From Bacteroidota bacterium (GTDB taxonomy: Bacteria > Bacteroidota > Ignavibacteria > SZUA-365), in contig JACZJN010000191.1 of the NCBI GenBank assembly GCA_014860565.1, forward strand, positions 1-45,282: a DNA stretch of 45,282 nt. Direction: 5' to 3'. Shown piece by piece: positions 1 through 45,282 of the stretch (position 1 is the first letter of the stretch; each line of letters opens with the position of its first letter). The notes under the pieces were generated by a model. The model worked only from the letters and a program-made list of their open reading frames with translations. It did no database searches and had not been told where the DNA came from. Made by a program: the position numbers and the translations under genes.

Positions 1-1
1 C

Positions 2-1045
2 CCGGGGACCGATCCTCCCCCTCCCGGGACTGGCGGAACACCTGACCCTACCGGCACGGCCCCCTCGGGGACGCCTGCCCCTTCGTTGGGTGATTGGACG
101 TTCAACCCGATGGATCTCGCGCCGTATTCGATGGTCCCCGGCATGATCGGCGGCCTTGCCGGCGCAGTCGGAGCCTTCGCGAAGGACCCTGAATTCGACC
201 GTCATGGGACGGACCATTTCTGGCGGGACCATTACAAGGAGCAGTTTGCAGGCGCATACGAAGATGCCCGTACCGACCCGTACCGTGGCAACTTCTTCCG
301 CAACGCCAACCGTTCGCATCTGACGGCTACCAATGCGATGCTCGAGAATTCCGCGAACCTGCGGGCCCGTCAGGCCAACAACACCGGCATGATGTTCGGC
401 GGTGGCTATTCACGCGACCTTGCCTCGATGGCCCCGGGATTCTACGCGCAACAGGCAGGCAACCTTGCACAAGGATATGCCATTCGCGATCGCAACATTC
501 AGGCAGAGAACGCCTTCGTCGGCCACAATACCGACGCCCAGCAGGACCTGTTCGTCAAGGAAGTCCAGATGGGGACGCATCGTGACTACAACAAGGGACT
601 GAATCTGGTCAATAAAGTAGCGGGCGGCGCGGTCGAAGGCGCATCACTCGCGGACGGCCTGTACAATACGATGTGGACACGCGGCGTCAATCGTGACCTC
701 CTCGCCAATGAATACGGCCAGTGGACGGAGAACGCACCGCCCGTGCCGGACGTACCGATCACGGATCCGAACGGCGAGGACGGTCTTCCCTACGATTACG
801 GACTCCCCCCAATAGCATCTCAAAACGCGACCGTCGGACGCCGGACGCTTGGTCTGCAGCCGACCCCCGAGGAGGCATGGGCGCCGGGTGGGCAGTTCGC
901 GCGCGGCGGCATGTTCAACTGGGGCAGCGGCACACTCTCGCCGAGTTACAGCGGGCCGATTCGGCCGAACGTGACACCGCGCATGAAATCCATGTTCAAC
1001 AACCCGTACCGCCGTAGCCCTCTTACGCCGTACCGTCAATTATAA
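2..1045 (+). CDS. Phage virion/ejection-type protein, 5' end off window
   Basis: The frame is open from the left edge, so the true start is probably outside the window; the first in-frame candidate, a TTG at 86, has no clear ribosome site and is preceded by an uninterrupted Pro/Gly/Thr-rich segment. The remaining sequence is rich in Gly, Ala, Asn and Arg. It has a hydrophobic Gly/Ala stretch near the TTG (MVPGMIGGLAGAVGAFA), a helical middle with many Gln and Asn, and a Pro/Gly-rich tail. I recognise no family. It heads a same-strand series that leads into the giant 4,512-residue protein and is followed within 15 bp by the next gene. By position it could correspond to the first of the three internal core (ejection) proteins of T7-like phages, but this is inference from gene order only. 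Confidence 0.75.
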   Translation, partial: PGTDPPPPGTGGTPDPTGTAPSGTPAPSLGDWTFNPMDLAPYSMVPGMIGGLAGAVGAFAKDPEFDRHGTDHFWRDHYKEQFAGAYEDARTDPYRGNFFRNANRSHLTATNAMLENSANLRARQANNTGMMFGGGYSRDLASMAPGFYAQQAGNLAQGYAIRDRNIQAENAFVGHNTDAQQDLFVKEVQMGTHRDYNKGLNLVNKVAGGAVEGASLADGLYNTMWTRGVNRDLLANEYGQWTENAPPVPDVPITDPNGEDGLPYDYGLPPIASQNATVGRRTLGLQPTPEEAWAPGGQFARGGMFNWGSGTLSPSYSGPIRPNVTPRMKSMFNNPYRRSPLTPYRQL

Positions 1046-1059
1046 AGGAGGCGTTGTTG

Positions 1060-1335
1060 ATGTCGGATCCACGGCAAGCTAATCATGACCAACTCATTAT
1101 TGACCATTGCAATCTTCTCGCCACACAGGACTTGCGCATCAAGGCCGTCGAGGAAGCCGTGATTGAATTCCGACGGTTGAACGCGAAGAACGATGAACGG
1201 ATGGACAAGCACGATATCGACATCGTCGGCATACAGCAGTCATTCCACATCCTGCTGCCGATTGTCTACTCCATCCTTGGCGTCAGCGTGCTGGCTTTCC
1301 TTGCTGCCATGTTCGAATACTTTTTAGGGAAGTGA
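1060..1335 (+). CDS. Small phage protein with C-terminal membrane anchor
   Basis: This 91-residue protein has a charged, probably coiled-coil N-terminal two thirds and one hydrophobic C-terminal segment (HILLPIVYSILGVSVLAFLAAMF) ending in a short polar tail. The ATG at 1060 is preferred over the upstream in-frame TTG codons at 1054 and 1057 because a strong AAAGGAGG site ends eight bases before it. The topology, with a soluble helix then one membrane segment, suits a phage membrane-associated virion protein, or less likely a holin. It sits between two virion-type genes rather than in the lysis cassette at 16.4-18 kb. No specific family is recognised. Confidence 0.75.
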   Translation: MSDPRQANHDQLIIDHCNLLATQDLRIKAVEEAVIEFRRLNAKNDERMDKHDIDIVGIQQSFHILLPIVYSILGVSVLAFLAAMFEYFLGK

Positions 1336-1336
1336 C

Positions 1337-2770
1337 ATGCCACCTCTCGCACACGAAAATCCCTTCCTCTCGGGCATGAAGACGGCCGTTACCGTCGCCC
1401 GTCAGACGACCGCCGAACAGGACGAAACCCTGCGTCGTGCGGCCGTCGCGAATTTCATGCAGAATGCCGGCAAGGTTGCCCAGCGCATCAATGAACGCGA
1501 GTCCGCGCTTGCATCCGAACATGCCAAACGTGTGCAGTCGCTGATGAAGGAATCGGCGGTCGAAGCCGGCGGGAACGGGAAGACATCCGACGAGATGATC
1601 GCCAAGGCCTACAACGACCAATTGGCGCTCTCGATGGAGAGTTACGCATTCGAAGCCCAACGGGCAGGCGATGCGGCACTGGCCCGCAATGTCATGACCC
1701 GCGCGCCGTACACGCTTTCGCGCATGAACGGCAACGAGCAGGAGGCCGTCAAGATGCTCCTTGGCGACGACATCCACGGCGCCGTTTCCCGCATGTCGTC
1801 CGCCTTCGGTAAGTCCGGCATGCCCGCGATGCCGAAACCCGGGGAGATGTACGACTTCAAGGAAATCAATTCCGGTGGCCGCAGCTATATCGGTCGTGTG
1901 AACAAGCTGACCGGCAAATTCGAATTGCAGGACACGTTGGACGATCCGATGATGCAGCTGAACATGGCCGACAAGATGCTGGGGCTCGAGAAGACCGGCC
2001 TCGACATGGAGAAGATCCGTCATGACATGTCGGCCGGCGCAACGAAGACCATTGACGCCGGAACCCAGCGCATTGTCGAGAAGCGGGCGAAAGTGCCTGC
2101 CAATTGGAACGCGATGACCGACGCGCAGAAGGAAGCATTCGTCGCGCAGAACGCGGCCGCGATGGGATGGGAAAATCCGCTCACGGAAATCGACCCCGTG
2201 TCCGGTGAACTCATACTACGGAAGTACTTCAACGACATACGACCGACATCGGGCGGCGATGGTGGCGGATTCAAGGCCAAGGACATTGCAGGCTATCTGC
2301 TCAAACGCGGCGAACATGACGGCACAACCAGTCAGCAGTTCGGACTGGCGAAGACTTATCAGCAGCAGGCCGAAGCAGTCAAGCGGGAAATGTCGCGTGC
2401 CTACGACATCGCCGACGATACCAAGCGCACACAGGCGCTGCGTGACCTCTCGAAGAAGTACGGCAAGGATCCGCAGGTCTACTACAACGAACTGAAGACC
2501 AAGGAACAGACCGCATGGAACACCGGCGGGAAGGCGCAGGATCAGGCCAACGAAGTCCGCGGCGTTCTCGAAATGGCAGGCGTCCCGCAACAGTACCATG
2601 ACACGGGGTGGCGGAAAAGCCGCGACGCGACATTGGCAAAATGGAAGGCGCTCACTCCCGACCGTCAATCGAAGTTCCGAAGCTACTGGTCCAAAATGTC
2701 GCCACAGGAAAAACAGAAATACGGCAACGACATCTACCACTACTACTACGCCTTCAGCCAAGGCAAGTAA
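1337..2770 (+). CDS. Helical phage structural/ejection-type protein
   Basis: This 477-residue protein begins one base after the preceding stop, with AGGGAAG just upstream, so the two genes are probably translationally coupled. It is almost entirely helical and polar, rich in Ala, Lys, Gln and Met, with no signal peptide or membrane segment. The C-terminus is rich in Lys, Gln and aromatic residues (a run of Tyr near residue 468). I recognise no catalytic motif. Its place directly before the giant protein, and its alpha-helical composition, resemble the middle internal core protein of T7-like virions. That is a positional inference, not a sequence match. Confidence 0.75.
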   Translation: MPPLAHENPFLSGMKTAVTVARQTTAEQDETLRRAAVANFMQNAGKVAQRINERESALASEHAKRVQSLMKESAVEAGGNGKTSDEMIAKAYNDQLALSMESYAFEAQRAGDAALARNVMTRAPYTLSRMNGNEQEAVKMLLGDDIHGAVSRMSSAFGKSGMPAMPKPGEMYDFKEINSGGRSYIGRVNKLTGKFELQDTLDDPMMQLNMADKMLGLEKTGLDMEKIRHDMSAGATKTIDAGTQRIVEKRAKVPANWNAMTDAQKEAFVAQNAAAMGWENPLTEIDPVSGELILRKYFNDIRPTSGGDGGGFKAKDIAGYLLKRGEHDGTTSQQFGLAKTYQQQAEAVKREMSRAYDIADDTKRTQALRDLSKKYGKDPQVYYNELKTKEQTAWNTGGKAQDQANEVRGVLEMAGVPQQYHDTGWRKSRDATLAKWKALTPDRQSKFRSYWSKMSPQEKQKYGNDIYHYYYAFSQGK

Positions 2771-2788
2771 TTCGAGGAGTCATATCGC

Positions 2789-5700
2789 ATGGGCAAACAG
2801 AAGGCCAACGAGGTAAAGACACCCACCGAATCCTTCAACGACCCGAACGCAGAATTTGATGCTGCCTGGAATAGGGTCAACACAGGCGCGTCTTCCCCTT
2901 CATCCCAACCATCCCTCCCCGCCGTAAAGACGGAAGATCCGAACGAGGAGTTCGATCGTCTCTTCGATGACGGACGCGCAACGGGCAAGCCGTCGTCCGA
3001 AGCGCAGCCGTCCGGTGTTGCCGTCGACCGTCTGCCCCGCATGGTCCGTGTGGCCGAGAAGGTCAACAAGTACATGGCCGGGATTCCCGAACGTCGGCGC
3101 TTCCGCATCTACCGCGAAGGGGAAGGCGACGTCACGGAACGCAAGACCGTCCATTACTCCATTCCAGGCATTGAGGAAGTCGACCAGCATGGCAACCGCC
3201 ACAAGCTGCCGGACATCAAGGCCGTGTGGCGCAACTATGACCCCGACACCGGCGAACCCTTGCGGGACTTCGAATTGGAGAAGATCCCCGACGGCGCAAA
3301 GATCGACAGCGAGGAGTCCTTCAAGGAAGCGGACCTCTCGCCGTACTATCATGCCGCCAAACGCGCACGCTCGACGAACAAGGCCGTCGACGCCTTCAAC
3401 GATGCCCGTCCGCTGTTGCGTGACCTGCTTTCGGCCGTACCGAATTACAGCAGCGGGCGTCCCGGTGACATGATGGATACGAGTGGCCTCCAGCAGATAC
3501 AAGGCCGTGGCGGAGTCACGAACGAGGCCAGTGACTTCAGCCCCATGCGGTCCCTCCTGCAGAAAGGCGTCCGCGACTTCGTCCTCAACAGTCCCGTCGA
3601 CATTCAGCGTGTCGATGCCCCTCGACAGGAGACGAAGGGAGACCGCCTGCAGCGTCAGGAAGACCGTGGCAAGTTCCTTGGTTTCGAGAAAGGCGACATC
3701 AAGGAGACGGCCAAGAAAGTCGGACGTGATGTCCTCGATCTGGCAATGTTGGGAGCGACCGAAAAGGCATTTGGCGTCAACGCAGTGACACCTGACCAGG
3801 CATTTGCGGGCAACTCCGCCGTCAAGGACCTTGTCGATATCTACTACAATCCGTCCAATGCCGTCGAATACTGGCTGGGGAATGCCGGCAAGATCGCCAC
3901 GACGTATCTCAAGTATGCCACGGGCGCGAAGGTGGCGGAAACGGCCCTCTCGCAAGGCGTATCGGCCATCACGAAGGGCATCGTCAATCCCGGCGGCATC
4001 ATCCAAGGTGGCGCCGTAACCGACCTTGCTGAAATCCTCAATCGCGCCGTCCTTGCGCCGATGCGCGGACTGACCCCGATGGGAACGGAAGAGGCCCGTG
4101 AATGGATACAGAAGACCTACCCGAAGATGTACACCGGCGGCATGACCGATGACGAAATGCGGGACTTTGCCAACGCCGTCAAACGTGTGCAGACGATGAC
4201 ACTCGAGAACGAAGCCGTCGCGGATGGCAAATGGTCCGGCCTCGATCTTGTCCCGACGGAATACCTGACGGGATTCATGCGGACGCGGCAAGGCAAGATG
4301 GCCACGAAAGGCCTCGTCGACTGGATGAATACCATGACGTTCGGCGGGACGCAGACCGATCGTGATCTTGATACGATCAACGCCGTAGGCCGTCAGGCCT
4401 TTTCCTACGACGGCGGGGACGAGGATTCCGGCCACATGATGAACGACTTCAGAAAGGCAAGCGAACGGCTGGAACCGCAGGACCTCTGGGACGTTGTCTG
4501 GCAAGGTGTTGGCGGCGCGGCCCCGATGTTGCCGTTCTTCGCCAAGTCCCTTGAGAAGGCAGGCGGGAAGGCCTTCCCCATGCTCGATACGCTGAAAAAG
4601 GTCGGCCTCGATGTCCAAGGTGTCGTGCGGGCCATCCCCGGCGCTACCAAAATGCTGATGCGTGACATCGGTATGGCGGGAGTCGATACAGGCCTGTTTG
4701 CCCTTCGTGCACATGCCCTTGGTCTGGCACAATGGAGTGACACCGACTGGAAGGACGCACACCAGGGATTCAAGACGCTGCTGGAACGCGGCGCGACGCC
4801 GGTACAGGCCCTTGTCAACAGCTACGGCATGCGTCTTGGATCGAAGGCCTTGGAGAACTTCACCGAAGCAGGCCATCTTGAGCTCTTCCGTGCATCCCGC
4901 GCATTGACTGACGGGGCTTTGCGACGGACGGCAAAGGCCATGCTCGCCATGCTGAACGAAGGCCTTGAGGAACGCGGGGCCGACTGGGGAACATGGGTGG
5001 CCGAAGAACTGACCGACCTGCCGGATGACTTGCGCCAGCAGCTCGCCGATCCAGCGGAACTCAACCTGCTCAAGTCCATCATCAGCGACACGAAACTGGA
5101 CGACAAGCAGATGGAAAAGGCCATCGGCGACTTCCTGATTTCCGGCATTCTCGGTATCGGGATGGGCGCCATGCGTGTCGGTGTCGGTGGCCTCGCGCAT
5201 CCGATTAGCACGCCGCGCAAGCTGTTCCGTGATGTCAAGAATGGCTTCATCAATCCGCGCCAGCAGGCGGAAGAGTACGCCAAACGCTACTCCTTCGACA
5301 TCAATGCCGTGACAGGCGAACGTCTGACGCCGGAACAGTACGAAGAGAAGGTCGACGCCCTGACGAAGCTGATCCAACTCAACAGCTTCAAGACGGCGGA
5401 ATACGGCATGGATACCATTGCGAAGTCGTTCTCCATCGGACTGCATTCTCCCGTCAACGTCGACGGATTGATCGAGTCCGAAGGCATCGAGAAGGACCCG
5501 AAAAAGTGGTTCATGTCGAAGGAAGAACTGACGGAATATTTCCCGACGGAAAAGCAGCGCCTGCGGAAGGAATGGAAGCAGACGAAAGAGGATGCGAAGA
5601 AGCACTTCACGAAGGCGTGGGAGTCTTTCGGCAAGCACCGGACCAAGGCAAAGGATGCGACGGCAGAAGCAGTAGACAACACGATGGCGAATGGCCCTTC

Positions 5701-8700
5701 TGCGGACATCCCGTCTGCGGACAGCCCGTCTGCGGACAGCCCGTCTGCCGATGCCCCGCCGAAAGAGCCGACCTTTGTACGCCGTGGCGCGGTCGATCCC
5801 GAAGGGACGAATCTTCTAGGCCTTGAGGAAATCGGGCCGTACATTCGTCAGCATTTCCCCGAACTTGCCGACCTCTACAATTCCAACGAGGCGCTGTATG
5901 AGGCCGTCGGCGAAGTCATTGCAAAGGGCCTTGTGCCGACGATGCACGGGACGGAAGCGATTCGTCAAGAGGAACTGGACGACTTCCTCAACGCGACGCT
6001 GAACGAGAACGAGATGTCGGATTACATGCAGGCGCGACTGGAATGGGAGAACCGTCAGGCACAGGAGACGCCCGCGCCGTCGGTGACACAGCCGATTGAT
6101 GTGCAGCAGACGACCGAACAGACGGCCCCGCCACCTCCGACCGAGCAACCGGCGGAAGTCAGTCCACTTGACCGCATCCTGGACGAAAACGTGCCGCCGG
6201 ACGCCCCTCCCCCTTCGGGACCGGAAGATGACGGCTGGCATTACCAGTTGCAGGAAGAACCATCCCGCGTTGCTCACCTTCAGCAGGAATCCGGCATGGA
6301 CTTGCTGTCGTCTGACCCTTCGTTCGCCGAGGAGATCGAAAACGACCTTCGTGAGAAATACCCGTCCGTCAACCTTGGGACGATCCATGGCGAGATGCAT
6401 GACGGCAAGCCCGTCCTCGGCCGCGCCAACACGAAGGCCATGCAGGCGCTCTACGATCCTGAACTGGCCAAACGCGATACGATCCCGCATGAATACCTTC
6501 ACCTGTATGTTGACCTCTTCAAGGACAGCGACATCGTCAAGGCCGGTCTCGAGCAGTATGGTGACGAAGAAGCACTTGTCCAGGCCGCAGGCAGCGACTT
6601 CGCCGAACGCAAGGACGACGGATTCATCAAGACCTGGCTGAAGGACTTCCTCAACTGGCTGAAGGGTATCTTCGGCAAGCAGGACGCAGCCTACGATCTC
6701 GCCCGTCGTTTCGACTCCGGCAAGGACTCGTTCTCCTTTGTTTCCCGCGCGAAGGCCGTCCAGCGCGAAGCCGGATGGAAATATCAGGAAGGCGAAGCCA
6801 AACCGCATCACATGCCCAAACGGGAGTCCTTCATCGTGCTCAAGGACAACGGCACAAAACTGGCCACGCCTGGCTATCGTGTCTCCATCCCCGATGTCGA
6901 TCGCGGGTTCTTCGTGGCGCATCCGACGGTCGAAGGCAAGTCCTCAAGCAAGTGGATCCTCTATGACGAGGAGTCCGGCCTTGCCGCCACCGCGCAGCTG
7001 CCGACGCGCGCCGACGCCATAGCGGCCTTCACCGACCTATTGAAAGGCGACCCAACGATCCTGCAGAAGATGGAAGAAGAGGCCATGCAGGCGATGGAAC
7101 GGCAGGTACAGGCGTCTCAAATGTCGGCGACATACGTGGAACCGGCTGAAACCGGAACGACCGACACAAAGAAGCAGTCTGCAAGCGAACGGCCATATGC
7201 ATTCCGCCGTCTGTCCTATCAGCCGCTTGCCGGGACAGTCGAACGTGCCACCGACATGCAGACGACACTCGAACGCATCATCGGCGGCGATACGAGTCTG
7301 TCCGACAGGCAGGTACGTGACCTCCTTGCCATGCGTGACGAGCGTGGCCGCCCGCCTATCGACAAGATGGTCGAGATGATCGACTTGTCGACCGATGCCG
7401 ACTATGACGAGGAGGCCCTTCGCAGCTGGCTTATCGCCAATCACAAGCGGCAGGAAATCCCGCTGGTCAGCGTTTCCATTCCCGACTACGGACCGGATCC
7501 GACCAAGGGCCAGGTCGAACATTCGGCAGACAATCCCGTCATGATCGATGTCGCGCCCGCCGGTTCCGCGCAGTACAATGGCGAAGGCGATCTTGTCCAG
7601 ACCTTCCGTCAGCCGTCGAACATGCTGGAACTGACGGACGTGCGCGCCTTCCTTGACGCCTATGGACTGACGCCCAACGGGCGGATGTCAGGCCCCGTCG
7701 GCGAGGTGACGACCGTTCGCGTGGGTGGGAAGGTATGGAACCTCGGCGTACTGGCCGCACGAAGGCCGGTGAAATACTCCCGCATGGAAGCGACGCTTGC
7801 CGAGCATGGCATCTACATGATGGGATCCGGCGGCAAGAATGAAGTCTTCCCGACGATCAATCTCGATCCGTCGCAACCTATATCGCAGAAGGCCGCGCAA
7901 GCCCTTCTGACGGCAATGGACGCGACCGAAGAGTACTGGAAGAAGAAAATCGGCGCGGACGTATGGCGGCGGTCGGCAACCGGCAAGGAATTCGCGGTAC
8001 GGCGCGAGCGGATGCAGGCCGATGAGAACGGAAATATTGACGTCAAGAAGATGACGCCGCATGACCGCATGTTTGCCGTCTACGCTGCCTACAACCAATG
8101 GCTGCAGGACGAGACCTGGGCGGGCAACGGCAACAAGATCGTCAAGTACGGCAAGGAACTCACATCGGCCGACAAGCCGACCGTTACGACCGAAGCAGTC
8201 AACTTCATCGACGAACTTCGTGAAGGCATCGAGAAGACGATTCCGTCCCTGCGCGGGAAGGACCGCCGTCTGATGGAACAGGTCCGCGACGGACTGCGCA
8301 TCCTCACCCCTTCGGAGAGCGAACTAGCGGCCCGTATGGCCCTCGACGGAAAGGAACTGCTGGCCGGCGGACTGGTCATTGATCGCAAGACCGGAGACAT
8401 CGACGTCGCCACGGCCTTCGTCGACCATGACCATTACGAGGGCAAGACGCCGCACGGTGACGGCGGCAATGTTGCCTCTCCATTGGTGTCACTGTTCCTG
8501 TCCTACTTCCAAGGCGGCGACGAACGCGCGAAACTCCTCAAGCCGCGCATCATCAGTCCAGGAACGGATTTCAGCCTGCTGGTCAAGTCCATGCTCGATG
8601 TCATGGACGGGCAGATGCTTTCGGCCGCGCATGCCGTCGGCGTCGGCCTGCTGGTCTTCGATTCAAGCCTCAAGCTGGGCAAGTCGACCATTGCCAACAA

Positions 8701-11700
8701 GGACGAAGCGGGACAGCCGATGCCCCTTCCGAAATACAGCACGTTCGAACAGACGGCGTTGTCCAATGGCAAGGTGACGGGCATCCCCGTCCGGCGTGTG
8801 CCGGTCGAGAAGTTCACGCTGGTCAACGACCCCGAAGGCAAGGAAATCGATGACACGACCCTCGGTATGCAGGGTATGGCTGCCGTCCCGACAAGCCCGA
8901 TGCACTTCCCGCATCTGGCCGACAACTACGATGCCATGCGTGACTTCTACCGCATGCAGAGTCAACGGACGGTGGACCTGATAAAGCGATTCAACGACGA
9001 CGCCGCCTTCCGCACGGCGCTGTATCGTCGACTGGCACGGAACAACAGCGACCCCGGCGCGGCGCCATTCGTGGCCATGATCGAGGAGGCGGGACGGAAC
9101 GTCGGTCCGCTGTACTATCTCCCGCATCTGCAGATCGCCTTCAACGGCGCGGCGCATTCACATCTGCTGTCTGCTGTTTCGGACAAGTCCCGCAGCGGAT
9201 CTTCGCGCGTCATCGGTCAGTCGTTGAAGCTGACGCCGGACTTCGGCACGGCAACAGGCACGAACATGCTGGCTGTCCAGCGCGCGAACAATGGCGACGT
9301 GGAGTCCTTGCGGAAGTATTTCGACATCGAGGACATCTTCCCCATCGCCGATCGCCGGAAGCACCTGACGCCCGAACAGCAGAAAATCCTGCGGGATGAA
9401 ACGGCGAAGCTGATTGTCCAACGTGACACGATTCAGAAGGACCTTGTCGCGCTCCCGCCGTCGGCAATGGATCAGGTTGCCAAGCTGAACAAACAGTTTA
9501 CCGACGTCCAGCGCCGCATCGACGAACGAAGCGTCATCAACGAGAAGCTGATTGATTCCTACCTTGCCCAAAATGGCTACCGCCGCGTCGGCCAGCATTA
9601 CGTCAGCGGGACAGGCCACCTGAAGGAGACCATCGACGTCGACGGGCAGAAGGCCGTCCCGATCATCGTCAACGAAGAGACGGCGCGGAAGATGGGATGG
9701 AAGCCTGGGACGAAAGTCCTCGTCACGGCCATTCCCGCGGACGCCCCGCATTCGACCAAGGCCTGCGTGATTGCGGGCGTATCGAATTCCGTGGCGCACC
9801 GCATGACATGGTCGGCACTGCATACGATCAACCTCGGCAAGGATCATGACGGCGATGCCCTCTATGTCCGTGGCGCGTCCGACGGCTACTGGCGCGAGAA
9901 GGCCCGTCAATGGAAGAACCACCTCGACGGCAAGTACACGTTCGTCGGCAAGGAAGCGCCGCAGGAAGACCTTGATCTGCTGGCGGAATACAACGCATAC
10001 GCCGATGCCGGATGGAAGGAGATGCCGCAGGAGTCCTTCGAAAAGATATGGACGCTGTTCGCGGACCCGCAGGTACAGTCCTATGCAACAGACCTCTACA
10101 AGAAGTTCAAGATCCCCGGGGCCTTCACAGATGAGGCGTCGCGTTTCATGCAGTCGATCTTCGGCGCGAAACCGATGGACAACGTCCCGACGCCGCTCGA
10201 CACCTTCGGACGACGCTGGCTGGTCGCCAACTATGTCGGCGAAACGGCAGGCGTCATCGGCAAGGTTGCAGCGGCCCGTCGTCAGATCGCATGGATCGTC
10301 CAGGCTTTCCCCGAACTGCTGGATACCGATGCCCCGACGAAATTCCCCGGCGCGACGCGACTCGACCTTGTGGACATGGCAACGACCATTCTTGTCAACC
10401 ATGCTGTCGACGCCCCCGCGCAGGAGCACCTGTTCAGCTACAACTTCGACCCCAACCAGTTTGTCGAATGGGCCATCAGAATGCTGGCAAAGGATGAAGA
10501 GACGCAAGACACGTTGTCAAACTATCTTGGCGCCTTCAAGGACGCACAAGTTGCAGTAAGAGGCGTACAGAACGACAAGAAGATGGCCTCGGCGGAACAT
10601 ATCGCCTCCCTTCATGCCATGTCCAATCTTGAGTCGCTGGAAGATTCGTCCATCATGTCCGCGTTCGTCGCGCCCTTCGGCAAGAAATTCCCGCTGTGCA
10701 TGTCGGCCGACTTCTACAAGACCATCGTTGCCCCGCAGGTTGTCCGGCACATGGTCCAGTCCATATTCGGGCCCCAGGCATCGATGGCGAAAGCCGGCAT
10801 GGTCGAGAAAGGCAAATCCAGTCGCGATCTGACCGAACTGCAGAAGGAAACGGTATTCGGTATGATCATGCAGGCATGGGAAGAAGGCCGGAAGATGGAC
10901 AACCGTGAAGTGGAAGATAATGTCACACGCGAGATGCTGCGCGGTCCCGTCACCATCCTGACCCACATGACGGCCGCCATGGAGTTCTCCCGCGAGGCCT
11001 TGCCGGTTCCCCCGCAGGAGAAGGACTTCATGGTCAGAATCCCCGGCGGCAAAGTGGAACTCGATGTCGCGTCCTTCAACGCCGCACAAGAGACCTACGA
11101 AGGCAAGGTGAAGCAGTTGCGCGATGCGTACGACCGGTTCGGCAGCTACAATCCTGCCTATTTCGACAACCCGATGCAGACCATCGTTCCTCATATGCTG
11201 GACTCGATCACGAAGACGGCATGGACTCTGCAGCAACCGCGCGTCTACATGACGACGGGGCTCGAGAAGTCGTCCGGCTATCAGTTCGCCATCGACCGCA
11301 ATGTCGGCTTGTCGATGTCCGTCAACGGCGAAGCCTTTGTCCCCGTATCACCGAAGGCGCTTGCGGCGTTCTTCACCGGCGACCCGCGACCGATGTTCGT
11401 GGCTGCCCGTAAGCAGATCTTCGACATCATGCTGGAAGCCGCCCGTCTCGGGGATGTCAACCAGTCGGATCCGTTGCACCTGCTGGCGCCGGCGGAAGCA
11501 AACCGCATGATGGAAGACATGGTGGAAACCTACCTTGGGCTGCAGCCGGAAGGAGGAGAGCAGGTTGCCCGTCATCACAAGCTGTCGGATGCCTTGCTCC
11601 TGTCCCTCATGCAGGAACGATTCCTGACCCTTCAGCCCTATCAAAAGACGGCACATGTCGAATTGCGTCAAATTGAACGGTCGTCCCCCCTCGCACGGAC

Positions 11701-14700
11701 GTCGTATCAGGCCGTCGGCAACACGGCCGGAATCAAGGACGATGGATCCCTGCCTGAACTCGGCGACTTCGGGACCGCGGCGCGTCTGAACGTGCTGGCA
11801 TTCCGGTATCTGACGCCCGCCCTTCGCAGTCGCTTCCTTGAAGCACTCAACGAAGTGAAGGCCGTCGATGTATGGTTCAAATCCATGGGCGATGAAATGG
11901 CCGTCGGTCAGCCCACGGAAAGCGATGTGGCGACCGGCAATGACCGCGCCTTGCAGGAGGCCGAAGACCTCGACTATGAGATCGCGGCCGCTGATGGGAT
12001 GGCAAGCGACCTTATCCGTGACCTGCAGGACAATGAAGTCGTCGTCCAGATCGGACCCGACAAGATGGCCGCCCGTGTCGTGTCAGTTCGCAGTCGTCTT
12101 GAAAACATCCTCGACCTTATCGACGATGGGCTGATCACCGTCGACGACCGACTCAAGAAGAATGTCCGCATAGCCGTCCAGGGCCTCAATGCCTTCGGCG
12201 CGGCGTCCGGCATTGCCTCTCTGTCCCTGCGTGGACTGGTGGGCGCATTACGCGGCGTCGTCAAGGCCTTGCGGAAACTCTCGGCCGTCATTCATCCGTA
12301 CATGGTGTCCGGCAACATCCACCGCGAAGCGCCTATCAGGACATGGAATATGACCGACCGCGTCGGCGTGAATCTCCGGCGGGCCTTGTTCTCTTATGCC
12401 GGTCAGCGTGTCCGCATCTTCAGCAATTCCGTTCAGGACCTGCTTTCCTACACACGCGAAGGCATGACAGGCTGGTTCAGGAGCAGCGTCGTCATGTCCG
12501 ACTTCGACATGGTCCTCGCGGCGATGCGGGCCATGGGCTACGAAGTCTCGACTGCCCGTCGCATGTTCACCGACACCGTCCGCGCGCAAGTCGGCGAAGC
12601 CTGGGGCCATGCCAAGCATTTCTACAAAAGCGAGAACGAACAGGACAAGTATCGCGAATGGATGCGTGACATCGTTGAAGAGATGCACGACGGTGCGCTG
12701 CTGGGCCTTCGCCTGATTCACAATGGCGAGAAGTGGATGTGGCTGATGGGCAAGGACACGACGTTTGAGTACAGTCACTTGGACCCGAATTCGACGGACT
12801 TTGATGGCCGCATCCTCAGCTTCCTGTCAAAGGAGATGATCGACAAATTCGGCAATCGCCGGATGGCAATCGAGGCGGCGCGTCTTATCATGCGTCTGCG
12901 CCGGATGGTGGCGGAGAATGCTTCCAACGTGCTGCATAACCACGCTTCCATGCTGGAAGACCTCGCCGCGATGGCAAAGTCCCCGTCGATCCGTGACAAG
13001 TATATCGAACAGGCGAAATCCTACAAGGCCATCATCAAGACCATTCAGGCAGGCAAACCGTACTTCCCCCTCTCCTACAACAACATGGCGGCGGCTGTCG
13101 TCAACGGGGAAGCCGACAACCATATCGAGATGCTGGCCGCCACGGCATCGGCGGAATACTTTGCCGCCAATCCCCCGGGCGATATGTCGCCTGAACAGGT
13201 GGCGGAACTGCGCGACGCGATACAGACCAAGGCCCTTCTCGATGCCATCTATTCGTCCGGCCTCGGTGGACAGGAGATTGTGCGCTCCATCCTGCAGAAG
13301 CCGAAGGAAGAACGTCTTGAAGCAGCCAAACGGCAGATGGCGGTCCTTTTCGAGAACTCGCATGTCCGGCTGGGAGGCGGCTATCTCGAGGCCGGAATGG
13401 ACTCGAACGCCATGCACCGTGCCGTCAATTACCGCGCCGTCCGCGAGAGCAAGCCGGAATACACCGGCCTGAAGCATGACCCCGAAAAGTATGTCACCTA
13501 CGACATCATCGATTCCCTCGACAAGATGATGGACAACCATCTCAACGGCATGTTGGGGACATATTGGTCCATTCTGCATAATCAGTACGTCAAGCCTGCC
13601 TCGGGCATGTTCGAGAAGGCCTCGGAAGAGATCGAACGGCGTGTGGCGGAAGTCTTCCATATGAACATCTACACGAAGGTTATCCCGTGGTCACGCCTCG
13701 TCCGTGGTGACGACATCAACATGACGATTCAGGACCCTGAAGAAATCTTTCTTGGCGACGTGACCGACACGATCTGGCATGAACGGACGATGAACGTGCG
13801 CGTCCATCGAGTTCTTGCCGGCCGCAATGGCGAGAATGCCTACATCGTCGGCATGTCCGGTCAGAATGGCCCCGTGTACTGGCTGGTGGATCCCCACGCC
13901 GACAGCATTACGCTCGTCGACGAGGACGGCAACCCGCGTCAACGCAGGACACGCGACGGACAACTGGTCCCGATGGTGTCGAAGTCGAAGCTGGATGTGG
14001 ACAAGAAGACGGGCCTTGTGGCCTTCCATACGAAGGTACGCGACTATATCCCGTGGAAAGAGGAACGCATGCGTCGTCGTGCGAATGCCAGCCTGAAACT
14101 GGCAAACGACGATGCCTATCTGACCCGTATGCGGGCCATCGAGAAGCAGCGACGGGAGATGTGGAAGAAACTCAACACCATCGGCGGCTTTTCGAAGCTG
14201 GGGTTCAACCCGCCTTCGGTCGTCAACAACAGCAAGTACTATCTCGCCTCGGCATGGTGGCACACGGGCAAGTTCATTCCCGTCGGTCAGGCGACTATGA
14301 AGCAGCTGCAAGGCATGATCGGCGAAGGACGGACCGAAGAGCAGCAGAAGATCGGCGAAATGCTCGCCCGCGCGCTCGATGCCTTGCCGAACATGTACGA
14401 CTGGCGTTTCTTCACACAGGCGACCTCGATCGGCGCTGAAGTCGACGATGCGACGATGGCCAAGTCCTGGCTGCAGATCATGTCCGACTTCAACGAGGCA
14501 ATGGAGATGGCGTCCGTTGAAGCGCAAAGCCGCGGCCTTGACGGGCAGCGTTCTTCGGTCTTCATTTCGCAGAAGGCATCCGATGCCCTCTTCAAGAAAT
14601 ACGGACACCGCATTGAGGCCTACTTCTCGAAAGCAGGCATGGCGAAGCTGTATGCAACCACCATGGGCGGCGGGTATTGGCTCTTCCAGAAGACGGAATC

Positions 14701-16327
14701 GTTCAACCGCAACATTGCGACCATCACGACACTGTTCCAGACGCATTCCTTCATGGGGCAGTTCTATGACCCGTTGGGGACCGGGGAAGCAGGCAAGTTT
14801 GCGCAGCTTCCGGCCAAGGCGCAGGCAATCCTGATGCGCCAATGGGTCCTCTACGCCCGCCAGCAGGACGAGAACATCAACTACGACTACTCGCGTATCA
14901 TGCGGCCGAAATGGTTGCGGGCGCCGATGATGGAGTTCATGGGCAAGTTCGCCATCTTCTCGAACGCTGCATGGAGTCAGCGTCTTCAGAACATCAGCGA
15001 GGCCCGCAAACTGTACTCGATGGGACGGTCGGCCGACATGCTGTTTGCCGATGAGCGCGGTAGACTTGGATCCAACCGCAAGTGGTGGAAGTCCCGCATG
15101 AATTCGAAGACGTTCATCTCCGCCGCCGATATTCCCGCATCGGAATGGTCCTCGTTCGTGAAGAATGTCTACGGATTCACCGACGAGGAAGGCATCGAGT
15201 CGGCCTGCAACCGTATCGCCGAAATGCTCGAGAAAGAGGGCATCACGGTCGAGGCCGCGCGGTTCAATCCGTTGGCCCGTGCCGTACGCTTCTCCGCCAT
15301 ATACCCGCTACAGATGGCCGTCCGCGCCTACTTGTGGAATGCGTTCGCCATGACGGTCGAACCGATGTCGGACTTCGTCATGGGGTGGCTTGACCTTTTC
15401 GACATGTTCGGTCCGCCGGATGACGAAGACGAACTGCAAGAGGCCCTTGCCTCGATCTACCCCGACGGCGATCCATTTTGGGACAACCCCGACAACCTGG
15501 ACGCCATTTTTGAAGACCCGCTGTACAAGCAGTACCGCGAGAAGAAATTCGAATCCATCCTGAACCGGCTGACGTTCTCGTCCCCCGCCGGCGGCCTTGT
15601 CATCTCGCAGGCACTCAAGTGGATGGGTGCCTATACTTTCGGTCCGCTTGCCGGCGCGGACTACCGTCCGAAGCCACCGGAACTGCTGCAGAACGTCTTC
15701 CGTATGGCTTCGACGCGGACCTTCATGGAATACCTGTCCGATGTCCTCAAGGGACCGGAGGAAGGCAAGGTCGAGGACTTTTTCATCGACCTCTTCCGCG
15801 GCATCCTCCCGACGCAGTTTACGTATTGGGAAGACAAGATGCGGCAGGAAGCCAAGAACGTCCTCAAGACCAGTTACCCTCTTGCCAACGAGAAGGACGC
15901 AGGCGGTGGCATGTGGAAGACTTCCCGCGTCGATCCCGTCGAGAAGCAGGCGAAGGCCAACATCCAGCGTGTCCGCAACGAGTCCCGTAAGGAAGGCATT
16001 GTCGGCGTCCCTGTCCTCGACGAACTGTCGGCGATGTTCGTCACGAAAGGCGACATGTGGCTCTTCATGGGCGACCGTGACCGTACGCAACTCAACAGCA
16101 TCTACGTCATGTTCGAACGCGCGCGCCTCGGCAGTCCTGATGCCTACGAGAACATCATGTCGGATCCGGTCAAATACCCGCCGCAGGCCTTCGATGCCTG
16201 GCTGAAATTCATGAAGGAACGCAAGATACCGGCCACCATGGATCCGAAATGGGTTGCTGCCTACATGGACAAGGCGTGGCCGGAAAAACGTGTCGAGAAC
16301 GTCGAGGTGCGGAATATTATGGAATAG
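2789..16327 (+). CDS. Giant 4,512-residue phage polyprotein with zincin and DxDGD RNA-polymerase-like core
   Basis: The ATG follows GAGGAG by nine bases and the frame is uninterrupted for 13.5 kb. Visible parts, in order: a disordered acidic N-terminus; long helical regions with Gly/Ala hydrophobic patches (about 330-800); a four-fold PSAD repeat linker (about 970-989) and Pro/Gln/Thr linkers (about 1090-1160); a zincin motif HEYLH (1234-1238) with candidate third ligand Glu1260/1261; then a region with two-barrel RNA polymerase features. These are D1940-G, K1962 and K1965, the strand VLVTAIP (2310-2316), the catalytic-type motif DHDGD (2352-2356), and NYVGETAGVIGKV (2481-2493). The last 2,000 residues are helical and unassigned. 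Family knowledge: DxDGD holds the Mg-binding Asp triad of RNAP beta', YonO and crAss-like virion RNAPs, and some crAss-like giant proteins combine RNAP and zincin domains. Inference: a virion-packaged, injected, possibly self-cleaving polymerase. The RNAP assignment is moderately sure; existence of the CDS is near certain. Confidence 0.93.
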   Translation: MGKQKANEVKTPTESFNDPNAEFDAAWNRVNTGASSPSSQPSLPAVKTEDPNEEFDRLFDDGRATGKPSSEAQPSGVAVDRLPRMVRVAEKVNKYMAGIPERRRFRIYREGEGDVTERKTVHYSIPGIEEVDQHGNRHKLPDIKAVWRNYDPDTGEPLRDFELEKIPDGAKIDSEESFKEADLSPYYHAAKRARSTNKAVDAFNDARPLLRDLLSAVPNYSSGRPGDMMDTSGLQQIQGRGGVTNEASDFSPMRSLLQKGVRDFVLNSPVDIQRVDAPRQETKGDRLQRQEDRGKFLGFEKGDIKETAKKVGRDVLDLAMLGATEKAFGVNAVTPDQAFAGNSAVKDLVDIYYNPSNAVEYWLGNAGKIATTYLKYATGAKVAETALSQGVSAITKGIVNPGGIIQGGAVTDLAEILNRAVLAPMRGLTPMGTEEAREWIQKTYPKMYTGGMTDDEMRDFANAVKRVQTMTLENEAVADGKWSGLDLVPTEYLTGFMRTRQGKMATKGLVDWMNTMTFGGTQTDRDLDTINAVGRQAFSYDGGDEDSGHMMNDFRKASERLEPQDLWDVVWQGVGGAAPMLPFFAKSLEKAGGKAFPMLDTLKKVGLDVQGVVRAIPGATKMLMRDIGMAGVDTGLFALRAHALGLAQWSDTDWKDAHQGFKTLLERGATPVQALVNSYGMRLGSKALENFTEAGHLELFRASRALTDGALRRTAKAMLAMLNEGLEERGADWGTWVAEELTDLPDDLRQQLADPAELNLLKSIISDTKLDDKQMEKAIGDFLISGILGIGMGAMRVGVGGLAHPISTPRKLFRDVKNGFINPRQQAEEYAKRYSFDINAVTGERLTPEQYEEKVDALTKLIQLNSFKTAEYGMDTIAKSFSIGLHSPVNVDGLIESEGIEKDPKKWFMSKEELTEYFPTEKQRLRKEWKQTKEDAKKHFTKAWESFGKHRTKAKDATAEAVDNTMANGPSADIPSADSPSADSPSADAPPKEPTFVRRGAVDPEGTNLLGLEEIGPYIRQHFPELADLYNSNEALYEAVGEVIAKGLVPTMHGTEAIRQEELDDFLNATLNENEMSDYMQARLEWENRQAQETPAPSVTQPIDVQQTTEQTAPPPPTEQPAEVSPLDRILDENVPPDAPPPSGPEDDGWHYQLQEEPSRVAHLQQESGMDLLSSDPSFAEEIENDLREKYPSVNLGTIHGEMHDGKPVLGRANTKAMQALYDPELAKRDTIPHEYLHLYVDLFKDSDIVKAGLEQYGDEEALVQAAGSDFAERKDDGFIKTWLKDFLNWLKGIFGKQDAAYDLARRFDSGKDSFSFVSRAKAVQREAGWKYQEGEAKPHHMPKRESFIVLKDNGTKLATPGYRVSIPDVDRGFFVAHPTVEGKSSSKWILYDEESGLAATAQLPTRADAIAAFTDLLKGDPTILQKMEEEAMQAMERQVQASQMSATYVEPAETGTTDTKKQSASERPYAFRRLSYQPLAGTVERATDMQTTLERIIGGDTSLSDRQVRDLLAMRDERGRPPIDKMVEMIDLSTDADYDEEALRSWLIANHKRQEIPLVSVSIPDYGPDPTKGQVEHSADNPVMIDVAPAGSAQYNGEGDLVQTFRQPSNMLELTDVRAFLDAYGLTPNGRMSGPVGEVTTVRVGGKVWNLGVLAARRPVKYSRMEATLAEHGIYMMGSGGKNEVFPTINLDPSQPISQKAAQALLTAMDATEEYWKKKIGADVWRRSATGKEFAVRRERMQADENGNIDVKKMTPHDRMFAVYAAYNQWLQDETWAGNGNKIVKYGKELTSADKPTVTTEAVNFIDELREGIEKTIPSLRGKDRRLMEQVRDGLRILTPSESELAARMALDGKELLAGGLVIDRKTGDIDVATAFVDHDHYEGKTPHGDGGNVASPLVSLFLSYFQGGDERAKLLKPRIISPGTDFSLLVKSMLDVMDGQMLSAAHAVGVGLLVFDSSLKLGKSTIANKDEAGQPMPLPKYSTFEQTALSNGKVTGIPVRRVPVEKFTLVNDPEGKEIDDTTLGMQGMAAVPTSPMHFPHLADNYDAMRDFYRMQSQRTVDLIKRFNDDAAFRTALYRRLARNNSDPGAAPFVAMIEEAGRNVGPLYYLPHLQIAFNGAAHSHLLSAVSDKSRSGSSRVIGQSLKLTPDFGTATGTNMLAVQRANNGDVESLRKYFDIEDIFPIADRRKHLTPEQQKILRDETAKLIVQRDTIQKDLVALPPSAMDQVAKLNKQFTDVQRRIDERSVINEKLIDSYLAQNGYRRVGQHYVSGTGHLKETIDVDGQKAVPIIVNEETARKMGWKPGTKVLVTAIPADAPHSTKACVIAGVSNSVAHRMTWSALHTINLGKDHDGDALYVRGASDGYWREKARQWKNHLDGKYTFVGKEAPQEDLDLLAEYNAYADAGWKEMPQESFEKIWTLFADPQVQSYATDLYKKFKIPGAFTDEASRFMQSIFGAKPMDNVPTPLDTFGRRWLVANYVGETAGVIGKVAAARRQIAWIVQAFPELLDTDAPTKFPGATRLDLVDMATTILVNHAVDAPAQEHLFSYNFDPNQFVEWAIRMLAKDEETQDTLSNYLGAFKDAQVAVRGVQNDKKMASAEHIASLHAMSNLESLEDSSIMSAFVAPFGKKFPLCMSADFYKTIVAPQVVRHMVQSIFGPQASMAKAGMVEKGKSSRDLTELQKETVFGMIMQAWEEGRKMDNREVEDNVTREMLRGPVTILTHMTAAMEFSREALPVPPQEKDFMVRIPGGKVELDVASFNAAQETYEGKVKQLRDAYDRFGSYNPAYFDNPMQTIVPHMLDSITKTAWTLQQPRVYMTTGLEKSSGYQFAIDRNVGLSMSVNGEAFVPVSPKALAAFFTGDPRPMFVAARKQIFDIMLEAARLGDVNQSDPLHLLAPAEANRMMEDMVETYLGLQPEGGEQVARHHKLSDALLLSLMQERFLTLQPYQKTAHVELRQIERSSPLARTSYQAVGNTAGIKDDGSLPELGDFGTAARLNVLAFRYLTPALRSRFLEALNEVKAVDVWFKSMGDEMAVGQPTESDVATGNDRALQEAEDLDYEIAAADGMASDLIRDLQDNEVVVQIGPDKMAARVVSVRSRLENILDLIDDGLITVDDRLKKNVRIAVQGLNAFGAASGIASLSLRGLVGALRGVVKALRKLSAVIHPYMVSGNIHREAPIRTWNMTDRVGVNLRRALFSYAGQRVRIFSNSVQDLLSYTREGMTGWFRSSVVMSDFDMVLAAMRAMGYEVSTARRMFTDTVRAQVGEAWGHAKHFYKSENEQDKYREWMRDIVEEMHDGALLGLRLIHNGEKWMWLMGKDTTFEYSHLDPNSTDFDGRILSFLSKEMIDKFGNRRMAIEAARLIMRLRRMVAENASNVLHNHASMLEDLAAMAKSPSIRDKYIEQAKSYKAIIKTIQAGKPYFPLSYNNMAAAVVNGEADNHIEMLAATASAEYFAANPPGDMSPEQVAELRDAIQTKALLDAIYSSGLGGQEIVRSILQKPKEERLEAAKRQMAVLFENSHVRLGGGYLEAGMDSNAMHRAVNYRAVRESKPEYTGLKHDPEKYVTYDIIDSLDKMMDNHLNGMLGTYWSILHNQYVKPASGMFEKASEEIERRVAEVFHMNIYTKVIPWSRLVRGDDINMTIQDPEEIFLGDVTDTIWHERTMNVRVHRVLAGRNGENAYIVGMSGQNGPVYWLVDPHADSITLVDEDGNPRQRRTRDGQLVPMVSKSKLDVDKKTGLVAFHTKVRDYIPWKEERMRRRANASLKLANDDAYLTRMRAIEKQRREMWKKLNTIGGFSKLGFNPPSVVNNSKYYLASAWWHTGKFIPVGQATMKQLQGMIGEGRTEEQQKIGEMLARALDALPNMYDWRFFTQATSIGAEVDDATMAKSWLQIMSDFNEAMEMASVEAQSRGLDGQRSSVFISQKASDALFKKYGHRIEAYFSKAGMAKLYATTMGGGYWLFQKTESFNRNIATITTLFQTHSFMGQFYDPLGTGEAGKFAQLPAKAQAILMRQWVLYARQQDENINYDYSRIMRPKWLRAPMMEFMGKFAIFSNAAWSQRLQNISEARKLYSMGRSADMLFADERGRLGSNRKWWKSRMNSKTFISAADIPASEWSSFVKNVYGFTDEEGIESACNRIAEMLEKEGITVEAARFNPLARAVRFSAIYPLQMAVRAYLWNAFAMTVEPMSDFVMGWLDLFDMFGPPDDEDELQEALASIYPDGDPFWDNPDNLDAIFEDPLYKQYREKKFESILNRLTFSSPAGGLVISQALKWMGAYTFGPLAGADYRPKPPELLQNVFRMASTRTFMEYLSDVLKGPEEGKVEDFFIDLFRGILPTQFTYWEDKMRQEAKNVLKTSYPLANEKDAGGGMWKTSRVDPVEKQAKANIQRVRNESRKEGIVGVPVLDELSAMFVTKGDMWLFMGDRDRTQLNSIYVMFERARLGSPDAYENIMSDPVKYPPQAFDAWLKFMKERKIPATMDPKWVAAYMDKAWPEKRVENVEVRNIME
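5696..5755 (+). repeat. Four tandem 15-bp units in the giant gene
   Basis: Four consecutive 15-base units (consensus ccgtctgcggacagc, with small differences) encode PSADI, PSADS, PSADS and PSADA at residues about 970-989. The units keep the frame and sit in a linker just after a Lys-rich coiled coil, so copy number could vary without disrupting the protein. Confidence 0.85.
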
Positions 16328-16350
16328 CCGTCCGAACAGCACCACCTGTC

Positions 16351-16405
16351 GGCCGTGCCGGTCGAGATGCGTCCGTAATTTGGGGCATGTCTCACCGGCA
16401 CGGCC
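16351..16405 (+). promoter_or_regulatory. Long hairpin immediately before the endolysin start
   Basis: A perfect 12-base inverted repeat (GGCCGTGCCGGT at 16351-16362 and its complement at 16394-16405) can be extended inward by GAGA/TCTC past one bulged C. The stem ends four bases before the amidase ATG at 16410 and covers the place where its ribosome site should be; no Shine-Dalgarno is visible. No U-run follows, so it is not an obvious intrinsic terminator. It may restrain endolysin translation or mark an RNA-processing point between the giant gene and the lysis genes. Confidence 0.6.
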
Positions 16406-16409
16406 CGTT

Positions 16410-17069
16410 ATGCTCGCCACCATCAATACCAATCTCCAATTGCCGAAAGGCGCCTATCGCGAGGCGGTCTTCGAAAAACGGCATATCGTCCTTCATTACA
16501 CGGCAGGCTACAATGCCGCCGGAGCACTGGCCACATGGAAGAAGACGCCTTCCCGGGATGGAACGGCATTCATCGTCGATCGTGACGGACAAGTCTACCA
16601 GGTATTCGACCCACGCTTTTGGGCCGTGCACATCTACCGTCATCAGGCAGATGAAAATCCGGCCTTCTACACCCTCGAAAAACAGTCGATCGGCATCGAG
16701 ATCGTCAACCTCGGTCCGCTGACCTTGGGGACGGGCGACAAGAACAAGAGCGTCCTCTACACCTACACGGGCAAGAAGTACTGCACACTGGCCGATACTG
16801 CGCTCTACGTGCAGGATACATGGAAGGGCAAGCATTACTGGCAGGCGTACACGAACGCGCAATACGAGGCCGTACGGACGCTGTGCAAGGAGCTGGAACG
16901 GGACTTCCAGATTCCGATGAATGCCGCGCCGCTTGGCGACCGTCTGAACGTGTGGGATGTGAAGGCCCTCACCGGCTATCGTGGCGTCACAACGCATTGC
17001 AACTACCGCAAGGACAAGTTCGACGTCGGTCCGGCATTCCAATGGGCGAAAGCAGGACTGCATGAATAA
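16410..17069 (+). CDS. N-acetylmuramoyl-L-alanine amidase (endolysin)
   Basis: This 219-residue protein is an Amidase_2/PGRP-type zinc amidase that cuts the MurNAc-L-Ala bond of peptidoglycan. Family landmarks are the first zinc His in IVLHYTAG (H29), the core FIVDRDGQVYQVF, the IGIEIVN strand, and the C-terminal THCNYRKDKFDVGPAF with the second His and the Lys-Asp-x-Gly loop. There is no signal peptide, so it needs a holin, which fits the small membrane proteins encoded downstream. The frame is open further upstream, into the end of the giant gene, but the protein fold starts at LPKGAYREAV and the first good ATG is at 16410. It overlaps the next gene by eight bases. In T7 the homologous enzyme also inhibits phage RNA polymerase; whether this one does so is unknown. 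Confidence 0.92.
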   Translation: MLATINTNLQLPKGAYREAVFEKRHIVLHYTAGYNAAGALATWKKTPSRDGTAFIVDRDGQVYQVFDPRFWAVHIYRHQADENPAFYTLEKQSIGIEIVNLGPLTLGTGDKNKSVLYTYTGKKYCTLADTALYVQDTWKGKHYWQAYTNAQYEAVRTLCKELERDFQIPMNAAPLGDRLNVWDVKALTGYRGVTTHCNYRKDKFDVGPAFQWAKAGLHE

Positions 17070-17286
17070 GCCGGTCCCCCTGTCGGACGTCCACATCGAG
17101 ACGTTGCGTCAGCTGCTCGACGGGGATATCCAGGACTTCGTTATCGCGGCCCGCATCGGCAACAACGACCGCGTCCTGTACCGTGGCGCCTATTCGACCG
17201 CGAAAGGCCTGCTTGAGATCGCAGGCGACGTCATTCACAACGACTATGTACACGAAATGGAGAAGAACGATGACGAGCATGTTTGA
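17062..17286 (+). CDS. Small phage protein in lysis cassette
   Basis: This 74-residue acidic protein starts inside the end of the amidase gene, with AGGA six bases before the ATG. It is soluble, with an N-terminal helix (HIETLRQLLDGDIQDFVIAARI) and no membrane segment or Cys. It overlaps the following gene by 17 bases. No family is recognised; overlap on both sides argues that it is a translated member of the lysis-region operon. Confidence 0.65.
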   Translation: MNKPVPLSDVHIETLRQLLDGDIQDFVIAARIGNNDRVLYRGAYSTAKGLLEIAGDVIHNDYVHEMEKNDDEHV

Positions 17287-17464
17287 CCACGACGACGTTG
17301 GTCCGGCCCTCAATACCTCGCACATCGTGCTGACAGTCAACGGCATGCGGCCGGACCTGCCCTCCGGATGGATCAAGCGGACTGTCGTCGAGACCGAAAC
17401 AGAATATGGCAAGCGCGTCGACACCGTTTACGAGTACCCCGATGGCACGAAAATCATTCGTTGA
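17270..17464 (+). CDS. Small phage protein in lysis cassette
   Basis: This 64-residue protein is acidic and beta-rich (HIVLTVNGMRPDLP, TVVETETEYGKRVDTVYEYPDGTKII). The start is either 17270 or the ATG at 17279; neither has a strong ribosome site, as expected for a gene coupled by overlap to its neighbour. It overlaps the next gene by 23 bases. No family recognised. Confidence 0.55.
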   Translation: MTSMFDHDDVGPALNTSHIVLTVNGMRPDLPSGWIKRTVVETETEYGKRVDTVYEYPDGTKIIR

Positions 17465-17771
17465 CCCGCTTACGGGTGACCAATACGTCGACCGACCGAC
17501 CCCCGATCCCCGGCCGATCAGTCCCGATGGGACGTTTCCGTTTCCGACGAAAGTCCCCATTCCGCCGGAAGTGCCGTGGGTCCAGAATTTGCCTCCTCTG
17601 GTGATTGATATATCGGTCATGGACCGAACGGCCGTATGGCTGCATGACCAAGTCCGGTACGCGAAGTGGGCGATCTTCCTCATACGGTTGACGCTCAAGA
17701 CAATCCAGATCATTCAGTCCGCTTGCGGACAGTCAGTTTTTCCACCTGAACAGGAGCAGTCCAATGGTTAA
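17442..17771 (+). CDS. Pro-rich phage membrane protein in lysis cassette
   Basis: This 109-residue protein has a Pro/Asp-rich N-terminal half (many PxP and DP steps) and a C-terminal hydrophobic, positively charged helix (YAKWAIFLIRLTLKTIQIIQSAC). It overlaps the previous gene by 23 bases and the next by eight. A single membrane helix beside an endolysin fits a holin, antiholin or spanin-type role, but no lipobox or family motif is seen. Confidence 0.6.
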   Translation: MARKSFVDPLTGDQYVDRPTPDPRPISPDGTFPFPTKVPIPPEVPWVQNLPPLVIDISVMDRTAVWLHDQVRYAKWAIFLIRLTLKTIQIIQSACGQSVFPPEQEQSNG

Positions 17772-17982
17772 AGTTCTGAAAGTGGCCGGCCGCATCGTCA
17801 AGATGATCGGCGCGGCAGTCGGGATCGGTGGCTGGGCTTCCGGCATCATCGACCCCACGACGGGCGCCATCATCGGCGGTGTCGCATTCCTCATTGGCGA
17901 CGGTATTGTCCTCGCCGGTGACATCATGGATGACGGCAAGATCAACGGCAGCTTCACGCTGGACGAAGAAAAGGCCAAGTAA
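17764..17982 (+). CDS. Small holin-like membrane protein
   Basis: This 72-residue protein has two closely spaced hydrophobic Gly/Ala/Ile-rich stretches (about residues 10-30 and 34-53) separated by DPTTG, with a charged C-terminus (DEEKAK). AGGAG lies seven bases before the ATG. Size, two membrane segments, charged tail and position behind the amidase fit a class II-type holin. It is the last gene before a strong terminator. The function is inferred. Confidence 0.65.
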   Translation: MVKVLKVAGRIVKMIGAAVGIGGWASGIIDPTTGAIIGGVAFLIGDGIVLAGDIMDDGKINGSFTLDEEKAK

Positions 17983-18006
17983 CCCCCTCACACCACCCTC
18001 CGATAA

Positions 18007-18058
18007 GAGGCCTGTTGACCACGACCGGAAACGGTCAGCAGTTGCAGGCCTCGTTTTT
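18007..18058 (+). terminator. Terminator after lysis cassette
   Basis: GAGGCCTG and CAGGCCTC form an 8-bp outer stem, with an alternative inner pairing between CTGTTGACC and GGTCAGCAG, followed by GTTTTTAT. It separates the late virion/lysis transcript from the terminase gene that starts 12 bases later, so some read-through or a separate promoter is needed for terminase expression. Confidence 0.8.
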
Positions 18059-18069
18059 ATAGGCCCGTC

Positions 18070-19785
18070 ATGAATATCACCCATCCTCGTTGCGACTTCG
18101 AAGGCTGTGAAAACATGTCGGACGGATTGCCGTCTCACGGCCAGCCGTCCAACGGCAAGGCATCTGTCGGCGGCATGAATCTTTGCTACATCCATCGCAA
18201 GCATCTCGAGTGGCTGGATAATTCCGACATCGATCGTTTAGGCATCGTCAAGTTCTCGCATGACCTCTTTCCGCATCGCATCAACAATCGGTTCGGGACG
18301 CCGCCGATGCATAAGGAGATCTACGCGGACATCATCAATGCCCATGTGTACGGCGAGTCGAAAATGGACCGCCTGCATGCCATCGCGGCACCGCGTGAGC
18401 ATTCGAAGTCGACCATCGTGCAGTTCATCCTGAACCTGTATTTCATCCTTTTCGGCCTCAAGCACTTCATCGTCTCGATTTCCGAATCCAACCGGAAGGC
18501 CTTGCAGTTCATTCGTGCCATCAAGCGCGAGCTCGCTTCCCAGGCGGTCCGGGAATACTTCGGCGACGTGCGGGCAAGCAATCAGGCTCTCGATGGCGGC
18601 AAATGGTCGGAGTCGCATATCGTGACGGCAACGGGCATTCATGTCGTCGCCCTTGGTATGGGTGAGTCCGCCCGCGGTCTGATCGAGGACACCCGTCCGG
18701 ACTTCATCGTGGCGGACGACGTCGAGTCGGAAAACAACACGAAGACGGAAAACGCGCGCGAGAACAACTGGGACTGGTGGAAGGCGGGAACCGTGCCTGC
18801 AGCGGACATGATCGCGGGACAGTGCGTCTACATCGGCACGATGATCCATTACGACTGCATTCTTGCCCGACTGATGGACCAGCCGAATTACCGCAAGCAC
18901 ATGTATCAAGTGTTCACCGACGCGACGCAGACGCAGACCATATGGCCGGAGAAGTTCCCGCTGAGGCTGGTTCGGCAGATCGAGGAGGACTATCGCAACG
19001 ACCCGAAGCGCGGCATCGACCAATTCTTCCGCGAGTACATGAACATCGCCGTCGCGCCGGAGAACCGGAAATTCGGGCCGGGGACACTGCGGATGGAGGA
19101 CTTCGAATTCATCATCAATGGCTACGGCAAATGGATCAAGTACGCAGGCGAGCATCATTTTGTCGAGACTTTCGTCGGTATCGATCCTGCCATCTCGGCC
19201 AACCCCAATGCGGCCTACACCGTCATCCTTGCCATCGCGGTCACGCAATCGGGCCTGATATTCATCGTCGACTACTTCCGTGGCCATTACGACCAACGCA
19301 ACGACCCCGACACCGGGCGGGAAGGCACGATAGAAAAAAGCTGCGAAATGGTGAAGACGGTACGGCCGGAAACCGTTGCCTTTGAAATCAGCGGCCTTGG
19401 TGAACCTATCGCCAATGAACTTGAACGTGAATTGACGGACCTGATGCAGTCGAATCCTGAAGTCGGCTATCCGATGCTGGTACGTCTGCGTCCGTCGCCG
19501 GATGTCAAGAAGGAGGAGCGCATCGTCGCCACGCTCGAGTCCCCGTTCAAGCTGCGGCGTGTGATTATGCGGCCGTCAATGGTGGAGATGAAGACGGAAT
19601 TGGAACAGTTCCCCAAGTCGAAGACCTTCGACATCATGGACGCCTTGACCAATGCCGTCAGTGTCATGCACGTGCCGTACTACACGTTGGAGTGGGATGC
19701 GAAAATTGCCTACGATGTCAATCCGCCTCAGGTCATTCATCAGGCGTCTGTTCCGACGAAGCGGGATTGGGAGACTTCTCTATAA
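18070..19785 (+). CDS. terL: Phage terminase large subunit
   Basis: This 571-residue DNA-packaging motor couples ATP hydrolysis to DNA translocation into the capsid and cuts concatemers. It has an adenine-proximal Walker A variant APREHSKST (107-115; common phage form APRGHGKST), Walker B FIVADDVE (212-219), and a C-terminal RNase H-fold nuclease beginning with VGIDPA (Asp372), followed by VAFEISG and a late FDIMDALTNA segment that carries the last acidic residue. The N-terminus adds a small Cys/His cluster (C8, C13, C39, H42) that could bind zinc, an uncommon extra. The last 53 bases overlap a converging gene on the other strand. Position at the right end of the late region resembles T7-type gene order. 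Confidence 0.93.
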   Translation: MNITHPRCDFEGCENMSDGLPSHGQPSNGKASVGGMNLCYIHRKHLEWLDNSDIDRLGIVKFSHDLFPHRINNRFGTPPMHKEIYADIINAHVYGESKMDRLHAIAAPREHSKSTIVQFILNLYFILFGLKHFIVSISESNRKALQFIRAIKRELASQAVREYFGDVRASNQALDGGKWSESHIVTATGIHVVALGMGESARGLIEDTRPDFIVADDVESENNTKTENARENNWDWWKAGTVPAADMIAGQCVYIGTMIHYDCILARLMDQPNYRKHMYQVFTDATQTQTIWPEKFPLRLVRQIEEDYRNDPKRGIDQFFREYMNIAVAPENRKFGPGTLRMEDFEFIINGYGKWIKYAGEHHFVETFVGIDPAISANPNAAYTVILAIAVTQSGLIFIVDYFRGHYDQRNDPDTGREGTIEKSCEMVKTVRPETVAFEISGLGEPIANELERELTDLMQSNPEVGYPMLVRLRPSPDVKKEERIVATLESPFKLRRVIMRPSMVEMKTELEQFPKSKTFDIMDALTNAVSVMHVPYYTLEWDAKIAYDVNPPQVIHQASVPTKRDWETSL

Positions 19786-20806
19786 TCGTATCGGGCACGT
19801 TGTCCCGCCGGCGCTGCTCCGTCAATCCTTCCTCACGTTCCCATCGCAGCTTTTCCATCGACCGACGTTGCCGGTGCTCAAGAAAGTTCGTGTTGCCGGT
19901 GACGCGGATCTCCCCGTTCGGCAGCCGGAATTCTTCCATATCGTCGACGACAATGGCCTCTTCCATGTCTGCAGGTTCGTCTGCGTCATGCTCCGGCAGG
20001 ATTCGGTCCGGCAATGCCTGCCGTGGCGGCGCCATCAGCTTGCCTGCTGTCGTTACGGACGCCGAGGCCGCCGGTAGTTGCGGGAAGCGCATGTTGACGT
20101 TGACGCCGTTGGAAGCCTCGCCGCGCAGCTCAAGCGCAAGACGGATGGCATCGAGACGGGTCTTGCCTGACTTGTTGTTCTTCGCGATGTCGGCGATCTG
20201 TGTGGCAATGTCCTCGTCGGTCATGCCGGCCGAATCGAACAGCTTCTTGTAGATGTCGGCAACTTCTTTCATAAGTCGGTCCTCTTTCATGAGTTCGGAT
20301 GAGAGACGCCTTGCGCGTGAAATCGAGCTCGTCTGGAATGCCTTCATATACGCCTGATACGGGGCAAGCTCCTTGGCGACAACCAGCCAGGCAAAATGCT
20401 TCTTCTTCGACGTCCATGATTTACCATGCCGGGGCGTCGTGTGCTTTGCCATCGAGGCAGGCGCATTGGCCCGCTTGGGCGAGAAGGTCATCCGGCTGGA
20501 AGTTGTACCGTCCAGGCGCTGATAATACGGGAATGAATTCCATGCGACGCGCACGACCTTTGTCAGCCGTTTGCGTTTTTCGGGGTTTCCGAGCATGTAG
20601 GTATTCAAGACCTGCACGACATAGGCATCGTCGGTAAGGATCCAGTCCCCTTTTTCTCCCTTGAACCAGGGAATTATGACCCTACTTTCAGGCCATTCCT
20701 TCCTGAAGCGGTCAATGGTCCGGAATATGGGATATCGGCCGGAATATGGACCGTGCTTAATATTCACATATGTTTTGTCGGGATCAAAGAAGGAGGATGC
20801 TTTCAT
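19733..20806 (-). CDS. Terminase small subunit-like protein
   Basis: This 357-residue protein has a central helical part (about residues 135-230: HFAWLVVAKELAPYQAYMKAF, then LMKEDRLMKEVADIYKKLF and IADIAKNNKSGKTRLDAIRLALELRGE). It resembles the DNA-recognition and oligomerisation core of terminase small subunits, in which a helix-turn-helix is followed by 'rLmkn..v...i' and a conserved dimerising helix pair. The N-terminal 130 residues form a separate basic domain, and the C-terminus is acidic then basic. It lies on the minus strand, converging with and overlapping terL by 53 bases, an unusual arrangement since TerS normally precedes TerL on the same strand. Its own start overlaps the end of the VRR-NUC gene by 23 bases. 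The assignment rests on pattern and context; another DNA-binding regulator is possible. Confidence 0.6.
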   Translation of the reverse strand: MKASSFFDPDKTYVNIKHGPYSGRYPIFRTIDRFRKEWPESRVIIPWFKGEKGDWILTDDAYVVQVLNTYMLGNPEKRKRLTKVVRVAWNSFPYYQRLDGTTSSRMTFSPKRANAPASMAKHTTPRHGKSWTSKKKHFAWLVVAKELAPYQAYMKAFQTSSISRARRLSSELMKEDRLMKEVADIYKKLFDSAGMTDEDIATQIADIAKNNKSGKTRLDAIRLALELRGEASNGVNVNMRFPQLPAASASVTTAGKLMAPPRQALPDRILPEHDADEPADMEEAIVVDDMEEFRLPNGEIRVTGNTNFLEHRQRRSMEKLRWEREEGLTEQRRRDNVPDTIIEKSPNPASSEQTPDE

Positions 20807-21146
20807 TCACAAACCCATCGAAAAGTGACTTGAATTCATCGAAGGAATAGACCAGCCAGTACATACCGCCCGCCTTTTCAATCGCGGCTTGTGCCGCTTT
20901 CTGTAAGTCGCTTTGTTTATTGCCTTTACGCTTGCATTCGATACCGACGAAGCGGCCCTTCGCGCAGACGATGAGGTCCGGCGAACCCGCCTTGCCGTTC
21001 TGCAGGAAACCCTTTGACCCGTCCTTTCGAATGACGCTTTGCCTGATGGTGTTGTTACGGATGATGTAGGCAAGTCCTTTGTTCTCATAGAATTGGACAT
21101 AATTCCTAATGCCTTTTACGAGATCGCCTTCTTTTACCTTCTTCAT
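20784..21146 (-). CDS. VRR-NUC domain nuclease
   Basis: This 120-residue protein (from the ATG at 21146; the frame extends upstream to a TTG at 21230) shows the VRR-NUC signature of PD-(D/E)xK nucleases: an upstream Glu near the N-terminus, GSPDLIVCAKGRFVGIECKRKGNKQSDLQ with the catalytic Asp and E-x-K, then a C-terminal Tyr-rich strand (GGMYWLVYS). Stand-alone VRR-NUC proteins are common in phages and are thought to resolve branched DNA before packaging. It is transcribed together with, and overlaps, the TerS-like gene, in line with a packaging or DNA-maturation role. The start choice is uncertain. Confidence 0.85.
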   Translation of the reverse strand: MKKVKEGDLVKGIRNYVQFYENKGLAYIIRNNTIRQSVIRKDGSKGFLQNGKAGSPDLIVCAKGRFVGIECKRKGNKQSDLQKAAQAAIEKAGGMYWLVYSFDEFKSLFDGFVNESILLL

Positions 21147-21171
21147 GACAACCGATTGCGATGAAATACCG

Positions 21172-21225
21172 TTGTTTGCAAAAATACGATCTTTCTTCTG
21201 CTTATCCTTGGATGTTCGCAAACAA
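21172..21225. promoter_or_regulatory. Inverted repeat in divergent intergenic region
   Basis: TTGTTTGC (21172-21179) and its exact complement GCAAACAA (21218-21225) flank 38 bases upstream of the minus-strand VRR-NUC gene and of the plus-strand gene at 21370. The spacing of about 46 bases centre to centre suits two operator half-sites or a leader hairpin. No confident -10/-35 pair was seen in this 223-bp gap. Confidence 0.35.
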
Positions 21226-21369
21226 GACAATAATTTTATTCAGGCCTCGACTGAAAAGCTGCCGGTAATATGCCTGATTATGGTGCTTTTTGTCCCGTTT
21301 TTGCGGGTTTGGTTTGGGTCTCAAGGCGTTTATTTGCTGTTTAATATTTCGTCAGGATGGTGCAGCGGT

Positions 21370-21834
21370 ATGATCCAGTTCGACGAGACGTACTACCCCG
21401 AACTGCAGAAGACCATGAAGGTCAGCGAGAAGCGGGACGCGGTCCGTCATTCAATCGTTCTTGCGTTGGGGGCCAGTTATCCTTGCCCTCTTCCGTTGGG
21501 GGACATTGTCAATCTCTACACACGATACTTCACGCATCGGCGGCAGGTCGACCTTTACGACGGGTTGATTGCCTTGCTCGAGAAGATGGCAGACGACAAG
21601 CTGATCGTCTTCCAGTATCATCGCGAGAAACTGTCGGCAGTCGGGCTGAAGAAGAGCCAGGAGACGAAGAATATGCTCAATCTTCCCCCATGCCTCGCCC
21701 CCTTGAAGGCATGTTATGCCAGCAGTTGTGCGCACCATGTAAGCTGCCACATCTACCTTGAATCAGTCCTTCGGCTGGAAAAAAGGAAGAAGGACACAGC
21801 CGGACGCAGATCCAGGCAGGAAGTCTTCGAGTAG
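21370..21834 (+). CDS. Unknown phage protein with Cys/His cluster
   Basis: This 154-residue protein is not recognised. I choose the ATG at 21370 because AGGA lies about 14 bases upstream and the sequence before it, although open to 21109, is hydrophobic and unlike the rest. The N-terminal 85 residues look like a compact helical, possibly winged-helix, fold (SEKRDAVRHSIVLALGA ... LYDGLIALLEKMADDKLIVF). The C-terminus has a dense Cys/His group (C-x6-C-x4-C-x5-C-H within about 23 residues) that could bind zinc, then a basic tail. It is divergent from the VRR-NUC/TerS-like pair and is followed by an intrinsic terminator. A small transcriptional regulator is one possibility. Confidence 0.6.
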   Translation: MIQFDETYYPELQKTMKVSEKRDAVRHSIVLALGASYPCPLPLGDIVNLYTRYFTHRRQVDLYDGLIALLEKMADDKLIVFQYHREKLSAVGLKKSQETKNMLNLPPCLAPLKACYASSCAHHVSCHIYLESVLRLEKRKKDTAGRRSRQEVFE

Positions 21835-21922
21835 GCCGGGATGGAGGTCCATAGTCATGTCAATCCACGGAGGTGACGATGTAGTCTGCAACGATTGAAA
21901 TAGTTTACGGTACGAGATGAAG

Positions 21923-21952
21923 GGCTGCTTTGTGTATGAAGCAGCCTTTTTT
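21923..21952 (+). terminator. Intrinsic terminator
   Basis: GGCTGCTT and AAGCAGCC form a perfect 8-bp stem with an 8-base loop, followed by six T residues. It terminates the plus-strand gene ending at 21834. Confidence 0.88.
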
Positions 21953-21956
21953 ATTG

Positions 21957-22003
21957 CCATTCCTTCATACGGGACCATGCGGGCTCGAATCCCGTGGAGG
22001 CAG
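21957..22003 (+). other. tRNA-like acceptor/T-arm fragment
   Basis: GCGGG-CTCGAAT-CCCGT (21979-21995) reads like a T-stem and T-loop, and the next bases end in GGAGGCA, which can pair loosely with TGCCATT about 40 bases upstream. No D-arm or anticodon arm is present in the space available. It may be the 3' remnant of a tRNA left by an older integration, or chance. It lies between two plus-strand terminators. The 273 bases from 21835 to 22107 otherwise hold no gene I can support. Confidence 0.3.
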
Positions 22004-22057
22004 TTTCCCCGTCCAGGTGCAGCTGGCGATCAACCACTCTCAACCCTTGTATCTGTG

Positions 22058-22084
22058 TGACGGGTCTGCATGCCCGTCATTTTT
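22058..22084 (+). terminator. Intrinsic terminator facing integrase 3' end
   Basis: TGACGGG and CCCGTCA form a 7-bp stem with an 8-base loop followed by TTTTT. On the plus strand it ends any transcript of the tRNA-like interval; it lies 23 bases beyond the 3' end of the minus-strand integrase. Confidence 0.7.
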
Positions 22085-22107
22085 GTTGCTGGGAGCGGCG
22101 GATTATG

Positions 22108-23112
22108 TCACAGGTTCAATCTGTCAACGATGTCGTGCATGGTCTCCGGTTGCAGATGCGCATAGATTTCTGTTGTCTTCGTATCCGAATGTCCCAGAAG
22201 TCTGCCAACCTGGTAGAGGGACACGCCATCCTGAACCAGCCAAGAGGCGAAGGTGTGGCGAAGGGAATGAAAGTGGAACTCCTCGCGAAGATCAAAACGA
22301 CGGACCATTTTCTTGAACACATGCGACAGACGGTTTTGTCGGATCGGCCGCCCTTCGATCGTAAAGCACCATCTTTCATTCAACGGTCGCCGTGATGTGA
22401 GTATCGACATTGCCGTCTCGTTCAGCGGGATGACTCTCCCCCTGCCCGTCTTGGTTTCGAATCTGTCACCGTTCGCCACGCGCACAATCTTCCGGTTCAG
22501 GTCGACTGCATCCCAAGTGAGATGGATCAATTCTCCGGATCGCATACCGGTGTTGACGCCGACTACGATGATATCATGGATCCATTCGTCTCGTACGCCG
22601 TCGATCAGTGTTTGCAATTCCTGTCTGCTGAAGTACGCCGGCATGCGTTCGGCAATGCGAAGTTTTCGGATTCCGATGAACGGGTTCTTCTGGATATATC
22701 CCCACCGGACAGCCTGGTTGAAGGCGGCCTTGAGCGTCGACAGTTCCTTGTTGACCGTGATCGCCTTCACATAATCAAGACGGGCGGCCTTGTAAAGGTC
22801 GATGTCGCGGACCGTGATGGACTCAATTGGAACGTCGCCGACCTCGTGCAGAAGCGCACGAAGCGCGTCGCGATACAGCAGCATCGTCTTCCGTTTCAAG
22901 GACGAACCGGTGTGCTGCAGTATCTCGCGGGTGAACAAGGTCAACAGGTGTTGACCTTCCCGGTCAACAATGTCCGTCTGATGCGCTGCGAGTCGTCGTT
23001 CGGCTTCCTCGCGTTCCCTTGTGCGTGTCGTGGTCCACACACGTTTTCCGTCCTCATTTTCCCAAACAATGTACCAGATTCCGTTGCTGCGTAAAGAAAG
23101 AAATGGCTTCAT
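22108..23112 (-). CDS. int: Tyrosine-family phage integrase
   Basis: This 334-residue site-specific recombinase catalyses prophage integration and excision. Domain order: an N-terminal SH3-like arm-binding segment (SLRSNGIWYIVWENEDGKRVWTTT), a core-binding SAM-like domain (about 60-150), and the catalytic domain with Arg191 (NTGMRSGEL), Lys221, His282-x-x-Arg285 (HSLRH), His308 (LLGHS) and the nucleophile Tyr317 (EIYAHL). The ATG at 23112 is preceded by GGAGG six bases away. The 5' end lies 92 bases from the tRNA-Ser gene, the usual arrangement for integration into a tRNA 3' end. Confidence 0.95.
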   Translation of the reverse strand: MKPFLSLRSNGIWYIVWENEDGKRVWTTTRTREREEAERRLAAHQTDIVDREGQHLLTLFTREILQHTGSSLKRKTMLLYRDALRALLHEVGDVPIESITVRDIDLYKAARLDYVKAITVNKELSTLKAAFNQAVRWGYIQKNPFIGIRKLRIAERMPAYFSRQELQTLIDGVRDEWIHDIIVVGVNTGMRSGELIHLTWDAVDLNRKIVRVANGDRFETKTGRGRVIPLNETAMSILTSRRPLNERWCFTIEGRPIRQNRLSHVFKKMVRRFDLREEFHFHSLRHTFASWLVQDGVSLYQVGRLLGHSDTKTTEIYAHLQPETMHDIVDRLNL

Positions 23113-23203
23113 GGGGGCCTCCAGGGTCAACAGTGTGTTGACCTTGAGACTTTCATGAAACCATTTCTTGTGTCAGCAATCGGCCAAAATGGCCTGTTTT
23201 CAG

Positions 23204-23289
23204 CGGAGAGACTGGGATTCGAACCCAGGGTACCCATAGGGCACAACGGTTTTCGAGACCGTCCTATTCAACCACTCTAGCATCTCTCC
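23204..23289 (-). tRNA. tRNA-Ser(CGA), likely phage attachment site
   Basis: On the minus strand the sequence folds as a class II tRNA: acceptor GGAGAGA/TCTCTCC, anticodon stem ACGGT/ACCGT around loop CTCGAAA (anticodon CGA), a long variable arm (GCCC...GGGT) and T-arm CTGGG-TTCGAAT-CCCAG. The discriminator is G, as in bacterial tRNA-Ser, and CCA is not encoded. Its 3' end points to the integrase, so the prophage presumably integrated at the 3' part and restored the gene. The matching att copy would be beyond the left edge. Confidence 0.93.
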
Positions 23290-23313
23290 ATGTGGCGATA
23301 GAATCCAGCAATT

Positions 23314-23341
23314 AAAATACGAAGGTTGTCGAACTTTTCAA
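23314..23341 (-). promoter_or_regulatory. Possible promoter of tRNA-Ser
   Basis: On the minus strand, TTGAAA and TATTTT are separated by 16 bases, and the -10 element ends 24 bases before the tRNA 5' end. The rest of the 23290-23546 gap holds no gene I can support. Confidence 0.4.
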
Positions 23342-23495
23342 AAGTCCCCGATTCCGTTTCTCGATGGGAAGCGGGATTCGCTTCCGGTCAACACGCGGCC
23401 GGGATCGCACTCAAAGGGGAAAGAGGAAGACCGCCAGGCACACCACTGCACAGAAACTGTACGGACGAAAGAAACCTTTTGTCCACGTTAGTCAA

Positions 23496-23526
23496 ACGCC
23501 CCCTGCGACTCTGTCGAAGGGGGCGT
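23496..23526 (-). terminator. Hairpin terminator of curli operon
   Basis: ACGCCCCCT and AGGGGGCGT form a perfect 9-bp GC-rich stem around a 13-base loop, 21 bases beyond the lipoprotein stop. On the minus strand it is followed only by TTG, so termination may be partial; the position at the end of the curli gene cluster supports the role. Confidence 0.65.
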
Positions 23527-23546
23527 GCTCATTCCATGATCTGTCG

Positions 23547-25037
23547 TCATTTCCAATCGGGGTAGAGACCCGAAAGCACCAGTCGTCTTCGTGCACTCCC
23601 ATCGCGTCGCATGATCCACACTGCACCGAATGTCGAATTGTCATTGGGCATATTCGTAAAAATAACCCATGCACCATCCGGGGAAAACCGCGGGAAAAGA
23701 TCATTCGTCCCGTCTGGCTTCATTTGAGAAATGTCCAAGGTATCCTTTTGATCGACGGATATTGAGAAGATATGCGCATTCAGTTGACGTCCGTCGGCTG
23801 CTTCATATCCTGAGAGATCTCTCGTGAAGAGTACCGATCCACCGTCTATGGAAAATGAAGGACTCCCCAGAGAACCAGGGACATTCCCCATGAGCTCCTT
23901 CAGTATGGATCCGTCAGGATTCATCAGGTAGATCTCCGAGTCGTATGGATTTGCTCCAACGGTATGGACGACGAGCCGGTCATACTGCTGCGACCACTCG
24001 ATTTCGCGAAAATGTCGTCCCGCGGGCGCCGTGGCGATCAGCGCCATATTGGCACCGAATTGATCGACCCGATACAGTTTGTCGTAATGCCCATAAAATA
24101 TCCATCCTGCATCCGGCGACCAGCAATATCCCACACCATTGTTTTGATACCCGGCGATTGGAAGTGTTGTCACACGTCGCACATCGGAGCCATCCGCGGC
24201 CATGATATAAATGTTGTAGGCACCTTCCCTGTCGGAAACAAACGCAATTTTACTTCGCTGCCGGTTCCAACGAGGCCACAGTTCCCTACTGGGTTCGAAT
24301 GTCAGCTGCAGGGTGTTCTGCAAGGTGGAATCGGTACTGAAAATCTCGAGACTGCTCCCGGCGTATGCGGTATAGAGGATGCTGTTGTCAGGTATTCTTC
24401 TTATCTGGAAACTCCATACATCCCCGTTCGTCGCCGCTCCCTCACCGTTGGAAGCGATTACCTGCCAGAAATACGTTGATCCGAATCGCAGGCCGGATAA
24501 GGTAAATGATGTATCACGAAGATCCGTTGCATGGGCGACTCTCTCCGAGGTACCTCCGTCATAGACCATGAGGGAATAGTATATCGAATCCCGTGGGTGC
24601 ACGACGCCACGCGCCCAGGTCAGGATCACCGTTTGTCCCTGCTCGACGCTATTGTCCTGCGGTGAGACAATTTTCGGGGCGGGTACGACCTTCGTACTGG
24701 TCTCGCGAGTCATGGTGATAATCGCTCGTACTTCCTTCCCTCCCCGCACGGTGACGGATACATTCCCTCGCTCATACCCATCCTTCTCCGCTGAAACAAC
24801 GTAGGTACCTTCCGCGAGGTCGGTGAATACAAACTCTCCTTCCGGACCTGTCATGACGGATTCCGTGGCCGGGTTTGTCGTTATCAGTACGTTTGCGAGC
24901 GCGGTGTTATCATCTGATGTGACCACACTCCCGCGAATCCCGCCGGAGAGAACGGGGCTGATGAGGTCCTCCTTGCAGGAGAGACATGTGAGTGATAAAA
25001 ATACAAGTGCGCATATCACGCGTGCGTCGCTTCTCAT
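23547..25037 (-). CDS. Lipoprotein with carboxypeptidase-regulatory, FN3 and beta-propeller domains
   Basis: This 496-residue protein begins with a hydrophobic signal and a lipobox-like LSC (Cys21). Domains: a CarboxypepD_reg-like beta sandwich (about 32-110, IRGSVVTSDDNTALANVLITTNP then GEFVFTDLAEGTYVVSAEKDGY), a fibronectin type III-like module (about 118-218, PKIVSPQDNSVEQGQTVILTW then STYFWQVIASN), and a TolB/PD40-type propeller (about 230-496) with repeats such as WNRQRSKIAFVSDREGAYNIYIMAADG and FSPDGAWVIFTN. AAGGTGG precedes the ATG by five bases. It lies 33 bases after the CsgB-like gene on the same strand, so it is probably co-transcribed. A cell-surface role in anchoring or modelling the curli fibre is an inference. 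Confidence 0.85.
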   Translation of the reverse strand: MRSDARVICALVFLSLTCLSCKEDLISPVLSGGIRGSVVTSDDNTALANVLITTNPATESVMTGPEGEFVFTDLAEGTYVVSAEKDGYERGNVSVTVRGGKEVRAIITMTRETSTKVVPAPKIVSPQDNSVEQGQTVILTWARGVVHPRDSIYYSLMVYDGGTSERVAHATDLRDTSFTLSGLRFGSTYFWQVIASNGEGAATNGDVWSFQIRRIPDNSILYTAYAGSSLEIFSTDSTLQNTLQLTFEPSRELWPRWNRQRSKIAFVSDREGAYNIYIMAADGSDVRRVTTLPIAGYQNNGVGYCWSPDAGWIFYGHYDKLYRVDQFGANMALIATAPAGRHFREIEWSQQYDRLVVHTVGANPYDSEIYLMNPDGSILKELMGNVPGSLGSPSFSIDGGSVLFTRDLSGYEAADGRQLNAHIFSISVDQKDTLDISQMKPDGTNDLFPRFSPDGAWVIFTNMPNDNSTFGAVWIMRRDGSARRRLVLSGLYPDWK

Positions 25038-25070
25038 AAGACCACCTTGCTCAATACTTGTCGCATCCGG

Positions 25071-25577
25071 TTATTCTATGATCATTTGTATGCCGTTTCC
25101 AATCTGATGGATCTCTACGGGGACGCTTACCCCATCGCGTTTATTGATCTTCAACATATTCTCGCGTCCGTGCTGTGAATACACTCCAGTCGCATCATCA
25201 ACCGAAGAGTTCATGAGGAATGTATTGCCGAGACCTTGCTGAAGAATGTTTTCGAAGTTTCCATCACCTTCCAACTTGATGTCGGCGTCCTGGAACATCC
25301 CGTACTGCAGGATCGTGACGGTGTTGTCACTTCCATGATCATCAATCGCGGCACGATTTTCCGTGAGATATTGAACAATATGTGCCTGAGAGGTTTGTTC
25401 CTCCGCAGCACCAGTCTGCAGAATGGTCGCGAGGTTATTGAGGCCAATCTGCCTGATGAATGCAACGCGTTCCGCCTCACCCCAGGTAACCGGAGATCGT
25501 GTGGCATCAGGAGTCTGACAGATACATGGTGATGAAGCAAAGCAAAAGAGCGGATAAAGGATGATTAATATTTTCAT
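25071..25577 (-). CDS. CsgB-like minor curlin / nucleator
   Basis: This 168-residue secreted protein has a signal peptide (MKILIILYPLFCFASSPCIC) and degenerate curlin repeats with spaced Gln, Gly and Asn: IRQIGLNNLATILQTG, NTVTILQYG, GNFENILQQGLGNTFLMN, IHQIGNG. GGAGAC is six bases before the ATG. As the shorter and less Asn-rich of two adjacent curlin-type genes, it could be the nucleator that starts fibre growth on the surface, as CsgB does in Enterobacteria. Which of the two is the nucleator cannot be decided from sequence alone. Confidence 0.8.
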   Translation of the reverse strand: MKILIILYPLFCFASSPCICQTPDATRSPVTWGEAERVAFIRQIGLNNLATILQTGAAEEQTSQAHIVQYLTENRAAIDDHGSDNTVTILQYGMFQDADIKLEGDGNFENILQQGLGNTFLMNSSVDDATGVYSQHGRENMLKINKRDGVSVPVEIHQIGNGIQMIIE

Positions 25578-25603
25578 GATGTCTCCAATGCCAAGAGGGG
25601 CAA

Positions 25604-25633
25604 ACAGGCTCCCCCATTGACGAGGGAGCCTGT
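25604..25633 (-). terminator. Hairpin between the two curlin genes
   Basis: ACAGGCTCCC and GGGAGCCTGT form a perfect 10-bp stem around a 10-base loop between the CsgA-like and CsgB-like genes. On the minus strand only TTTGCCCC follows, so it looks more like an attenuator or mRNA 3'-stabilising hairpin that raises the major curlin level relative to downstream genes than a full stop. Confidence 0.6.
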
Positions 25634-25644
25634 AGCCGCTGTAA

Positions 25645-26706
25645 TTACGGAGCCGGCGGGGCAGGATGCTGTGTGATCAGGCCCTTATTGTTGTTTCCAT
25701 TCTGATAAACGACTCCTGTGTTGAGGTCGTTCACTTGTTCAATACCGGCACAGTTGTTGCTCCCCATTATATCAATATCACCTATGTTGCTATTGCCAAA
25801 CTGGCTGTTCGCCGCAACATTATCGTTGCCTGTGATGTCGATATCGGCGAGGTTGTGATGACCAAGCTGTCCTTGTACAGCATCGTTACCGTCACCTGCA
25901 ATATCTATGTAGGCATCGTTGTATCCGCCACCCCATGTGGTGGTCTCCTGATACTGCGCCGTATTGTTGTTATTCCCGACGACGGTTGCCATTGCATCGC
26001 TATACTCGCCGTACTGGTACTGCGAATAATCCTGCGATCCCTTGTGCGTCCATGAAAGTGCAAGAGGATTCACCTGTCCCGTGCAGCTCACATTCATGGG
26101 ATTCACAGTGGAGTTGTTGTTGTTGTTACCATCCTGTTTGACTTTCATTACACTTCCCCTACCTCCGACACTCACCTGCTTTGCAAAGTTATCGGCCCCA
26201 TCCTGGTCAATCTTCATATCCTGGATGGAGAATGTTCCGAAAGTCGGAACCGTTGACTGCCACCCTTCGTTGCTATTCCCATATTGATCAATGAGTATGG
26301 CCACGGGCTGAGTCGCAGCTTTATAACTCGAATGTCCAGTGATAATCTGTCGACCGACATTCTCATCACCGATCTGCAGGATTTTTGTTGCATTTGCGTT
26401 CCCACTAGATGATTGCGACAACGTATTGTATTCCGAGGAGCCTGGTGCATGAAAGACCTCGGTCTTTCCATAGTTCCTGTTTCCTGTTTGCTCAATCCAG
26501 GAACCAACATTGTAGCCTGTCATGTAGGTATTTGTTACCGGGTCCCCGTTTTCACCCTGATAGATGAATCCGTCGTTGTCGTCTCCGGTCTGGGTGACGA
26601 TACCAAGGTTTGTGCCATACTGCTCAACGACTGCGTTGTTGTTCTGCGCGAGAGCAATCGATCCTGTCAGCAACATCGCGAGCAGGAATAATCCTATATT
26701 TCTCAT
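25645..26706 (-). CDS. CsgA-like major curlin (amyloid fibre subunit)
   Basis: This 353-residue protein starts with a clear signal peptide (MRNIGLFLLAMLLTGSIALA) and is then built of roughly a dozen curlin-type repeats with spaced Gln, Gly, Asn and Asp, for example VVEQYGTNLGIVTQTG, IDQYGNSNEG and the regular C-terminal block GNDNVAANSQFGNSNIGDIDI. Curlin repeats stack as a beta-solenoid amyloid after secretion by CsgG. GGAGA lies seven bases before the ATG; the frame is open 17 codons further upstream. It is more than twice as long as E. coli CsgA and ends in a short Pro/Ala tail. It is likely the major fibre protein, encoded between csgG and the CsgB-like gene. Confidence 0.85.
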   Translation of the reverse strand: MRNIGLFLLAMLLTGSIALAQNNNAVVEQYGTNLGIVTQTGDDNDGFIYQGENGDPVTNTYMTGYNVGSWIEQTGNRNYGKTEVFHAPGSSEYNTLSQSSSGNANATKILQIGDENVGRQIITGHSSYKAATQPVAILIDQYGNSNEGWQSTVPTFGTFSIQDMKIDQDGADNFAKQVSVGGRGSVMKVKQDGNNNNNSTVNPMNVSCTGQVNPLALSWTHKGSQDYSQYQYGEYSDAMATVVGNNNNTAQYQETTTWGGGYNDAYIDIAGDGNDAVQGQLGHHNLADIDITGNDNVAANSQFGNSNIGDIDIMGSNNCAGIEQVNDLNTGVVYQNGNNNKGLITQHPAPPAP

Positions 26707-26803
26707 GATATTATCTCCGTAAGTTGAAAAATCGAGTGGTGTTTGGATTCCTGACAATGCGGTGGTAGATTCCTTTTGGCGGCGTTGGGTGCTTGTCTCG
26801 CCC

Positions 26804-26823
26804 CCCCATCGGCAACGATGGGG
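26804..26823. other. Small hairpin in csgG-csgA gap
   Basis: CCCCATC and GATGGGG form a 7-bp stem with a 6-base loop in the 204-base gap between csgG and the CsgA-like gene. It lacks a T-run and could be a weak terminator or processing site. No convincing promoter was found in this gap. Confidence 0.35.
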
Positions 26824-26910
26824 TTGACATTACATCCGGCGCTGCCCTTCTTTCATAGAACTCCTGCTAGTATTCCACATCTGTGATACCTATATGTAAG
26901 TGAGAGGATA

Positions 26911-28317
26911 TCATGGAATCGAAATCCCCACCCCACAGGCAACTCCCATCGTGTAGTCGTTCCACCTGCCAGCCTCGGCCCGGTCCTGCCGATCATTCAA
27001 ACCCACAACGAAGGTGCTTTCGATGGTGAGGTCGACAACCGGCATGAGTTGGTAGCGAAGACCAAAGCGAAGCGGCATCACCAGCACTGACGAGGGCGCG
27101 TCACCAATTCCCGACGCAGTAAATGTGTTCGTAATGGCCAGATATTCAAGCCCCGCCGCGACATACGGTTGCATGGCATGTTGCCCCATGATGTAGTATT
27201 TGATCGATGCACCGAAGGAAAGGATATCATCGCTCAGCACACCATCGAGCTTGCGCTGGTAATACGATCCCCGAATCCCGAAAGCATGGGACCCTCCCGG
27301 TGGCCGATACTCTAATTCCCCGAATACGGGTGTCTCGTATTCAGAGGCAAGATAGTCTCCACGAAATTCCTGCCCACCAATCCCAACCATCGCGTGCATC
27401 GTTTCCGGCCTTCGCAGTCGCAGTCCGGCAGGATCGAGTTTTTCGGCATACTTCTTTTCACTCAGATAATCCCGCACTACCTGGCCATCGGCTTCCGAAG
27501 GGTCCTTGAATGTCCAAAGATTGTCGAAAACTCCTTCGATGATAAGCGACTCAACAGCTTTTTCGAGTGCCTCACGCAGACAGATCTCCGGAGGTTCGTT
27601 ATAGCTGAAACCGGTTTCCGCTTCCAACAGTCGCTGGTAATCGACGAATCTGTACAGCCCTGCATTCGATGACTGTGAAAGTATGGTCTTTGATGTGTGG
27701 ACCGTTTTGAGAATACGTCCATTTTGCGAGGAGACAGCGCGAAGGTAGATCGTCACACGATCCAAGCGGTATTCCTCCGACGCGCCGATGCCGAAATATT
27801 TCACCCCAATACCGCCCGTAAGCAGATTCGTCTCATACGAAATGACGCCACCTTCGATGATGATTCCGGCAAAGAGCAACGGAGGAAGACGCAATGCCCC
27901 TTCCTCTGCTTTTTCCTGATTTCCGAGGAATTCCGCCCTGCTGGACCGGATAATTTTTCTCTCGTTCAGGAGATTGGAGAGACCTTCCCTCTCAATCGGG
28001 ATAAACCATCCCGACTCGTCGAGAATCTGAATGAGAATGGACGTCGCCCCCTGTGTAACCGCGGTTGAGAACGTTGACCCTGTGCTTGCCTGTTTGTACT
28101 GTCCCGTTTGATCACGGAATTTGTAGACGGCGGTAACGATTTTTTCTGACGGTTCCGGTATTGCATGGAGCTTACGGCCCGCCTCGGTAACGGGGCCGTG
28201 CGTGGCTGGTTGCGTCTCGAGTGGAGGGAGAAAACTCATACACCCATTCAGAAGCAAGGGGCTCAGCAAGAGCGTACCCAGCAGAAAGGAAGTGGCAAGA
28301 CAGAATCGTGGACGCAT
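26911..28317 (-). CDS. csgG: Curli secretion channel CsgG with C-terminal barrel-like extension
   Basis: This 468-residue outer-membrane lipoprotein has a signal peptide ending in the lipobox LNGC (Cys26). The CsgG domain (about 30-290) shows the family pattern: EKIVTAVYKFRDQTGQYK, ILIQILDESGWFIPIEREGLSNLLNERKIIR, LLFAGIIIEGGVISYETN, LLTGGIGVKYFGIGASEEYRLDRVTIYLRAV. CsgG forms the nonameric pore that exports curlin subunits. E. coli CsgG is about 277 residues; the extra 170 or so here are rich in amphipathic strands (HAFGIRGSYYQRK, ILSFGASIKYYIMG, MQPYVAAGLEYLAI, SVLVMPLRFGLRYQL, VDLTIESTFVVG) and end in IP, which looks like an OmpA/OMP_b-brl small barrel. The ATG at 28317 is 13 bases after the csgF stop. 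Confidence 0.93.
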   Translation of the reverse strand: MRPRFCLATSFLLGTLLLSPLLLNGCMSFLPPLETQPATHGPVTEAGRKLHAIPEPSEKIVTAVYKFRDQTGQYKQASTGSTFSTAVTQGATSILIQILDESGWFIPIEREGLSNLLNERKIIRSSRAEFLGNQEKAEEGALRLPPLLFAGIIIEGGVISYETNLLTGGIGVKYFGIGASEEYRLDRVTIYLRAVSSQNGRILKTVHTSKTILSQSSNAGLYRFVDYQRLLEAETGFSYNEPPEICLREALEKAVESLIIEGVFDNLWTFKDPSEADGQVVRDYLSEKKYAEKLDPAGLRLRRPETMHAMVGIGGQEFRGDYLASEYETPVFGELEYRPPGGSHAFGIRGSYYQRKLDGVLSDDILSFGASIKYYIMGQHAMQPYVAAGLEYLAITNTFTASGIGDAPSSVLVMPLRFGLRYQLMPVVDLTIESTFVVGLNDRQDRAEAGRWNDYTMGVACGVGISIP

Positions 28318-28330
28318 GAATGACCTGCTG

Positions 28331-28750
28331 CTAGAAGTATGGAACAACCACACGGGTTTCGTTTCCGTTTGTGATATCCTTGATTTCGATGACGACACCA
28401 TCAGTTTCTTCACTAATGTTGATGGAATAATCACCGACATTGTACTCCCCCTCCTTCAGTCCATCCTCATCGAAAATCTTGGAATAGAGTTGGCGGCTGA
28501 TCTGATTCAGTATCTGTCGATTGAGTCCTGCGGCAAAATCGCCAAGCGGGTCGTCCTCGTATGAACTCATATAATCACTCTTCGGTGCAGTGAACTGATT
28601 TTGCAGTTGCGCTTCCTGCAGCATCCAGGAGGCGTTGAAGGAATTCCCGCCGATAAACGAGGGATTCGAAAAATTGAACACCATCTCCTGTCCCCATCCG
28701 AGAGATGTGCAAGCGGAGAAAATCAGGATGATGCATGCGAAACGGCCCAT
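28331..28750 (-). CDS. csgF: Curli assembly factor CsgF
   Basis: This 139-residue protein has a signal peptide (MGRFACIILIFSACTSLGWG) and the CsgF core: the N-terminal FNFSNPSFIGGNSFNASWML that in E. coli inserts into the CsgG pore, followed by a helical middle and a beta-strand C-terminus (INISEETDGVVIEIKDITNGNETRVVVP). CsgF couples secreted curlin to the surface and the nucleator. A GGAGG site lies five bases before the ATG at 28750. It sits between csgE and csgG with short gaps, so it is one operon. Confidence 0.95.
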   Translation of the reverse strand: MGRFACIILIFSACTSLGWGQEMVFNFSNPSFIGGNSFNASWMLQEAQLQNQFTAPKSDYMSSYEDDPLGDFAAGLNRQILNQISRQLYSKIFDEDGLKEGEYNVGDYSINISEETDGVVIEIKDITNGNETRVVVPYF

Positions 28751-28778
28751 AAGACCTCCTCTTTTCCTGTTTACCGAA

Positions 28779-29384
28779 CTAGAATATTCCACTTCCGGCC
28801 ATATCGTCTCCCTCCAACTCCTGGATCGCTTCCTGATAATTCCTCAGAAAACTTATAGCCCTATCGACCGCGGAATACGCCATTTCCTCTATGGCTTCGA
28901 GACGGGGCTGAAGGAACACCTGAAATATTGTGAAGTCATTGACGGTCATACTCACCTGAGTCCCTCGCTGGGGCAGAGGTTTTTCCGATATCACGATCGT
29001 GAACTCTGTCATTCCCGGGGGTGGATTCCACAGGGCATAGAAATTCTCGTAAAAATCACGGCCCAGCTTCGTCTGGGTTTCGTCGACGATGAACCCGCTC
29101 AACTCGAGCGAGAGTGCGGCTTCCCCCTTCTCTTCATCCTGCGGGGCGCGTTCCGATGAATCCTCGAAATTCGCTTGTTCATCTGCGTTTGTGGAAATGG
29201 TATCCGACAACTGCCCATCAACACGCGCGCTGTCCAATTGACGGGATCCCCGATTCGGAATCTGTGCCGGGAGCATGATCGTCAGGAACAGCATCGATGC
29301 CACAACGAGGCAACACGGTCTGATGACCAGTATTCCAATTGACCGCGTTCTGGTCCGGGGCGCTATTTGTGCGTTAATTGTCAT
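28779..29384 (-). CDS. csgE: Curli assembly factor CsgE
   Basis: This 201-residue periplasmic protein has an N-terminal hydrophobic signal (about residues 15-40), a charged linker (41-90) absent from E. coli CsgE, and the CsgE domain (about 90-190) with LSGFIVDETQTKLGRDFYENFYALWNPP, FTIVISEKPLPQRGTQVSMTVND and FQVFLQPRLEAIEEMAYSAV. CsgE caps the periplasmic face of CsgG and gives substrate specificity. The ATG follows the stop codon of the zinc-ribbon gene with no gap (TGAATG), and no independent ribosome site is obvious, so translation is likely coupled. Confidence 0.92.
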   Translation of the reverse strand: MTINAQIAPRTRTRSIGILVIRPCCLVVASMLFLTIMLPAQIPNRGSRQLDSARVDGQLSDTISTNADEQANFEDSSERAPQDEEKGEAALSLELSGFIVDETQTKLGRDFYENFYALWNPPPGMTEFTIVISEKPLPQRGTQVSMTVNDFTIFQVFLQPRLEAIEEMAYSAVDRAISFLRNYQEAIQELEGDDMAGSGIF

Positions 29385-29672
29385 TCAGGAGTGATATCGT
29401 TTTCGTGTGCTTGTTTTCCTCTCCTGCGGCTCCGCTCCCGAGACGAGCGTCCCGCCACAATCCGGACAGAACCGGGCAACAGGATGCACGATGGGAGCGC
29501 TGCAGCGCGGACATTTACTGATGAGCCGCGTACCGCAATTGATGCAATACGTGTGCTTCTGGTTCTTGTGAGCGTAATTCCCACAACGCGGACAAAGGAA
29601 GTAATTATCACACATACATATGAAAGGCAGGCATGAGTAGTTTTTGGTTTTCCGCAAGAGTGCAAGGATCAT
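29385..29672 (-). CDS. Double zinc-ribbon protein, first gene of curli operon
   Basis: This 95-residue protein has four CxxC pairs arranged as two zinc ribbons: LCPRCGNY with YCINCGTR, then KCPRCSAP with FCPDCGG, followed by a basic tail (QERKTSTRKRYHS). No signal peptide or enzyme domain is seen, so it is cytoplasmic and may bind nucleic acid or a protein. The ATG at 29672 has GGGAG six bases upstream; the frame continues to a TTG at 29705. It abuts csgE with no gap and starts 168 bases beyond the activator-like regulator's stop. I know of no such gene in the standard csg operons; function unknown. Confidence 0.8.
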   Translation of the reverse strand: MILALLRKTKNYSCLPFICMCDNYFLCPRCGNYAHKNQKHTYCINCGTRLISKCPRCSAPIVHPVARFCPDCGGTLVSGAEPQERKTSTRKRYHS

Positions 29673-29737
29673 GCCATTCTCCCGGTTCTCATTTTCTGAG
29701 CCCAATCACCGATCCCGTGTATGCAACGAATTGAAAA

Positions 29738-29776
29738 CGGGCAACCCGAGTTGATTTTGGAAACTCAGATTGCCCG
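29738..29776 (-). terminator. Terminator of the regulator gene
   Basis: CGGGCAA and TTGCCCG enclose a second pair GAGTT/AACTC across a symmetric 3-base internal loop, and on the minus strand TTTTC follows. It lies between the regulator stop and the zinc-ribbon gene, so it would end the regulator transcript or attenuate read-through into the curli operon. Confidence 0.7.
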
Positions 29777-29839
29777 AAGGGTGGGTTTTGTCAATTGAAT
29801 GGACGAAATATCAGGAATCCTGTGGTGAATAGTCCCTTT

Positions 29840-31303
29840 TCATCGAGGCGAAGAAGCCTGAACACCAAGCCGCGCCATAGCTTTGCGGAATCCATACGGT
29901 GTCAATCCGCTGAGTTGTGCGGCGCGGGTAATGCACCCATCGGATTTCTCAAGGGCCTGCTCAAGATAATGCCGCTGCATCGAAGAAATGAATGACGCAT
30001 ACCTTGGGAATCCCGTTGTCAGCGTTTCCAGGCATGGGGAGGCCGTCATCAATTCCCCGTTCTCGCCGTGCAAACTCTGCACCACTTGCTCCCTCGTGAC
30101 GACTTGGTCGATGCTCGTGGCGACGAGGGATCTCACCGTCTGTTCCAGTTCCCTGATGTTTCCGGGCCACGACTGGCAGGCCAACCAGTCAAGTGCCTCT
30201 TTGGTAATCGTATGCCGACTTCCCAATGCGTGGTCGTGTTGCCGGAGGAAATGGCGCACGAGTTCAGGGATGGCCTCCTTGCGTTCCCGCAACGGGGGGA
30301 TCAGAATGCTCAACCCCTTGATGCGGTAATAAAAGTCCTGCCGCATCCGCCCCTCCGAGACGCAGTGCTCCAGATTCTCATTCGATGCCATGATCAATCG
30401 AACATTGCAGAGACGCTCCTGCTGTCGCGGATCCTCGCCAATGCGGTGGCACTTTTTGTACTGCATGAAGTACAGCAACTTCAGTTGCATCTCTTCACTC
30501 AGGTTCGAGATCTCGGGGATGTAGACTGTCCCGCCTTCTGCCGCCTCAAACTTCCCTGGTTTCGACTCATGTGCTCCTGAATAGGCCCCCCGAACGTGGC
30601 CAAAAAGTTCCGAATCGATTAAGGAATCGCAGAGACTTGAAATCGAGACGGTAACGAACGGCTTATGGGACCGGGGGCTCCTGCGATGTATCTCATGCGC
30701 GGCGACGTCCTTCCCCGTTCCCGTCTCCCCAAGAATGAGCACATCGAACTCGAATTGCGCAATGCGAGACAGTTCGGCTTCCACACGACGCATGGGTTGT
30801 GAGTGAAAAACGGGCCGTTGATGGCTCTTCACTCCATGTGCTGTCCCCTTTTGATGCGCTGACTTCCGATCATGCTTTTCAAACTTCTCTTTCGACGAAG
30901 GGACAATCCAGGGTGCTGCCGTCCTCGTTCGCATTCCGCTGTTCTCACGCCGGAGTACATCAATGGCATCGCAGGATTCCGCGCAAATAAAATTCCCGGC
31001 ACACAATGCATTGAACGCGACGTCGACATTAAATCCGGTGTGAAGAATAATAACCGGCTGCTGTTTCGGGATAGGGAGCCTGGAAAAAAAATCATTCGGT
31101 ACTTTGGAGAGTGCCAGCCTGTCGACCAACATCATGGTGACTGTCGAGAGGGGCACAATTTTGATGGGGCCGAGATCCCTCACCGTCTGTGGCGAATGTA
31201 CCACGGCGGAACGAAGCTCTTGGGATAGGAAGCGAGTATCGAATCCCTGATCAGCGGAGACTGTTTCCATGTGAACCCTTGATTCTGTTGAATGCTCAGG
31301 CAT
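29840..31303 (-). CDS. Sigma-54 activator-like (AAA+/Fis) regulator, degenerate
   Basis: This 487-residue protein has a receiver-like N-terminus (about 12-120; PVIILHTGF and VAFNALCAGNFI match the second half of a REC domain, but the usual acidic pocket and terminal Lys are not evident). The AAA+ domain (about 170-400) has Walker A GETGTGKD (192-199), GAYSGA (239-244) in place of GAFTGA, an Arg-finger region RMRQDFYYRI, and WPGNIRELE. A Fis-type HTH follows (about 455-480). Walker B reads GGTVYIPEIS: the Asp of the usual DE pair is Pro (263), which should weaken Mg-ATP handling. ATG 31303 is used; ATG 31270, with AAGGG, is an alternative. It lies next to the curli operon on the same strand and may control it, in place of CsgD. 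Confidence 0.9.
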   Translation of the reverse strand: MPEHSTESRVHMETVSADQGFDTRFLSQELRSAVVHSPQTVRDLGPIKIVPLSTVTMMLVDRLALSKVPNDFFSRLPIPKQQPVIILHTGFNVDVAFNALCAGNFICAESCDAIDVLRRENSGMRTRTAAPWIVPSSKEKFEKHDRKSAHQKGTAHGVKSHQRPVFHSQPMRRVEAELSRIAQFEFDVLILGETGTGKDVAAHEIHRRSPRSHKPFVTVSISSLCDSLIDSELFGHVRGAYSGAHESKPGKFEAAEGGTVYIPEISNLSEEMQLKLLYFMQYKKCHRIGEDPRQQERLCNVRLIMASNENLEHCVSEGRMRQDFYYRIKGLSILIPPLRERKEAIPELVRHFLRQHDHALGSRHTITKEALDWLACQSWPGNIRELEQTVRSLVATSIDQVVTREQVVQSLHGENGELMTASPCLETLTTGFPRYASFISSMQRHYLEQALEKSDGCITRAAQLSGLTPYGFRKAMARLGVQASSPR

Positions 31304-31437
31304 CCACGCATGCGGGCAGGCAATCGATGCGCGAATGGGGTCAAGGCCGTCTGACGATGAAGAGGATGAAACGGCTTTCGCAGAGCGCCATGAAGCGTGT
31401 ACTGCGGAACGTATGTATTTATGTTAAACGGGATGTT

Positions 31438-31466
31438 ATTATAGTATATCTTTTCGAGAAATGCAA
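31438..31466 (-). promoter_or_regulatory. Sigma-70-type promoter of the regulator
   Basis: On the minus strand TTGCAT and a perfect TATAAT are separated by 17 bases, predicting a start near 31431 and a leader of about 130 bases before the regulator ATG. The canonical form suggests the host uses a housekeeping promoter like that of most bacteria rather than the Bacteroides type. Apart from this and the adjacent terminator, the 31304-31536 gap holds nothing I can support. Confidence 0.7.
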
Positions 31467-31473
31467 CCATCGA

Positions 31474-31510
31474 TAAAAAAAAGGACGCACATCGTGAAGA
31501 TGTGCGTCCT
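31474..31510 (-). terminator. Strong intrinsic terminator
   Basis: AGGACGCACATC and GATGTGCGTCCT form a perfect 12-bp stem with a 5-base loop; on the minus strand an eight-T run follows. It ends the DUF1573/DUF1573/ferritin-like operon. Confidence 0.95.
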
Positions 31511-31536
31511 GGAAACTCGGTACGATAGGAAATTTT

Positions 31537-31806
31537 CTACTCGGTATCTGTCTCGGGCTCGTCGTTGAAGCTGGAGAGAATGCCGTCCATCACGGTTTTG
31601 TCTGAGCGGATAGATTCGAGTTTACGGGCCAGCATTTCTGCATGCCCCTTTTCCATCTCCGCCATGTTGAGGAGAAAGTCCCGGATTTCAGTGGCCTGGG
31701 CAAGCTCCGAGGCTTCGGCATAAAACTGTTCCGCGTCCTTCTCCTTGTCAATAGCGTCCTGAATAATATCCTCGAGTGACGCGTATTCCGGAATGACTCG
31801 TTTCAT
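31537..31806 (-). CDS. Short rubrerythrin/ferritin-like protein
   Basis: This 89-residue protein has two helices with ferritin-like metal-ligand spacing: DKEKDAEQFYAEASEL and MAEMEKGHAEMLARKLE (ExxH). It is half the length of a full four-helix rubrerythrin domain, so it would have to dimerise to build a di-iron site, if it binds iron at all. It ends in an acidic tail. TGGAGA is five bases before the ATG, and the gene starts 28 bases after the DUF1573 stop. It is probably cytoplasmic and stress or metal related; substrate unknown. Confidence 0.8.
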   Translation of the reverse strand: MKRVIPEYASLEDIIQDAIDKEKDAEQFYAEASELAQATEIRDFLLNMAEMEKGHAEMLARKLESIRSDKTVMDGILSSFNDEPETDTE

Positions 31807-31834
31807 TCGTTCTCCAGCAAGTGTTCAGTTCGTG

Positions 31835-32668
31835 TTACTTGGTACCGTCGAGCTGTACTTCACCGGCCTCCGGTGCGGCACGACGCAGCGAGTTTCCTAC
31901 GCTGTCGCGAACGACACCGAACACCTGGATAATGCCTTCGTTGGTGCCGGCCTGAAGGCGAATGGCGCCGTTGACCTGTCCCGGGTGCTGCGGAACCAGT
32001 GTGACGGTGATATCGCCGCTCTGACCCGGGGCGAGCACAAGCTTCGCGGGAGTGACGACCGCACCTTCGAGTGGGATCGCAATCGTGCGTCCGTCACCTG
32101 CGGTGTCGGCGTAGCTGGTCACGTTGATGGAAATACCTTCGATGGTCAATTCCTTCTCGGAGATGTTTTTTACTGTCGCCTTGCCCTGTATGGTCTTTCC
32201 TACCTCGGCGCCAAGCAGCTGAATGTACTGCGGCTGAATATCAAGGTCGGTTTTGATCTTTGCTGAAAAACGAATGATCGTGTGCGGTTTCTGATCGTCC
32301 TTCAGGTACAGGCTTACGGTTTTGGTCACCTTGCCGCGCGTACCGCGGGGCGGAGTGAATTTGACCTGAATCTGGGCTTCGCCACCAGGGGGAATCACCT
32401 TCTCGGAAACGACGGCCGCCGTACAGCCACAGCTCGCGCGAGCTGAACCGATCTCGATCGTTTCTTCGCAGGTATTCTTGAAAATGAAGGTGTGTTCAAC
32501 GGTTTCGTTCTGATCGATTTCCCCGAAGTAATAATCCGATGTGCCGACGATCCCGAAGCACTGCTGCGTCGCGACGTCAGACTGTCCCTCATCCGTCTGT
32601 GCCTGCCCCGTCGCCGTGAACATCAGGGCGAACAAGACGAACAGCAATGACGTGGTTGCGTATTTCAT
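31835..32668 (-). CDS. Secreted DUF1573 protein
   Basis: This 277-residue protein starts at the ATG at 32668 (GGAGG seven bases upstream) and has a signal peptide MKYATTSLLFVLFALMFTATGQA. The DUF1573 module, an Ig-like ASH/MSP-type fold, appears as DYYFGEIDQNETVEHTFIFKNTCEE, SARASCGCTAAVVSEKVIPPGGEAQIQVKFTPP and later strands with IRFSAKI. The CGC-TA motif is typical. A second beta domain follows (ELTIEGISINVTSYAD; LVLAPGQSGDITVTLVPQHPGQVNGAIRL). Such proteins are envelope proteins of unknown function common in FCB bacteria. It is a paralogue of the gene just upstream, 87 bases away. Confidence 0.88.
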   Translation of the reverse strand: MKYATTSLLFVLFALMFTATGQAQTDEGQSDVATQQCFGIVGTSDYYFGEIDQNETVEHTFIFKNTCEETIEIGSARASCGCTAAVVSEKVIPPGGEAQIQVKFTPPRGTRGKVTKTVSLYLKDDQKPHTIIRFSAKIKTDLDIQPQYIQLLGAEVGKTIQGKATVKNISEKELTIEGISINVTSYADTAGDGRTIAIPLEGAVVTPAKLVLAPGQSGDITVTLVPQHPGQVNGAIRLQAGTNEGIIQVFGVVRDSVGNSLRRAAPEAGEVQLDGTK

Positions 32669-32755
32669 ACGAATTCCTCCGTGTATATTCATTTGTGAAA
32701 AATACAAAATTCCGTTTTCAGAGACCAGTGCGACGCAGAGGGCGTACAACACTTC

Positions 32756-33502
32756 CTATTCACGCTGACGGAGAACCGCGCCCACGACGGGGATGCGAAG
32801 TTCAGTATCGGAAAGCGGTATGCGAATCGTGCCGTTGAGTTGTCCCTTTTCCTGCGGATAAAGCGTGAGGGTCAGTCGAGCCGAATCGCCGGCTTCTATT
32901 ACGTCTCTGTCCAAGGCGATCGAAAACTTTGTGAAGGGCCGGGTTTGTACCTTCTCGACATGATAAATGTTTCCCGCGCTCGTATCGACGTACGCCGTCA
33001 TGTCGGCCGTGATATTGCTGAGGGTGACAGCCGTATCCGTATTTGACATCAATGTGACCCTGACGACGACGACATCACCGATAAACGAAGCGAAGCGCAG
33101 AATACCGGGTTCGAATTTCAGGTCCGCTGCGATCTCCGCGTGCACACGCAGCACGGCCAACTTTTCGTCGACACCCGCGAAACGCCCGTACAGCGTCACC
33201 GATTTGTTGATTGTCCCGTTCATCCCCGGTGCGGCGCGGAACTCCACGGAAAGCAGCGTGCTGTCTCCCGGAGGAAGTGTCGATTTATCGAGCACCGTGG
33301 CGGTGCAACCGCAGCTGGGCTTCGGCTGCCCGAGGAAGATCGTGTCGGATGCGATGTTGTACAGCACAAACGTCACGCTGCGCTGCTCGAGAGGGCGCAT
33401 TTCGCTAAATGATTTTTCGGTCGCATCCACGCGAAGGTGCTGTGCAGGCACTATCGTCGTGGTCAGCAGATGAAGCAGAAGGATCGGAAGAAGTCTGTGC
33501 AT
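32756..33502 (-). CDS. Secreted DUF1573 protein (paralogue)
   Basis: This 248-residue protein has a signal peptide (MHRLLPILLLHLLTTTIVPA) and a DUF1573 module with KSFSEMRPLEQRSVTFVLYN, KPSCGCTATVLDKSTLPPGDSTLLSVEFRA and a second sandwich (VRVTLMSNTDTAVTLSNITADMTAYVD; DSARLTLTLYPQEKGQLNGTIRI). The layout matches the next gene residue block by residue block, including the final Q-(L/V)NG-(T/A)IR, so the pair arose by tandem duplication. GAGGTG precedes the ATG at 33502; the open frame upstream to 33649 runs through the terminator region and is not used. Confidence 0.87.
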   Translation of the reverse strand: MHRLLPILLLHLLTTTIVPAQHLRVDATEKSFSEMRPLEQRSVTFVLYNIASDTIFLGQPKPSCGCTATVLDKSTLPPGDSTLLSVEFRAAPGMNGTINKSVTLYGRFAGVDEKLAVLRVHAEIAADLKFEPGILRFASFIGDVVVVRVTLMSNTDTAVTLSNITADMTAYVDTSAGNIYHVEKVQTRPFTKFSIALDRDVIEAGDSARLTLTLYPQEKGQLNGTIRIPLSDTELRIPVVGAVLRQRE

Positions 33503-33615
33503 GTATGAGTAACACCTCAGCGTCAATCGAGTTACGTGCGTCGGGCGCGGTTCTAATATTATCAACGAAGAATACGCAACTGCCCGCTGCGAATCAATCC
33601 GCTTTTTCAGGCCTA

Positions 33616-33644
33616 AAAAAAAGCGGAACCGTGGTCCCGCTTTC
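33616..33644 (-). terminator. Terminator of the kor operon
   Basis: On the minus strand AAAGCGGGACC and GGTTCCGCTTT pair, followed by a run of T. It lies 20 bases beyond the gamma-subunit stop. Confidence 0.9.
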
Positions 33645-33662
33645 ATCATTCAGAAATTCGGT

Positions 33663-34217
33663 TCAGGCAACCGGCATTTCGGACTTGGCGAGTTCGCCGC
33701 CGCGCTGCAGCGCCTGTTCGTTGAGCGGAATCAGGTGATGATGCCGCTCGGGCAGAACCTTGCGCAGCGCTTCGAGCACCGTTTCAATTTTCACTGCGTT
33801 GCGTTTCGCGAGGAATGCACCCAGGACGATCATGTTCATGATCTTGGTATTCTTCAGTTTCACCGCTTCTTCCGAGGCGGGGATAGGCACGACGTCGATG
33901 TCGGTACGCTTGGGAGGATCGATGATATTCGTGCTGTCGTATATGAGCGTCCCGCCCGGTTTGACGGAATGCTCGAATTTATCGAGCGATGGCTGATTGA
34001 GAGCGACGACGGTGTCGAATCTTCCGATGATCGGACTGCTGATTTCCTCGGAACTCACGGTCACGATGCAGTTGGCTGTGCCACCGCGCATCTCAGGACC
34101 GTAGGAGGGCATCCAGCAAACTTCACGGTTTTCAATCATGCCCGCATAGGCAAGCACCTGTCCCATCGACAATACGCCCTGGCCGCCGAAACCGGCGAAA
34201 ATGACTTCTTCAAGCAT
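33663..34217 (-). CDS. korC: 2-oxoacid:ferredoxin oxidoreductase, gamma subunit
   Basis: This 184-residue protein is the gamma subunit (POR_gamma family) of a four-subunit thiamine-diphosphate 2-oxoacid:ferredoxin oxidoreductase. It has the N-terminal EVIFAGFGGQGVLSMGQVLAYAGM, SYGPEMRGGTANCIVTVS and DTVVALNQPSLDKF. The ATG at 34217 has GGAGG nine bases upstream and overlaps the beta-subunit stop by eight bases; the in-frame TTG at 34223 is too close to that site. The complex converts 2-oxoglutarate or a related 2-oxoacid plus CoA to acyl-CoA and CO2, reducing ferredoxin; substrate choice is not visible in this subunit. Confidence 0.92.
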   Translation of the reverse strand: MLEEVIFAGFGGQGVLSMGQVLAYAGMIENREVCWMPSYGPEMRGGTANCIVTVSSEEISSPIIGRFDTVVALNQPSLDKFEHSVKPGGTLIYDSTNIIDPPKRTDIDVVPIPASEEAVKLKNTKIMNMIVLGAFLAKRNAVKIETVLEALRKVLPERHHHLIPLNEQALQRGGELAKSEMPVA

Positions 34218-35010
34218 TTTCAATGTCCTCCTTTGACGGTACTTTCATGTCTCCGAGCGGATAATACGGGAGCATGTTCTCGACCAGCCATTCGTTCGCC
34301 TGAACGGGTTTCATTCCCCAGTTGGTCGGACAGTTGCTCACGATTTCCACCAGGCAGGTGCCCTTGTTCAGCTTCTGATACTTCAGACCGTTGAGCAGCG
34401 CCTTCTTCGCGCGCCGCACATTCACCGGTGTATTCACCGCCTGTCGCGTGACGTAGAACGCACCCGGGAGCTGTGCAAGCAGTTCGGTGATTTTCAGCGG
34501 ATTGCCCATGAACGAAGCCTCACGTCCATAGGGTGTGGTGGATGTTTTCTGATGGATCAGCGTGGTCGGAGCCATCTGTCCACCGGTCATGCCGTAAATC
34601 GCGTTGTTGATGAACACGATCAGGATATTCTCTCCGCGGTTGACCGTATGCACGGTCTCGCCGGTTCCAATCGCCGCAAGATCACCGTCGCCCTGGTACG
34701 TGTACACGTACTTGTCGGGGAAACAGCGCTTGATGCCGGTGGCGACGGCGGTAGCGCGCCCGTGGGCGGCTTCCTGCATGTCGACGTTCATGTAGAGATA
34801 GGCAAACACGGAACAGCCGACCGGAGCAACGCCGATAGTCTGTTCCTGAATGCCAAGCTCCTCGACCGCTTCCATGAGGATGCGATGCGCCACACCGTGT
34901 CCGCAGCCCGGACAGTAGTGCATGCGCGCGTCGAGCAGCGTGGAGGGACGCTCACAGACGATGTTCATTTCGTCGTGGTGGTGTTCTATTTCCTGCATGC
35001 TCTTTTCCAT
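34210..35010 (-). CDS. korB: 2-oxoacid:ferredoxin oxidoreductase, beta (TPP) subunit
   Basis: This 266-residue subunit binds thiamine diphosphate: YCPGCGHG near the N-terminus, then GDGDLAAIG and, about 25 residues on, NNAIYGMTGGQ. The start at 35010 has GAGG six bases upstream and lies 11 bases after the alpha-subunit stop; the longer frame to 35118 would overlap the alpha gene heavily. The segment GGQMAPTT and a C-terminal PTNWG are usual for KorB/VorB. Translation is coupled to the gamma gene by overlap. Confidence 0.93.
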   Translation of the reverse strand: MEKSMQEIEHHHDEMNIVCERPSTLLDARMHYCPGCGHGVAHRILMEAVEELGIQEQTIGVAPVGCSVFAYLYMNVDMQEAAHGRATAVATGIKRCFPDKYVYTYQGDGDLAAIGTGETVHTVNRGENILIVFINNAIYGMTGGQMAPTTLIHQKTSTTPYGREASFMGNPLKITELLAQLPGAFYVTRQAVNTPVNVRRAKKALLNGLKYQKLNKGTCLVEIVSNCPTNWGMKPVQANEWLVENMLPYYPLGDMKVPSKEDIENA

Positions 35011-35021
35011 GTATGCCTCTT

Positions 35022-36092
35022 TTACTGAATCTTCGAATACATGTCTTTGATCACCTCCACCACCTCTTCGGGCGACGGGATGATACCGCCCATGCGGCCG
35101 TAATGCCCGACGGGACAACGCCCGTTGACCGCCAGGCGCACGTCCTCAACCATCTGTCCGGCATTGAGCTCCAGCGAGAGAAATCCCTTGACATGATCCG
35201 CCGCTTTCGCAACGGTGGCATAAGGATACGGCCAGAGAGTAATGGGACGAATGAGGCCGACCTTGATGCCTTCGGCGCGCATGATCTCCATGACCTTATG
35301 GCCAATGCGGGCGGAAAGTCCGTACGCGACGATGACGAAGTCGGCGTCTTCCGTTTCCATTTCCTGCACGCGAATCTCGTTCGCTTCGATCAGCTTGTAT
35401 TTCTCCTGCAGGCGCAGGTTGACCTGTTCCATTTCCTCGGGCTTGATGAACAGCGAAGTAACGAAATTGCGATCGCGATCGGCGGTTTTCCCCGTCGTCG
35501 CCCATGAGGGCGTCGCACGGGTGCCGCGTTCGATCTGGTCGCGCAGTTCCACTTTTTCCATCATCTGTCCGAGTGCGCCGTCGGCAAGAATCAGCACGGG
35601 GTTGCGGTACTTGTCGGCGAGATCCCAACCGTCCTGCACGAAATCGGCCATCTCCTGCACGGTCGCCGGGGCAAGCACGATCAGCCTGTAATCGCCGTGC
35701 CCACCGCCCTTGACGGACTGGAAATAATCGCCCTGCGAAGGCTGAATGGTACCCAGGCCGGGGCCGCCGCGGTTGATGTTCGCAATCAGGCATGGCAGTT
35801 CCGCACCGGCGATATAGGAGAGTCCCTCCTGCATGAGGCTGATGCCCGGGCTGGATGAGGATGTCCACACGCGCGCTCCCGCGCCCGCTGCTCCATATAC
35901 CATATTGATGGAGGCAATCTCGCTTTCCGCCTGCAGCACGGTGCACTGCGTGCGATTGTATGCCTCGCGCGTAAGATATTCGAGTACTTCAGACTGCGGG
36001 GTGATGGGATAGCCGAAATAGGCATCCATCCCGGCACGAATCGCGGCTTCCGCCATCGCTTCGTTTCCCTTCATGAGTCGTAGTTCACCCAT
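35022..36092 (-). CDS. korA: 2-oxoacid:ferredoxin oxidoreductase, alpha subunit
   Basis: This 356-residue alpha subunit begins MGELRLMKGNEAMAEAAIRAG, followed by FGYPITPQSEVLEYL (the pyrimidine-binding part), ASINMVYGAAGAGARVWTSSSSPGISLMQEGLSY, and a C-terminal transketolase-C-like domain (DFVIVAYGLSARIGHKVMEIMRAEGIKVGLIRPITLWPYP). AAAGGAG precedes the ATG by eight bases. Length and the order ferredoxin-alpha-beta-gamma match the KorDABC/VorDABC type. In anaerobic FCB bacteria this enzyme serves a reductive or ferredoxin-linked TCA step; 2-oxoglutarate is the likeliest substrate, but branched-chain 2-oxoacids are not excluded. Confidence 0.93.
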   Translation of the reverse strand: MGELRLMKGNEAMAEAAIRAGMDAYFGYPITPQSEVLEYLTREAYNRTQCTVLQAESEIASINMVYGAAGAGARVWTSSSSPGISLMQEGLSYIAGAELPCLIANINRGGPGLGTIQPSQGDYFQSVKGGGHGDYRLIVLAPATVQEMADFVQDGWDLADKYRNPVLILADGALGQMMEKVELRDQIERGTRATPSWATTGKTADRDRNFVTSLFIKPEEMEQVNLRLQEKYKLIEANEIRVQEMETEDADFVIVAYGLSARIGHKVMEIMRAEGIKVGLIRPITLWPYPYATVAKAADHVKGFLSLELNAGQMVEDVRLAVNGRCPVGHYGRMGGIIPSPEEVVEVIKDMYSKIQ

Positions 36093-36156
36093 AGAATAAG
36101 CTCCTTTGGTCGGATATGCTTAAAATAGAATTGGCTGTGGTTGAAGGTGTGCGGAA

Positions 36157-36468
36157 TCAGCCTTCGGCTTCTTCTTCGGCACCGACTGTAATCCTGATAT
36201 CGCCCGTGACATTGCGGACTTCGGCGACGGGGACCTTCTCCCCGGTTTTCTTGTCCTCGCGATACACGGTAATCACCGCATCAGGACAGACAAGAGAACA
36301 GTTTGTGCACCCGGTGCACACATCTTCAACAAGCACGGCGTAGTGGTAGCCCTGTTTGTTGATATCCTTGGCAAGCGCCATCGCATTCTGCGGACAGGCC
36401 ACAACACAGAGTTCGCATCCCTTGCAGTTCTCTATGTCAATACTGATATCACCGCGGACTTTGGCCAT
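36157..36468 (-). CDS. korD: 2-oxoacid:ferredoxin oxidoreductase, delta (2x[4Fe-4S]) subunit
   Basis: This 103-residue polyferredoxin has two cluster motifs, CKGCELCVVACP (about 15-26) and CTGCTNCSLVCPD (about 51-63), which accept electrons from the TPP subunit. The C-terminal 40 residues form an acidic beta extension ending in a Glu-rich tail. AGGAG lies seven bases before the ATG. It is the first gene of the four-gene operon; alpha starts 64 bases downstream. Confidence 0.93.
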   Translation of the reverse strand: MAKVRGDISIDIENCKGCELCVVACPQNAMALAKDINKQGYHYAVLVEDVCTGCTNCSLVCPDAVITVYREDKKTGEKVPVAEVRNVTGDIRITVGAEEEAEG

Positions 36469-36521
36469 ACGAGTACTCCTGATTATTGCTGGTATTCATC
36501 AAGTTCTATGCGGGGAAACGC

Positions 36522-36536
36522 CGTCCGAATCGGACG
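36522..36536. promoter_or_regulatory. Perfect 15-bp palindrome upstream of korD
   Basis: CGTCCGA-A-TCGGACG is a perfect dyad with a single central base, 54-68 bases upstream of the korD ATG. It suits an operator for a dimeric regulator of the kor operon. No strong -10/-35 pair is visible nearby. Confidence 0.45.
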
Positions 36537-36689
36537 ACGAACATGTGAGAGCGTAATGTGGGGACCGGTCAGGCGAGCGGTTGGAGGTGCTGTATTCTTC
36601 ATTATCCAGAAGGTGCATTCACTGCGCGCATGGCGCGAACGTATTTAAGACAAAAATACTCGAAATGATGATCAGTTCCAAGCGCCGGC

Positions 36690-36747
36690 GCAGCCTGCGG
36701 CTGCGACTTTGGCCGTTGGCTGTTGGCCGCCAATTGCTAAAAGCCAA
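36690..36747. repeat. REP-like palindromic intergenic sequence
   Basis: A GCAGCC/GGCTGC hairpin (36690-36704) is followed by repeated TTGGC/GCCAA words (36709-36747) that can pair with each other, at the 3' end of the deoxyhypusine-synthase-like gene. This resembles dispersed REP-like elements. The rest of the 36469-36758 gap holds only the palindrome above. Confidence 0.4.
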
Positions 36748-36758
36748 TGTGCGGCAGG

Positions 36759-37736
36759 CTACCAGCCAAGGATATACGCGAATATCAGCGGGGCGACGAT
36801 GGAAGCGTCGGATTCGACGATGTACTTGGGCGTGTCGACACCGAGCTTCCCCCAGGTGATTTTTTCGTTCGGAACGGCGCCGGAATAGGAACCATAGCTC
36901 GTGGTCGAATCGCTGATCTGGCAGAAGTAGGCCCAGAGCGGAACACTCGTGCGGCGAAGATCCTGATGCAGCATGGGCACGACGCAGATAGGGAAATCCC
37001 CGGCAATGCCGCCGCCGATCTGGAAAAATCCCAGTGGCCGTTTCGCGGTGAATGCCGTGTACCATTCCGCCAACTCCATCATGTATTCGATGCCGGTGCG
37101 TACGGTGTGGACATTCTTGACATCGCCCTCGATGCAATGAGCGGCGTAGATGTTGCCGAGCGTGCTGTCTTCCCAGCCCGGCACGAAAATAGGCAGGTTC
37201 TTCTGCGCAGCGGCGAGCAGCCAGCTGTCCTTCGGATCGATCAGGTAATGTTCTTCCAAACGTCCTTCGAGCAGCAGACGATAAAAAAACTGATGCGGGA
37301 AGAGACGTTCACCGCCGCGATCCATTTCCATCCACAGTTCGAGGATGCTGTGCTCGATGCGCCGCATCGCTTCCTCCTCGGGGATGCAGGTGTCGGTCAC
37401 GCGGTTCATGTGCCGGTCAAGCAGCGCCTGCTCCATCTCCGGTGTAAGGTCCCGGTAATGCGGGACGCGCTCGTAGTAATCGTGTGCCACGAGATTGAAT
37501 ACATCCTCCTCGAGGTTTGCGCCTGTGCAGGTGATGGCGTGCACCTTGTCCTGCCGAATCATCTCGGCGAGAGAGAGTCCCAGTTCCGCTGTGCTCATCG
37601 CTCCGGCCAGCGTCACCATCATACCGCCGCCCTCGTCGAGCAGTTTGACATATCCCTTGGCCGCATCCATCATCGAGGCGGCATTGAAATGACGGTAATG
37701 ATGATTCATGAAATCGGTAAGTGAATGGTGGCTCAT
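36759..37736 (-). CDS. Deoxyhypusine synthase-like protein
   Basis: This 325-residue protein belongs to the deoxyhypusine/homospermidine synthase fold, which uses NAD and spermidine. Landmarks are GGGMMVTLAGAMSTAELGLSLA (nucleotide-binding start), ITCTGANLEEDVFNLVAHDYYE, GWEDSTLGNIYAAHC, GFFQIGGGIAGDFPIC, and PNEKITWGKL, which holds the Lys position that is catalytic in eukaryotic enzymes. Bacteria lack eIF5A, so such proteins may make homospermidine or modify another target. A promoter at 37776-37804 predicts transcription from about 37769, which favours the ATG at 37736; upstream in-frame starts (37769, 37796) fall at or before that site. It is transcribed towards the kor operon with a 290-base gap. 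Confidence 0.88.
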   Translation of the reverse strand: MSHHSLTDFMNHHYRHFNAASMMDAAKGYVKLLDEGGGMMVTLAGAMSTAELGLSLAEMIRQDKVHAITCTGANLEEDVFNLVAHDYYERVPHYRDLTPEMEQALLDRHMNRVTDTCIPEEEAMRRIEHSILELWMEMDRGGERLFPHQFFYRLLLEGRLEEHYLIDPKDSWLLAAAQKNLPIFVPGWEDSTLGNIYAAHCIEGDVKNVHTVRTGIEYMMELAEWYTAFTAKRPLGFFQIGGGIAGDFPICVVPMLHQDLRRTSVPLWAYFCQISDSTTSYGSYSGAVPNEKITWGKLGVDTPKYIVESDASIVAPLIFAYILGW

Positions 37737-37775
37737 GATGCTCGCAGAAGATTGTGAAAGAATGTCCATTACAAT

Positions 37776-37804
37776 AGGATACTCCCCGCACTGCATAATG
37801 TCAA
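37776..37804 (-). promoter_or_regulatory. Sigma-70-type promoter of the deoxyhypusine-synthase-like gene
   Basis: On the minus strand a perfect TTGACA and TATCCT are 17 bases apart. The predicted start near 37769 gives a leader of about 33 bases before the ATG at 37736. Confidence 0.6.
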
Positions 37805-37862
37805 GAACCCATCCGCTGTCCCTTCCCCGTTACAGGGAACCGAGAGCCGGCAGCGATCCCTT

Positions 37863-38327
37863 TCACCGGGTAAACGCCTGCAGCATATTGAACACAAGAA
37901 TAATGGACCGGAAACTCCACGCATAGCAGCGAATCCAGTTTCCGAAGAGCATGCTCCGGTACGCACGCGCTTCGAATTCCTGCTCGAGTATTCTGTGCTG
38001 GGGAAGGTGGATGGCGAAGGTGGAAATCCAGATGATAAGCAGCAGTATCGCGCCCAGCCGCGCCGCCTCGTTGGTGATCCAGGGAGTGGCATGAAGCAGG
38101 CCGAAGACAACGGCAGCCGCCTCGAGCAGCATCAGCGGGGCGACGACAAAAGCGGTAAGCACAAGATGCATCTTCGCGTACCGCACAAAACGTCCCTTTC
38201 CGACTTTCCTCATCAGCGGATAATGCACTATCTGCACGAACCAGATGATGCCGGTCATCGCGAAGGTACAGAACACCTGCACCAGGAAAAAGACATCGTC
38301 GACTTTTAGCAGCGTCTCCTCTGGCAT
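37863..38327 (-). CDS. Four-helix membrane protein
   Basis: This 154-residue protein has four hydrophobic segments (about 10-32, 52-75, 86-107 and 132-150) separated by short charged loops. The first contains TGIIWFVQIVHYPLM and the third ends in HLPQH; His residues within or near membrane helices (VHYPLM, KMHLVL, IHLPQHRIL) could bind a cofactor, but no heme motif is proven. GAGGGA precedes the ATG, seven bases after the stop of the FAD-dependent enzyme, so the two form an operon. I do not recognise a named family. Confidence 0.75.
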   Translation of the reverse strand: MPEETLLKVDDVFFLVQVFCTFAMTGIIWFVQIVHYPLMRKVGKGRFVRYAKMHLVLTAFVVAPLMLLEAAAVVFGLLHATPWITNEAARLGAILLLIIWISTFAIHLPQHRILEQEFEARAYRSMLFGNWIRCYAWSFRSIILVFNMLQAFTR

Positions 38328-38334
38328 GGGTCCC

Positions 38335-39339
38335 TCAATGCAGAAGTCGAAGAATCATGTTTGCCGCCTCCATGCCCGAACGCGCGGCACCTTCCACCCC
38401 GTTGACGCCGAAGGCGTCGCCCGCGACGGCGAGCGGCGGATGCTGATGCACCTGCAGATAAGGGGCGGGATGCGGCGCCAGTACCTGGCTGTAGCGCCAG
38501 CGGTGCACCTGCCATGATTCCGCGCCGCACCGCATCATCGGGAGGGCTTCATCGAGCAGAAGGTTCGCGACGATTTCGTCGCTGTCACCGAAATGCGAAG
38601 CGCTGAAGGCACCCGTGGCATGAATCGTCAGAGCCGGAACATCAGGGGAAATGCCTTTCCGCTGATTGTCCATGATGCGACGAAGATTCCCGCGTTCAAA
38701 CTCCAGGACCCCGTTTTCGGGGGCCGAAGGGGGACCGTCGCAAACGACCATAAGAGTTATGCAGGGTTCGTATACCAGGTCAGACAGCGCCTCTTCCATC
38801 GCTGGTTCGAGGGCGATGCGGGAGGCGTCGAGCAGTTCGAGGGTTTGAGGTACGGGGGGGGTGAGAATGCAGCTGCGCGCGGAAAAATGACTCCCCTGCT
38901 CAGTGAATGCATGCCAGCACTCTCCCTGGATCTCAAGCTGCGTTACCTTCTCGCCAGTGTATACCGGCATCCCCGCGGCGATAACCTTCGGGATGCTCGT
39001 CATCGCCGGGCATCCACAATACCTGGCCGAGGACAGGAAGCGGGTGTCCATCTCATATGCCTGGACCCGGAACCATTCCCGTGCGACGCTTTCGTCAATC
39101 CATTCGGCAATGCGTGATTGGAACCATGCGCTCGAAGGCGCGAAGTACTGGGTGCCGTGATCGAACACCGCTCCGTCGAACCGGCGCGTTGCCATTCGTC
39201 CGCCGACACCTCGCGCCTTGTCAAGCACGAGAACCTGAATGCCCTGCCGTTTCATTTCGCGTGCAGCCATGAGCCCGGCTATTCCTGAGCCCACGATGAG
39301 ACAGGACGGCTCCTGATCAAGGTAGGATTCTATCGCCAT
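38335..39339 (-). CDS. FAD/NAD(P)-dependent amine-oxidase-like (renalase-type) protein
   Basis: This 334-residue flavoprotein has the Rossmann motif LIVGSGIAGLMAAREMKRQG (GxGxxG), then VLDKARGVGGRMATRR, the usual second signature of amine-oxidase/renalase proteins, FDHGTQYF, and a C-terminal FAD contact LAVAGDAFGVNGVEGAARSGMEAA. Substrate is unknown; renalases oxidise misreduced NAD(P)H isomers, and bacterial relatives are poorly defined. The start at 39339 (AAGG upstream) begins MAIESYLDQEPSC; the longer frame runs into promoter-like DNA. It is co-transcribed with the four-helix membrane protein. Confidence 0.88.
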   Translation of the reverse strand: MAIESYLDQEPSCLIVGSGIAGLMAAREMKRQGIQVLVLDKARGVGGRMATRRFDGAVFDHGTQYFAPSSAWFQSRIAEWIDESVAREWFRVQAYEMDTRFLSSARYCGCPAMTSIPKVIAAGMPVYTGEKVTQLEIQGECWHAFTEQGSHFSARSCILTPPVPQTLELLDASRIALEPAMEEALSDLVYEPCITLMVVCDGPPSAPENGVLEFERGNLRRIMDNQRKGISPDVPALTIHATGAFSASHFGDSDEIVANLLLDEALPMMRCGAESWQVHRWRYSQVLAPHPAPYLQVHQHPPLAVAGDAFGVNGVEGAARSGMEAANMILRLLH

Positions 39340-39374
39340 GATGCCTTGAAGACCGTTTCGTGATCGTTTGACCA

Positions 39375-39403
39375 ATGTTAGTGAATCTCGCCGTTGCGTA
39401 CAA
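39375..39403 (-). promoter_or_regulatory. Promoter of the FAD-enzyme operon
   Basis: On the minus strand TTGTAC and TAACAT are separated by 17 bases, about 36 bases upstream of the ATG at 39339. Confidence 0.5.
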
Positions 39404-39542
39404 CTGCATGTCCCGCTCTTGTCCAATTTTCCCGGATAACAAGGAAAAAATATCCGAATGTTGTATCTTCCAACATACACAGTATTGGTGTCCTGTCACC
39501 TTTTCCAGGACTGATTGACAACGCTTCACCCAATTATCGGGA

Positions 39543-42233
39543 ATGTACTCTACCTTTCACTGTATGAATGGAATGGAGAGCTGCAGGCGTCATGGAATCT
39601 TGTTTCTCACCATGATCCTGTTGAAATTTCACTGTGCACTCGGTACTCCGCTCTCAATCGAAGATGGGAGCGCAGCCGCAGATAGCAGCAGGAAAGCTGT
39701 TATCGCGGTGCGATGCGACGCGCAGGCCCCTGTCATCGACGGGTCTTTATCCGATGCGATCTGGCAAACCCTTCCCGTAGCCAGCGATTTCCTTCAGAAA
39801 GACCCGTCCGAGGGCAAGCCCGCGTCGCTGCGGACGGAGGTGCGTTTCTGCTATGACGACGATGCGCTCTATATCGGGGCGACGATGTACGTCGACGATC
39901 CTTCGGAGATTCAATCCACGCTCAGCCGACGAGACAACGCAGGGAATTCGGAGCGCCTTCTCGTCTCCATCGATTCGTATGACGACAACCGTACGGCATA
40001 CACGTTCGGAGTCACTGCCGACGGCGTGCGAATTGACTATTACCACGCGAGCGATTATGAACACAGCCGCGACTATTCGTTCGACCCCGTCTGGGAAGCA
40101 CGTGTGGCACGTACCTCCACTGCGTGGACAGCCGAAATGCGCATCCCTTTTTCCCAATTACGTTTCAACAACAAGGATGTCCAGCGGTGGGGACTCAACA
40201 TGAACCGCTACATCCCCTTTCGCGATGAGGATGTGTACTGGGTTCTGATTCCGAAAAACGAAACAGGATGGAGTTCCCGATTTGGCACATTGACCGGGAT
40301 TCACGGCATCCAGCCTTCCTCGCGGATCGAGCTGACTCCCTACAGCGTTGCCGATTTCACGGTTTCGCGCACGGGAAATCCCGTTGACCCCTTTTATAAC
40401 AAGATCGACTGGCGCGGCAATGTCGGTATCGACATGAAGATGGGACTCGGTCCGAATCTCACCCTCGACGCCACCGTCAATCCGGATTTCGGGCAGGTGG
40501 AAGCGGATCCTGCTGAAGTCAACCTCTCCGCGTATGAAACCTACTATACCGAGCGGCGCCCTTTTTTCATCGAGGGCAGCCAGCTCCTGAGCGGAGAAGG
40601 ACCGGATTACTTCTACACACGGCGCATCGGTGCCCCGCCGTCTCTCAGTCCCAACGCATCCTTTTCGGAACGTCCGATCAATACCACCATCCTCGGAGCG
40701 GCGAAGCTGTCCGGACGCCTGGCATCGGGGCTCTCCATCGCGGCTCTGACGGCCCTGACCCAGCGCGAATATGTCGAGACGTTTGATCGCGTTTCCAACA
40801 AGTATTCCGAAGCGCTGGTCGAACCGCTGGCCGGATACGGCGTCATGCGCATCCAGCAGGAATTCGGTGAAGAAACCTCTACCATCGGCGCGATGATCAC
40901 CGGTGTGCAGCGCGATCTCAATTCGCCGGCCGCCGAACAGCTCTTGACGCGGCAGGCCACGAGCGGCGGGCTCGACTGGAAACTCCGCTTCGATCGCGCA
41001 ACCTATGAACTTTCGGGCTACGCCGGTTTCAGCTACATCACGGGCAGCGCGGATGCTGTCGCATTGGTGCAGCAGAGCAGCGCGCACTATTTCCAGCGGC
41101 AGGACGCGGATTACATCGACTTCGACCCGACGCGGACGTCCCTCGCCGGATACACGACAGGATTACATCTCGTGAAGCAGAGCGGAGAACACTGGATCTG
41201 GGGCGTAGGTGCCTCCGCTGAATCTCCGGGATTCGAAATAAATGACGCGGGTATTCTCCGCTCCGCGGATGATATCGATACCTGGGGAGAACTCGCATAT
41301 CGTGAGAACACGCCGGGGGATCTGTTTCACAATTACGAAGTAGAGGTCTCGGCAACGAATGGATGGAATTTCGGACTCGTGCGCCAATACAGCAGTATTG
41401 GTCTCGGGCTTCAGGCAATGTGGAAGAACTACTACAGCAGTTCGATCAGCTTCGATTATGGAACAGCAGCACTCAATGATCATCTCACACGGGGTGGACC
41501 GCTCATGCGCAGCGGAGACGGCTGGAATCTCTACGCGAATATCACGAGCAGCTATTCTGAAGATGTGCGATGGAATCTCTGGGCATCACGATTCGGCGAC
41601 GCCCTCGGTTCGTGGAATTGGTCCGCGGGCAGCTGGATCAGTGTACGCACAAAAGGCTGGCTGGAGTTTTCGGTGGAACCGTCCTACCTGCGCAACGTGA
41701 ATGCCCGCCAGTATGTCATGACGGCCGACAATGGTCCGGAAGACACCTTCGGACAGCGATACATTTTTGCCACCGTCGACCAGGCCACGCTTGCGGCGCG
41801 ATTCCGATTCAATTTCGCATTTTCTCCCGACCTGACGCTTGAGTTGTACGCGGAGCCTTTCGCCGCGAGCGGTGCGTTTTCTGGGTTTGGTGAGCTTCCG
41901 GCCGCGGAGAGCGATCAGCTCCGCATCTACGGGCAAGATCCGGAGAGCAGCATCAGCTACGATACGGAATCGGCGATGTACGACTTTCGGACCGAACGAG
42001 GGAATGTCCAATTGCTCAACCCGGATTTCAACATTCTGTCCTTCCGCAGTAATGTCGTGCTCCGATGGGAGTGGGTGCGAGGCAGCACCCTTTTCCTCGT
42101 CTGGCAGCAGAATCGTTCCGGATATGACATCGACGGTAATCAGGTCGGCCCGCGCGACCTGCTCCGTTCCTTCGACAGTCCTGGTGATAATTTCATCGCC
42201 CTCAAGATTTCGTATTGGATCCCGGTGACGTAA
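39543..42233 (+). CDS. DUF5916 outer-membrane protein with CBM9-like N-terminus
   Basis: This 896-residue protein has a hydrophobic leader (ILFLTMILLKFHCALG) and then a CBM9-like beta sandwich (about 50-240): APVIDGSLSDAIWQTLPVASDFLQ, TEVRFCYDDDALYIGATMY, ERLLVSIDSYDDNRTAYTFGV, TAEMRIPFSQLRF. The DUF5916 region (about 270-896) follows with LTLDATVNPDFGQVEADPAEVNLSAYET, ERRPFFIEG and many amphipathic strands typical of a large barrel. The family is common in FCB bacteria, with unknown substrate. ATGs at 39543, 39564 and 39573 are all possible; the first is kept. It lacks a close neighbour on its strand upstream and is followed 85 bases later by the MFS gene. Confidence 0.9.
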   Translation: MYSTFHCMNGMESCRRHGILFLTMILLKFHCALGTPLSIEDGSAAADSSRKAVIAVRCDAQAPVIDGSLSDAIWQTLPVASDFLQKDPSEGKPASLRTEVRFCYDDDALYIGATMYVDDPSEIQSTLSRRDNAGNSERLLVSIDSYDDNRTAYTFGVTADGVRIDYYHASDYEHSRDYSFDPVWEARVARTSTAWTAEMRIPFSQLRFNNKDVQRWGLNMNRYIPFRDEDVYWVLIPKNETGWSSRFGTLTGIHGIQPSSRIELTPYSVADFTVSRTGNPVDPFYNKIDWRGNVGIDMKMGLGPNLTLDATVNPDFGQVEADPAEVNLSAYETYYTERRPFFIEGSQLLSGEGPDYFYTRRIGAPPSLSPNASFSERPINTTILGAAKLSGRLASGLSIAALTALTQREYVETFDRVSNKYSEALVEPLAGYGVMRIQQEFGEETSTIGAMITGVQRDLNSPAAEQLLTRQATSGGLDWKLRFDRATYELSGYAGFSYITGSADAVALVQQSSAHYFQRQDADYIDFDPTRTSLAGYTTGLHLVKQSGEHWIWGVGASAESPGFEINDAGILRSADDIDTWGELAYRENTPGDLFHNYEVEVSATNGWNFGLVRQYSSIGLGLQAMWKNYYSSSISFDYGTAALNDHLTRGGPLMRSGDGWNLYANITSSYSEDVRWNLWASRFGDALGSWNWSAGSWISVRTKGWLEFSVEPSYLRNVNARQYVMTADNGPEDTFGQRYIFATVDQATLAARFRFNFAFSPDLTLELYAEPFAASGAFSGFGELPAAESDQLRIYGQDPESSISYDTESAMYDFRTERGNVQLLNPDFNILSFRSNVVLRWEWVRGSTLFLVWQQNRSGYDIDGNQVGPRDLLRSFDSPGDNFIALKISYWIPVT

Positions 42234-42318
42234 TGGAAAAGGCCTGCGCGGTGCGCCGGCCAGTTGTTTCCCTTCTCATACGCATCCCACTCTACCACTC
42301 CAATCGCGGGCTCCCCCG

Positions 42319-43698
42319 ATGCAGAATTCCTCCGATGAACCGAAGAAAAATCCGTTCAAAGAACTGATCGAGCCGTTTATTGCCTTTGCACAGGCCCCGC
42401 GGGCGCTCTGGGGCGTCAACCTCACCTACCTGATCGAGGGCATGTGTTACTTTGGTGCCCTTGCGCTGCTTGCCATCTATTTCAATCGTGAAGTCGGCCT
42501 CAGTGATGCGCAGGCGGGGTGGATCGTCGGCGCGTTCACCGGCGGCATCACGCTGGCGATGTTTTTCTTCGGCGAGCTGGCCGACCGCTGGGGTGTGCGC
42601 ATCGCCCTGGCCGTCTCGCTGATCCTCATGTTTTTCGGTCGCACGCTGCTGACCGCGGGCGTCGTCTTCGGCGGCAGCGGAATGTGGTCCCCCGTGTTCT
42701 TCGCCTCGATCGGCGGTCTGCTTCTCGTCGTGCTCGGGTACGGCATGTATCAACCGGCGGCCTACGTCGCCGTGCGGCAATTCACCACACCGAAAACAGC
42801 GGCCATGGGATACGCGGCGCTGTACGCGGTGATGAACCTCGGAGGGTTCATCCCCGGTATCCTTTCCCCACCGATACGCAATGCGTTCGGCATCACGGGC
42901 ATCTATTGGGTGTATACCGGCCTGACTGCGGTATCTGTCGCTCTGCTGCTCGGCATCACGACCAGGGCAAGCGTCATCGCCGCCAGGAAAATGAATCGCG
43001 GCGTTGATCACGAAGCCGAGAATGCGGAGAAAGCGCGCGTCAAGGAACCGTTCAATATCCACCGTTGGCTGCGCGAACATCCGCTGCGAGACATCAAATT
43101 CTCCTTCTTCATTTTTATTCTCATCCCGGTGCAGACGCTCTTCGCCCATCAGTGGCTGACGCTTCCACAATACGTCGACCGCTCGTTTGCGCCCTGGGTG
43201 AGCCAGAACATGGAGTTCTTCGTCAATCTCAATCCCCTGCTCATTTTCGTGCTCACACCACTGGTCGCCGCACTCACAAGCCGGGTGGATGTATACCGCA
43301 TGATGATCATCGGGACGTTTGTCATGGCCGTGCCGACCTTTCTCCTCGCGATCGGTCCGAACGTCACGCTGCTCATGACCTATATTGTTCTGATGTCCGT
43401 CGGAGAGGCGATGTGGCAGCCGCGTTTTCTGCAACTCGCGGCGGAACTGGCGCCCGAGGGAAAGACGGGGCAGTACATGGGCATCGCACAGTTTCCCTGG
43501 TTCCTTACGAAACTTCTCACGAGCCTGTATTCAGGAACGATGCTGGCGCATTACGTCCCGGAAAGCGGCGGGCAGAGCAGCGAGACGCTGTGGCTCCTTT
43601 ATGCATGCATCGCAATGGTAAGCCCGCTTTCCCTGTTCCTCGCACGCAAGTGGATGGGCGACAAACTGAAAACCTCGGCGGTCGGAGCATCCTCCTGA
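42319..43698 (+). CDS. MFS transporter (POT/PTR-like)
   Basis: This 459-residue permease has 12 or more hydrophobic segments. The first half has LTYLIEGMCYFGALALLAIYF and the loop GELADRWGVRIAL (MFS motif A variant), then GYGMYQPAAYVAVRQF and ALYAVMNLGGFIPGILSPPIR, where a 'YxxxNLG' segment resembles proton-dependent oligopeptide transporters. A long charged cytoplasmic loop (about 220-260) separates the halves. The C-terminus is short and polar. Peptide uptake would suit the adjacent secreted M28 peptidase gene, 46 bases downstream, but substrate is inferred. Confidence 0.88.
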   Translation: MQNSSDEPKKNPFKELIEPFIAFAQAPRALWGVNLTYLIEGMCYFGALALLAIYFNREVGLSDAQAGWIVGAFTGGITLAMFFFGELADRWGVRIALAVSLILMFFGRTLLTAGVVFGGSGMWSPVFFASIGGLLLVVLGYGMYQPAAYVAVRQFTTPKTAAMGYAALYAVMNLGGFIPGILSPPIRNAFGITGIYWVYTGLTAVSVALLLGITTRASVIAARKMNRGVDHEAENAEKARVKEPFNIHRWLREHPLRDIKFSFFIFILIPVQTLFAHQWLTLPQYVDRSFAPWVSQNMEFFVNLNPLLIFVLTPLVAALTSRVDVYRMMIIGTFVMAVPTFLLAIGPNVTLLMTYIVLMSVGEAMWQPRFLQLAAELAPEGKTGQYMGIAQFPWFLTKLLTSLYSGTMLAHYVPESGGQSSETLWLLYACIAMVSPLSLFLARKWMGDKLKTSAVGASS

Positions 43699-43744
43699 TG
43701 CTGCAGAGCATCTCTTCAATATTCACATCCGGATATCCGATATT

Positions 43745-45166
43745 ATGAGCAGATACAGAATCGCGCTTCCTCTCGTTCTTGCCCTTGTCATCACGATCGT
43801 AACCGCCCACGGCCTCTCTGCCCAATCCCCCGCCATGCATCAGCGGATGGCAGGCAGCGCCTTCATCGACAACGCGTCGTATGATATGCTGCGTCGGCTC
43901 AGCGACGAAGCGGGTGGCCGCTGGATCGGCTCGGCGCAAAACGAACAGGGCATGCGCATCCTTGTCGAGGAGCTGCGCGGGTTCGGATTGACGCCACGGC
44001 TGGAAACGTTCAGCGTCCCCGGCTGGGTACGGGGCGACGACGAGGTGCGCATGCTCGAACCATCGGACCGTGTCTTCCGCGCGGTGGCGCTCGGGTACGT
44101 CAATCGCACCCCCGCGTTCGATGCCGCCGTTGTGTGGGCGAATCGAGGTCTGCCTGCCGACTTCGACAGCTGTGACGTTTCCGGTCGCATCGCGCTCGTG
44201 ACACAGGAAGGATTGCAGGGCGTCGAAACGCCATTGCGTTCCGAAACCATTCTCCGGGCAGCCGCTGCGGGAGCGCGGGCGGTACTGTTCGTCAACGAGA
44301 AAAAGGCAGGGCAGATTCTATGCGGGATGGGAAATTTCCATGGCGATCCTGCCGCCGTCCCGGCCTTCAGCATCACATGGGTGGAAGGACAGCGTCTGAA
44401 GCGGCTGCTCTCCGATGCCGTCCCTGTTCGCATGCGCATCACCGCGAACTCCTACTGCACGAAGGTGGAAAGCGCGAACGTCGTCTGCACGCTTCCGGGC
44501 AAGAGTGATGATAAAATCGTCATCGGTGCACACTTTGATTCATGGGACGTTGGACAGGGCAGCGTCGACAACGGCATCGGCACCGCGCTGCTTTTCGATG
44601 TCGCGCGCATACTCTCCGCCCTCTCGCCGGCGAACGAACGGACCATCGAATTCGTCTGGTTCAATGGCGAAGAAATGGGGCTGTGGGGTTCGCGTAGATA
44701 TGTCGAGATGCACGCGAACGACCGTATCACCGCAATGGTGAATATGGACATGACCGGAAGTCCGCGTGGTTTTGGCGCAATGGGGAACGATCACTTCCTG
44801 CCTCTGCTCAATGAACTCATCGACGAATTCCGCGGATACGACATGAGCCGAGGCGTTATCAACAGCATCTGGACGAACAGCGACCACCAGCCGTTCATGC
44901 TCGCCGGCATTCCGACCATCACACCGCTTGGACATCTCGACAAGGAGACCGTCGAGACGTACCATGATTTTGGCGACACTTTCGACCTCGTCAACAAGAA
45001 ATACCTGTCCGAAGCCGCAGGCGTCGTTTCCGTACTCGCATACGAACTCGCCAACCGCACATCCATCCCCACCCTCCACCGCACACCCACGGAAACCATG
45101 GAATATCTCCGCAAGGGAAATCTCGAGGAGCGCCTCAAACGCCAGGGTGAATGGCCGTTTGAATAA
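43745..45166 (+). CDS. Secreted M28 family zinc peptidase with PA domain
   Basis: This 473-residue metallopeptidase has a signal peptide (about 1-27, ending HGLSA). A PA-type insertion (about 120-240) contains DVSGRIALVTQEG and AAAGARAVLFVNE. The catalytic M28 domain has all five zinc-site residues in order: GAHFDSW (His), GSVDNGIG (bridging Asp), WFNGEEMGLWGS (catalytic Glu and Glu ligand), NMDMTG (Asp) and TYHDFGD (His). It is likely an aminopeptidase or carboxypeptidase acting in the periplasm or outside the cell. It follows the MFS gene on the same strand. Confidence 0.93.
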   Translation: MSRYRIALPLVLALVITIVTAHGLSAQSPAMHQRMAGSAFIDNASYDMLRRLSDEAGGRWIGSAQNEQGMRILVEELRGFGLTPRLETFSVPGWVRGDDEVRMLEPSDRVFRAVALGYVNRTPAFDAAVVWANRGLPADFDSCDVSGRIALVTQEGLQGVETPLRSETILRAAAAGARAVLFVNEKKAGQILCGMGNFHGDPAAVPAFSITWVEGQRLKRLLSDAVPVRMRITANSYCTKVESANVVCTLPGKSDDKIVIGAHFDSWDVGQGSVDNGIGTALLFDVARILSALSPANERTIEFVWFNGEEMGLWGSRRYVEMHANDRITAMVNMDMTGSPRGFGAMGNDHFLPLLNELIDEFRGYDMSRGVINSIWTNSDHQPFMLAGIPTITPLGHLDKETVETYHDFGDTFDLVNKKYLSEAAGVVSVLAYELANRTSIPTLHRTPTETMEYLRKGNLEERLKRQGEWPFE

Positions 45167-45181
45167 ACCGGTATAATCGCC

Positions 45182-45282
45182 GGGCCTATCTCGATATACG
45201 GACGGGCCAATCTCGCCATACGGTCGGGCCGATTTCGCCATACGGACGGGCCGATTTCGCCATACGGACGGGCCGATTTCGC
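45182..45282. repeat. 22-bp tandem repeat running off the right edge
   Basis: Units start at 45182, 45204, 45226, 45248 and 45270 (the last one cut by the edge). The first two differ at a few bases, the third and fourth are identical (gggccgatttcgccatacgg plus ac). 22 is not a multiple of 3, so it is not a coding repeat. It begins 15 bases after the M28 stop. Confidence 0.9.

What the first reader, a model, noticed from the sequence alone, without database searches (positions are those of the whole stretch)
8500..10300. DxDGD-type RNA polymerase core inside a 4,512-residue phage polyprotein
The sequence shows DHDGD at residues 2352-2356 of a single 13.5-kb frame, preceded by a VLVTAIP strand (2310-2316), a DG element (1940-1941) with Lys1962/1965, and followed by NYVGETAGVIGKV (2481-2493). 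These occur in the order expected for the two double-psi beta-barrels of YonO-like and crAss-like virion RNA polymerases (DxDGD is their catalytic signature). The phage, however, has a T7-like late order, an integrase and its own terminase, so it does not look like a standard crAss-like phage. A temperate phage that injects a multisubunit-type polymerase as part of an ejection polyprotein would be a notable variant.
Basis: partly seen in the sequence, partly recalled or inferred. Interest (0 to 1): 0.9.

Follow-up and report, generated by a model that had tools for sequence, protein, structure and literature searches.

The report
Prophage giant protein with RNA-polymerase core
A virus dormant in a bacterial chromosome encodes a single 4,512-amino-acid protein that carries the catalytic barrel of an RNA polymerase plus a protease-like domain, probably injected into the host cell with the viral DNA to start transcription; such enzymes are known from a few virus groups, and this is a very divergent example in a virus that can integrate.

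Summary
Confirmed: one uninterrupted 4,512-aa frame (2789-16327 +) carries DHDGD at residues 2352-2356. The bare motif is weak evidence (11% of shuffled copies have one), but the ~70 residues around it are not. A viral-contig scan found seven giant ORFs sharing this segment; their HMM hits residues 2295-2365 (E ~1e-9), far above controls. With phi14:2 gp66 (PDB 6VR4), a crAss-like relative and two same-phylum giant proteins added, the profile aligns with 2302-2561 (P 2e-7; 0 of 100 shuffles as good). So DHDGD sits in the beta'-type barrel (DPBB-A) of a two-barrel RNA polymerase. Bridge-helix and trigger-loop positions are collinear but not significant alone. A crAss-like zincin lies ~1,100 residues upstream, as in four relatives. 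AlphaFold was inconclusive (pLDDT 37 and 49). Only 1 to ~23 kb of the window is phage: terminase (not crAss type), amidase, and an integrase beside tRNA-Ser. Best reading: a divergent virion-type RNA polymerase polyprotein in an integrated phage. Packaging, ejection and activity are inferred.

The parts
2789..16327 (+). giant polyprotein, 4,512 aa, single open frame, no hydrophobic transmembrane-like segment
   Evidence: no 19-residue window above mean hydropathy 1.6
6326..6682 (+). zincin-like metallopeptidase domain (residues 1180-1298; HEYLH at 1234-1238, nt 6488-6502)
   Evidence: 36-37% identity to a crAss-like phage protein next to a DFDID RNAP polyprotein (MT835645, read with TAG=Q), phmmer 6e-21; hhalign of this pair to the zincins of four relatives prob 82%
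8288..8293 (+). D1834-G1835, likeliest DG of DPBB-B (tentative)
   Evidence: aligned with D in 10 of 11 relatives by MAFFT --add; third-best of all positions for the DGxQ block, at offset -519 from DHDGD against -516 in L066
8606..8611 (+).
   Evidence: present, but the spacing to later elements is short compared with relatives
8672..8674 (+). Lys1962, candidate conserved lysine of DPBB-B
   Evidence: column invariant in the alignments; upstream-only profile test borderline, 1 of 100 shuffles as good
9371..9571 (+). long helical pair, residues 2195-2261, between the two barrels: position of the clamp connector (assignment inferred)
   Evidence: most confident part of the 950-residue AlphaFold model, block pLDDT about 49-80
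9632..9883 (+). DPBB-A (beta'-type double-psi barrel), residues 2282-2365
   Evidence: HMM of relatives E about 1e-9, controls at most 1.3 bits; hhalign 93.6%, P 2e-7; in register with P23-45 gp96, gp64 and phi14:2 gp66
9842..9856 (+). DHDGD, predicted Mg2+-binding catalytic triad of aspartates
10220..10303 (+). bridge-helix-like segment, residues 2478-2505 (contains NYVGETAGVIGKV)
   Evidence: aligned with the (F/Y)NN.v.ak.tIGiA segment of relatives inside the 216-column match; G2491 in 11 of 11; not significant on its own
10379..10489 (+). trigger-loop-like segment, residues 2531-2567 (TTILVNHAVDAPAQEHLFSYNFDPN...)
   Evidence: best of about 4,470 positions of the polyprotein for the trigger block of the relatives, though below the 95% level of shuffles; D2541 in 11 of 11
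2..1045 (+). phage gene cut by the contig start (at least 347 aa), no family match
1337..2770 (+). 477-aa gene directly upstream of the polyprotein, possibly another ejection protein (inference from position)
16254..17069 (+). N-acetylmuramoyl-L-alanine amidase (endolysin)
   Evidence: PF01510 E 8e-16
18070..19785 (+). terminase large subunit, phrog_38 type (not the crAss type found beside a relative)
   Evidence: phrog_38 E 5e-70; relatives at 23-25% identity in diverse tailed phages
19733..20806 (-). possible terminase small subunit (weak match)
   Evidence: phrog_51 E 1e-4, PF03592 E 1e-3 below cut-off
22108..23130 (-). tyrosine integrase
   Evidence: phrog_1 E 5e-71
23203..23289 (-). tRNA-Ser(CGA), probable attachment site; chromosome beyond it
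   Evidence: ARAGORN; host genes from about 23.5 kb on

Best explanation
The 4,512-aa protein is a virion-type polyprotein of an integrated (temperate) tailed phage. Its middle part (about residues 1830-2600) is a very divergent single-chain RNA polymerase of the two-barrel superfamily, with a DPBB-A carrying DHDGD, and it carries a zincin-like peptidase about 1,100 residues upstream, the same order as in four viral relatives. By analogy with phi14:2 gp66 and the tape-measure-fused RNAP of P23-45, the most likely mechanism is that the protein is made late, packaged, ejected with the DNA, perhaps cut by the zincin, and transcribes the first phage genes with Mg2+ held by the three aspartates. 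Shown: open frame, DPBB-A homology, zincin homology, integrase and terminase in the same element. Inferred: second barrel, polymerase activity, packaging, ejection, self-cleavage, early-gene transcription.
For: HMM of seven viral relatives hits residues 2295-2365 at 23-24 bits, E about 1e-9, against at most 1.3 bits for 200 shuffles, the reversed slice and other windows of the protein. An 11-sequence profile with phi14:2 gp66 aligns 216 columns over residues 2302-2561, hhalign 93.6%, P 2e-7, 0 of 100 shuffles as good. The relatives look like RNAPs: their profile matches the phi14:2/crAss RNAP over 239 columns from DPBB-A to the trigger loop at 94%; a same-phylum giant protein matches solved 6VR4 at 2.8e-27. 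Direct in-register matches to P23-45 gp96. Zincin upstream in ours and in L066, L087, L099, L103. Block scan: the IPGE..RIP and DGD blocks are the best hits of the whole protein at the same mutual spacing as in L066. Position between a 477-aa gene and amidase/terminase.
Against: Outside DPBB-A the sequence match is not significant (downstream 17 of 100 shuffles as good, upstream 1 of 100). AlphaFold models are poor (pLDDT 37 for 950 residues, 49 for the DPBB-A alone) and the fold search with the latter found nothing. No Pfam, PHROG or PDB sequence match for the protein itself. No close relative was found. Capsid, portal and tail genes of the phage were not found, so virion structure is unknown.
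Confidence: 0.72

Rival explanations
1. A relic: the ejection polyprotein keeps a DPBB-A inherited from an RNAP-bearing ancestor but has lost a working second barrel, so it is a structural or DNA-binding part and not a polymerase.
For: Only DPBB-A is significant by sequence; DPBB-B, bridge helix and trigger loop are not individually significant.
Against: All three catalytic Asp are intact, the 4,512-aa frame is open, and K1962, Q2028, N2402, G2491, N2537 and D2541 fall on columns conserved in 9-11 of 11 relatives; a relic would be expected to lose the catalytic triad early.
Confidence: 0.15
2. A non-virion early polymerase (like YonO or P23-45 gp64) that is made after infection and merely fused to other domains.
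For: Single-chain two-barrel RNAPs of that kind exist, one in a temperate phage (YonO in SPbeta; PMC5467207).
Against: The gene lies directly upstream of amidase and large terminase on the same strand and is 4.5k aa with a zincin, the build of ejected proteins; no resemblance to YonO in profile comparison.
Confidence: 0.08
3. Chance or calcium-binding DxDGD in an ejection protein, unrelated to RNA polymerase.
For: A bare DxDGD occurs in 11% of shuffles; no curated RNAP profile matches.
Against: 70 residues of barrel sequence match, E about 1e-9 with clean controls, and the segment independently aligns to P23-45 gp96.
Confidence: 0.05

Closest known systems
Giant ORFs of environmental viral contigs (IMG/VR: L066, L069, L087, L099, L100, L103, L078), at least one on a contig with a crAss-type terminase
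   Same: DxDGD-type DPBB-A, very long single protein, zincin 1,250-1,400 residues upstream in four of them, catalytic motif near residue 2350-2450 in the two that reach furthest upstream
   Different: most of them are 23-45% alike over hundreds to thousands of residues, ours matches only about 70 residues significantly; no phrog_38 terminase seen on their contigs, which may be fragments; no integration shown for them
crAss-like virion RNA polymerase, phi14:2 gp66 (PDB 6VR4)
   Same: single chain, order of conserved elements, profile match in register; a crAss-like phage also has a zincin of our type next to the RNAP polyprotein
   Different: gp66 has DFDID, ours DHDGD; phi14:2 has crAss-type genes and is not known as a prophage
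P23-45 gp96, RNAP fused to a 5,002-aa tape measure protein (PMC10770324)
   Same: DxDGD, giant virion protein with metallopeptidase, closest directly aligned known RNAP (28% over 83 aa)
   Different: RNAP is at the N-terminus of a tape measure protein with membrane domains, in a long-tailed Thermus phage; ours has the RNAP in the middle and no membrane-like segment
N4-like virion RNA polymerase (~3,500 aa, fused to zincins; PMC5512222, PMC12633501)
   Same: giant ejected RNAP fused to zincin-like peptidases
   Different: N4 RNAP is of the T7 single-subunit fold, not two-barrel (established knowledge)
YonO (SPbeta prophage; PMC5467207)
   Same: single-chain two-barrel RNAP with a DNDGD motif in a temperate phage
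   Different: about 840 aa, not a polyprotein; no profile match to ours

Membership tests
two-barrel (DPBB) RNA polymerases | DPBB-A with DxDxD catalytic motif | tested here: met
   HMM E about 1e-9, hhalign P 2e-7, clean controls
two-barrel (DPBB) RNA polymerases | second barrel DPBB-B with conserved lysine(s), N-terminal to DPBB-A | tested here: inconclusive
   K1962 and D1834 fall on conserved columns; upstream-only profile test 1 of 100 shuffles as good; AlphaFold uninformative
two-barrel (DPBB) RNA polymerases | bridge helix and trigger loop after DPBB-A | tested here: inconclusive
   collinear inside the significant 216-column match, not significant alone; trigger block has its best position in the protein there
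two-barrel (DPBB) RNA polymerases | DNA-dependent RNA synthesis | not testable with these tools
   needs a biochemical assay
crAss-like phages (Crassvirales) | crAss-type terminase, portal and capsid genes | tested here: inconclusive
   the terminase is phrog_38 type, not the phrog_6681 type of a relative's contig, which speaks against it; portal and capsid lie beyond the contig start
crAss-like phages (Crassvirales) | two-barrel vRNAP in a giant protein with an associated zincin | tested here: met
   (for the RNAP, the DPBB-A part); shared with P23-45-type phages, so not diagnostic alone
P23-45-type tape-measure-fused RNAP | RNAP at the N-terminus of a tape measure protein with membrane segments | tested here: not met
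   RNAP in the middle (2302-2561), no hydrophobic segment above threshold
virion (ejected) RNA polymerase | protein present in the virion and delivered to the host | not testable with these tools
   gene position and architecture only
YonO family | sequence/profile match to YonO | tested here: inconclusive
   no match in single-sequence profile comparison, which is too weak to exclude it

The most novel reading that the evidence does not exclude
A temperate tailed phage with a non-crAss terminase that stays integrated at tRNA-Ser and ejects a 4.5k-residue protein uniting a zincin and a deeply divergent DxDGD two-barrel RNA polymerase: a separate branch of virion polymerases used by integrating phages.
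Probability: 0.4. Interest if true: 0.75.

Novelty: new variant of a known kind. Interest (0 to 1): 0.58.

Why it matters
Two-barrel polymerases carried in virions are described in crAss-like phages, jumbo phages and P23-45-like Thermus phages. If active, this is a far-diverged member in an integrating phage with a different packaging module. It would let one ask how a lysogen keeps a self-sufficient polymerase silent, which promoters it reads, and whether the DxDGD-type polyprotein spread between phage lineages together with its zincin. The seven viral contigs and the giant genes found in genomes of the same phylum give a starting alignment for tracing the evolution of the two-barrel fold.

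Tried and rejected
Direct searches with the slice or other parts of the protein in Pfam, PHROGs, PDB, INPHARED phages, plasmids, IMG/VR (RNAP slice, two C-terminal slices, the terminase, the neighbour gene and the zincin) and GTDB genomes found no close relative; only the zincin matched, in MT835645. A scan with the P23-45 family found only P23-45. A pattern scan of genome contigs gave 104 stretches; of the 80 held, almost all read as frames of unrelated genes and none was confirmed as a relative. AlphaFold on 950 residues and on the DPBB-A alone was of low confidence; Foldseek and VIA-align on the latter gave no RNAP DPBB match, which is uninformative. Loci of the same phylum with a similar terminase have no related giant protein. 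Searches of the host genome for portal/connector families found nothing, so the rest of the phage was not located. Contig C98 carries a second tRNA-Ser copy but no clear left half of the phage. Full-length and flank-only HMMs gave no signal beyond DPBB-A.
Full report
WHAT IS THERE. The frame 2789-16327 (+) encodes 4,512 aa without interruption. A bare DxDGD turns up in 11% of shuffles of this protein, the extended G.D.DGD[AT][LF].[VI] in none of 2000, so the motif by itself proves little.

SURROUNDINGS. The window is a whole contig (C50) of a 223-contig draft genome. Phage genes visible: a gene cut by the contig start, a 477-aa gene, the polyprotein, an amidase (PF01510, 8e-16), a large terminase (phrog_38, 5e-70), a weak small-terminase candidate and a tyrosine integrase (phrog_1, 5e-71) beside tRNA-Ser(CGA). 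From about 23.5 kb on, the genes are bacterial: CsgG, a sigma-54 activator, an amine oxidase, an M28 peptidase, MFS, DUF5916. So this is the integrase-side end of a prophage, cut at its other side.

IS IT AN RNA POLYMERASE? Public profiles do not match, and no close relative was found in phages, IMG/VR or about 450 genomes with the slice itself. Direct comparison with known enzymes gave a first hint: residues 2282-2360 align with 709-787 of P23-45 gp96, the tape-measure-fused RNAP described in PMC10770324, in register through DxDGD (28% over 83 aa); single-sequence hhalign with gp64 and phi14:2 gp66 also put DHDGD on their catalytic motif, at weak scores.

A pattern scan of viral contigs then found seven giant ORFs with motifs such as YIPGE.VMMTRIPH.GP.F.GV.EVVGF..SNIIVPSEY...IGADHDGDALFVY, homologous to each other over hundreds to thousands of residues. 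An HMM of their cores hits our protein at 2295-2365 with 23 bits; 200 shuffles, the reversed slice and other windows reach at most 1.3 bits; a short HMM of the segment gives E 1.3e-9 in the 4,512-aa protein. The relatives look like RNAPs: their profile matches the phi14:2/crAss RNAP from DPBB-A through bridge helix and trigger loop (239 columns, 94%), and the contig of L069 carries a crAss-type terminase.

A DPBB-A profile (A7) also found giant proteins in genomes of the same phylum as the host. One, in G679 (3,735 aa, DFDVD), matches solved 6VR4 with E 2.8e-27. With it, a second (G567), gp66 and a crAss-like polyprotein added, the 11-sequence profile aligns 216 columns with our residues 2302-2561 (hhalign 93.6%, P 2.1e-7; the best of 100 shuffles scores 24.6 against 68.9). 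That alignment places NYVGETAGVIGKV on the bridge helix and TTILVNHAVDAPAQEHL on the trigger loop. The part after DPBB-A alone is not significant (17 of 100 shuffles as good). In the class of the host, G387 has a further fragment with DYDVD that aligns with our 2191-2384 (22%, E 0.007).

SECOND BARREL. Upstream alone the match is borderline (1 of 100 shuffles as good). The alignments put K1962 on an invariant lysine and, in MAFFT, D1834 on a D kept in 10 of 11. The spacing D1834-K1962 (128) resembles that in L087 (133 between D143 and K276, numbering), and the DGxQ block scores third-best at 1833, at nearly the offset seen in L066.

STRUCTURE. AlphaFold gave pLDDT 37 for 950 residues, with only the helical pair around 2195-2261 moderately confident, and 49 for DPBB-A alone. 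Searches with the latter are uninformative.

OTHER DOMAINS. Residues 1180-1298 are a zincin (HEYLH), 37% identical to a protein next to a 5,337-aa DFDID polyprotein of a crAss-like gut phage that reads TAG as an amino acid. Four of the seven viral relatives have an HE..H 1,250-1,400 residues before DxDGD; their zincin profile matches ours plus the crAss-like one with 82%. Iyer et al. [quoted passage not shown] No membrane-like segment was found.

MECHANISM. Most likely the protein is packaged and ejected with the DNA and transcribes the first genes, as reported for phi14:2 and P23-45 (PMC7886860, PMC10770324). In this phage only the sequence-level parts are shown.

COMPARISON AND NOVELTY. It is expected to work like a virion RNAP; membership in the two-barrel superfamily is met for DPBB-A and open for the rest. 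It is not a tape-measure fusion of the P23-45 kind by position of the RNAP and lack of membrane segments. The terminase argues against a standard crAss-like phage, but head genes are missing. Epsilon crAss-like phages have been proposed to be possibly temperate (PMC11054128), and YonO is in a prophage (PMC5467207), so lysogeny together with a two-barrel RNAP is not new in itself; the combination here is a new variant.

LIMITS. All functional steps are inferred.

Noticed in passing
G679:C11 (loci L215-L217; about 172.5-211.8 kb of the contig): Prophage-like region with an integrase gene fragment (phrog_1 4.8e-11), virion structural proteins, a 3,735-aa protein matching PDB 6VR4 (2.8e-27) and tRNA-Arg at the far end: a crAss-type virion RNAP in an apparently integrated element.
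   Followed up: partly
G567:C1 (L218-L220): Giant 5,143-aa protein with DFDVD, virion structural proteins, DNA polymerase and helicase genes inside a 1.6-Mb bacterial contig, suggesting an integrated crAss-like phage.
   Followed up: partly
G061:C3 (L227-L229): 86.8-kb contig of a same-class genome with a 5,416-aa DFDID RNAP polyprotein matching gp66 (E 1e-34), HEAFH at 2769: probably a crAss-like phage in the assembly.
   Followed up: no
MT835645.1 (L021): Unannotated gut phage record whose genes are open only if TAG is read as an amino acid; with TAG=Q it has a 5,337-aa RNAP polyprotein (DFDID) and an 1,117-aa zincin protein.
   Followed up: partly
window 23203-23289 and G000:C98:7509-7595: Two tRNA-Ser(CGA) copies identical over 83 bp; near the C98 copy lies a 58-bp stretch 81% like the window's integrase, perhaps an older element at the same attachment site.
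   Followed up: partly
G000, 11 places: The host draft genome has eleven matches to the phage integrase profile.
   Followed up: no
window 42319-43698: MFS transporter (PF07690) that matches unannotated 'Bacteriophage sp.' fecal records MT835920 and MT839477, probably bacterial sequence in those records.
   Followed up: no
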